Below, piece after piece: positions 1-35,861 of a stretch of 35,861 nucleotides of DNA (within the stretch, counting starts at the first letter, position 1; every line of letters begins with the position of its first letter). The position numbers were made by a program, and so were the translations under genes. The notes under the pieces were generated by a model, which saw nothing but the letters and a program-made list of their open reading frames with translations, was not told the origin of the DNA and made no database searches. Source of the DNA: Cohaesibacter marisflavi (lineage in GTDB: Bacteria > Pseudomonadota > Alphaproteobacteria > Rhizobiales > Cohaesibacteraceae); assembly GCF_900115225.1 (NCBI RefSeq), contig NZ_FOVR01000023.1, forward strand, positions 1 to 35,861, read 5' to 3'.

Positions 1-1
1 G

Positions 2-508
2 ATCGCTAATGGACGCTATCTGGGCAAGAGCGCCACAGCAGCCAACGCTTCAAAGCTTGGTGGCCATTTGCCAAGCTATTTTGCAACGGCAACTAGCCTC
101 GATGACTACTACAACAAATCCACCTCAGATAACCGGTATCTGCGCAAGGGAGCAAAGGCCGCAGACAGTGACAAGCTGGACGGGAAGCACGCAAGCGCGT
201 TTGCTCTAAAGACAGACCTCAACGACATTGCTCCTCCCATGTACACAGGGAACGACGGAACCAATGTTGATTATCCCATCGGTACCCTTTTGTGTTGCAG
301 CCCCTATGGGACTAACGGCCCCGTATATTTGCCATCGCCCAATCACGCGACGCCGGTTTATGCTGACGCGGCAGGAAGTAGCCTCATAGTTTACACGCGT
401 GGAGGAGGGAGCTCCAGTTGGCTGATGCTGACAGGAACATGGGTATGTCGAGGCCGAACAGGTCCCATCGGTGACTTCACCGGGGCGCTCATGCAGAGGA
501 TTTCATGA
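2..508 (+). CDS. Tail fibre protein, C-terminal part (5' partial)
   Basis: The reading frame is open from the first bases of the window and ends in TGA at 506-508, so only the last 168 or so residues are present. The first half carries short repeats typical of phage fibre shafts: NGRYLGKSATAANASKLGG, then DNRYLRKGAKAADSDKLDGKH, units of the 'xNRYL-K-A-A-(D)KLDGKHAS' kind common in tail fibres. The second half is a Gly/Ser-rich distal domain ending in GALMQRIS. It probably binds the host surface. The stop overlaps the start of the next gene (ATGA), so the two are likely translationally coupled. The missing 5' part would lie beyond the left edge, possibly on the far side of the IS that ends the window on the right. 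Fibre assignment is by repeat pattern; receptor and exact fibre class are unknown. Confidence 0.8.
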   Translation: MANGRYLGKSATAANASKLGGHLPSYFATATSLDDYYNKSTSDNRYLRKGAKAADSDKLDGKHASAFALKTDLNDIAPPMYTGNDGTNVDYPIGTLLCCSPYGTNGPVYLPSPNHATPVYADAAGSSLIVYTRGGGSSSWLMLTGTWVCRGRTGPIGDFTGALMQRIS

Positions 509-978
509 TGATTGCAGCAAAGCTACTAGAAATTCACGGGCTCAAATATGCATCTGATGGCAAAGCTATAATTGCCGATACCACTCAGGATTTCGGAGCA
601 GGCCAGATCAGATGTGACTTCGTGTATCGGGACGGATCGCAGCAAACCAGCCCGGTCTATGACGCGGTGCGAGACTTTATCGCTTCAGGCGTCATGGAGA
701 TTGACCCGCCGACACCTTCAGAGATTATCGAAGAGGAATTGTTCCCTCTTACCCCCCGACAGCTCCGACTGGTCTTGAGCCGCAATGACTATCTGGTCCT
801 GGTCGAACCTGCTCTTGAGGCTATCGAAGACCAGCAAGCCCGAGAGGAAGCACTCATAGAGTGGGGCTATGCCACGCAATATGACCCGGGCAACCCTCTG
901 ATCGAACAGCTGAGGCTCGCCCTGGGCATCTCTGAAGGTGAGATGGGCGCCATGTGGCGAACCGCACAGGCGCTATAG
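505..978 (+). CDS. Tail-fibre-associated phage protein of unknown function
   Basis: A 157-residue protein whose ATG overlaps the fibre stop codon; a second ATG follows directly, so the start may be at 505 or 508. The N-terminal half is mixed alpha/beta. The C-terminal half (about residues 80-157) begins LTPRQLRLVLSR and ends with ISEGEMGAMWRTAQAL. That pattern, LT-RQ-RL ... IEALP/AIED ... EWGYAT ... LG, is one I recognise from small proteins encoded just after tail-fibre genes in many alphaproteobacterial prophages. There is no signal peptide or membrane segment. Position suggests a fibre-assembly chaperone or minor tail component, but no catalytic motif supports a definite role. Confidence 0.65.
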   Translation: MMIAAKLLEIHGLKYASDGKAIIADTTQDFGAGQIRCDFVYRDGSQQTSPVYDAVRDFIASGVMEIDPPTPSEIIEEELFPLTPRQLRLVLSRNDYLVLVEPALEAIEDQQAREEALIEWGYATQYDPGNPLIEQLRLALGISEGEMGAMWRTAQAL

Positions 979-1073
979 AAGCCCTACGCAGCCTAAACAC
1001 CCAAATTTGACCCGTCAGTCATTGGGCTCAAGACGCAAGTCGATAGATCCCGAAACGCGTTTGGAGAGAGAGA

Positions 1074-1748
1074 ATGCGCAAACTCAATGAACTGATCTGG
1101 CATTGCACAGCCACCCCCGAAGGGCGAGAAGTTTCTGTTGCTGAGATTGACCGCTGGCACCGCCAGCGCGGCTGGAACGGAATCGGCTATCACAAGGTGA
1201 TCCATCTCGATGGCTCTGTATCTGATGGCCGCCCAATCGCAACCATGGGCGCTCATGTCAAAGGGCATAATCGCGGCACCATCGGCTATGTCTATGTTGG
1301 AGGCCTGGACAAAAGCGGCAACCCCAAGGACACGCGCACCGACGCCCAGAAGGCAACCATGATCCGGCTCTCTCAAGAAGCCGTGCGTGACTATGGCATC
1401 CGTAAGATCTCTGGCCACAGGGATTATGCCGCCAAAGCTTGCCCGTGTTTTGACGCAACAGGTGAATATCACTGGATTGCCAGCGGCATGCCATCCAAAG
1501 ATCCGGCCCGCCTCATCAAGTCGCGCACGGTAGCGGGAACGACTGTAGCAGCCGCAGCCGGAGCAGGGGCCACAGTAGAAGCTGCTCAGGATGCAATTGC
1601 GGGTGTGCAAAACGGTCTTCAGACCCTTTCGGTTGGCGGAGCCATTCCCATCATTATTGGTCTTCTGGTGGTCTCTGGGGCGCTTCTGGCGCTCTATGCC
1701 CGTTGGGATGATGCGGGACGGCCAAGCCTGAAGGAAATGGTCTCTTGA
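1074..1748 (+). CDS. Endolysin: N-acetylmuramoyl-L-alanine amidase with C-terminal membrane segment
   Basis: A 224-residue protein with a T7-lysozyme-like zinc amidase domain over roughly residues 5-145. It cleaves the amide bond between N-acetylmuramic acid and L-alanine in peptidoglycan. Visible ligands and catalytic residues match the family: H10 in IWHCTAT, Y39 in GIGYHK, H115 in ISGHRDY, and K121/C123 in KACPCFD. After an Ala/Gly-rich stretch (153-175) comes a strongly hydrophobic segment at about 189-209 (IPIIIGLLVVSGALLALYA) followed by a short charged tail. T7 lysozyme (151 aa) has no such tail, so this enzyme is probably membrane-tethered. The ATG follows a purine-rich GGAGAGAGAG ribosome site. 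The spanin genes follow with overlap, which fixes the lysis role. Confidence 0.9.
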   Translation: MRKLNELIWHCTATPEGREVSVAEIDRWHRQRGWNGIGYHKVIHLDGSVSDGRPIATMGAHVKGHNRGTIGYVYVGGLDKSGNPKDTRTDAQKATMIRLSQEAVRDYGIRKISGHRDYAAKACPCFDATGEYHWIASGMPSKDPARLIKSRTVAGTTVAAAAGAGATVEAAQDAIAGVQNGLQTLSVGGAIPIIIGLLVVSGALLALYARWDDAGRPSLKEMVS

Positions 1749-1993
1749 TCCAGTTGATTTCCTGGCTGGCTGGTTCAAAGGCAGGACGGTGGATTTCCAC
1801 TGCGCTGCTGATCATTGCATCCTTATTGCTTTTAGCATGGCGCATATACGCCAGCGGTAAGGAAGCGCAAAAGGCCAAGCACACACAAGAGGCCCTCAAG
1901 CGCCTTAGGGAAAGGATTAAAAGCGATGAGGCTATTGCTCGCATGTCTGCTGCTGAACGTCGTCGCCGCCTGTCAGACGACTGGGGATCCTGA
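1745..1993 (+). CDS. Inner-membrane spanin (Rz-like)
   Basis: An 82-residue protein with one N-terminal membrane segment (about 15-33, WISTALLIIASLLLLAWRI) followed by a charged, helical periplasmic part rich in Lys, Glu and Arg. This is the usual make-up of an i-spanin, which spans the periplasm and joins an outer-membrane lipoprotein to fuse the two membranes at lysis. The start is a TTG at 1745 that overlaps the endolysin stop codon, preceded by AAGGAAATGG; the next in-frame ATG lies beyond the membrane segment. The downstream lipoprotein gene begins inside it in another frame, the hallmark of Rz/Rz1 pairs. At 82 residues it is shorter than lambda Rz (153 aa). Confidence 0.75.
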   Translation: MIQLISWLAGSKAGRWISTALLIIASLLLLAWRIYASGKEAQKAKHTQEALKRLRERIKSDEAIARMSAAERRRRLSDDWGS

Positions 1994-2132
1994 TTGTGGT
2001 GGCCTAAGCCCCATTATTCCCCACAAGCAAAATATCGCCAGTCTCCCGGACGATCTCGTGAGACAGATTTTGGCGAACAATGAGACCGGAAGAAAGAATT
2101 GCGGCTGGAAGCGAAACGATGAAAGAAAATGA
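1926..2132 (+). CDS. Outer-membrane spanin lipoprotein (Rz1-like)
   Basis: A 68-residue reading frame with a short signal peptide (MRLLLACLLLNVVAAC) whose VAAC fits a lipobox; cleavage before C16 would give a lipoprotein of about 53 residues. It starts inside the Rz-like gene in a different frame (overlap 1926-1993) and ends inside the next gene. Size, lipobox and overlapping placement match o-spanins such as lambda Rz1. The mature part has two more cysteines and the short stretch SPIIP but is not as proline-rich as lambda Rz1. The assignment rests on architecture rather than on sequence similarity. Confidence 0.72.
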   Translation: MRLLLACLLLNVVAACQTTGDPDCGGLSPIIPHKQNIASLPDDLVRQILANNETGRKNCGWKRNDERK

Positions 2133-2400
2133 ATATGAGGGTTGGCGGATAGATCGCCGCATACCCGTTCCAACTCTGATGGTTTTGTTCGTCTACTCTC
2201 TCGGAATCGTCTGGTGGGCAGCAACGACAGAAGGCCGGATCGGAAAGCTAGAAGCAGACTTCAAGAGGCAGTCTTCGCAGTCTCAAACCATAAGCTCGCA
2301 GGACCGGCGAGTGACAATCCTTGAGACCAAAATCGACAATCTTTCACAGGACATCAGAGATTTGAAGAATCTCATTGAAAAGCGCTATTCAACTCCGTAA
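2119..2400 (+). CDS. Single-TM coiled-coil protein of the lysis cassette (possible holin)
   Basis: A 93-residue protein with an N-terminal charged stretch, one membrane segment (about 17-35, VPTLMVLFVYSLGIVWWAA) and a long predicted coiled coil with leucine/isoleucine heptads (VTILETKIDNLSQDIRDLKNLIE). I chose the ATG at 2119 because GGAAG lies just upstream; an in-frame ATG at 2080 has no ribosome site. The start overlaps the o-spanin 3' end. The cassette has no other obvious holin, so this protein is the best candidate for inner-membrane permeabilisation or for regulating it. One-TM holins exist, but the coiled coil is equally compatible with a structural or anti-holin role. Confidence 0.6.
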   Translation: MKENEYEGWRIDRRIPVPTLMVLFVYSLGIVWWAATTEGRIGKLEADFKRQSSQSQTISSQDRRVTILETKIDNLSQDIRDLKNLIEKRYSTP

Positions 2401-2506
2401 AAGAAGGCCTCAAAAGTGAAATGTCTCATATGAGACGTGAGACGGTCTTTTTCGGGTCTCACAGCAAGTTTCGGAAGAGGCAAAAAGCGAATAAAGTCAA
2501 CAAGAT

Positions 2507-2548
2507 GGCCCCTTAGCTCAGTTGGATAGAGCAGCTGACTTCTAATCA
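2507..2548 (+). other. 5' half of a tRNA-Arg(TCT) gene (attachment core)
   Basis: The segment folds as the first part of a tRNA: acceptor 5' strand GGCCCCT, then TA, D-arm GCTC...GAGC, A26, anticodon 5' stem GCTGA, loop CTTCTAA with anticodon TCT at 2541-2543, and the first three bases of the 3' stem (TCA). Identity then stops: the next bases are TT where GC is needed to pair. No T-arm or acceptor 3' strand follows. It is therefore not a functional tRNA but the part shared between phage and host at the integration site. Confidence 0.8.
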
Positions 2549-2587
2549 TTACAATAAGTAAATAATATCAATAGCTTATAAGAATTA

Positions 2588-2627
2588 CCGTGAGACTTTG
2601 CATGCAATCAATGGAAAAGTCTCACGG
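2588..2627 (+). repeat. Perfect 12-bp inverted repeat right of the att core
   Basis: CCGTGAGACTTT at 2588-2599 is matched exactly by AAAGTCTCACGG at 2616-2627, with a 16-base spacer. Each arm contains the GTGAGAC 7-mer found left of the core. It could act as a pair of integrase or excisionase arm sites or as a strong hairpin in RNA; no T-run follows, so it is not a standard terminator. Confidence 0.75.
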
Positions 2628-2637
2628 CTTGCGGGTT

Positions 2638-2817
2638 TCAATGCGTTAGTTCCTGTCGATCGGATAACTCGTCAACCATATCTTCCAGAGAAGCGTGGAG
2701 CGCGTGATAGGCAGATGGCATTTTTCGGCAGGATCCCGGAAACGTATCCAAGATAGTGAGCGCCTTGATCATTCCTTGCATTGCAATGACAATTGTATGG
2801 GACGTTTGTGTCTTCAT
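2638..2817 (-). CDS. Small hypothetical protein next to the att site
   Basis: A 59-residue leftward frame lying between the attachment site and the integrase. The ATG at 2817 is preceded by GAGCGGA, a fair ribosome site; a TTG six codons further upstream is less likely. The product begins MKTQTSHTIVIAMQGMIKAL and has no recognisable domain; the C-terminus is acidic (LEDMVDELSD). Together with the A+T-rich upstream stretch (2818-2952), which holds no other gene, this looks like a short independent unit. It may be an excisionase-type or accessory protein by position only. Confidence 0.45.
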   Translation of the reverse strand: MKTQTSHTIVIAMQGMIKALTILDTFPGSCRKMPSAYHALHASLEDMVDELSDRQELTH

Positions 2818-2952
2818 TATTCCGCTCTTTTTCAACGTTATTGATTGTAAACTTATTGAAATACAATTTTAAGAAAAATGTAAATGAAAGACCGTTCCTC
2901 TGGTAACTGTCCGGTTTCAAAAAATTGTCAAGTTTTACAAATGCTTAAGTTG

Positions 2953-4143
2953 TCACAATCCCCCATTCGCCTCCAAATATGTCATGAGTTTTTTCGTTGC
3001 CTCGTTTGCCTGGTCTGGTGTTCTGGCGAGATAATGCTTAAGGATCTTATGAATGTTCTCGATGCTGTGGCCAGTCACGGCGGCGATCTGGGGCAGGGTA
3101 CATCCAGCGCTTGCCAGCCAGGTAACGGCCGTGTCGCGTAGATCTTGATCCCTAAAGCCTTCAAGGCTTGGCATGCGCTTGGTAGCCTCATTGCAGATCG
3201 ATCGAAACGTTTTGCGATATTTGTCGCCATCCTCACCCCATGGGGCGCCTTTATCCTCATTGATCAAGAGAAAGGCATGCTGTTTGGCAAAGCGCTTGCG
3301 TCGTTCCTTGGCAGCCTTCATGCGGGCCAGCAGAGATGGGATAGCGGGCACTTCAACAATCGCCCCTGTCTTGGACTGTTTGAACAGAAGGTTGCTGCCA
3401 TGATCTTCCTGCAGCTGAAACAGGAGGCGGTCATTCTGGCGCTGGGCGGTGCATAGACCGAGCATGATTGCATCGCCGATATCAGGCCGACCCATTCTAT
3501 CGGCAGTCGCAATCAGATGTTTCATTTCTTCGATGGTGCCGACGCGCAGTCTGGGCGGTGGCGTGGTCACGCGAAGCTTTTCCCATGGATTGCGGACAAT
3601 TATCTCTTTTTCGAGCAGAGCCCATGCGAATGCGGGGCGAATAGTGCTGACAAGCGCTTTGGAATAGGACACGCCTTTTTCTTCTTTCAGCTTCTTGTAA
3701 ATCCCATAGGCCATCGCCTTACTGATGGCTGCAGCTGACAAGGTCCAGAGCTCTTCATCAAACTGGCGGATTGCCTCAATGTTATCGCCATACCATTTGA
3801 GTGTTCGCCTGGTTGGCTTGCCGGTCAGTTTTCCTTCCGCTGTCCTATCTCGATGCCAACCCACCAGCAGCTCGCCAAAGGTAATATAACCGGGGCGGGC
3901 ATAGCTCTTTGCTGGCTTCCTCTTTCGTGGCTGTTTCAGCTTCTCTTGTTGGCGGCGCAAATCGAGATCTTTTGAGAAGCTATTGGACCAGGCAATGGTG
4001 TCATTGAGATCATACCAGCGTCCGTCCGGGTGCTTCAGATCCTCACCCTTATAGCCAAGTGCGCGCACAGTCCTGCCCGGGACAAAGCGGGGGCGCCCAT
4101 CGCGCCAAACAACATGAGGGATCTTGATGGTTACTTTTGCCAT
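2953..4143 (-). CDS. int: Tyrosine recombinase / phage integrase
   Basis: A 396-residue site-specific recombinase that would join the phage att site to a host tRNA-Arg gene. The N-terminal part (1-85) is basic, with an arm-binding-type domain, followed by a SAM-like core-binding domain (about 88-190) and the catalytic domain (about 200-385). Visible catalytic residues: R235 in AQRQND, K258 in SKTG, R336 in DLRDTA, H359 in VTGHS and Y371 in KHYLA. The first box histidine is replaced (QDLRD), a variant seen in many alphaproteobacterial integrases. I chose ATG at 4143 because AAGGTG lies before it; a start ten codons upstream lacks this. The gene sits next to the att site and is transcribed toward it. 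Confidence 0.93.
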   Translation of the reverse strand: MAKVTIKIPHVVWRDGRPRFVPGRTVRALGYKGEDLKHPDGRWYDLNDTIAWSNSFSKDLDLRRQQEKLKQPRKRKPAKSYARPGYITFGELLVGWHRDRTAEGKLTGKPTRRTLKWYGDNIEAIRQFDEELWTLSAAAISKAMAYGIYKKLKEEKGVSYSKALVSTIRPAFAWALLEKEIIVRNPWEKLRVTTPPPRLRVGTIEEMKHLIATADRMGRPDIGDAIMLGLCTAQRQNDRLLFQLQEDHGSNLLFKQSKTGAIVEVPAIPSLLARMKAAKERRKRFAKQHAFLLINEDKGAPWGEDGDKYRKTFRSICNEATKRMPSLEGFRDQDLRDTAVTWLASAGCTLPQIAAVTGHSIENIHKILKHYLARTPDQANEATKKLMTYLEANGGL

Positions 4144-4211
4144 GATGTCACCTTTGAGCCGATCGGGCGGCAAATCTGCGTGACATTTCCCTTAATTCTG
4201 CGGACAGAAAG

Positions 4212-4239
4212 AAGGGGCAAGCCGTAAGGCTCGCCCCTT
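4212..4239 (-). terminator. Hairpin terminator candidate after the leftward regulatory operon
   Basis: AAGGGGCAAGCC (4212-4223) and GGCTCGCCCCTT (4228-4239) pair over 12 bp with one mismatch and a 4-base loop. Read leftward, the hairpin is followed by TCTTTCTG, a weak T-rich tail. It lies in the 207-bp space between the XRE gene at 4351-4743 and the integrase start, so it may partly separate their transcription. The rest of 4144-4350 shows nothing else I can support. Confidence 0.5.
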
Positions 4240-4350
4240 AGGTGTTGCCCGAGGTTGCTTTTACAGGCAATATAGAAGGGCGATGTCACATCGCTTGATT
4301 GAGAGCTGGCTGTAGCAATGGTTTGGTCGCTGATGCTACAGACAGCTTTT

Positions 4351-4743
4351 TCATTCTGCGGGGACCGTTTCGGGGCTATTGCCCTTAACAATCGTCCGTG
4401 CCAGATCGGCGATAATTTTTCGCTGTTCTTTTGATGCGTGATAGAAGGTGCGCAGAAGGCGACTTCCAGGTTCGGTCTGGAAGGCGGTTTCCAAGCCATT
4501 GTCGTTTTTGGTTTTTGCCTCGATGTCTTCAAAGAACCAGTTGATCGGCTTGCCAAGAATGCGAGCGATGAGGACAAGTCTTCCCGCGCTGATCCTGTTG
4601 GTGCCTTTCTCATATTTCTGGATCTGCTGGAAGGTAATCCCGAGTTCATCAGCAAGAACTGTCTGGCTCATACTCACCATGGACCGAGCCATGCGCACGC
4701 GGGAACCGACATAAATATCATATTCGTGAGGTGACTTTTTCAT
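4351..4743 (-). CDS. XRE-family transcriptional regulator
   Basis: A 130-residue protein with an N-terminal helix-turn-helix of the XRE/Cro-C1 type at about residues 12-70 (SQTVLADELGITFQQIQKYEKGTNRIS). The segment ISAGRLVLIARILGKPINWFF closes the domain, as in the small XRE regulators common in Hyphomicrobiales. The C-terminal part is helical and may dimerise. Its ATG overlaps the stop of the 95-aa gene upstream (ATGA), so three leftward genes (5335 to 4351) form a coupled operon. That operon starts at a promoter covered by phage operators. It could be a second repressor, or a regulator of integrase expression just downstream; the sequence does not decide between them. Confidence 0.8.
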   Translation of the reverse strand: MKKSPHEYDIYVGSRVRMARSMVSMSQTVLADELGITFQQIQKYEKGTNRISAGRLVLIARILGKPINWFFEDIEAKTKNDNGLETAFQTEPGSRLLRTFYHASKEQRKIIADLARTIVKGNSPETVPAE

Positions 4744-5027
4744 TTCAAATGTTCCTTTCTTGGTAGTCCGGCGTCCAGATGGAGGCTGCCGAAGGTGGTT
4801 TTGATTGCCTGACGGAAGATATCGTCAAGGCTTACAAATGAGGTTGCGCCGCTGGGGTGCTTCAGTTCAAAGCCGGATCCATCGATCGCCAGAAAAGCGC
4901 GGATTGGGCCCGTCTCTTCATCCTTGAAGCTGCGAAAGAATTGCAGGGTGGGTTTTTCAGTGCGATCGTCATCGAGGAGATCGGGAAAGAAGAGGACCGG
5001 CACTTCTGCGTTGAAGGTGACTTTCAT
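4740..5027 (-). CDS. Hypothetical protein of the leftward operon
   Basis: A 95-residue protein with overlapping start and stop codons on both sides (5024-5027 and 4740-4743), so it is translated as the middle gene of a coupled trio. It is a mixed alpha/beta sequence beginning MKVTFNAEVPVLFFPDLL; no membrane segment or known motif is visible. I do not recognise the family. Context between two DNA-binding proteins suggests a role in regulation or excision. Confidence 0.65.
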   Translation of the reverse strand: MKVTFNAEVPVLFFPDLLDDDRTEKPTLQFFRSFKDEETGPIRAFLAIDGSGFELKHPSGATSFVSLDDIFRQAIKTTFGSLHLDAGLPRKEHLK

Positions 5028-5335
5028 GCCGCGCTCCCGCCATATCTAGCGGCGAGATCGGCCGGCACATCAGGGATGGACAGTTCTTCCTCTTCGGTCT
5101 CGTTGGGTTCGCCTATGAGGATCCTGTGCATCAGATCGGGATTGCCGTTGGCCTTGATCCAGGCGACCACAGCAGGCTTGGACCATTTGGATAGACCGGG
5201 CAGTCTTTTGGGGAAATCATGTTCTTCCAGCCTTGCTTGCGCACGACTGAAACCACTCTCCGTCATGCCCAGCAATGAGACCAGCTGCTGACGCGAAAGT
5301 GTCATGGAATGGGTTTGAAATAGGGTCATAGTCAT
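5024..5335 (-). CDS. Putative HTH DNA-binding protein (excisionase/AlpA-like by position)
   Basis: A 103-residue protein, first gene of the leftward operon. Residues about 12-55 read LSRQQLVSLLGMTESGFSRA...LPGLSKWSKPAVVAWIKANG. This is a helix-turn-helix or winged-helix pattern like AlpA/excisionase-type proteins, where a sequence-reading helix is followed by a wing and the closing helix 'W-K-AVV-WI'. The C-terminus is acidic. ATG at 5335 follows a TTG and has only a weak CCGGA upstream, so the exact start is uncertain. It is transcribed from the operator-covered promoter at 5362-5390. It may direct excision or regulate the integrase. Confidence 0.65.
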   Translation of the reverse strand: MTMTLFQTHSMTLSRQQLVSLLGMTESGFSRAQARLEEHDFPKRLPGLSKWSKPAVVAWIKANGNPDLMHRILIGEPNETEEEELSIPDVPADLAARYGGSAA

Positions 5336-5361
5336 CAATCCGGTGGTGAATGATGACTATT

Positions 5362-5390
5362 TTGTTACATATATTGTGACTTATCGTCAA
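5362..5390 (-). promoter_or_regulatory. Promoter of the leftward operon
   Basis: Read leftward: -35 TTGACG (5390-5385), a 17-bp spacer and -10 TAACAA (5367-5362). One operator (5364-5380) covers the spacer and -10, and a second (5397-5413) lies just upstream of the -35. This is a classic arrangement for repression. The -10 is a weak match, so the exact start point is uncertain. Confidence 0.55.
5364..5380. promoter_or_regulatory. 17-bp phage operator (leftward promoter, proximal)
   Basis: GTTACATATATTGTGAC is a near-perfect dyad of the form GTYACA-N5-TGTGAY. It matches the sites at 5397-5413 and 6242-6258. It overlaps the spacer and -10 of the leftward promoter, so bound protein would block RNA polymerase. 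Confidence 0.7.
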
Positions 5391-5396
5391 CTAAAA

Positions 5397-5413
5397 ATCA
5401 CACAATATGTGAC
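5397..5413. promoter_or_regulatory. 17-bp phage operator (leftward promoter, distal)
   Basis: ATCACACAATATGTGAC fits the same dyad. Its centre is 33 bp from that of the neighbouring operator, about the spacing also seen in the repressor/cro region. It touches the last base of the membrane-protein gene. Confidence 0.7.
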
Positions 5414-5841
5414 TAATAGTAATCTTCAATGTCAATGATCGGCAAGTCAGCACCCATGGATGAACACTCACGATTAAAATATTCTGTTGAAGTATTTATT
5501 CCCCAGAGCTCGTTTTCAATATCGTTGAGCATACCTGCTCGAGCGATGGAAACACTCCTATTAGTATAAGTTGCCCCATTAAGAGCTTTGGCGTCGATCT
5601 CAAGATTGGAGCCTTTCAGCGCTTTCATCTTTTCGATAGGGGGTATTGCTTTATTTGAGAGAAATGCATCTAACGCCTTAATTCGCTGAAGCTCGGATAT
5701 TATGCTGTCCAGTTTCTGGGAGTGGCTAACAAGATCATCATTGCAGCGTCTATTTTTTACATCGACAATCCGTTGATTTACGAGAAATGCACCAGTACCC
5801 AGAACTAAAAAACCAAGCACTAAAGCTACTCTTTTTCGCAA
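5413..5841 (-). CDS. Membrane-anchored protein co-transcribed with the repressor
   Basis: A 142-residue protein with a single N-terminal membrane segment (about 5-21, VALVLGFLVLGTGAFLV) and a 115-residue domain predicted outside the cytoplasm. It has two cysteines (C33, and C126 in FNRECSS) that could pair. The start is a TTG placed two bases after the repressor stop codon, with GGAGAG inside the repressor's last codons as ribosome site. It is therefore expected to be made in lysogens together with the repressor. Position and topology are those of lysogenic-conversion or superinfection-exclusion proteins; no family is recognised, so this role is inference. Confidence 0.7.
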   Translation of the reverse strand: MRKRVALVLGFLVLGTGAFLVNQRIVDVKNRRCNDDLVSHSQKLDSIISELQRIKALDAFLSNKAIPPIEKMKALKGSNLEIDAKALNGATYTNRSVSIARAGMLNDIENELWGINTSTEYFNRECSSMGADLPIIDIEDYY

Positions 5842-5842
5842 T

Positions 5843-6172
5843 CTAGCTCTCCAACATTTCGATAAATTTTTTGATTTTCAAAACTGTTGAGTCATCCGAA
5901 CTTCGCAAGATAGACACAACATCATCTATCGTTGCGGAGTTTTGAGGCGAATAAGCGAGAAGCTGATAAGGCTCGCAACTTAAAGCCTCAGCACAAGCTT
6001 CTAGAAATGGCTGGTTATATGGCGTTAGGCCGCTTTCCATACGAGAAACGGTCTGCTTGGTGCTATCAATTGCTTCTGCCAGCTGCTCCTGGGTCATGCC
6101 CCGATGTTTGCGCCATTCGCGCAAATACCATCGCTGAAGTTCTCCTGCCGACTTACCGTATCTTTTGGTCAT
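5843..6172 (-). CDS. CI-like phage repressor (XRE family)
   Basis: A 109-residue protein with a clear XRE helix-turn-helix at about 17-75 (LREWRKHRGMTQEQLAEAIDSTKQTVSRMESG). The short C-terminal helix (VVSILRSSDDSTVLKIKKFIEML) could dimerise. There is no peptidase domain, so it would not self-cleave as lambda CI does. The frame stays open up to 6271, but I prefer ATG at 6172. The longer form would begin on top of the cro start codon and run through the operators. A -10-like CATAAT sits just before this ATG, so the message may be nearly leaderless. It faces cro divergently and leads the lysogeny operon. Confidence 0.82.
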   Translation of the reverse strand: MTKRYGKSAGELQRWYLREWRKHRGMTQEQLAEAIDSTKQTVSRMESGLTPYNQPFLEACAEALSCEPYQLLAYSPQNSATIDDVVSILRSSDDSTVLKIKKFIEMLES

Positions 6173-6269
6173 GTCACTAATTATGCAACTTTGTGCGCGT
6201 GCAGTCGTTGTGCGTAAATGTGACTTCACATCTTGACCAAAGTCACAATATGTGTGACTTTTTCTCATC
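6173..6269. promoter_or_regulatory. Repressor/cro operator-promoter region
   Basis: The 97 bp between the divergent genes hold one clear operator, GTCACAATATGTGTGAC at 6242-6258. A half-site, GTAAATGTGAC, lies near 6208-6224, and a degenerate dyad, GTCACTAATTATGCAAC, at 6173-6189. Centres are about 34-35 bp apart. Leftward, CATAAT (6185-6180) is a plausible -10 for the repressor. Rightward, TTCACA (6225-6230) and TATGTG (6249-6254) with an 18-bp spacer are a weak candidate promoter for cro overlapping the strong operator. Confidence 0.6.
6242..6258. promoter_or_regulatory. 17-bp phage operator upstream of cro
   Basis: GTCACAATATGTGTGAC is a perfect dyad with 6-bp arms GTCACA and TGTGAC around five bases. 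It is the best of the three clear copies and ends 11 bases before the cro start codon. Confidence 0.75.
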
Positions 6270-6479
6270 ATGGCAAATCACCCTATCAAAGATTGGCGCT
6301 TATCGCGCGGGCTAACACAAACCGAACTGGGAGATGCGATTGGCGTCACCAAAGCAGCGGTAAGTCGATACGAACAGGGCATCGCCCCCAGTTGGGCGGT
6401 GCAGGTTGAAATCTTTGAATTCACCGAAGGCGCTGTCACTCCCAATGACTGGCTCCCTAGAAGGGAGATAGCCTTATGA
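6270..6479 (+). CDS. Cro-like HTH regulator
   Basis: A 69-residue protein made of little more than one helix-turn-helix: IKDWRLSRGLTQTELGDAIGVTKAAVSRYEQG at residues 5-36. It is first in the rightward early operon, divergent from the repressor, with the main operator just upstream. That is the position of Cro in lambdoid switches. There is no clear ribosome site before the ATG at 6270, and the leader is probably very short. Its stop overlaps the next gene's start (ATGA). Confidence 0.82.
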   Translation: MANHPIKDWRLSRGLTQTELGDAIGVTKAAVSRYEQGIAPSWAVQVEIFEFTEGAVTPNDWLPRREIAL

Positions 6480-6898
6480 AGTATCCGCAATTCATCAAGC
6501 GCAGATCCACGCCCGAAGCCACGCTGCTTTGTGCGCATGACGCAATCCTCCGGGATCGGCTAGCGGACTTCCTCAGGGACCAACACCCCAGCAATACGGC
6601 CAAGGAAGTGGGGCGCAAGGCACATCTGCCGCCACGCACAGTGGAACGCTGGCTGGCTGGCCTTTCTGCTCCACGTCTGGAGCATTTCATTAAGCTGCTT
6701 AAGGCCTATGGGCCTGCGCTTTTGAAAGCGGCCATGGATGACAACAGCGTCAGCGCCATGAAGCAAAGCGGCTTTGACTGGGTCGATCGTCTTCGGACGG
6801 CTGAAGACCAGGCTAAGGCAGAGGCGGACCTCGACCGCGTGGAAAAAGCACTCAAGGCATTGCGAGCTTCTCGGCCCAGTAACGGGCGGGAGGATTGA
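6476..6898 (+). CDS. HTH-containing early protein (possible CII-position regulator)
   Basis: A 140-residue protein with a predicted helix-turn-helix at about 41-61 (TAKEVGRKAHLPPRTVERWLAG) and a charged helical C-terminus (EDQAKAEADLDRVEKALKAL) that looks like a coiled coil. It starts on the cro stop codon (ATGA) and is followed closely by the next gene. Position directly after cro resembles that of CII-type activators, but there is no clear similarity to CII. It is likely DNA-binding; its target is unknown. Confidence 0.7.
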   Translation: MKYPQFIKRRSTPEATLLCAHDAILRDRLADFLRDQHPSNTAKEVGRKAHLPPRTVERWLAGLSAPRLEHFIKLLKAYGPALLKAAMDDNSVSAMKQSGFDWVDRLRTAEDQAKAEADLDRVEKALKALRASRPSNGRED

Positions 6899-6900
6899 TC

Positions 6901-7545
6901 ATGCGGCGCGGGGGACGAAGCGGGGAGAGAGCCGCAAATATTCGGAAAATCAAAAAGACCGGTCTTTTGTCAACCGAGAGTGCACGGGGTGCGCCTTTTG
7001 ATGTGTTTGTGCACAGGATGGCTAAAATTTCTTCAGCCTGTGCGGAAAATGGCTTTTCGATCGCGTCGATCTGCGAGTTGGCCGGTGTGCGAGATAGACA
7101 ATGGCGGCGCTGGCAATCTGGGCAAGCTATGCCGCGACCATCGAGCCTCAGGCGGATGGAACGGGCAATCGCTAGAAGAATTCAAGAACAAAAGCGCAAT
7201 GAACTTTATGAAGGGGCGCTTTCAACCACCGCATACCGCATGTTGCTTGCCAGACTGGCCGATGCTGCAGGGCTGAATGTTGCTCTGGCGCTTGCCGACA
7301 ATCCGCAAGATCAGGACAAACAGAGCCCGACGCGCGCGGCCGCAAGCCTTTGTCGCCAACGGGCGCTCTATCTCATCGTGACCGAACTCAATGTGCCGCT
7401 AGTTATGGCGGCCGGATTCGCTGGAATTTCTAAACAAGCTGTTTCAAAGAGCCTTCGCCAGATCGAAGAGAGCAGGGACGATCCGGACGTGGATCATCTG
7501 CTCGATCAAATGGCGGGGCTCATTCATGACAAAACAGGAGTGTGA
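6901..7545 (+). CDS. Two-domain HTH protein with DnaA domain IV-like C-terminus
   Basis: A 214-residue protein. An N-terminal helix-turn-helix (about 52-78, [20 protein letters not shown]) is followed by a helical linker. The C-terminal segment, about 146-205, reads [19 protein letters not shown]...[20 protein letters not shown]. Its layout (RQ-A-YL...TEL..., then a reading helix, then R-IEE-RDDP) resembles the DNA-binding domain IV of DnaA as found in stand-alone form in alphaproteobacterial phages. ATG at 6901 follows GGGAGG at good spacing; a TTG at 6895 is less likely. No ATPase motif is present. It may be an origin-binding or regulatory protein. Confidence 0.7.
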
Positions 7546-7547
7546 TC

Positions 7548-7805
7548 ATGAGCAATACGGGCGGAGTGGCTGCAGACCAGCTGCGAGCATTTGTTGAGCG
7601 TATCGAGCGCCTTGAGGAAGAGAAGAAAGCCCTCTCTGACGACATCAAGGATGTCTATGCCGAAGCAAAGGGCAATGGCTATGACGTCAAAGTCATGCGC
7701 CAAGTAGTGCAGATGCGCAAGCAGGACAGCAATGTAAGGCAGGAAATGGAAGCTTTACTCGATCTTTATCTGCATGCCATGGGCATGGCTTCAGGAGTTT
7801 GGTGA
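7548..7805 (+). CDS. gapR: GapR-family (DUF2312) DNA-binding protein
   Basis: An 85-residue protein that closely fits the GapR/DUF2312 family. It has a leading helix [20 protein letters not shown], the segment [19 protein letters not shown], then [12 protein letters not shown] and a final helix [15 protein letters not shown]. In Caulobacter, GapR binds over-twisted DNA ahead of replication and transcription and stimulates topoisomerases. The full family length is present. ATG at 7548 has AGGAG upstream; its stop overlaps the next start (TGATG). As a phage copy it may support phage DNA replication by clearing positive supercoils, or modulate the host protein; that role is inference. Confidence 0.9.
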
Positions 7806-8062
7806 TGTTTGGCTGGCGGGCAAAGGTGGAAGCTGCTGAGGAGCGGTACAAACGTTCGATCTTAATGAAAAAGCTCGCTGACCTAAAAGAGCTTGAAGAC
7901 TTACGTGATCGGTTCGCCGAGAAGGTCATCCAAGGCTTTTCAGGCATCGGATTAGGGAACGTTGCGTTACGCGAAAGCTCTGAAGACATTGCAAAAGCGG
8001 CCTATGCCATCGCCGACGCCATGATTGAAGCCAGAAAAAGCAAAGCAGGATGTGATGGATAA
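7805..8062 (+). CDS. Small helical early protein
   Basis: An 85-residue protein starting on the last base of the GapR stop codon, with AGGAG seven bases upstream. It is mostly helical and charged (KVEAAEERYKRSILMKKLADLKELEDL) and ends in AAYAIADAMIEARKSK. It has no membrane segment or known motif. Tight packing in the early operon supports a real gene; function unknown. Confidence 0.65.
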   Translation: MFGWRAKVEAAEERYKRSILMKKLADLKELEDLRDRFAEKVIQGFSGIGLGNVALRESSEDIAKAAYAIADAMIEARKSKAGCDG

Positions 8063-8186
8063 GCATCGGGTGCTCAAAGACGATCTATGGATCGCCTTCA
8101 ATTTCATTTCATCGCTCATTTATTTGTGTCTGGCAGCTACCGGCGCGCTCTGGTGGCTGGGATTTTTAGGAGGTTCCTGTGGCTAA
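8055..8186 (+). CDS. 43-residue membrane peptide
   Basis: A short reading frame overlapping the end of the previous gene by 8 bases and the next gene's start by 8. After a charged beginning (MDKHRVLKDDLW) it is almost wholly hydrophobic from residue 12 to 39 (IAFNFISSLIYLCLAATGAL, then WWLGFLGG), i.e. one membrane span. It fills what would otherwise be the only gap in the early operon. A ribosome site is weak (GCAGGATGTG). Existence is supported by tight packing and membrane composition only. Confidence 0.5.
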   Translation: MDKHRVLKDDLWIAFNFISSLIYLCLAATGALWWLGFLGGSCG

Positions 8187-8493
8187 AAAGCTCGATCTGG
8201 ACAAGATTTTTACCCTCATTCCGCGCATGGAGGAAAGCCTCAAACGCTACGATCTGATTTTGGAAACCGCAGATCCGCTCAAATATGACCAATGGCAAAA
8301 GACCCGCCAACGGGCGGAAGATCGCCTGATGGAATTGGTCACGCTGATGGGCGGCAAAGTAAGCGAGCGCCCCGCGATTGATCATGCCGTGGTGCTCGGA
8401 GGGCTTCGGGCTTCTTCAACTGGAGGCCTTTCTGCTGCCTGTTCCAACTGGATCCAGTCAGCCAAGCGCAAGACAGAGGTTGTTCATGGCTAA
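8179..8493 (+). CDS. Hypothetical early protein
   Basis: A 104-residue protein with a GTG start at 8179 preceded by a strong AGGAGG. Its first 70 residues are helical and charged (LDKIFTLIPRMEESLKRYDLIL); the C-terminus is a Ser/Ala-rich tail ending in KRKTEVVHG. No motif is recognised. It overlaps the next gene by 8 bases. Confidence 0.6.
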   Translation: MAKKLDLDKIFTLIPRMEESLKRYDLILETADPLKYDQWQKTRQRAEDRLMELVTLMGGKVSERPAIDHAVVLGGLRASSTGGLSAACSNWIQSAKRKTEVVHG

Positions 8494-8809
8494 AACATTC
8501 GAGCCATCATGGGCATTGGGCAAGTCTTTGCTTGGTATGAGACTGATTGTGTCGGAAGACGCAGTCGATGGATCAAAGATCATTGGCAGAAGGTTCAAAC
8601 CATCTCCTCATCGTTCCAAACGCATTCACAAAAAACTCTGCAAGAGCTTCGGCGGTGAGTTCATTTATGCGCCAGCTATCTACATGCATAGACCTTCCGA
8701 AACGATCTTCATCCATCCCACAATGGAGCGGGAACTGAAACGCGCCCTAGCAGAGCAGGCTGAACATAGCATCTTCGACATGATGAGAGTGGGGCGGGAA
8801 AATGGCTAG
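8486..8809 (+). CDS. Hypothetical basic early protein
   Basis: A 107-residue protein beginning MAKTFEPSWALG, with AGAGG upstream of the ATG at 8486. The frame is open further upstream, but that part overlaps the preceding gene out of frame. The middle is basic (RRFKPSPHRSKRIHKKLCK), suggesting nucleic-acid contact, and the end is helical and acidic. No family is recognised. It overlaps the primase start by 8 bases, so it is likely coupled to it. Confidence 0.65.
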   Translation: MAKTFEPSWALGKSLLGMRLIVSEDAVDGSKIIGRRFKPSPHRSKRIHKKLCKSFGGEFIYAPAIYMHRPSETIFIHPTMERELKRALAEQAEHSIFDMMRVGRENG

Positions 8810-9899
8810 TCGACTGCAAGAGGTCAAAGCTGCACTTCAAGATGACGTGATGCGGCTGGTTAAGGAGCTGGTTCCGGACGGCAAGGCTACCGGCAACAAT
8901 TACACAGCGAAAAGCCCGGTGCGCCATGATCGCCGGGCAGGGAGCTTTGTTGTCTGGATTGGCGGCAACGCCAAGGGCTGTTTCAAGGACTATGCGGATG
9001 ATGACGTCAAGGGCGACATCTTTGGTCTGATCTGCCTTTGCAAGGGCCTCGACAAGAAAGAGGCCTTGGCATGGGCGGAAGATTGGCTCGGATGGAAGAC
9101 CATGAGCAAGGCCGACAAGGCCAAGTTCATGCGGGACGTGAAAAAACGGGAGGCCCGCCAGAAAGAAGAAGATCTGGCGTTCCAGCGGCGGATGGTGGAC
9201 AGGGCACGGCGCACCTGGTCCACCACCGTGCCAATCCTCGGGACGGTGGGCGAAGAGTATTTCCGGTTTCGTGGCGTGCCGCTCGATCAGATCACAAACT
9301 GCAATGAATTCTGCCGGTTCATTCCCCAGTGCGAATATTGGTATGAGGCCGACTATGTCTATGAAGACGGGAAGCGGCGCAAGGTCAAGCCGGGGCGCAA
9401 GTTTCCCGCCATCGTTTCTGCCATGCGCGACATCGATGGGCAGTTGCAGTCGCTGCATTACACGTTTCTTGCACTGGATGGGCGTGGCAAAGCCCCAGTC
9501 GAAGACCCGAGCAAAGCAAAACTGATGTATCCGCGCACCACGGGAGCGGCCATTTGGCTAACCCGCGGCAAGGGCAATATGGGTGCAAAGACCATGGCTA
9601 AAAAGGGTCTGGTTTGCCCTGTGATCGTTGGGGAAGGCATCGAGGACGGATTGTCGGCCGCGCTGGCTGTGCCTGAGGCGCGTGTGCTGGCGGCGGGATC
9701 GCTGCCAAACCTGCTGCACCTGCCGCTCCATAAGTGTTTCGGCTCGGTACTGCTGCTCAAAGATAACGACTGGAACAAGCCTCAGGCGCAGGATCTATTC
9801 AATAGAGCTATGGATCGCATCAAGCGTCACGGCTTGCCGGTAGCGGCTGTCAGCTCATCTTCGGGCAAAGATTTCAATGATTTGTTGAGGGGGGAATGA
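8802..9899 (+). CDS. Toprim-domain primase-like protein
   Basis: A 365-residue protein. The first 95 residues resemble the N-terminal binding domain of phage primases (YTAKSPVRHDRRAGSFVVW...GCFKDYADDDVKGDIFGLI) but lack the usual four-cysteine zinc site. A central region (150-230) is followed by a Toprim fold: E278 in VIVGEGIEDGLSAALA and the acidic pair D321/D323 in LLLKDNDW. This suggests synthesis of RNA primers for replication. It sits in the early operon upstream of the P-loop ATPase, which is probably its helicase partner. The opposite-strand gene at 9902-10594 has been placed directly after its stop codon. Confidence 0.85.
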   Translation: MASRLQEVKAALQDDVMRLVKELVPDGKATGNNYTAKSPVRHDRRAGSFVVWIGGNAKGCFKDYADDDVKGDIFGLICLCKGLDKKEALAWAEDWLGWKTMSKADKAKFMRDVKKREARQKEEDLAFQRRMVDRARRTWSTTVPILGTVGEEYFRFRGVPLDQITNCNEFCRFIPQCEYWYEADYVYEDGKRRKVKPGRKFPAIVSAMRDIDGQLQSLHYTFLALDGRGKAPVEDPSKAKLMYPRTTGAAIWLTRGKGNMGAKTMAKKGLVCPVIVGEGIEDGLSAALAVPEARVLAAGSLPNLLHLPLHKCFGSVLLLKDNDWNKPQAQDLFNRAMDRIKRHGLPVAAVSSSSGKDFNDLLRGE

Positions 9900-9901
9900 T
9901 G

Positions 9902-10594
9902 CTAATCAAAGGAATCCGTACCAAATTTATCAAGTGCGATATTATATCTTTTTTCCCAAGCTTCTGTCTTCATCAGAATGTCTGCCCCTTGGCAATCAGA
10001 CACCAATTCAAAGTGTCCGGGGCCATCACTGCGCGATTCCACACCCGCTTTCTTAGCGCTCCAGTCCATACCGCTTTGACTTTGAAGGTCAGCGATGAAA
10101 GTGCCGATTTCATCGCTAATTTTATAAACATCTACAGCAACGCTCCGGTGCAAAGAAGACATTGCATAACTAACAAGGCGAAGATCAATCCTAACCTTTT
10201 GCAGTTGCATTGTAAGCGTCAGGACCTCTTCTTTCGAGAACTCCGGACCATCTTCAGTGAAGCTACCTGGTGGAGCAGCTATTTCGAAATTTCTAAATTC
10301 GCTAGCAGATTTGATTACCTCCGACATTCGCAAAAGCTTATTGTCTCTAGAATCAGAGCGAAGCAACTCCAGCTGCCTGTAAACTGCTTGTCCAGCCCAG
10401 ATTACTGCAAACACAGAAACAGCACTGATGATGATACCGACTATTTCTATGGGGGCACCATAAGAAACAGTACTCTTAAGAGCTGGCATCAGGACCAAAA
10501 AGCCAAAAAAAATCACGCCCATTACGAACGAACCAATAAGAGCTCCTCCAAACGCGGCCCAAAGCAAATCAGCTTTTCTGTTTCCATTTTTCAT
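9902..10594 (-). CDS. Two-TM membrane protein on the opposite strand (moron candidate)
   Basis: A 230-residue protein beginning MKNGNRKADLLW. It has two membrane segments (about 9-36 and 47-68: IGSFVMGVIFFGFLVLM and IVGIIISAVSVFAVIWAG) and a cytoplasmic helical domain of about 160 residues. The frame is open upstream to 10705, but that part overlaps the next early gene, so I chose ATG at 10594. It converges on the primase gene and breaks an otherwise unidirectional operon. Its DNA is visibly more A+T-rich than its neighbours. These are the marks of a moron: an autonomously expressed, recently acquired gene, often for superinfection exclusion or host modification. No family recognised. Confidence 0.72.
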   Translation of the reverse strand: MKNGNRKADLLWAAFGGALIGSFVMGVIFFGFLVLMPALKSTVSYGAPIEIVGIIISAVSVFAVIWAGQAVYRQLELLRSDSRDNKLLRMSEVIKSASEFRNFEIAAPPGSFTEDGPEFSKEEVLTLTMQLQKVRIDLRLVSYAMSSLHRSVAVDVYKISDEIGTFIADLQSQSGMDWSAKKAGVESRSDGPGHFELVSDCQGADILMKTEAWEKRYNIALDKFGTDSFD

Positions 10595-10644
10595 ACAACC
10601 AAGCCTAGCAGCTTCCTTCCTGCTCGCCAATTGGGGAGGGCAGC

Positions 10645-10950
10645 ATGATGCCCAGAAACCTGTTTCAGGAAGCGCTTGCCAGCGCCAAGGCCAGAGGCTG
10701 TTCACCCGACAAATGGGTGGTGAATAGCCATGTCGTGACCGCTTTGGTCGAGAACCGGCGCAATTCCTCCGTCAATTACATCGATGTCGTCAACATCAAG
10801 GAGCAGACCATGGAGATCCTCGGTTTGCCGGTGCGGATGAGCACGAAAATAGATCCGATGGTGGTGATGCTGGCAGAAGGCAAACGCGGCCTTTCCAGCT
10901 TCACCATTCCCCTTGTACTCGATCTGACCGAACTCGGCCCCATCGGGTGA
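10645..10950 (+). CDS. Hypothetical early protein
   Basis: A 101-residue protein with GGGGAGGG upstream of its ATG (two ATGs in a row at 10645 and 10648). It appears to be a soluble alpha/beta protein, with FQEALASAKARGCSPDKWVV followed by strands such as SSVNYIDVVNI and VVMLAEG. It resumes the rightward operon after the inverted gene. Not recognised. Confidence 0.65.
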   Translation: MMPRNLFQEALASAKARGCSPDKWVVNSHVVTALVENRRNSSVNYIDVVNIKEQTMEILGLPVRMSTKIDPMVVMLAEGKRGLSSFTIPLVLDLTELGPIG

Positions 10951-10991
10951 AAAGCTCAGAACCGGCCCGTCGCAACTTCAAGGAAACGATC

Positions 10992-11663
10992 ATGCTAGAT
11001 GAAACAAAAACCATTCTTGATATCGACACCACCAAGGTGGCGCTGGCAGTTGGCCATGTGGCTGCTCTGGCGCTGGTGGCGCAATTGCGCGACGGGGATC
11101 CAGATGAGCTATCGCTCTATTATCGCATGTTTGAGCCACTGGAAGAGGGCAGAGAAGGGGAAGAGGATCTCTCGATGCTGGCGCAATATGTCTGTGATCG
11201 GCCGACCGATGTTTATGGCGAACAGCTTTATCGCAAGGCTGCTGAACTGGCCCTGCACAATGCTCCGGCCAACGGCTATGACGATCAGCCTTTTGTTGTG
11301 CGCGAGGCCTATCGCCTGTTCGCCAAATCCGCTCGTCTGGTTGCCGTTGATCTGACGGTTTCCAAACGCCAGACGCAGGAACGACTGGCAAAGGAAAAGC
11401 ACAAGCGCAAGCCAATTGCACCGGAAGACCAGACCTATGCTCCGGATGAACCGGCCGATGCACAGGATCCGGTGATGCTAGCAGCCCAGAAGGCCATGCG
11501 GGAAATGCCGAAGATCAAGGCACCGGTCGGCGAGGGAACCGAGGACGAAGAACTCGCTGCCCCTGACCCTCAATCAGAGCCAGAGCCTGTCCTCTCGATC
11601 GGCGAACGGCCTGTTGCGCATCAAGGCAAGCCGCAACGCGGCGGCGCCCGGAACAGCAAGTAA
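10992..11663 (+). CDS. Hypothetical early protein with acidic, Pro-rich tail
   Basis: A 223-residue protein. I chose ATG at 10992 (AAGGAA upstream) over a GTG at 10947 that merely overlaps the previous stop. Residues 10-125 are helical (TTKVALAVGHVAALALVAQL...), with no lipid-facing pattern strong enough for a membrane span. Residues 140-223 are disordered, rich in Pro, Glu and Ala, ending with a basic QRGGARNSK. It lies just before the replicative ATPase, so it may be a replication accessory or loader; this is inference. Confidence 0.65.
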   Translation: MLDETKTILDIDTTKVALAVGHVAALALVAQLRDGDPDELSLYYRMFEPLEEGREGEEDLSMLAQYVCDRPTDVYGEQLYRKAAELALHNAPANGYDDQPFVVREAYRLFAKSARLVAVDLTVSKRQTQERLAKEKHKRKPIAPEDQTYAPDEPADAQDPVMLAAQKAMREMPKIKAPVGEGTEDEELAAPDPQSEPEPVLSIGERPVAHQGKPQRGGARNSK

Positions 11664-11677
11664 TTTGTAAGACCAAG

Positions 11678-11696
11678 GGGCGGCGGTCTGCCGCCC
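11678..11696 (+). terminator. GC hairpin before the ATPase gene (attenuator or terminator candidate)
   Basis: GGGCGGC (11678-11684), loop GGTCT, GCCGCCC (11690-11696). It is followed by ACATTTTC, only a four-T run, so termination would be partial at best. It is the only clear structure in the 54-bp space between the two early genes. Confidence 0.4.
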
Positions 11697-11717
11697 ACAT
11701 TTTCAAGGAACGTCGCC

Positions 11718-13541
11718 GTGGTAACATCAGGCATCCAGCAGATCAGAGATACGGTTATGCCTGCCTTGCGGGAAGTGACGCGGGAACAGGAAAAGCGCAA
11801 GGAAGCTGCGCCTATTCCTCAGGGGCCGGACTATGTTCGCGGCGATGATTATCCGGGCGAGTGGAAACCGGACGCGCTCGGACTGCCGCCAGATTGTCCG
11901 GTACAACCCCTTGGCATGGATGGAGATACGATTTTCCTCATCGATGCCATGGGACAGCTGGCCGCTGTCAGCCCTTCCAGCTTCGGGCAGGCCTTTATCC
12001 AGCGTCTTTTCGGTCGCCATATCGGCTATGCCTATTGGGCTTGGCCTGCCTATAGCAAGGAAAATGGCATCACCGGCTTCAAGGCCGAGAAAGTGCGTGA
12101 AAGCTTTTACACGGCCGCATCCATCAAGGGTCTTTGGAACGCTGTCGAGAAGGTAAGGGGCCTTGGTGCCTGGCGCGGCGATGATGGCGAGCTGATCGTT
12201 CATTGCGGCGACTGCCTCTGGATCGATGGCAAGCGGATCGATACGGGCGAAGAGGGGCGCTATTTCTACCCCAAACGCCCCGCCATTCATAGCCCATGGG
12301 AAGAGGCGATCGGGTTTGAAGACAACCCGGCGCGCAACTTATTCAAGATTTTGAAGACATGGAACTGGAAACGGCCGGATGTGGATCCACTGCTGTTTCT
12401 GGGGTGGCTTGGAACCGGCATGTTGGGTGGTGCGCTGGAATGGCGCCCCTCGATGTTCCTGATCGGTGACAAAGCCGTAGGTAAATCAACCCTGCAGGGG
12501 ATCGTTAGCCAGGTGCTGGGGGATGGGCTGGTTTCTTCGACGGACACCACCCCGGCCGGTATCTATCAACGCGTTGGTAATGGCTCTTTGCCAGTCGCCA
12601 TCGATGAGCTGGAAGCCGAAGCGGACAACAGGCGCGTTACCGGCGTTGTCAAACTGGCGCGCCTTGCCGCCAGTGGCGGGCTGATGCTGCGCGGTGGACA
12701 GGATCACACAGGCGTTGAATTTCAGGCGCGATCGACATTTCTCTTTTCAGCTATCAACCCGCCGCCTCTGGCTCCTCAAGATCTCTCACGTATGGCTGTT
12801 ATCTCGATCGACCGGCTGGACCCTACCAAGGTAACGGATCCACCGAAGCTGGATCCGCATACTGGCCAGAAGATCATGCGCCGGCTTATCGATCAGTGGC
12901 ATCTTTATGAAGGAACATGGCAGGCCTACCGCGAGACCTTGCGCGATGGCGGTCATGACAGTCGAGGGCAGGACACCTACGGCACCTTTCTTGCCTGCGC
13001 ACATCTGATCCTTGGCGACGAAGGCATGGAAGAGGCTGGCTACAGAGCTGATGATCTATCCGGTTGGGCTGAAACGCTCGATGCCCGGAACCTTACGGAG
13101 AAAGAAGCGGCCGAAGAAAACTGGAAAGAATGCCTTGAGTATCTGCTTACCAGTCGTGTCGATGCCTGGCGTGGCGGCATGCAACATACGATCGGCGCTC
13201 TAATCGAAGGATACCTCGATAGCGGTAATAGCTACCTCGATGTCGCCAAGACGCGGGAGATGTTGGCGCAGGTGGATCTGGGCCTGCTGCCCAAGGGCCA
13301 AAACAAGATCGACAAGAATTGCGACTTCCTTGCGATCCCGAACAAGGGCCCGAACCTTACGAGCCTGTTTGAGGGCATGCCTTGGTCCAATCGTGTGTGG
13401 TCCTATGCCCTGCGTCAGGGGCCGATGGACATCGTGGAGTATCGCAAACAATTCAACAAGGTAAAGATCGGCGGCGTCTCACGACGCGTCACGCTGGTCA
13501 ACCTGACGGCATTTGCCGAATATGCAGAGAGGGAGGGGTAA
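11718..13541 (+). CDS. P-loop replicative ATPase (VapE/D5-like helicase)
   Basis: A 607-residue protein with a Walker A motif GDKAVGKST at 250-258 and a Walker B-like VAIDELE at 293-299. A later conserved segment, STFLFSAINPPPL, could hold sensor residues; this pattern resembles the VapE/D5 superfamily of SF3-like phage and plasmid helicases. The first 200 residues form a separate domain of unknown fold; the last 150 probably form a winged-helix region. The start is a GTG at 11718 with AAGGAA upstream. It would unwind DNA at the phage origin, working with the Toprim protein. The nearby repeat cluster at 13994-14267 is its likely site of action, by inference. Confidence 0.8.
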   Translation: MVTSGIQQIRDTVMPALREVTREQEKRKEAAPIPQGPDYVRGDDYPGEWKPDALGLPPDCPVQPLGMDGDTIFLIDAMGQLAAVSPSSFGQAFIQRLFGRHIGYAYWAWPAYSKENGITGFKAEKVRESFYTAASIKGLWNAVEKVRGLGAWRGDDGELIVHCGDCLWIDGKRIDTGEEGRYFYPKRPAIHSPWEEAIGFEDNPARNLFKILKTWNWKRPDVDPLLFLGWLGTGMLGGALEWRPSMFLIGDKAVGKSTLQGIVSQVLGDGLVSSTDTTPAGIYQRVGNGSLPVAIDELEAEADNRRVTGVVKLARLAASGGLMLRGGQDHTGVEFQARSTFLFSAINPPPLAPQDLSRMAVISIDRLDPTKVTDPPKLDPHTGQKIMRRLIDQWHLYEGTWQAYRETLRDGGHDSRGQDTYGTFLACAHLILGDEGMEEAGYRADDLSGWAETLDARNLTEKEAAEENWKECLEYLLTSRVDAWRGGMQHTIGALIEGYLDSGNSYLDVAKTREMLAQVDLGLLPKGQNKIDKNCDFLAIPNKGPNLTSLFEGMPWSNRVWSYALRQGPMDIVEYRKQFNKVKIGGVSRRVTLVNLTAFAEYAEREG

Positions 13542-13544
13542 GCC

Positions 13545-13730
13545 ATGAACTACATTGACCTGGACATCAATCATGATGGCTTCGTGAAATTGAGCGAAAT
13601 GAAAGAGATCCTGGAAACCTTCTCGGAAGCCGTGGAGCTCCGCGTAAGTGCCAGTGATGCGGAGATCCGCCGACTGCGAAATGAGCTTGAGACGGAGCGC
13701 AGGCTGCGTTTCGCGATGGCTCGGAGGTAA
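13545..13730 (+). CDS. 61-residue protein with an EF-hand-like calcium loop
   Basis: A short gene with a strong GGAGGGG ribosome site four bases after the ATPase stop codon. Residues 7-18, DINHDGFVKLSE, match the canonical 12-residue EF-hand loop: D, N and D at positions 1, 3 and 5, Gly at 6, hydrophobic at 8 and Glu at 12. A long charged helix follows (MKEILETFSEAVELRV...IRRLRNELETERRLRF). The incoming helix of a normal EF-hand is missing, since only six residues precede the loop, as in dockerin-like or extracellular calcium loops. Function unknown; it could be a dimeric coiled coil with one metal site. Confidence 0.7.
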   Translation: MNYIDLDINHDGFVKLSEMKEILETFSEAVELRVSASDAEIRRLRNELETERRLRFAMARR

Positions 13731-13833
13731 TTGCCTCCAACTCCCCAACCCCTTTTCTAGCCAATCTCACGCCAGATGGAGGCCTCTTTCTGTCTGGCTT
13801 TAACCCCAACCCTTTCCAATGAAATGAAACCAC

Positions 13834-13847
13834 GGGGCAATCGCCCC
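13834..13847 (+). terminator. Possible terminator after the early operon
   Basis: GGGGC-AATC-GCCCC (13834-13847) is followed by ATAAAAATTTT. Just upstream, GCCAGA (13771-13776) can pair with TCTGGC (13793-13798) and is followed by TTT. Either could end early transcription. Both are weak as intrinsic terminators. The rest of 13731-13990 is pyrimidine-rich with no gene I can support. Confidence 0.35.
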
Positions 13848-13993
13848 ATAAAAATTTTGCCTCCATACCCTGACCCTTTCCTGCCTAAGGCAGACCGCGT
13901 CCTGTCATGCCTTTTGCAAGAGCAAAAGCCCTGCCAGTCCAAGCGGACAGTTGACCAGGGGTGAATGGAGATACCGTCAGAGGGCAAGCGGAG

Positions 13994-14267
13994 GTGTCCC
14001 TGTTCATGACGGGTCCGGGGACACCATAGGGGACACTGGGGACACTTCAAATTCTCTAGTGTCCCCAACAATTCAACGCAAAATCAGAGGCTTAAGGCGT
14101 AGGTTCCACTGGGGACAACTAAACAAGCCTCACGTCACACGCGCACGCGCGCGTATAGAGATATAGGTGTCCCTAGTGGAACCAGTGGAACTATATAGAT
14201 AAGTATATGGTTTTATTGAGTTTTTACGGGGACACTTGCGGGGACACCAAGGAAGTCAGGTGTCCCC
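13994..14267. repeat. GGGGACAC repeat cluster: candidate replication origin
   Basis: Ten copies of GGGGACAC or its complement lie within 274 bp. Seven are exact: 14017, 14029, 14038, 14059 (reverse), 14228, 14240 and 14260 (reverse). Three match at 7 of 8: 13994 (reverse), 14111 and 14167 (reverse). A second 9-mer, AGTGGAACY, occurs at 14175 and 14184 in tandem and at 14102 in reverse. Between them lie a strictly alternating pyrimidine-purine run (14136-14157) and an A+T-rich stretch (about 14190-14226). Iterated sites beside an A+T-rich segment, next to replication genes, fit a replication origin. A packaging site or a late-promoter control region are alternatives. Confidence 0.65.
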
Positions 14268-14333
14268 AGCATGCCAAATCAAGCCGCTCTGCGGTCTGCT
14301 CGTTTGAATAAAATATTGAGTTAAATCAGATAG

Positions 14334-14963
14334 ATGACAGACGATACCGAACAAATGGATCTGCTCCAAACCAGCGATAATGAGGGGTGCGAGGGCACGC
14401 CGACTGCGGTTTTTCCTGCGGCTCGGGCGGAAAAACGGGGGCGAGGCAGGCCAAAAGGAGCGGTGAACAAGAAGACCGAGGCCATTGGCAAGCTCTACCA
14501 GACCAAAGGTTACCGCGATCCGCTGTTGTTCCAGGGCGAGATCATGTCCAGTCACCCTCTGGATCTGCACGAATGGTTCCTGGCAATGGAAGGCAGAGCC
14601 AGAGGGTTGACCATCGAGAAGGCCCGAGATGCATGGAAGGCTGGGACGCTGCCTGGCGTGCCTTCGATCGCGGAGATCGTGGCTTTGCAAACCAAGGTGG
14701 CGGACAGCCTGACGCCATACCTTTACGGCAAGAAGCCTCAGCAGAGTGAGGAAGAGAACGAGCGCCTGCCAATGCTGTTCATTGACCTGGGCGATGATCA
14801 CGAGATCGATGCGGATCCGGCCAGTGAAGGCATGCTTTCGATCGGGCAACGGATCGAAGATGAAAGTGAACAAAATCAATCACTTAGAAAATCGGCGACA
14901 GAAGGGTCTCACGACAACAGGTCTCATGAAGCAGTCAAACCATTGAAAGACAAGGGGGAATAG
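14334..14963 (+). CDS. Terminase small subunit candidate (AT-hook protein)
   Basis: A 209-residue protein just upstream of the large terminase. Residues 33-50 carry an AT-hook-like basic motif (EKRGRGRPKGAVNKKTEA), which would bind the minor groove of A+T-rich DNA. A helical core follows (about 65-150, EIVALQTKVADSLTPYLYGKKP), then an acidic, disordered C-terminus. Position, size and DNA-binding character fit a small terminase that recognises the packaging site. Sequence alone does not prove this, because small terminases diverge widely. The ATG at 14334 has no strong ribosome site. Confidence 0.6.
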   Translation: MTDDTEQMDLLQTSDNEGCEGTPTAVFPAARAEKRGRGRPKGAVNKKTEAIGKLYQTKGYRDPLLFQGEIMSSHPLDLHEWFLAMEGRARGLTIEKARDAWKAGTLPGVPSIAEIVALQTKVADSLTPYLYGKKPQQSEEENERLPMLFIDLGDDHEIDADPASEGMLSIGQRIEDESEQNQSLRKSATEGSHDNRSHEAVKPLKDKGE

Positions 14964-15277
14964 GCGTTGCGACCACTGATAGGATATCAGCAGGAGCCCC
15001 CCCTCAAATCAGGGGGACCGGCATGTTTTGAGCGAAGAGGTTCTGGAAAATTTCGCCCACCCTTGGCTCTGCTCGCTCGCCCTCTGTTGAACGGCAAAAG
15101 GGCAGAAATCCGCGAGGCCTTCCCCGAAACGCCCCCAGCCCCCCCATATAGGGGTGTGCGACCACACACCGATCAGGATTTTGATCGGAACAGATCCCAA
15201 AAATCGCGTTCCCTGATCCGTTGGCCTAGGGGTCGGGGGAATGGCGCTTCACTTTGGGCAAAACTGGGGGTAGGGGA
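14964..15277. other. Non-coding gap with hairpins between terminase genes (packaging-site candidate)
   Basis: A 314-bp stretch with no convincing gene. It contains several dyads: CCCCCT-N6-AGGGGG near 15000-15017, GGTGTG-N6-CACACC near 15153-15170, and CCGATCA (15169-15175) paired with TGATCGG (15182-15188). A C-rich run (GCCCCCAGCCCCCCC) lies near 15131-15145. Spaces next to terminase genes often hold cos or pac sites, so this is a candidate; nothing in the sequence fixes a cut position. Confidence 0.4.
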
Positions 15278-16852
15278 ATGAACTATCAATTTCCGAGGGA
15301 AGACTTGACGGGTCTTATCGCTCCTGACGATACCGATATTCGGGCGCTTGTGCAAGCCTATGAGCAAGATGAAGACTTCGATCCCTATCATTTCAAACCG
15401 GCCGGGGATATCTCTCGCTCCTTCATTTCTGGTAAGGAAATGAGCCGTTTCATCATGGGGCCGGTAGGAGGTGGCAAAACAGTCTCTTGCGTCTTTGCGC
15501 GCGTTGTCGCGGCTACCCTGATGCCTCCCTGCAAGGATGGATGGATCCGAGATCGCTTTGTTGTGGTCAGAACCTCTTTCCGCGATGCGGAACGCACGGT
15601 TTTGAATTCCTGGAAACAGTGGTTTCCACGCACCTATCCCGGTTCCAGTTGGTCCGGTGGTAATGATCGTCCAGCAACGCATGTTTTGCGCTGGCGTTTG
15701 CCAAATGGGCTGAAGGTGGAAGCGGAAACGATCTTTCTGGGGATTGGTGATCAGTCGATCGAAGATATCCTGCGTGGTTTGGAGATCTCCGGCGGTTGGA
15801 TGAATGAAGCCGACACGCTCGCTTCGAATGTGCTGCGCTATATTGAGCAGCGCACGGGACGCTATCCCAAAAAGGAAGATCTGGCCGATCCTGACGCCAA
15901 ACGCATGCGGACCGTCCTTGGCGACTATAACGCACCGGATATGGACAACTGGACCTATGAGCAACTGGTTGAGAACCCTGCACCTCATCGCCGGCTTTAT
16001 CGCCAGCCTTCCGGCCGCTCTCCCAACGCAGAGAACCTGTCGCGTTTGGAACCTGATTATTACCAGAAGATCATCGAAGCCGAACCCGACTGGTATGTGC
16101 GCCGCTTCGTTGACAATCAGTATGGCTATAGTCGCGAAGGCCTGCCGGTCTATCGATCCTTTGATCAGGATCGCCATATCGCAGCCAAAAAGCTTGATCC
16201 AGTCGAAGGGTTGCCGCTGTTGATCGGCCTCGATGCTGCCCTGCATCCTGCTGCCATCTTCGGGCAACCTATGCCGAATGGCCAGATTCGCATTCTCGAT
16301 GAGCTGGTGCCAGGTGCGGGTGTTGGCGCGGCGCGTTTCGCGGAAATGATCCTCGATCTGCTCGATCGTCGTTATCAAATGATCGCCGACATTCGCGCCT
16401 GGGCGGATCCTGCAAGCCAGTATGGTGCGGATAGAGAGGGTGGTGAACAGGCCTGGCTCGATACCATGCAAGTGGAATTGAAAATGCCGATCCTTATTCC
16501 CGCTAACGGATCAAACGAATTGGGGCTTCGGCTCGGAGCTGTCGAGAAAGAACTCACGCACTTCATCGACGGGGAAACCCCGCGGCTTCTCGTTTCCCCT
16601 CATTGCAAGCTTTTGAACCGCGGCTTCATGTCCGGCTATCGCTTCAAAAAGCTTTCCGGAGGGTCAGAACAATTTGCCCTGCAGCCGGAAAAGAATGATT
16701 ATTCCCACCCCCATGATGGCTTGCAGTATCTGGTATTGGGCTATCGGGGACGCCCCTCGGTCGTTGGTCAAGACCGCCGCCAGCGGCAAGCGGCCGCCAG
16801 AAAGGCAAAAGGCGGAGCCAAACGAACATTTGATCCGCACAAATATGCCTGA
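15278..16852 (+). CDS. Terminase large subunit
   Basis: A 524-residue packaging motor that pumps DNA into the prohead and cuts it. ATPase domain: Walker A GPVGGGKT at 61-68, and a Walker B-like strand ending GGWMNEAD with E177. Nuclease domain (about 310-490): D319 in LLIGLDAA, D377 in RAWADPAS, and D474 to D480 in DYSHPHDGLQY, consistent with the RNase H-type metal site of terminases. ATG at 15278 has GGTAGGGGA just before it; an in-frame ATG eight codons upstream lacks this. The length is usual for T7-like or P22-like terminases. The gene opens the late structural block. Confidence 0.93.
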   Translation: MNYQFPREDLTGLIAPDDTDIRALVQAYEQDEDFDPYHFKPAGDISRSFISGKEMSRFIMGPVGGGKTVSCVFARVVAATLMPPCKDGWIRDRFVVVRTSFRDAERTVLNSWKQWFPRTYPGSSWSGGNDRPATHVLRWRLPNGLKVEAETIFLGIGDQSIEDILRGLEISGGWMNEADTLASNVLRYIEQRTGRYPKKEDLADPDAKRMRTVLGDYNAPDMDNWTYEQLVENPAPHRRLYRQPSGRSPNAENLSRLEPDYYQKIIEAEPDWYVRRFVDNQYGYSREGLPVYRSFDQDRHIAAKKLDPVEGLPLLIGLDAALHPAAIFGQPMPNGQIRILDELVPGAGVGAARFAEMILDLLDRRYQMIADIRAWADPASQYGADREGGEQAWLDTMQVELKMPILIPANGSNELGLRLGAVEKELTHFIDGETPRLLVSPHCKLLNRGFMSGYRFKKLSGGSEQFALQPEKNDYSHPHDGLQYLVLGYRGRPSVVGQDRRQRQAAARKAKGGAKRTFDPHKYA

Positions 16853-17519
16853 CCTTCATCACCCTGCAACGCTCTATGATCTGGCCTGTATCACCGGTGA
16901 AAAGCCGATGATGGTCTGGCAATGCCTCAAGGCCCAACGCAAGGTGTCGCAAACATGGGCGCTTACTGACGACAACGGGGAAGCTGTGATCGTGGCAGGC
17001 CTCTGGTTAAGGGAGGATGGTGTTGCCGAAGCGTGGTTTCTGGCCACCAAAAACGCTCGATGCCACCTCAAACGGATCATTCGCCTCATACGGTTGACCT
17101 TGTACCGCACCTCCTATGCTGAAATCGAAGTCAGGATCTCGACCCGCGCTGGCGCACGCATCGCCCAGCTGAGTGGTTTTGATCGGGCAGGAACCAATTC
17201 TGGCATGGAGATTTGGCGTTATGAGCGGAATTCTCGGGGGCGGCGACAATGGCGCGGTCGATCTACAGCGGAAAATAGCGGCGCAAAACCAGCGCAAACA
17301 GCTAGCAGCCCTTGCAAAAGCTGCGGCAGAGACAGACCAGGCCACAGCCAAGGCAAAAGGCGGTGGGCGTCGCGCTGGCGGCAACAAACTTCTGACCTAT
17401 ATCGGCTCTTCCAGCGGCCAATCCACTTTGGGTTAAGGTGGTTCCATGGCCAGAAAAAGCATCAAAGTGCCAAAGCCTCCCAAGGATCCGAAGCCAAAGG
17501 CGCAGGCTTCCGGCGATGA
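16845..17519 (+). CDS. GNAT-like small phage protein with an over-long, overlapping 3' end
   Basis: The gene starts inside the terminase stop region (ATGCCTGA). Its first 125 or so residues look like a real compact protein (AEAWFLATKNARCHLKRIIR..., then GARIAQLSGFDRAGTNSGME). They resemble the acetyltransferase-like small proteins found between terminase and portal in T7-like alphaproteobacterial phages. The frame then stays open without stop through the whole next gene and into the portal gene. That last 100-residue part is Arg/Ser/Gln-rich and reads like out-of-frame sequence. The natural end may have been lost around 17220, or a small indel may be present. Function is unproven. Confidence 0.6.
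   Translation: MPDLHHPATLYDLACITGEKPMMVWQCLKAQRKVSQTWALTDDNGEAVIVAGLWLREDGVAEAWFLATKNARCHLKRIIRLIRLTLYRTSYAEIEVRISTRAGARIAQLSGFDRAGTNSGMEIWRYERNSRGRRQWRGRSTAENSGAKPAQTASSPCKSCGRDRPGHSQGKRRWASRWRQQTSDLYRLFQRPIHFGLRWFHGQKKHQSAKASQGSEAKGAGFRR
17221..17436 (+). CDS. Small conserved phage protein upstream of portal
   Basis: A 71-residue protein beginning MSGILGGGDNGAVDLQRK. It has an Ala/Lys/Gln-rich helix and ends GGNKLLTYIGSSSGQSTLG, a pattern I recognise from short proteins just before T7-like portal genes in alphaproteobacterial phages (the GGRRAG...LLT...STLG ending). The ATG at 17221 overlaps the preceding frame. It is likely a minor head or tail component; the precise role is unknown. Confidence 0.65.
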   Translation: MSGILGGGDNGAVDLQRKIAAQNQRKQLAALAKAAAETDQATAKAKGGGRRAGGNKLLTYIGSSSGQSTLG

Positions 17520-19053
17520 GGCGGAAATAAAACGCCTAAAGCAGTTCTACGACAAGGCAAACACTGAATTCCTCAAATTCAAGCCCATGCTTGATGAGGC
17601 CTTCGACTATGCCATCCCTTATCGCAAGGGGATCTCGGAAACGGGATCCGGACAAAAGCGCGTCAACAAGGCCTTCGACCAGACCGCGATCGTTGGTGCG
17701 TTCCGCTTTGCCGGGCGGCTCTGGCAAGATCTCGTTTCAGAGGAAATGTTTCGTCTGGCACCCGGTGACATCCTTCCAGATAAGGTAAAAAATGAGCTGC
17801 GGCCGCAACTGGAAACCTATACCTCGATCATCACGGGCATGGCCTCCAATGGAGAATTTGACAACTCGTTTCATGAAATGGCCCTTGATCTGTCTGCTGG
17901 CACGGGGGCGATGTATATCCAGGAAGGCGAAGACACGGATACGCCTGCGCGCTTTGTTGCGGTGCCAATCGATGAATTGCGCCTTCTCAAGGGTGGGCAT
18001 GGTGACATTCGGGGGATTTTCTGGGATCGCAAATGGAATGCCTGGGAAGTCCAGGATGAATTGTGGGATGATCGGCACAAATTCGGCGAAAATCTCAAGG
18101 AAAAGCTGAAGAAAAATTCCAGCGACGAAGTCACCCTTCGCATCGCCACTATGTATGACCGACGCAAGAAAAAGTGGATTACAACGACATGGGTTGATTG
18201 CGACGATGTCATCATTCGCGGGGAAGAAACCCTGACCAACCCGTGGCTGACCCCGCGCTATTTCCGCGTACCAGGCGAAACCATGGGTCGTGGTCCTGTT
18301 ATGCTGGCCATGCCTTCCATCAAAACATTGAATACGGCGCAGAGCCTCACGCTACAGGCAGCCGCTATCGCCTTGATGGGGATCTGGACTGCGGTGGATG
18401 ATGGTGTCTTCAATCCCGACAATTCGGCGATTGAACCCGGCGCGATCTGGACTGTCTCACGCAATGGCGGCGTCTTGGGGCCGACAATCCAGCGCATGAC
18501 GGATCCAAACCTCAACACCAACAATATCATTCTCAATGATCTGCGCATGGCCGTACAGGCAACCCTGATGGATCAGAGCCTGCCAACCGAAGGGGCTGCA
18601 GTTCGCAGTGCAACGGAAATCCTAGAGCGTGTCAAACGCCTTGCCACTGATCATATCGGGGCCTTCGGCCGTATGGTCTATGAAATCATAGCGCCTCTGG
18701 CCCGCCGCCTGATCGAAATTGCCTATAACAAGGGCCTGATCAAAAGCCAGCTCCCGATCGATCAGATCCTGATCAAGGTCAAAGTATCGTCGCCTCTGGC
18801 AACGGCCCGCGCTGCGGAAAAGCTCGAAAAGATCACCCAGTGGATCGATATCGTGCTGGCCATTTTGCAAACCGAAGCAGGGCAGGTGGTCAAGCTGCAG
18901 GATGCTCTTGAGCATATGGGGCATGAATTGGGCGTGCCATCCAAATTCATTGTAACGGCCGACGAACGCAAGGCGATGCAGGAGGAAGAAGACAAGAAGC
19001 AAGCGGCGCTAGTCGCTGCACAAGCAGCAATGGCAGGGGGAGAAGCCCAATGA
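17446..19053 (+). CDS. Portal protein (T7-like head-to-tail connector)
   Basis: A 535-residue protein, matching T7 gp8 in size (536 aa) and in place between terminase and scaffold. A basic, Pro/Lys-rich start is followed by the connector body: AIPYRKGISETG, FRFAGRLWQDL, then APGDILPDKVKNELRP and, in the middle, TPRYFRVPGETMGRGPVMLAMPSIKTLN split over about 266-295. The last is close to the conserved 'R--GE-YG-GP----L-DIKTLN' region of T7-type connectors. It forms the dodecameric ring through which DNA is packed and ejected. The C-terminus is Ala/Gln-rich and probably disordered. The stop overlaps the next ATG (ATGA). Confidence 0.92.
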   Translation: MARKSIKVPKPPKDPKPKAQASGDEAEIKRLKQFYDKANTEFLKFKPMLDEAFDYAIPYRKGISETGSGQKRVNKAFDQTAIVGAFRFAGRLWQDLVSEEMFRLAPGDILPDKVKNELRPQLETYTSIITGMASNGEFDNSFHEMALDLSAGTGAMYIQEGEDTDTPARFVAVPIDELRLLKGGHGDIRGIFWDRKWNAWEVQDELWDDRHKFGENLKEKLKKNSSDEVTLRIATMYDRRKKKWITTTWVDCDDVIIRGEETLTNPWLTPRYFRVPGETMGRGPVMLAMPSIKTLNTAQSLTLQAAAIALMGIWTAVDDGVFNPDNSAIEPGAIWTVSRNGGVLGPTIQRMTDPNLNTNNIILNDLRMAVQATLMDQSLPTEGAAVRSATEILERVKRLATDHIGAFGRMVYEIIAPLARRLIEIAYNKGLIKSQLPIDQILIKVKVSSPLATARAAEKLEKITQWIDIVLAILQTEAGQVVKLQDALEHMGHELGVPSKFIVTADERKAMQEEEDKKQAALVAAQAAMAGGEAQ

Positions 19054-19661
19054 ACCGAACCGGATTTGATGTCCAGGACGTGATCTCCCGCCTTGGTGGC
19101 GATCATAGTTGGGAAGCACTGGACAGCCTGCAAAGCATGTTTGCGCATCCGGAGCGCAAGAAACTGGCGGAAGAAGAAAAGGCCATGAAGGAATCTGCCC
19201 AGCTCAGTTTCCGTCAGGATCTTCTGTTCGTTTTCTCATGTGAGGAAGGGCGTCGCGTTCTGAAAGAATGGATCGCGGGAACAATTGCCCGTCCTCCGGT
19301 CAATATCGGCATTTCCGGCCTGACCGCTGATCAGGTGGGCGTCATGACGTCCTATCGGGAAGGCCAGAATTCCATCATTCACGCAATCCTAACCGATCTG
19401 GCAAAAGCCGGATTTAACCCGTCTGAACCGTCAACCAAAGGACAAAAAGCATGTTCAACAGATACCGCACATTCTGGCCGCTCATCGCGTTCGATGCAGA
19501 AGATGGAACCGGATCCGGAGAAGAGCAACAGCAACCAGGAGCCGCCGACGAAGGCACCAACGAGGGCGGCGAGCAGGACACGGGCTCGGAGCTCTACCGC
19601 CCGGAAGGGCTCGACGAAAGCTTCCACGGCGAGACAGACCGGGAAACCATCGACAAGTTGA
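19050..19661 (+). CDS. Phage structural-region protein with 3' part overlapping the scaffold gene
   Basis: A 203-residue frame coupled to the portal stop. Its first 130 or so residues appear genuine: SWEALDSLQSMFAHPERK, then SFRQDLLFVFSCEEGRRVLKEW and YREGQNSIIHAILTDLAKAG, helical. They are of the type found between portal and scaffold in these phages. From 19451 on it is read in a different frame across the scaffold start. That 70-residue tail is Ser, Thr, Arg, Lys and Pro-rich and could be a by-product of the scaffold's own composition. A head-completion or packaging accessory role is possible; none is shown. Confidence 0.65.
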   Translation: MNRTGFDVQDVISRLGGDHSWEALDSLQSMFAHPERKKLAEEEKAMKESAQLSFRQDLLFVFSCEEGRRVLKEWIAGTIARPPVNIGISGLTADQVGVMTSYREGQNSIIHAILTDLAKAGFNPSEPSTKGQKACSTDTAHSGRSSRSMQKMEPDPEKSNSNQEPPTKAPTRAASRTRARSSTARKGSTKASTARQTGKPSTS

Positions 19662-20266
19662 TGGCTGGCATCAAGGATGCAAAGCCTATTTTGCCCGAAG
19701 ATGTATCCGGATATGAATTTACCCCTTCAGAAGGTCTGCAAGGATTTTTTGGCGATAAAGACGATCCATTGATGAATTCTGCCAAAGCCGCTGCACTCAA
19801 AAACGGGATCCCGCCAGATGTGCTGCAGAATTTCATCAATGACACTTTTGGCGATCCTGTATCCCAAGGCGTGATCGCGCCCCCCTTCAACCCGAAAGCC
19901 GAAATCGACGGGTTGGCCAAAATGCTGGGTGGTGACGCTAAGGTGGCGGAAAAGGCAATCAACGATGCTGAAGCGATTGCCGGCAATCTCGCCAAGACCA
20001 TGGGACTGCCTGAGGCCGCTGCCGGTTTTTTCGAAGGCATGGCGGAAACAGGCTCCGGCGTGATGGTCATTCGCGCCATCCAGAAAATGGCAAGCGAAAA
20101 AGGCATCCCGCTTGGTGGCCAAGATGCAGGCGCAACCACGCATTTCTCAAAAGAGACCCTGAAGAAAATGGGAGCGGATCCGCGCATTGATCCTCAAAGC
20201 ACGAAATATGACCCGGAAGTCCGCAAAAAATACGACGCCAGCTATCAGGCGCTGTATGGAAACTAG
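19451..20266 (+). CDS. Capsid assembly scaffolding protein
   Basis: A 271-residue acidic protein with AAAGGA upstream of its ATG, located directly before the major capsid gene, the position of T7 gp9. The first 50 residues are disordered and rich in Glu, Gln and Gly; the rest is helical (AEIDGLAKMLGGDAKVAEKAIN). It ends in a basic patch (PEVRKKYDASYQALYGN), which in scaffolds binds the coat protein. It would guide prohead assembly and leave before DNA packaging. The assignment rests on position, acidity and helical make-up. Confidence 0.8.
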   Translation: MFNRYRTFWPLIAFDAEDGTGSGEEQQQPGAADEGTNEGGEQDTGSELYRPEGLDESFHGETDRETIDKLMAGIKDAKPILPEDVSGYEFTPSEGLQGFFGDKDDPLMNSAKAAALKNGIPPDVLQNFINDTFGDPVSQGVIAPPFNPKAEIDGLAKMLGGDAKVAEKAINDAEAIAGNLAKTMGLPEAAAGFFEGMAETGSGVMVIRAIQKMASEKGIPLGGQDAGATTHFSKETLKKMGADPRIDPQSTKYDPEVRKKYDASYQALYGN

Positions 20267-20295
20267 GTCCGTAGATCTCGGTTGACCACCTCGTC

Positions 20296-20339
20296 AGGCG
20301 GTTAGCGTTGATGCCAAGCCAGGGCTCGACGCACCGCCT
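20296..20339 (+). promoter_or_regulatory. Inverted repeat upstream of the major capsid gene
   Basis: AGGCGGT (20296-20302) pairs with ACCGCCT (20333-20339) over a 30-base loop and is followed by TTCTTATTT. It lies in the 135-bp gap (20267-20401) between scaffold and capsid. It may be a partial terminator or an RNA-processing or stability element that raises capsid expression. I see no clear promoter there. Confidence 0.35.
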
Positions 20340-20401
20340 TTCTTATTTCCGCTGCCGGTGGAGCCTCTGGCGAGACAAAACTCGCTATGGAAGGCTAGAC
20401 T

Positions 20402-21307
20402 ATGAGCACCGATGCACCAACCTGGTTTGTGGAGCAGTATAAAGACGGCGTCATCCAGAAATACCAGTCCAAAGGTTTTCTCCTCAAATCCACCGTAACG
20501 CCTGCAGGCAGCATTGAAGGCAGCAAGGCCTATTTCAACCTGATGGGCAAAGGCAAGGCCAACAAGAAGAAACGCGGACAGGCAGCTGTACCCATGAACG
20601 CTCAGAAGGGCCGCGTCGAAGCTGTCCTTGAGACTTGGGAAGCCTTCGATGAGGTCTATAAATACGACCTGGCGCGTATGTCCGCCAATGAGAAGGAAGC
20701 CATCCAGATGGCCGGTGCCATGGCTCTGGGGCGCGCGACCGACGATGAAATCATGGCAAAGATGGATGCGTCTTCCAGTACATTAGCTGCAACTGGCTCC
20801 GGCATGAAGCCGTTGCTAGATGCCAATGGCTTGCCAGCCATGGTTGGCGGATCTGCGGTTGCCTTTGACCTTAAATATCTTCTTCTCATGGCCAGTGCCC
20901 TGAAACAGGCCGATGTTCCATGGGACGGTAATGTCTTCTGCCCGCTGCCTTCACTGCTGTTCGATCAGGCTTGTGCCTATAAGCAGTTTAACAATGCGGA
21001 CTGGACCGGGGCAGATCTCAGCTTCACCAAGGCGACTGTCACCAAATACTGGGCAGGCGTGCATTGGTTCCAGGCACCGGATGATCTCTTCATCGAGAAT
21101 GAGGAAGATCACTATGACATCGAGATGTATCACCGGTCATCTTCGGGGTGGGCCAACAATTCCGAGCTCGAAAGCATCTGGGATTGGGATAACCGCCTTG
21201 GCTGCTGGACGGTCCGCATGGAAACCGAAGGCGCTGCAGGTTGCTTCCAGCCGGAAGGCACCGTTCGCGGCCGCTTTGCCGTGCCGACTGACATCACCCT
21301 GAACTAA
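20402..21307 (+). CDS. Major capsid protein
   Basis: A 301-residue protein located between the scaffold and a small head protein. It has the composition of an HK97-fold coat subunit: an N-arm (MSTDAPTWFVEQYKDGVIQ), an E-loop-like region with basic KGKANKKKRGQA, a helix around EKEAIQMAGAMALGR, and a C-terminal beta-rich part (LGCWTVRMETEGAAGCF). No cleavage site is evident. Size is a little below T7 gp10A (345 aa). Position gives strong support; the exact family cannot be settled by eye. Confidence 0.85.
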   Translation: MSTDAPTWFVEQYKDGVIQKYQSKGFLLKSTVTPAGSIEGSKAYFNLMGKGKANKKKRGQAAVPMNAQKGRVEAVLETWEAFDEVYKYDLARMSANEKEAIQMAGAMALGRATDDEIMAKMDASSSTLAATGSGMKPLLDANGLPAMVGGSAVAFDLKYLLLMASALKQADVPWDGNVFCPLPSLLFDQACAYKQFNNADWTGADLSFTKATVTKYWAGVHWFQAPDDLFIENEEDHYDIEMYHRSSSGWANNSELESIWDWDNRLGCWTVRMETEGAAGCFQPEGTVRGRFAVPTDITLN

Positions 21308-21355
21308 TCAGGGTGACTGATCCTTGATCTCTCGATCCTCTGAAAGGAATATCCC

Positions 21356-21631
21356 ATGGCCTTTGCTTTGACTGGCTTCAAGCGCGTTGTCTCTGTCGGC
21401 GCGATCGGAACCGGATCCGGTTCCGTAAAATCCTTCTGCACCTACCACACCAACGATGATGCCGCGACCGTGGAAACGGCTGGCTATTTCAATGATCTGG
21501 CGTCCGATCTTCAGGCTGGCGACATCATCATGGCCGGACTTGATCTTGATGGAACGCCAGCCTTGAAAAACTACATCGTCTCGGCGGTTACAGCATCCGT
21601 TGTCACCATCACCGCCCAGACCACAGCATAA
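21356..21631 (+). CDS. Small head protein (decoration or stabilisation candidate)
   Basis: A 91-residue Gly/Ala/Thr-rich protein with AAGGAA upstream of its ATG, directly after the major capsid gene. The sequence is beta-rich (VVSVGAIGTGSGSVKSF, then NYIVSAVTASVVTITAQTTA), as in small capsid decoration or spike proteins. Placement after the coat gene and before the terminator suggests high expression with the capsid. No catalytic motif. Confidence 0.65.
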   Translation: MAFALTGFKRVVSVGAIGTGSGSVKSFCTYHTNDDAATVETAGYFNDLASDLQAGDIIMAGLDLDGTPALKNYIVSAVTASVVTITAQTTA

Positions 21632-21668
21632 CACGCAGCCTTGAAACTCCTCCCTCAAGGTCAACTGG

Positions 21669-21703
21669 TGGCTCGGTCAACTCTATGGGCCGGGCCATTT
21701 TTT
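21669..21703 (+). terminator. Rho-independent terminator after the capsid genes
   Basis: TGGCTCGG (21669-21676) pairs with CCGGGCCA (21690-21697), one G-T wobble, over a 13-base loop, and is followed directly by six T (21698-21703). This is the best intrinsic terminator in the window. It lies between head genes and tail-tube genes, the same place as the main terminator of T7 after gene 10. Confidence 0.72.
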
Positions 21704-21716
21704 ATGAGGTATCTCC

Positions 21717-22334
21717 ATGATTGATGCTTTGGCAGTTATCAAGCAGGCGTGTGATATCGCGGGCATCACTGCGCCGGAAAACCTGACCGACGAGCTCTAT
21801 AAGGGTGCCGTTGCGCAAGATCTCTATAACCATCAGGCGCGGGCCGCTCTGGCGGTTCATCCCTTTTCATTTGCTCAGGATCTTGTGCAGCTGAACCGCT
21901 TGTTGGACGCGCCGATTGCTGGATACAGCTATTGCCACCAGATCCCGACCGAAGACCTGATTATCGGTGTCGATCGGCTCACGGATCAACCAACAGATCC
22001 TGATTATTCATTCGCTGACTTTGTGAAATACGGTCTGAAGATCCATTCCAATGCTCTGGATCTCTATGCCGTGATCCGCAAACAGGTCGGTCCTCATCTC
22101 TGGAACCCTATTTTTGTCAATGTAGTCGCAACCGGCCTTGCCAGCGTGCTTGTCCTGGCTATCGCAAGCGATGACAAGCTGTCTGCCCAGCTGAAAAAGG
22201 ACGCCTATGGCGATGCGCGCGAGGAAATGCGCGGCGGCTTGATGCGTGCGGCGATCAATAGCGACCAATTCACCAAACCAAACAAACGCATGCGCATGGG
22301 GAACAATCCCCTGACTGCTGCATGGCTGTCTTAA
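21717..22334 (+). CDS. Tail tubular protein A (T7 gp11-like)
   Basis: A 205-residue protein, near the size of T7 gp11 (196 aa) and in the same place after the capsid. The start is MIDALAVIKQACDIAGI; the middle (FSFAQDLVQLNRL) and the end with its basic RMRMGNNPLTAAWLS are of the gatekeeper type. It would form the dodecameric ring between portal and nozzle. ATG at 21717 follows GAGGT. It is the first gene after the terminator, so it depends on read-through or a promoter inside 21632-21716 that I cannot see. Confidence 0.82.
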   Translation: MIDALAVIKQACDIAGITAPENLTDELYKGAVAQDLYNHQARAALAVHPFSFAQDLVQLNRLLDAPIAGYSYCHQIPTEDLIIGVDRLTDQPTDPDYSFADFVKYGLKIHSNALDLYAVIRKQVGPHLWNPIFVNVVATGLASVLVLAIASDDKLSAQLKKDAYGDAREEMRGGLMRAAINSDQFTKPNKRMRMGNNPLTAAWLS

Positions 22335-22346
22335 AGGGAGATTGTA

Positions 22347-24389
22347 ATGGTTGCCAAACCCGGTCGCTTGCAAGCCTCCTATACGTCTGGGGAACTGGAT
22401 CCGTTCGAATATGACCGGATAGAACTCAAATTCTATGGAACTGGCCTTAAATGGGCAGAGAATATCGAACTCCACCCGCAAGGCGGATTTTCCTTTCGCG
22501 ATTGCACGCGCCACCGTGTCGAATTGGACATCACATCCGGCCGTCTGATCCCGTTCAAAAATTCTAGCGGCGTTGTTCACGATTTTGCCCTTAGGGATAG
22601 CAACCTTGATGTCATTAAGGATGGAGCCATTCTGACGACCATTACTCATCCGATGGATGCCAGCCAATTGACCGAGATTGAGTGGGCCCATCGAATGAAT
22701 ACGCTGTTTCTCTTCCATGAAGATGTCGAGACACCCCGCGTTTATTACGACAAAGCCACACTGACATGGGGCTGCGATAGCCTGCCATATGAAAATCTTC
22801 CCAACTATGACTATGGCGGAACCTATGACAATGGCATCCCTGCGGAATGGGAAGTGCAGTTCGTTTCCTTTGGTGGCGGATATCGCTTTCGTCTGACCAT
22901 CTCGGATCTTGAAACCGTGTCCATCCAGCTATCCACTGACAGCGACTGGACCCAATGCGCGGCAGACATGCAGGCAGCAATCCTGCAGCTTCCGAATGTC
23001 GCTGATGGGGTGACATGTGAAGTGATTGAAGATGCGCGGATCAAGGTCATCTTTGGCGGCGATGAAAATTCCGGTGATGCATGGGCTGTTTCTGCAGATA
23101 GTCTTGATGACGCGGATGCTGCAATTCCCTGCTACAAGCTAGTCGTGGGCATCCCGCCTGGCGAAGCAATCATTTCCACTGAACAGGGTTGGCCGAACTG
23201 TGGTCTGTTCTATCAGCAGCGCACCATTGTGGGAGGTTTCAAGGGCCTTCCCAACAACTGGATGTGCTCGATCACGGGGCGCTATTTTTCCTTTGATACC
23301 GATCTGGACGAGGCCAACGGGGCCTTTGTCGTGCCGCTCGATAGTGAAGGTGGCGAAAAGATCCTGCATATGGTCGATGGTCGGAATATGCTCGTCTTCA
23401 CTTCGGAACGAGAATTCTGGATTTCCGATCGAGCGATCAGCAAGACCGAAGCGACCGTTCATGTCGAGGCTTCCACCCATGGATCCAAGAAGGGCGTGCC
23501 GGTGGTCAAGAATGAAGGCGGCGCGATCTTCTGTCACAAAACCGGATCCGTCATTTCCGAATTTCGCTATACCGATGTTGACGGCAACTTCATTTCCCAG
23601 CCGATTTCGATCCTGTCTCCCCATCTGTTTGAAGATGTCTGCGACATGGCCCTGCGCAAGGCGAAGTCTTCGACCGACGCCAATCTGCTCGGGATCATCG
23701 ATGAGCAGGGGCGCATGCGTGCCGGATATCTGCTGAGACAACAGGACGTAACCGGCTTTGGTCGTGTCACCTCTGGCGATGGCCTGTTCAAGGCAATCGA
23801 TGTCAACAGCAACAATGATATGAATGTCATCACCGAGCGGGGCAGCTCGCGACGGTTTGAGACCTTCGAGAAGGGCTTGTTACTCGATGCCGCCATTGCT
23901 TTTGACAATGGGGATGCATCCAGCACTATTACCGGACTGGATCATCTGGAAGGCATGGAAGTCTGGTGCCTCGGGGATGGCAATGTCTATGGCCCATACA
24001 CAGTCGCGGATGGCACGATCGAAGTGGATGATCCGGTTCAGACCGGTGAAGTGGGGCTTTTCGTTCCACCTCTCGTCGAGACGTTGCCACCCTCCCGCGA
24101 GATTGCGGACAAGACTGTTTTGCGGCGCAAGGCCCGGATCCACTCAGTCTGGATTTCCGTGATTGACACCACCTCGATCGCCATTGGCGCCAATGGACAG
24201 GATCCCGTTGATTACCCACTGCGACAGTATGACGAAAATCTCGAAAAGCCGGAACTTGAAGACGGATATACCGGGCTCGTCGAGATACGGGGTTTGCGTG
24301 GTTATGTCGATGAACCAACCGTCACGATCACCCAAGTGAGACCCGGCCGTTTGACGGTGCGGTCTATTACCAGTGAAGCCAAGCTGTAG
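22347..24389 (+). CDS. Tail tubular protein B (T7 gp12-like nozzle)
   Basis: A 680-residue beta-rich protein. It opens with a pattern common to these nozzles (SYTSGELDPFEYDRIELKFY ... NIELHPQGGFSFRDCTRHR). Other recognisable segments are FKGLPNNWMCSITGRYFSF and MLVFTSEREFWISD, the latter matching the 'L-VFT--E-W-I' region of T7-like and podoviral tail-tube B proteins. T7 gp12 has 794 residues. Six copies would form the tail nozzle that connects fibres and the ejection channel. The ribosome site is GGGAG before ATG. Confidence 0.87.
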   Translation: MVAKPGRLQASYTSGELDPFEYDRIELKFYGTGLKWAENIELHPQGGFSFRDCTRHRVELDITSGRLIPFKNSSGVVHDFALRDSNLDVIKDGAILTTITHPMDASQLTEIEWAHRMNTLFLFHEDVETPRVYYDKATLTWGCDSLPYENLPNYDYGGTYDNGIPAEWEVQFVSFGGGYRFRLTISDLETVSIQLSTDSDWTQCAADMQAAILQLPNVADGVTCEVIEDARIKVIFGGDENSGDAWAVSADSLDDADAAIPCYKLVVGIPPGEAIISTEQGWPNCGLFYQQRTIVGGFKGLPNNWMCSITGRYFSFDTDLDEANGAFVVPLDSEGGEKILHMVDGRNMLVFTSEREFWISDRAISKTEATVHVEASTHGSKKGVPVVKNEGGAIFCHKTGSVISEFRYTDVDGNFISQPISILSPHLFEDVCDMALRKAKSSTDANLLGIIDEQGRMRAGYLLRQQDVTGFGRVTSGDGLFKAIDVNSNNDMNVITERGSSRRFETFEKGLLLDAAIAFDNGDASSTITGLDHLEGMEVWCLGDGNVYGPYTVADGTIEVDDPVQTGEVGLFVPPLVETLPPSREIADKTVLRRKARIHSVWISVIDTTSIAIGANGQDPVDYPLRQYDENLEKPELEDGYTGLVEIRGLRGYVDEPTVTITQVRPGRLTVRSITSEAKL

Positions 24390-24398
24390 GAGGCCTCC

Positions 24399-24962
24399 AT
24401 GACAATGTTGATTAGCGGAATTGGCGCTTTGATGGGGGGCGGTGGCGCAGCTGCCACGGCTGGCGCTACGGCTGCGGGCTCTGCTGCAACGGCAGGAACT
24501 GCTGCAGCAACGACAGCTTCTTCTGGTTTGTTCGGCACTGGTATTTCAGCCTCTTCCATTATCCAGGGCGTAGCTGGCTTTGCCAGTGCTGTTGCTGGCC
24601 TGCAAGGGGCCAATGCGCAAGCGGAAGGCTATGAGGTGCAAGCCGATGATGCCGACATGCAGGCAACGGACGAAGAGACCAAGGGCGTCCAGCGCACCTT
24701 GGGTATCAAGCGCGCCCTCATGAAAGCCCTTGGTGAGAATGCCGTTAAATATGCAGCTGCTGGTCAATTGGTCGGGGAAGGTGCAGCACAGGATAATGCC
24801 AATGCCATGGAAGATCGGGCCGTTGATGACATTTCCGTTGATCGGGCAGACACCGACGCCCGCGCTGCAATGCTACGCGCACGAGCAGCTGGCTATCGCA
24901 AGGTGGCTTCCAGAACCCGCTCTGCAGGTGCCATCGGCTTTATCGGCAATCTATTTAGTTAG
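24399..24962 (+). CDS. Internal virion protein A (T7 gp14-like)
   Basis: A 187-residue protein, near T7 gp14 in size (196 aa) and place. The first 75 residues are Gly/Ala/Thr-rich and hydrophobic, likely to enter a membrane (IIQGVAGFASAVAGLQG). The rest is helical and charged, with RALMKALGENAVKYAAAGQL. It would be part of the inner core and form the outer-membrane channel upon ejection. Strong AGGAGG ribosome site. The C-terminus GAIGFIGNLFS resembles that of other gp14-type proteins. Confidence 0.78.
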   Translation: MTMLISGIGALMGGGGAAATAGATAAGSAATAGTAAATTASSGLFGTGISASSIIQGVAGFASAVAGLQGANAQAEGYEVQADDADMQATDEETKGVQRTLGIKRALMKALGENAVKYAAAGQLVGEGAAQDNANAMEDRAVDDISVDRADTDARAAMLRARAAGYRKVASRTRSAGAIGFIGNLFS

Positions 24963-24971
24963 GGGACAATC

Positions 24972-27461
24972 ATGGCGAACCGTCAGGCCCGGGGATTGGG
25001 CAAACTTGTAGAATTGAATACGCAAGGTCAGGTATCAACCAAGCCCGGTGCGGCGGTTGATACCAATGCCGGCATTTGGTTTGCAGCCTCGAAAAGCCTG
25101 CGTCAGGCAGGGCGGACCCTTAGCGCCATGGCCGATCGGGCGATGAAACGCCAACAGGCTGCGGATCTTAAAGCGGCACAAACATCAGGCGAGCAGGCTG
25201 GATACGCGGCTGATCTGGGGACCGGATCGGCCAGCAGTTATTTCAACGGGGATATGAAAGCAGGTATCGAGGCCGCTGCCAGTGCCCTGAAGATTGATCC
25301 GATCGATCTGGCTACTGTCATTTCATATGAAACGGGTGGAACGTTCGACCCATCAAAAAAGGGGCCAACCACAAAATGGGGCACCCATCGCGGTCTTATA
25401 CAGTTTGGAGAACCGCAAGCCAAGCAATATGGCATTGATTGGAACAATCCACTTGCCAGCCAACTGGGAGAAAATGGCGCAATTGTACGTTTTCTGCGCG
25501 ATGGTGGTGTCAAACCTGGCATGGGGCTGCTCGATATCTATTCCGTAATCAATGCCGGTGCCGTTGGCAGATACAATGCCTCGGATGAAGCTGCAGGCGG
25601 CGCACCTGGCACGGTGCGCGATAAAGTCCAAAACCAGATGGACGGTCATCGGGCCAAAGCCGAACAGTTGTTTTCCGGGGCGTATCCTGCAGGCACCGGA
25701 CGCCCTTCGGCCACCGGGCCTGCACTTGCCTTGCGTCGTGGTGACACCCCCATGGGGGAAGCTTATCTGGCATCTCAAAACAGGGCGCTAACACGGCGCT
25801 TGCCTCTGGAAGTGACCCAGCAGCTTGACGCCCTCTATGAAGAACACAAGGACGACCCGGCAGCATTGACGCAAGCTTTTGATGAAGCGGAAAACGGGGT
25901 TCTGACGCAGCTTGGCAAGTTGTCCAACAATGATCCGGAAATGATCTTGCTTGGCCAGCAAACCTTCGCCCAGAAACGGCGCGTTTATGAAAAGTCTGCC
26001 AGAGCGGCAGAAGATGCCCGCGTGCGCGATGGTGAACGATCGGACTATGACGACACCCTGAAGGCCTCCCGATCCAGCTTGCAACGACAAGCCTATCTGA
26101 CGGGCAATGATGTGGAGGCCGGTGCAGATCTGGAAGTTTCGATCAATGAAAGCCTAGCTTCCATTTCCGACGCTCTTGATGCTGGTCTTATTTCTCCGGA
26201 AGTGGCAAAGCGCGACAGGAAAGCCGTACTCGATACCGTAACGCTCGCGCGTGTGGATGGTGTTTTTGACAGCCTGCCAGATGTAGGCAGTAAAGAAGCC
26301 TTTATTGAAGGATTGAAGGATAGCTGGACCAAAGAGGAAGAGCTCTTCAAGGATCTCTCTTTGGAACAGGTACAAGCACTTGAACGCAAATATGCCGGAG
26401 CTATCACTCAGGAAAAACGACAGACCACCGCCACCAGCAAATTGGAAGTACAGAAGATGCGTTCCATGGTGGATGATGATCTGGCGTCCATTCGGGGGAC
26501 TGGTGTCGGTTTGTCGATCGATGGGGAAGAGCTGACCTTTGACCAGGTCAAGGCAACCCTCGGAGAAGGTACCGCGCAGGAATGGCAGCAAAAGCGTCAG
26601 CTGCAGGCCGGAATTTTCAACGCAACGACTGGCCTCGACCTGATGCCTGCAACAGAGATGGTTGGTCATTTGGCGGCTCTTGAGCCGAAAGCGGGAGCTT
26701 CTGGCTACACGGATCAGGCAACAATACACGACACTGCACAGAAAGAAGCCCAAAAGATCCTCAAGCGGCGCAAGGAAGATCCGGCCTTGGCGGTCGATGT
26801 CGCATTTGACGATCTCAAGCCCATTCGCGAGCAGGCCTATCAAGGGGATCTTGTTGCGATGGAAGAACTGATCAAGGGCAGGCTGGACGCACAGGAAGCG
26901 CTCGGGATCTCGGACTATGCCAAGGCCCCGTTGACGAATTCGGAATTGCAAGTCATCGCCCAGCCGGTGGCCGGTGCGGTGGATCGCCAGACGTGGGATC
27001 AGCTATTTGCTAAGATCGATGAAAGCTATGGACCTTATGCGGATGAGGTCATGACACAGATCCTTCATTGGAAGGGACTGCATAAGGAAGCCGCGACGGT
27101 CGCAACATCTATGCTCAGGCAAACCAAACTTGGGGAACGACAAAGCCGCCTCGATGCTAAATCCTCGGATCAGAAAATGGGTGCGCTCGAAACAGAAACG
27201 GCGATGGATGGGGACTTCGATACGGTCAAATGGAAGGCCTCGCCAAACAACAGTCAGATTAATCATCTGCTCGCCAATCCGGATCTAGCCGATCAGTTTG
27301 ACGACAAATTCGGATCTGGTGCTTCCGCTTTCTATATCAAGGCACAAGAGCGAAGCAAACAGCAAACACAGGCTTACGTCGATGGCCTCGCCTCTGATGG
27401 CGTATCGATCAATGAGGATGGGTCTGAAAATTACGATCCGGCAAAGGAAAATGCACAATGA
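24972..27461 (+). CDS. Internal virion protein with lysozyme-like domain
   Basis: An 829-residue protein. Around residues 95-220 it has a lytic-transglycosylase-like region: E120 in VISYETGGTFDP, then THRGLIQFGEPQAKQYG, LGENGAIVRFL and LDIYSVINAGA. This agrees with the SLT/goose-lysozyme pattern (a catalytic Glu near S-ET-G, a GLIQF/GLMQ motif and N-G). Such a domain cuts peptidoglycan to let the DNA tunnel through the cell wall. The remaining 600 residues are mostly helical, as in T7 gp15. In T7 the lysozyme domain belongs to gp16, so here it has moved to the smaller protein. The stop overlaps the next ATG (ATGA). Confidence 0.82.
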   Translation: MANRQARGLGKLVELNTQGQVSTKPGAAVDTNAGIWFAASKSLRQAGRTLSAMADRAMKRQQAADLKAAQTSGEQAGYAADLGTGSASSYFNGDMKAGIEAAASALKIDPIDLATVISYETGGTFDPSKKGPTTKWGTHRGLIQFGEPQAKQYGIDWNNPLASQLGENGAIVRFLRDGGVKPGMGLLDIYSVINAGAVGRYNASDEAAGGAPGTVRDKVQNQMDGHRAKAEQLFSGAYPAGTGRPSATGPALALRRGDTPMGEAYLASQNRALTRRLPLEVTQQLDALYEEHKDDPAALTQAFDEAENGVLTQLGKLSNNDPEMILLGQQTFAQKRRVYEKSARAAEDARVRDGERSDYDDTLKASRSSLQRQAYLTGNDVEAGADLEVSINESLASISDALDAGLISPEVAKRDRKAVLDTVTLARVDGVFDSLPDVGSKEAFIEGLKDSWTKEEELFKDLSLEQVQALERKYAGAITQEKRQTTATSKLEVQKMRSMVDDDLASIRGTGVGLSIDGEELTFDQVKATLGEGTAQEWQQKRQLQAGIFNATTGLDLMPATEMVGHLAALEPKAGASGYTDQATIHDTAQKEAQKILKRRKEDPALAVDVAFDDLKPIREQAYQGDLVAMEELIKGRLDAQEALGISDYAKAPLTNSELQVIAQPVAGAVDRQTWDQLFAKIDESYGPYADEVMTQILHWKGLHKEAATVATSMLRQTKLGERQSRLDAKSSDQKMGALETETAMDGDFDTVKWKASPNNSQINHLLANPDLADQFDDKFGSGASAFYIKAQERSKQQTQAYVDGLASDGVSINEDGSENYDPAKENAQ

Positions 27462-30400
27462 GTGGGCAAGCTGAGGCAACTATTCCCAATCCCTTTGATC
27501 AATTCGATGCGGAAGGATCGGATCCCATCCTGATGGAAGCCCCTCGACCGGGGCTGTCTGAACGATTTAAGATCAATATGGAAGCAGCAACGCGACAAGG
27601 GACCGTTGTCGGTGCCTTGCGCGATGTCAGCCGTCCAGAAAACAGACAACGCTTTGACAGCCGTTATGAAAGCTTTCCGGAATGGGATACACCAATAGAA
27701 GGTCTCGCCGCGCTGACCGGGCAGGTCGCGGGTACGATCGTGGATGCCGAACGCGGCACGCCCCATCTTGAAAACCTGATCCCGGTTGGTATCGGTGAAA
27801 AGGCATTGGCCATGTCTGGCCGTGGCCTTTCTGCTCTTCGTGCCCGTCTCTTTGCGGGTGCCGTGGATGCTGCTGCAGTCAATGCTGTAACGGACCCCGT
27901 TATCCAGGGCATTGAAATGGGAGCCGGTTTCCGCGAGGAATTCGACCCGATCCAGTTCGCAAGCTCTGTTGGTCTGGGCGCTGTTGCTGGTGGTGTCATG
28001 GGACCGATTACTCATCGGGCGAGTTCTCCGCAAAGCCATATCGCAGGGGAAGTGGCCGACTGGGCAAATGATCGCGCACCCGACATGCCAGCTCGTCAAG
28101 CCGACATGCTGGACACAGCCGTCCGATCAGAACCGATGGACACCCCGGCAATGAATCCAGATTTGCCAGACGGCAAAAAACTGGACTTCGGCAACACTGA
28201 GGCTGCCACTAAAGCGCAAAGCGCTGTGACGGCTTCTGAGGTCGTTTCGGAACCTGTATCCCTTGGTGATCGTCTGCAGCCAAGACCAGCTAAGCCGGAA
28301 GTGCAGGCCATGGCACGGCAGACCGATGCTGAACCGCTCTGGAAAGACAATGGGACATGGAAGGCAACCGATCCGGACATTGTCGAGGTTGGTCAATTTG
28401 GGCCGATCGTGGATATCGACGCGCATAATCGCCAATGGTCGAGTGTTGCCGATCGGCTCAAACAGATGGAAGCCGGGGAAGCGCGCGGAGCACTGGACCA
28501 TCCTGATCTCGGCGATATCGATGTTTTCTGGGGCGACTATGACCTTAAGACGGACACGGGCGCTGGTCTCAAAAAGATCTTTGAAAAGCATCCGGAAGTT
28601 TACGATGACCTGCCGGAAATTATTCGTTCGCTTGAAGTCGTTAGTAAATCAGATAACAGGGCCATTCTGAAAAGCGACAAATATAAAGCCGTTATTCGCT
28701 TTGATTATGATGGGAAGGAAAAGACCTGGTTGCTTTCGGCATATGAGCCGACTGATGATTGGCGGGCCAGAGGTACTACCGGGCGCTCTGACACTTATCA
28801 TGCGGACGCCTCCTCCGCTGCGCCAACCGGTAATAGTATAGATCCAAAATCCAAGAATTTCAATGAAAGCCAACGTGCCGAAGGTAGTACGGAGCGCTCC
28901 GACAGTCGCCAGATGGACGCGCACAGCTCCTCCACCTCGTCGGCCGATCAAGATATGCGACTTCCTCAAGGGGAAAGCAAGGGAGATCCTGCTCTGCAAG
29001 CAGCGATCACCCGAGTGGATGCTGATGCCAACATGATCCAGGATCGACTGGGGGCAATGTCAGGCGAGATCCGGCGCAACACAGATGGCATCGAGCGGAC
29101 GGCCAGCAATGAAAATCACAAGGCTGTTGGTGTGCGCCTGGTCGATATCGCCAATCGCCTTTACGATCTGACGGGCGTTGCTGCTGTGAGGCGCGGCATC
29201 AAGAAACCGCTAGGGCAAAGCAAGGCCGGTGTTCTTGGCACGCACAACACACGGACCGGTGTAATCCGGATCAAGGATCCCAACGATATCGAAGTGATTG
29301 CCCATGAAGTGGGGCATCATATTGATCAGAAACTGGGAAAAGACTTCTCAGATCTGATGGCGATTTATAGCCGCGAACTGGAACCAATGGCCCCAGTTGG
29401 CTATTCTCCGGACTTATGGTTGACCGAAGGTTTTGCGGAATTCTTCCGGAATTTTCTGATGAACCCCAATTATGCGGCCAAACATGCGCCAACCTTCAAC
29501 CGTGCCTTTACCGACTTTTTGAAGAGCAGGAAGCCGGAATGGCTCAAGGGCTTTGTCGAATTGCAGGATCTTTATTATTCCTGGCGCACCATGCCGTCCG
29601 GCAACGCGGTTTCCTCTTCGGTCGTGACCAGCAAGATCGATGGAGCAATAGGGCAAACGATCGAAGAGGTCAAAAAGTCCGGGATCGGGCAGACGATCGG
29701 CGATAAATTGCACAATGCCTATACCAATTTCATGGATGCCAAGCACCCGATCCAGCAGGCTGTCACCGAACTGATAAAGGTTTATTCGGAGAATACGGGC
29801 AAGCAGCTGGATCTAGCTGTCAAGGATGACCCTTACAAACTTGCTCGCATGATCAATGGCGCGCAAAGCGCCGGTCACATGGACCTGATGTATGGCGTGC
29901 ATGGCTATCATCAGCTGGAACCACAAGGGCCGGCCTTGCGCGATGCCATCATCTATGCCCATGGCGGTGGCAATGTGCTTTCAAAGCATGATCCGGTGAT
30001 CACTCAGGATTTCGGCACCTATCTCTGGTCTCGTCGCGCCCTTGGCGAATGGTATCGTTATGAAGCGGGCGACATTCCGAACACGCCAGACAAATTCACC
30101 AAAGGGGATCATGAAGTCGTCATTCGAGAAATGGAAGCCAAATATCCGCATTTCCAGCAGGCGGCTGAAATGGTCTATGGCTGGAACAAGCAGCTCTGGA
30201 AGAAAAAGCTCGATGCCGGGCTCATCAGCAAAGAGCAATATCGCGAAGGGTTGCAGATCCGCGACTATGTGCCGGGGCTGAGAAAGCAGGACTATCCAGG
30301 CAACACCAAGACTGAAGGGAAGGGAGCCCGCACCGGCAAACAGAACCAGGTCAATCAATTTCGTGGCTCCAACCTCGATGTGATCAATCCGCTCGAAAGC

Positions 30401-32752
30401 CTGATGATGGATGCCTATGAAACGTCTGTTGCGATCGCCCATAATGACATGATCCGATCCTTGAAGCGGCTCGGCCGGATGGCTGGCCATGGATCCGGAG
30501 CCATTGTCGAAGAGATCCCCGCACGCGAAATGAAGGCCCTCATTGTGGATCCAATTGAAGCGGTGGAAGCGGCGGCAAAACAGCGGGGTTTTTCTAAGGT
30601 CGACTTCTCTATCGTGCGCGATGCCTTGCAAGAGACCATTGGAAATGAAAAGGCCAATCTGTTTCGCCCGGAAGTTATCAAGGAAGGAGGTCAGCCGATC
30701 GTATTCTTCCGAGAAGGCGGAACGCTGAAGGCCTTGCGTTTGGCGGATGGTGAACTCGGGCAACAGCTCTATCGAAGCTTTACCGCAATGAACCATGTCG
30801 AGCGCACCATGTTGCTTGATATCCTCGCTGGATCTGCCAGCATGTTGCGCACCGGCATTACAGCAGCGCCGGAATTCATTGCCGCTAACATCATTCGCGA
30901 CCAGGCCATGGCAGCGATTTTCTATGGCCACCCCTTCAAACGCCTGAAAGCGACCTTTGATGGTGGTATGGATGAATTCTTCAGTCGGGAAGCAGCCCGT
31001 CACTATAACGCCATGGGTGGCATCATGGGTGGCGAAAATGTTGCCTCCCTCAGGGATGGTGCTTTAAGTCGCGATCTCAAGGCTTTGGAGAAAAAGGGTT
31101 ACATCACTTCGAAGATGGCTAACCCGATCACACATCCCTATCAATTTGCCAAAGGGCTTGCCTCCTTGACCGAGGTGTCCGAAACAGCCACCCGCCTCGG
31201 TCTCTTCCGCACCTTCTTTGAAGAGGGGCGCATGCGTGGCCTCGATGAATTCGAAGCAGCAACCGAGGCTGCCTGGCTATCCCGCGATCATCTCGACTTT
31301 GACCGGCGTGGTCTGCATATGATGGCGCTTTCGCGCATTGTTCCCTTCCTTAATGCCAGCTTACAAGGGCTCGACAAGGCCTCCCGCCTGATGATCACAC
31401 CATTGGCAAAGAAATATTTCGGCAAGGTGCTAACTGCTGAAGAGGAAAGGGCCATCCCTCAGGCAACAAAGGCATGGGCCCGACTATCAGCCTTGACTGT
31501 TGCTGGCATGGGGCTTCATGCCCTCATGAGCCAGTATGATGATTATCACGAGATCTCGGAAACCACGCGCGCCACGCACTGGATGATCAAAACCGGCAAT
31601 CGCTGGACTGCCATCCCCAAGCCCTTTGAACTGGCAATCATGCTCAACATCGCCGAAGCGGCCTATGATGGGGTGATCAATCAAGATCCAACAGCAGCAG
31701 AACGCTATATGGACAGCCTTTTTGAAGTCTTGCTTCCGCCCAATATCATGGAAAGCAATCCGCTGGTAAAAACCTATTTCGAGGTCAAAAGCAACAAGGA
31801 CTTTTTCACCGGTGCCGATGTTGTGCCCGAGCAGCTGCTCGGCTTAGAGCCGCGATTGCAATATACCGCTTCAACGTCCGAACTCTCCAAACAGATCGGC
31901 GACGTGCTTGGCTGGTCTCCTGCCTTGACGGACAAGATGATTACGAATTTCACGGGCGGTCTCGGGCGATCGGCTTTGTCAATCTACGATGCCTTTGGCA
32001 GCAACAAGCCCGGCCAATCAGCCGATGACATGGCCATTCTGCGCCGGTTCATCAAATCGGCATCGCGCGGATCCCGATCAACGCGGGAATTTTGGGCTCT
32101 GGTTGCCCCCAGTACGGGAGAATTCGAGGGGACGGTCAAAAGCTATCAGGCCATGCTCGATGCCGGGCAAACTGTCGAAGCTGACGACTATCTGGGAACA
32201 CTCGGCGAAGAACAGCGGGTTTATCTGACGTCCCGCTTCATGCAAGGCAATGCTGCCCAGGCAAAGAAAATGCACCCGCTCGATCGGGCCAGACGTGCCG
32301 TTCGGGCCATTTCTCGCCTTCGTAAGGATCTAGCTGATGATGAAGTTATAGGGGCAGATGGTCCTTTGAGCTCCATTCCGCGTAGTGATCGCGGGGCGAT
32401 GGTCGATATTCTTGAAAGCCTCGCTGTCAAGGAAGCACGCAATGCACTGGTACTCCTTGATCAGCCTGGATGGCAGCATCGAGGCCTGATGGATGTAGAA
32501 GGGCATTACCGCGAATTGGAAGCACTCAACCCGAAAATTCTCAAGGTGCTTGCGGATCGCTACGCTACTGGCGGCGTCGTGCCCTTTGAAACCGTGCAGA
32601 AAAGCTGGCCGGATTATCGCGCACGCTTGCTTGCAGATGGCTCTGACGCCCCGATGGCGGACTTTGTTGTCATGGCCAAACATGAGCGGGAACTCAACGG
32701 TGACAAGATCAAACGTCCGCCCAAAGCACTGGTTCCGGGGCTTGCGAACTAA
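27458..32752 (+). CDS. Giant polyvalent internal virion (ejection) protein
   Basis: A 1764-residue protein, the longest in the window, in the place of T7 gp16 (1318 aa). Domains seen: (1) about 305-433, a segment with DIDVFWGDYDLKTD, then GLKKIFEKHPEVYDDL and KAVIRFDYDGKEKTWLLSAYE. It resembles the phage Barnase-EndoU-ColicinE5/D-RelE-like nuclease (PBECR) domains. (2) About 600-670, an HEXXH metallopeptidase (IAHEVGHHID with H616, E617, H620, and TEGFAEFF with E657/E661). (3) About 1080-1500, similar to the C-terminal LPD38 region of large polyvalent phage proteins (ILAGSASMLRTGITAAPEFI, then WTAIPKPFELAIM). A Ser-rich repeat linker separates 1 and 2. It is probably ejected into the host. 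Enzyme activities are inferred from motifs. Confidence 0.85.
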   Translation: MSGQAEATIPNPFDQFDAEGSDPILMEAPRPGLSERFKINMEAATRQGTVVGALRDVSRPENRQRFDSRYESFPEWDTPIEGLAALTGQVAGTIVDAERGTPHLENLIPVGIGEKALAMSGRGLSALRARLFAGAVDAAAVNAVTDPVIQGIEMGAGFREEFDPIQFASSVGLGAVAGGVMGPITHRASSPQSHIAGEVADWANDRAPDMPARQADMLDTAVRSEPMDTPAMNPDLPDGKKLDFGNTEAATKAQSAVTASEVVSEPVSLGDRLQPRPAKPEVQAMARQTDAEPLWKDNGTWKATDPDIVEVGQFGPIVDIDAHNRQWSSVADRLKQMEAGEARGALDHPDLGDIDVFWGDYDLKTDTGAGLKKIFEKHPEVYDDLPEIIRSLEVVSKSDNRAILKSDKYKAVIRFDYDGKEKTWLLSAYEPTDDWRARGTTGRSDTYHADASSAAPTGNSIDPKSKNFNESQRAEGSTERSDSRQMDAHSSSTSSADQDMRLPQGESKGDPALQAAITRVDADANMIQDRLGAMSGEIRRNTDGIERTASNENHKAVGVRLVDIANRLYDLTGVAAVRRGIKKPLGQSKAGVLGTHNTRTGVIRIKDPNDIEVIAHEVGHHIDQKLGKDFSDLMAIYSRELEPMAPVGYSPDLWLTEGFAEFFRNFLMNPNYAAKHAPTFNRAFTDFLKSRKPEWLKGFVELQDLYYSWRTMPSGNAVSSSVVTSKIDGAIGQTIEEVKKSGIGQTIGDKLHNAYTNFMDAKHPIQQAVTELIKVYSENTGKQLDLAVKDDPYKLARMINGAQSAGHMDLMYGVHGYHQLEPQGPALRDAIIYAHGGGNVLSKHDPVITQDFGTYLWSRRALGEWYRYEAGDIPNTPDKFTKGDHEVVIREMEAKYPHFQQAAEMVYGWNKQLWKKKLDAGLISKEQYREGLQIRDYVPGLRKQDYPGNTKTEGKGARTGKQNQVNQFRGSNLDVINPLESLMMDAYETSVAIAHNDMIRSLKRLGRMAGHGSGAIVEEIPAREMKALIVDPIEAVEAAAKQRGFSKVDFSIVRDALQETIGNEKANLFRPEVIKEGGQPIVFFREGGTLKALRLADGELGQQLYRSFTAMNHVERTMLLDILAGSASMLRTGITAAPEFIAANIIRDQAMAAIFYGHPFKRLKATFDGGMDEFFSREAARHYNAMGGIMGGENVASLRDGALSRDLKALEKKGYITSKMANPITHPYQFAKGLASLTEVSETATRLGLFRTFFEEGRMRGLDEFEAATEAAWLSRDHLDFDRRGLHMMALSRIVPFLNASLQGLDKASRLMITPLAKKYFGKVLTAEEERAIPQATKAWARLSALTVAGMGLHALMSQYDDYHEISETTRATHWMIKTGNRWTAIPKPFELAIMLNIAEAAYDGVINQDPTAAERYMDSLFEVLLPPNIMESNPLVKTYFEVKSNKDFFTGADVVPEQLLGLEPRLQYTASTSELSKQIGDVLGWSPALTDKMITNFTGGLGRSALSIYDAFGSNKPGQSADDMAILRRFIKSASRGSRSTREFWALVAPSTGEFEGTVKSYQAMLDAGQTVEADDYLGTLGEEQRVYLTSRFMQGNAAQAKKMHPLDRARRAVRAISRLRKDLADDEVIGADGPLSSIPRSDRGAMVDILESLAVKEARNALVLLDQPGWQHRGLMDVEGHYRELEALNPKILKVLADRYATGGVVPFETVQKSWPDYRARLLADGSDAPMADFVVMAKHERELNGDKIKRPPKALVPGLAN

Positions 32753-32811
32753 CGGTTGACCGGTAGGGGAATGAGCGATCATAGGCAAAAAGCTTTTGTC
32801 AGGATCACACC

Positions 32812-35340
32812 ATGTCAGCTACGCCCATTACACAAGATGATCGCGACGTTTCCTATGTTGCAGTCGAAGCCCAAACTGAGTTCGCTGTCACCTACAAGTT
32901 TCAGGTAGATAGTGATCTTGTCGTATCGATCGTCGCCGAAGATGACAGCGAAACGGTCCTGACGCTAAATGTCGATTACACTGTCTCCGGCGCTGGCGAA
33001 GATACCGGCGGCACAGTCACCCTGTTGGAAGGCGCTGTTGAAGGAACTGAATATCGAATTCGGGGTGAAGCAAAACTCGTCCTTTATCAGAAGCTGACCA
33101 GCGCCAACTATTCTCGCGCTACGATCAACACGATCTTCGAGCGTTGCCTGATCTGGATCACGGAAACCCTTTCCAAGATCAATGTGGTCCAAACGGCCTT
33201 TGACTATTTCAACAGCACGACCGTCCCAGCCATTGAGCAGATCAAGAAGAACGTGGACGAAAGTCTTGCCCAAATCGTGACCCTCGAACAGAGCGCATCC
33301 GATAGCGCTGACGCTGTTGAGGCCGCTTTTGAAGATGCACTTCTTGAAAGTGAAACGCTTTCTCCATCCGGCCTGAAGACGCTTGTACTTCCGGATAACT
33401 CCACGATTTCACCCCTTGGCGCAACCCTTATGGCCGGTATTAGCCAAGCGGCAATGCAAACCACACTGGGTGTTTACAGCACGACGGAAGTTGATGCTGC
33501 GATAGCTGGCTTGGTTGATAGCTCGCCAGAAGCTCTTGATACCCTGAACGAACTTGCGGCGGCTCTTGGCAATGACGAAAACTTTGCTTCCACCGTAACC
33601 GATAGCATTGCGACCAAGCTAACCGCGTCTCAAGTCAATGGCGCTTATGACCCGCCAACCTGGTTTGTTCCTGATGAATTCAGTGCGGGCGGCACCTATA
33701 TTGATATTGTACGGGACCCAACTGATACGACACCGACTAAGCCATTTATATGGCTCGAAGGTAAAACAACGGGCAATACTTCTCGAAGTTACCCATTGGG
33801 AATTGCTGTTGTTGGCGAGGTAACGACAGGCGGAACAAGGGCCATATCTGGCATTCGCGCTGCTATGACAAATACAGGCACAGATAATGATTGTGTCGGC
33901 CTATCTGCCCGAACCACAAACAGTTCAAACGGTGGCATGTCTTGCGGCGTATTTGGGGCCGGTGCTGTAACGACAGCAACAGCAAAAGGAACCATGGGCG
34001 TCGAGGGACATATATATGTCAATAGCGGCGAGACAACCGCCCCTCGCGATGGTGCGGGGATAGGATGGCGTGCGGCGATGCACGCTTACTCTGACAGCTT
34101 GTCTAGCCCAGCCCACCATGGCCTAACAATCGATAGCCATGGGGCGACAGCTGGATATTACGGGTTCTGGAATGGCCTTACTATCGATGGCAATGCTTTT
34201 GCTCATAATGGCGATGGAGGCGGGAACGCTGGGACAGTTGGCATCCAATGTGGCAATTGGTCAAGCACGGCAAATTACCCAGAAATTGGCTGGAAAGTCG
34301 GATATGTCGGCACCTATCATATTGCTCGTGGTGCTAATGAGTTCAAAGTAAATTCAAACGACTTCCTAAACATCAACCCAACTGGCCATTCCAGATTTAT
34401 TTGTCGCCCTCTGGACACTACCTTTGGTGGCTTTCGTGTTGAAGTCGATGACGGGGCAGGTGGTTATGAAGGTGCGGCGATCTTTACGTGGGATGGAGCT
34501 GCCACAATTGTCGGGAACCAGCGTGCAGAACCTATCATTTTCAAAACAAATGATACAGAACGTATGCGCATCACGGCTGCCGGTGATATAGATACGTCAG
34601 GCCAAATTACTGGTGATGCGGTACAGTCCTCGGCAACTGACACTACGTCTGGTGCACTGCTGACTGTTGGGGCTGGTGGGCTACTTTCTCCCATTAATCT
34701 AGATGACGGCGACGATTTTGATGCCGTTGGGTTTAGTGGATTTTTCACCAATCAAAGCATAACTGCGGTTCCTGCAAATTCACCAGATGGAGACCGGCGC
34801 TACACTGGAATAAATCTTGATGGTAGTGACAACACAGGTTTTCAAGTTGTTAGTAATGCAAATGGTGATTTCTTCGGAAGAACAAAAATTTTCGGCGGTT
34901 CATATGCTGATTGGGCTATGTTTTTCAGCCAATCAAACATCGTCGGCACGGTCTCCAAGGATGGATCTGGTGTGCCAACAGGTGCTATCTTTGAGAAGGG
35001 GGCGGGCACTGGTTACATCTATTATAAGTACGCTGACGGGCGGCTAGAATACATTCGCGATGATGCTACTTTTGCCTACGTCGCGAGCGCTGACCTGCTC
35101 ACTTTTACTGAAACAATGGCCGTTACTTTTACGTCAGACCCAACGATGATAAGCGTTTGTCTGCCTTCTAACAGTTCAAATTATACAGGTGTGACGCTAA
35201 ATAATATTGGATGTCAGCGAGGGTTCGTGACTGGTTCTGCATTAACAGCTCAATTACCACGCACATTTGGCTCACCAGACTTCGAAAGCGGTGACAATAT
35301 CACAAACTGCAAACTCATGGTAACAGGGCGATGGTTCTAA
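32812..35340 (+). CDS. Tail fibre protein with T7 gp17-type anchor
   Basis: An 842-residue protein. Residues 1-150 have the T7 fibre N-terminal attachment pattern (YVAVEAQTEFAVTYKF, VDYTVSGAGEDTGGTVTL, LTSANYSRATINTIFE), which anchors fibres to the nozzle. A predicted coiled coil (150-190, KKNVDESLAQIVTLEQSASD) leads to the shaft unit DAAIAGLVDSSPEALDTLNE, frequent in fibre proteins. The rest is Gly/Thr/Asn-rich beta structure ending in LMVTGRWF. It would recognise the host surface. The distal part is unrelated to T7, as expected for host specificity. Confidence 0.87.
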   Translation: MSATPITQDDRDVSYVAVEAQTEFAVTYKFQVDSDLVVSIVAEDDSETVLTLNVDYTVSGAGEDTGGTVTLLEGAVEGTEYRIRGEAKLVLYQKLTSANYSRATINTIFERCLIWITETLSKINVVQTAFDYFNSTTVPAIEQIKKNVDESLAQIVTLEQSASDSADAVEAAFEDALLESETLSPSGLKTLVLPDNSTISPLGATLMAGISQAAMQTTLGVYSTTEVDAAIAGLVDSSPEALDTLNELAAALGNDENFASTVTDSIATKLTASQVNGAYDPPTWFVPDEFSAGGTYIDIVRDPTDTTPTKPFIWLEGKTTGNTSRSYPLGIAVVGEVTTGGTRAISGIRAAMTNTGTDNDCVGLSARTTNSSNGGMSCGVFGAGAVTTATAKGTMGVEGHIYVNSGETTAPRDGAGIGWRAAMHAYSDSLSSPAHHGLTIDSHGATAGYYGFWNGLTIDGNAFAHNGDGGGNAGTVGIQCGNWSSTANYPEIGWKVGYVGTYHIARGANEFKVNSNDFLNINPTGHSRFICRPLDTTFGGFRVEVDDGAGGYEGAAIFTWDGAATIVGNQRAEPIIFKTNDTERMRITAAGDIDTSGQITGDAVQSSATDTTSGALLTVGAGGLLSPINLDDGDDFDAVGFSGFFTNQSITAVPANSPDGDRRYTGINLDGSDNTGFQVVSNANGDFFGRTKIFGGSYADWAMFFSQSNIVGTVSKDGSGVPTGAIFEKGAGTGYIYYKYADGRLEYIRDDATFAYVASADLLTFTETMAVTFTSDPTMISVCLPSNSSNYTGVTLNNIGCQRGFVTGSALTAQLPRTFGSPDFESGDNITNCKLMVTGRWF

Positions 35341-35423
35341 GATCGAATGTTTATCGGTGGACTTAACAGCAGCATTTTTATACGGTCTCTCCAAATTGAT
35401 ATTTCGGAGGGATTGTAGCGTCT

Positions 35424-35612
35424 ATGGATCAAAAGACAATTTATGTTCATATAGGGACCTATAAAACTGGCACAACAAGCATCCAAAAATCTTTAGCGGC
35501 AAACCGTGATAAATTGATGGAATGTGGGCTCCACTATCTAAAGGCTGGGCTCAACAATGAGTTGAAAAAGCATATGGGCATACATGGTCCTGCTATTTCG
35601 ACCAAATTTTAG
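35424..35612 (+). pseudogene. Sulfotransferase-like gene fragment, truncated by an IS
   Basis: A 62-codon remnant starting ATG with GGAGGGA upstream. It begins MDQKTIYVHIGTYKTGTTSI. The segment HIGTYKTGTTSIQ at residues 9-21 matches the 5'-phosphosulfate loop of PAPS-dependent sulfotransferases (H-G--KTGTTS/T-Q). The usual family length is 250-350 residues, so most of the protein is missing. The frame is broken near 35610, where the IS3-family element begins. It is A+T-richer than the structural genes. It may have been a phage cargo gene that alters host surface glycans. Confidence 0.7.
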
Positions 35613-35614
35613 CC

Positions 35615-35861
35615 TGAATAAGGTGGATCTGATTATCTGTTCAGGCAGCCAGTTTTGTTGTTCCATTCATCGTGTTGTAGGCCTCATTCGGGGTCAGAAT
35701 GCCATGGGAAGAATGGGGGCGTAGTTCGTTATAGTAGGAGATCCATTTTCCAATGCCAGCCCTTGCTTCTGATCCCGTCTCAAATGCATTGAGATAGATG
35801 CACTCGTATTTGATAGATCGCCAGAGCCGTTCGATCATCCGGTTATCGACCCAGCGCCCAC
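35615..35861 (-). mobile_element. IS3-family insertion sequence, 3' end (continues past the window)
   Basis: The element is recognised by its transposase gene. The likely terminus begins near 35615 with TGAATAAGGTGG; IS3-family ends start with TG. The other end and any target duplication lie outside the window, so the exact border is uncertain. Confidence 0.65.
35641..35861 (-). CDS. IS3-family transposase OrfB, C-terminal part (partial)
   Basis: Read leftward from the right edge, the frame gives GRWVDNRMIERLWRSIKYE, the region with the last glutamate (the E of the DDE triad, in MIERLW) of the IS3-group integrase core. It continues with YLNAFETGSEAR, then WISYYNELRPHSSHG and TPNEAY, the standard C-terminal signature. 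It ends TKLAA at 35641. The first two catalytic aspartates lie beyond the edge. The protein would move the insertion sequence by copy-out-paste-in transposition together with OrfA. Confidence 0.92.
   Translation of the reverse strand, partial: GRWVDNRMIERLWRSIKYECIYLNAFETGSEARAGIGKWISYYNELRPHSSHGILTPNEAYNTMNGTTKLAA

What the first reader, a model, noticed from the sequence alone, without database searches (positions are those of the whole stretch)
13994..14267. Ten GGGGACAC repeats plus AGTGGAACY repeats beside an A+T-rich segment
Seven exact and three near-exact copies in 274 bp cannot be chance. Both orientations occur, arranged around an A+T-rich stretch next to replication genes. This is the strongest unexplained signal in the window and looks like an iteron-type origin or a control region for the late operon.
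Basis: seen in the sequence. Interest (0 to 1): 0.75.

Follow-up and report, generated by a model that had tools for sequence, protein, structure and literature searches.

The report
Phage replication origin with coded repeats
The repeats are very probably the replication origin of a bacterial virus, and comparison with relatives suggests that a few amino acids in the virus's own helicase decide which repeat sequence it recognises.

Summary
The array is real: seven exact and three one-mismatch GGGGACAC plus three AGTGGAAC in 13994-14267. Best reading: the replication origin of a Cohaesibacter prophage, bound by the C-terminal winged helix of its own helicase (11718-13541). Evidence: (1) 58 of 71 helicase relatives carry an array 0.1-3.8 kb downstream, in 22 word classes. 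(2) The layout is conserved across words: blocks split by ~44-bp gaps, mirrored around an alternating CG/CA stretch. (3) Similar arrays follow distant helicases in phages with terminases of other families, against a packaging site. (4) The helicase resembles SCCmec Cch and SaPI Rep; its C-domain resembles TcpK and SaPIBov1 Rep. (5) Wing residue 588 covaries with iteron base +2 more than any tested column of primase or terminases. Gln588 predicted GTCT words in 24 of 25 held-out viral arrays (19 from one clade) and 6 of 7 held-out genomes. The two words swap in the same slots and orientation, so they look like two spellings of one site. No binding or replication was measured. Known kind (P4/SaPI-like origin), new variant.

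The parts
13994..14267 (.). Iteron array, proposed replication origin; strand pattern +---+--+++--+ with spacings 24,12,9,20,44,9,55,9,9,44,12,19 when both words are counted as one
13994..14066 (.). Outer left block: GTGTCCC at 13994 and 14059 (+), GGGACAC at 14018, 14030, 14039 (-)
14067..14102 (.). Left gap (iteron to iteron 44 bp), 42% GC; possible unwinding element
14103..14119 (-). Inner left block: GTTCCAC (14103, second word) and the one-mismatch copy GGGACAAC (14112)
14136..14157 (.). Central alternating purine/pyrimidine run CACACGCGCACGCGCGCGTATA, at the dyad (centre about 14148)
14167..14191 (+). Inner right block: GTGTCCC (14167), GTGGAAC (14176), GTGGAAC (14185)
14193..14227 (.). 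Right gap, 20% GC; possible unwinding element
14228..14267 (.). Outer right block: GGGGACAC at 14228, 14240 and GTGTCCCC at 14260
11718..13541 (+). Proposed initiator helicase, 607 aa, AAA+ (Walker A GDKAVGKST, recalled motif); closest folds SCCmec Cch and SaPI PriRep1/Rep
13125..13538 (+). C-terminal winged-helix domain (residues 470-607) proposed to read the iterons; covarying residues R566 (13413-13415), N580 (13455-13457), K581 (13458-13460), S588 (13479-13481)
8802..9899 (+). DNA primase (DUF7146 + Toprim_3), presumed partner of the helicase
14334..14963 (+). Next gene: terminase-small-subunit-like by position (inference; no Pfam hit, phrog_15261 of unknown function)
15254..16852 (+). Terminase large subunit (weak: phrog_979, E 0.0017; no Pfam hit)

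Best explanation
13994-14267 is the replication origin of a temperate phage. The phage's own helicase (11718-13541) is inferred to be a self-loading initiator of the SaPI Rep / SCCmec Cch / P4-alpha type. Its C-terminal winged helix binds the iterons, mainly through the beta-wing (residues 580, 581, 588) with help from R566 at the end of the third helix. GGGGACAC (GTG-TCC-C) and AGTGGAAC (GTG-GAA-C) are two spellings of one site, read in the same orientation by the same protein. The copies form two half-origins facing each other; by inference a helicase assembly forms on each half, the gaps between outer and inner blocks open, and two forks leave in opposite directions, primed by the Toprim primase (8802-9899). 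Shown by comparison: array, layout, link to the helicase, covariation. Inferred: binding, melting, double loading, bidirectionality, and any role of the CG/CA centre (for example Z-DNA or a cruciform).
For: Cluster and uniqueness. Homologous array in 6 of 101 genomes, own included. Best 7-mer cluster 4 kb downstream against 4 kb upstream of the helicase in 61 loci: mean 8.0 vs 4.7; higher in 50, equal in 8, lower in 3; at least 7 copies in 44 vs 2; 0 of 183 shuffles. Arrays of 6 or more copies in 58 of 71 helicase loci (a 59th, L241, dropped as a coding repeat). Mirror symmetry over 58 loci: 147 pairs, null 102.8 sd 3.5, maximum 117 of 500; 16 of 58 single loci reach P<0.05. Alternating run of 12 or more in 34 of 39 centres, 1 of 78 gaps, 1.2% of shuffles. 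Regular arrays after distant helicases in L276, L283, L284, a weaker one in L277; terminases of GpA type (L276, L284) or TerL_ATPase type (L277). P4's annotated ori type 1 repeats fit the window's slots 6 of 6 within 3 bp (P 0.0165), 5 of 6 within 2 bp (P 0.12). Folds. Covariation: residue 588 carries 1.63 bits about base +2; the highest of any tested column is 1.15 (primase), 1.07 (TerL), 1.04 (TerS); K581 1.02 about base +1 against 0.81, 0.80, 0.80. In 54 training loci Q588 goes with T in 9 of 9, K588 with C in 11 of 11, S588 with C in 8 of 9, E588 with G in 3 of 3. Independent pairs on a tree without the C domain: Q588 and T 5 of 5 (P 0.0625); K/R/S588 and C 5.7 of 6, 0 against (P 0.031). 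Held out: Q588 24 of 25, K588 with R566 4 of 4, Q588 6 of 7. Word swaps in the same slot.
Against: No binding, footprint or marker-frequency data. 13 of 71 helicase loci show no array by my threshold. In the main family the array lies 80 bp to 3.8 kb from the helicase but a few hundred bases upstream of the small-terminase-like gene wherever that gene is detected. The window alone does not show significant symmetry (4 pairs, P 0.086). P4 crr fits 4 of 5 repeats, not significant. The residue rules fail or are silent in distant groups (R566 with GTTAC- or GTTAG-type words in L274-L276 and L282-L284), in L297, L308 and L345, and L305 is unclear. R566/K566 is unreliable: K, A or G566 occurs with GTCT words in several held-out loci, and independent pairs give only 2 of 5; N580 1 of 4. 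By z-score two TerL columns equal the best helicase column for base +1 (10.2 and 10.0 vs 10.0), and T176 of the helicase N-part also scores high. 19 of the 25 held-out Q588 loci belong to one clade. Whole-domain distances do not single out the C domain. Cumulative GC skew has no turn at the array.
Confidence: 0.87

Rival explanations
1. Packaging site (pac or cos) bound by the small terminase encoded at 14334-14963.
For: In the main family the array lies a few hundred bases upstream of the small-terminase-like gene wherever that gene is detected, even where the helicase is 2-4 kb away. The protein carries a GRGRPKG stretch that recalls an AT-hook (recalled reading).
Against: Arrays directly after the helicase where the terminases belong to other families and lie 1.4-3.3 kb downstream of the helicase: GpA type in L276 and L284, TerL_ATPase plus Terminase_4 in L277. 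15 of 58 array loci have no detectable relative of the 14334 protein. Its columns carry less information about the word than helicase residue 588. The converse test, terminase relatives without this helicase, was not run.
Confidence: 0.05
2. Control region of the late operon: repeats bound by a phage regulator that switches on the genes from 14334.
Against: The word tracks the helicase; the 6895-7545 protein has relatives in 29 of 71 loci and the HTH protein at 6476 in 4 of 71, so neither is a general reader; the layout is conserved before different downstream genes. No promoter scan or covariation test was made for this rival. A secondary regulatory role of a true origin is not excluded.
Confidence: 0.05
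3. Origin, but with two readers: GGGGACAC for the helicase, AGTGGAAC for a second protein.
For: AGTGGAAC occupies the two mirror-image slots next to the gaps, 14103 in 8 of 9 and 14185 in 9 of 9 aligned rows (7 of 8 and 8 of 8 distinct, as G006 and L012 are identical), as a special function would require.
Against: The words replace each other in whole slots at the same position and orientation in four slots. GTGGAAC is the main word of L170, which also has one GGGGACAC, and L170's helicase has the window-type wing N580 K581 S588. GGTTCCA is the main word of L187 and L212.
Confidence: 0.15

Closest known systems
SaPI / PICI Rep-ori modules
   Different: PICI origins are described as two sets of iterons flanking one AT-rich region; here there are four blocks, two gaps and a CG/CA centre. 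A phage with its own structural genes, not a satellite. No Pfam family hit.
Satellite phage P4 alpha / ori / crr
   Same: Type 1 repeats in ori have the same strand pattern and similar spacings (---, +, 43-bp gap, --) as the left half of the window; crr resembles the right half; P4's word GGTGAACA is close to GGTGAAC in L186.
   Different: In P4 the two regions lie about 4.7 kb apart and primase and helicase are one protein; the crr match is not significant; P4-family model TIGR01613 is far below its cut-off.
SCCmec Cch / Cch2
TcpK of the pCW3 relaxosome

Membership tests
SaPI/PICI-type Rep-ori replicon | Origin directly 3' of the initiator helicase gene | tested here: met
   Window array starts 456 bp after the helicase; 58 of 71 loci have one 0.1-3.8 kb downstream; upstream clusters of 7 or more in 2 of 61
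SaPI/PICI-type Rep-ori replicon | Two sets of iterons flanking one AT-rich region | tested here: inconclusive
   Repeats flank two gaps (mean GC 46% and 39% over 39 loci) around a centre of 59% GC
SaPI/PICI-type Rep-ori replicon | AAA+ initiator helicase with C-terminal winged helix | tested here: met
   AF2 pLDDT 84 and 92.7; Cch, PriRep1, SaPIBov1 Rep among top matches
SaPI/PICI-type Rep-ori replicon | Sequence membership of a described Rep family | tested here: not met
   No Pfam hit up to E 0.1; TIGR01613 14.3 bits against cut-off 108.7
SaPI/PICI-type Rep-ori replicon | Satellite element without its own virion genes | tested here: not met
   Head-tail adaptor (phrog_332), large-terminase-like and integrase genes present
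SaPI/PICI-type Rep-ori replicon | pri-rep-ori fragment replicates autonomously | not testable with these tools
   Needs a plasmid test
P4 alpha/ori/crr system | Type 1 iteron spacing and strand pattern of ori | tested here: met
   6 of 6 P4 ori repeats on window slots within 3 bp, P 0.0165; only 5 of 6 within 2 bp, P 0.12
P4 alpha/ori/crr system | Spacing pattern of crr | tested here: inconclusive
   4 of 5, P 0.26-0.43
P4 alpha/ori/crr system | Fused primase-helicase | tested here: not met
   Separate primase at 8802-9899
pac/cos site | Array goes with one terminase family | tested here: not met
   Arrays beside GpA-type (L276, L284) and TerL_ATPase-type (L277) terminases as well as the window's
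pac/cos site | Virion DNA ends map to the array | not testable with these tools
   Needs virion DNA

The most novel reading that the evidence does not exclude
This is a phage origin family with a readable address code. One wing residue (588) follows the textbook amino-acid/base preferences for the base opposite iteron position +2 (Gln with A, Arg/Lys/Ser with G, Glu with C; preferences recalled), so single substitutions, together with rewriting a dozen iterons, repeatedly gave related phages new private origins on an unchanged mirrored scaffold that also underlies P4's split ori and crr. The window's two-word array is a natural intermediate caught between two addresses.
Probability: 0.5. Interest if true: 0.85.

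Novelty: new variant of a known kind. Interest (0 to 1): 0.76.

Why it matters
Self-loading initiator helicases are known in satellites and pox-like viruses, but how each chooses its origin is hard to see from single examples. Here dozens of natural helicase-origin pairs share one scaffold and differ in the word, so the recognition rule can be read from sequence and tested with natural variants. [quoted passage not shown] these phages carry something close to it. Two prophages of one genome share the same words (window and C26), whereas G014 and G006 each carry one prophage of this type and one with GGTTAC or GGTAAC words, so cross-talk and orthogonality between co-resident prophages become testable.

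Tried and rejected
Chance or a coding repeat: rejected. Packaging site and late-operon control: see rivals. Cumulative GC skew gave no turn at the array (minimum at 354, maximum near the end), so it neither supports nor refutes an origin. Circular contig: no exact terminal overlap of 11-300 bases. Whole-domain comparison did not separate the C domain from the rest; the column-wise test did. The first control run listed columns by z only; the true maxima were computed and are the ones quoted. The keto/amino equivalence of the two words (TCC against GAA) was noticed but not tested. RNA families, promoters and terminators were not scanned. Weak or missing fold matches exclude nothing. Papers: ten search listings; passages read of PMC7581432, PMC7145576, PMC6092414, PMC8628076, PMC6137059; Ubeda 2007 and Ziegelin 1993 seen only as citations. 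In those listings I saw no description of this phage family's origin or of such a code; the library holds open-licence PMC papers only.

Rows dropped: L241 (coding repeat) from arrays; L186 and L204 (early stop in the translated frame) from the protein alignment; L222 and L229 from the covariation set because their words could not be anchored on GT in the same way (58 minus 4 gives 54). Held-out viral test: I entered 89 of the 160 rows that searches returned, leaving out loci already held and contigs that I recognised from earlier lists; the script dropped 28 of 89 as like the first 80 and 18 of 89 as like each other, leaving 43, of which 7 gave no prediction. Genome test (24 loci): Q588 7 (6 right), K566 8 (6 right of 6; L300 at 98% identity and L307 without array set aside; L277, L289 and L311 have weak or tied arrays of 4-5 copies), K588 1 (L305, unclear), no prediction 8. 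Words were anchored by hand in the training set and by a fixed rule in the held-out viral set; palindromic words have no certain orientation.

Full report
What was seen. Seven exact GGGGACAC lie in 14017-14267 and nowhere else in the 35,861-base window (0.73 expected); three one-mismatch copies and three AGTGGAAC complete the array. In the whole 5.34-Mb genome the paired word occurs only here and in a second, 83%-identical array on contig C26. The window is a complete contig, IMG/VR entry 2617270874_000001, of a Cohaesibacter-type host (a relative lies in C. celericrescens), carrying integrase, primase, helicase, head-tail adaptor and a weakly recognised large terminase.

Two words, one slot. 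I aligned nine related arrays in the same orientation; two of them, G006 and L012, are identical, so eight are distinct. The repeats stay in fixed slots; what changes is the word. At 14029, 14103, 14176 and 14260 some relatives have GGGACAC or GTGTCCC where others have GTTCCAC or GTGGAAC, on the same strand and within about one base. If both words are counted as one element, the strand pattern ---+--+++--+ appears in all eight Cohaesibacter rows (seven distinct), and from the first long gap on the spacings agree (43-44, 8-9, 51-55, 9, 8-9, 44, 12, 18-19). The words differ in a central triplet, GTG-TCC-C and GTG-GAA-C. L170 shows the reverse mixture, ten GTGGAAC and one GGGGACAC. So the two repeat families look like spellings of one site.

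The array belongs to the helicase. From 80 viral-contig loci found with a helicase alignment (424 relatives matched, 80 returned), 69 non-redundant ones and two phage records were examined. 58 of 71 have an array of six or more copies of one 7-mer within 4.5 kb downstream. In the 61 loci with enough sequence on both sides, at least seven copies occur downstream in 44 and upstream in 2, and in 0 of 183 shuffles. The word differs between lineages (22 classes by my grouping) while the layout stays: outer blocks with 11-12 bp spacing, a gap of about 44 bp, inner blocks with 8-9 bp spacing, then the mirror image. Mirror pairs number 147 against 102.8 (sd 3.5) in shuffles; only 16 of 58 single loci reach P<0.05, and the window does not (P 0.086 with both words). 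The centre holds an alternating purine/pyrimidine run of 12 or more in 34 of 39 loci.

Not a packaging site. In the main family the array lies a few hundred bases upstream of the small-terminase-like gene wherever that gene is detected, which made a pac or cos site a serious rival. Distant relatives speak against it: in L276, L283 and L284 a regular array, and in L277 a weaker one, follows the helicase directly. The terminases of L276 and L284 are of GpA type and that of L277 of TerL_ATPase type, 1.4-3.3 kb downstream of the helicase; L283's was not tested. I did not run the converse search for terminase relatives without this helicase.

A recognition code. Words were anchored on their GT and compared with helicase columns in 54 loci. 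The strongest columns lie in the C-terminal domain: S588 and R566 for base +2, K581, S588 and N580 for base +1. Among columns filled in 80% of rows and variable enough to test, residue 588 carries 1.63 bits about base +2; the highest value of any primase, large or small terminase column is 1.15, 1.07 and 1.04 (51-52 sequences for the first two, 41 for the third); for base +1 K581 carries 1.02 against 0.81, 0.80 and 0.80. By z-score two nearly binary TerL columns equal K581. In the 54 loci Q588 goes with T in 9 of 9, K588 with C in 11 of 11, S588 with C in 8 of 9, R588 with C in 1 of 1, E588 with G in 3 of 3, two of them sisters. Read on the opposite strand this is Gln-A, Lys/Arg/Ser-G, Glu-C, the usual preferences (recalled). 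On a tree built without the C domain, independent pairs agree for Q588 and T in 5 of 5 (P 0.0625), for K/R/S588 and C in 5.7 of 6 (P 0.031), for K588 and TC in 3.5 of 5, for E588 and G in 2 of 4, for K/R581 and C in 3.4 of 4, with none against; R566/K566 2 of 5, N580 1 of 4; controls T176 1.9 for and 0.4 against of 4, S363 0 for and 0.6 against of 5. Sister contrasts in the tree agree: L169 and L171, L178 and L172/L225, L176 and L173/L174.

Held-out tests. In 43 further viral loci, unlike the first 80 and each other at DNA level, words were called automatically. Q588 was followed by GTCT words in 24 of 25 loci with an array (a 26th had none); 19 of the 25 have L201 or L202 as nearest training row, one clade. 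K588 with R566 was followed by GTTCC-type words in 4 of 4 (a fifth had no array). K566 was followed by A/G words in 3 of 4 (a fifth had no array; the miss has K588 and the GTTCC-type word that K588 predicts). Seven loci gave no prediction. L376, nearest to L201, has R588 and a GTCCC-type word; L347 has R588 and five GGGACAC. In 24 whole-genome loci Q588 was right in 6 of 7 and K566 in 6 of 6 testable, three of these with weak or tied arrays and two being close relatives; one K588 case was unclear and eight gave no prediction. The rules do not extend to the distant groups, and R566/K566 is unreliable.

Verdict. A replication origin of a known general kind in an unfamiliar setting, with a mirrored scaffold, exchangeable words and a partly readable code. 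Binding and replication remain to be shown.

Noticed in passing
G000:C26:177327-177826 (L002, L009, L013): A second prophage in the same genome has an 83%-identical array with the same words, so the two helicases may recognise each other's origin.
   Followed up: partly
L282, L283, L284 (Cohaesibacter genomes G016, G014, G006): Another phage type (GpA terminase shown for L284) carries a distant relative of the helicase; its array begins at the helicase stop codon and uses GGTAAC or GGTTAC words.
   Followed up: yes
L120:6256, L128:1532, L095:5331, L057:5965, L136:3010: Clusters of the same GGGACAC word sit beside other replication proteins (D5_N/DUF5906 primases in L120 and L128; AAA_25 primase-helicases in L095, L057, L136). 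No control scan was made and large ORFs were picked, so this may be selection.
   Followed up: partly
L186:6856-7286: One relative uses GGTGAAC, nearly the P4 type 1 word GGTGAACA.
   Followed up: no
window 35641-35859 (-): The right end of the contig is a transposase-like fragment (rve_3, E 4e-16), so an insertion element may have broken the assembly.
   Followed up: partly
window 9902-10705 (-): An ORF with hydrophobic stretches on the minus strand inside the rightward early genes, between primase and helicase; no convincing Pfam family.
   Followed up: partly
window 27458-32752 (+): 1764-aa protein with LPD38 and PBECR1 nuclease-like domains.
   Followed up: no
L015/L204 (IMGVR_UViG_2681812989_000001): The helicase frame is interrupted by stops in this relative although its array is present.
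   Followed up: no
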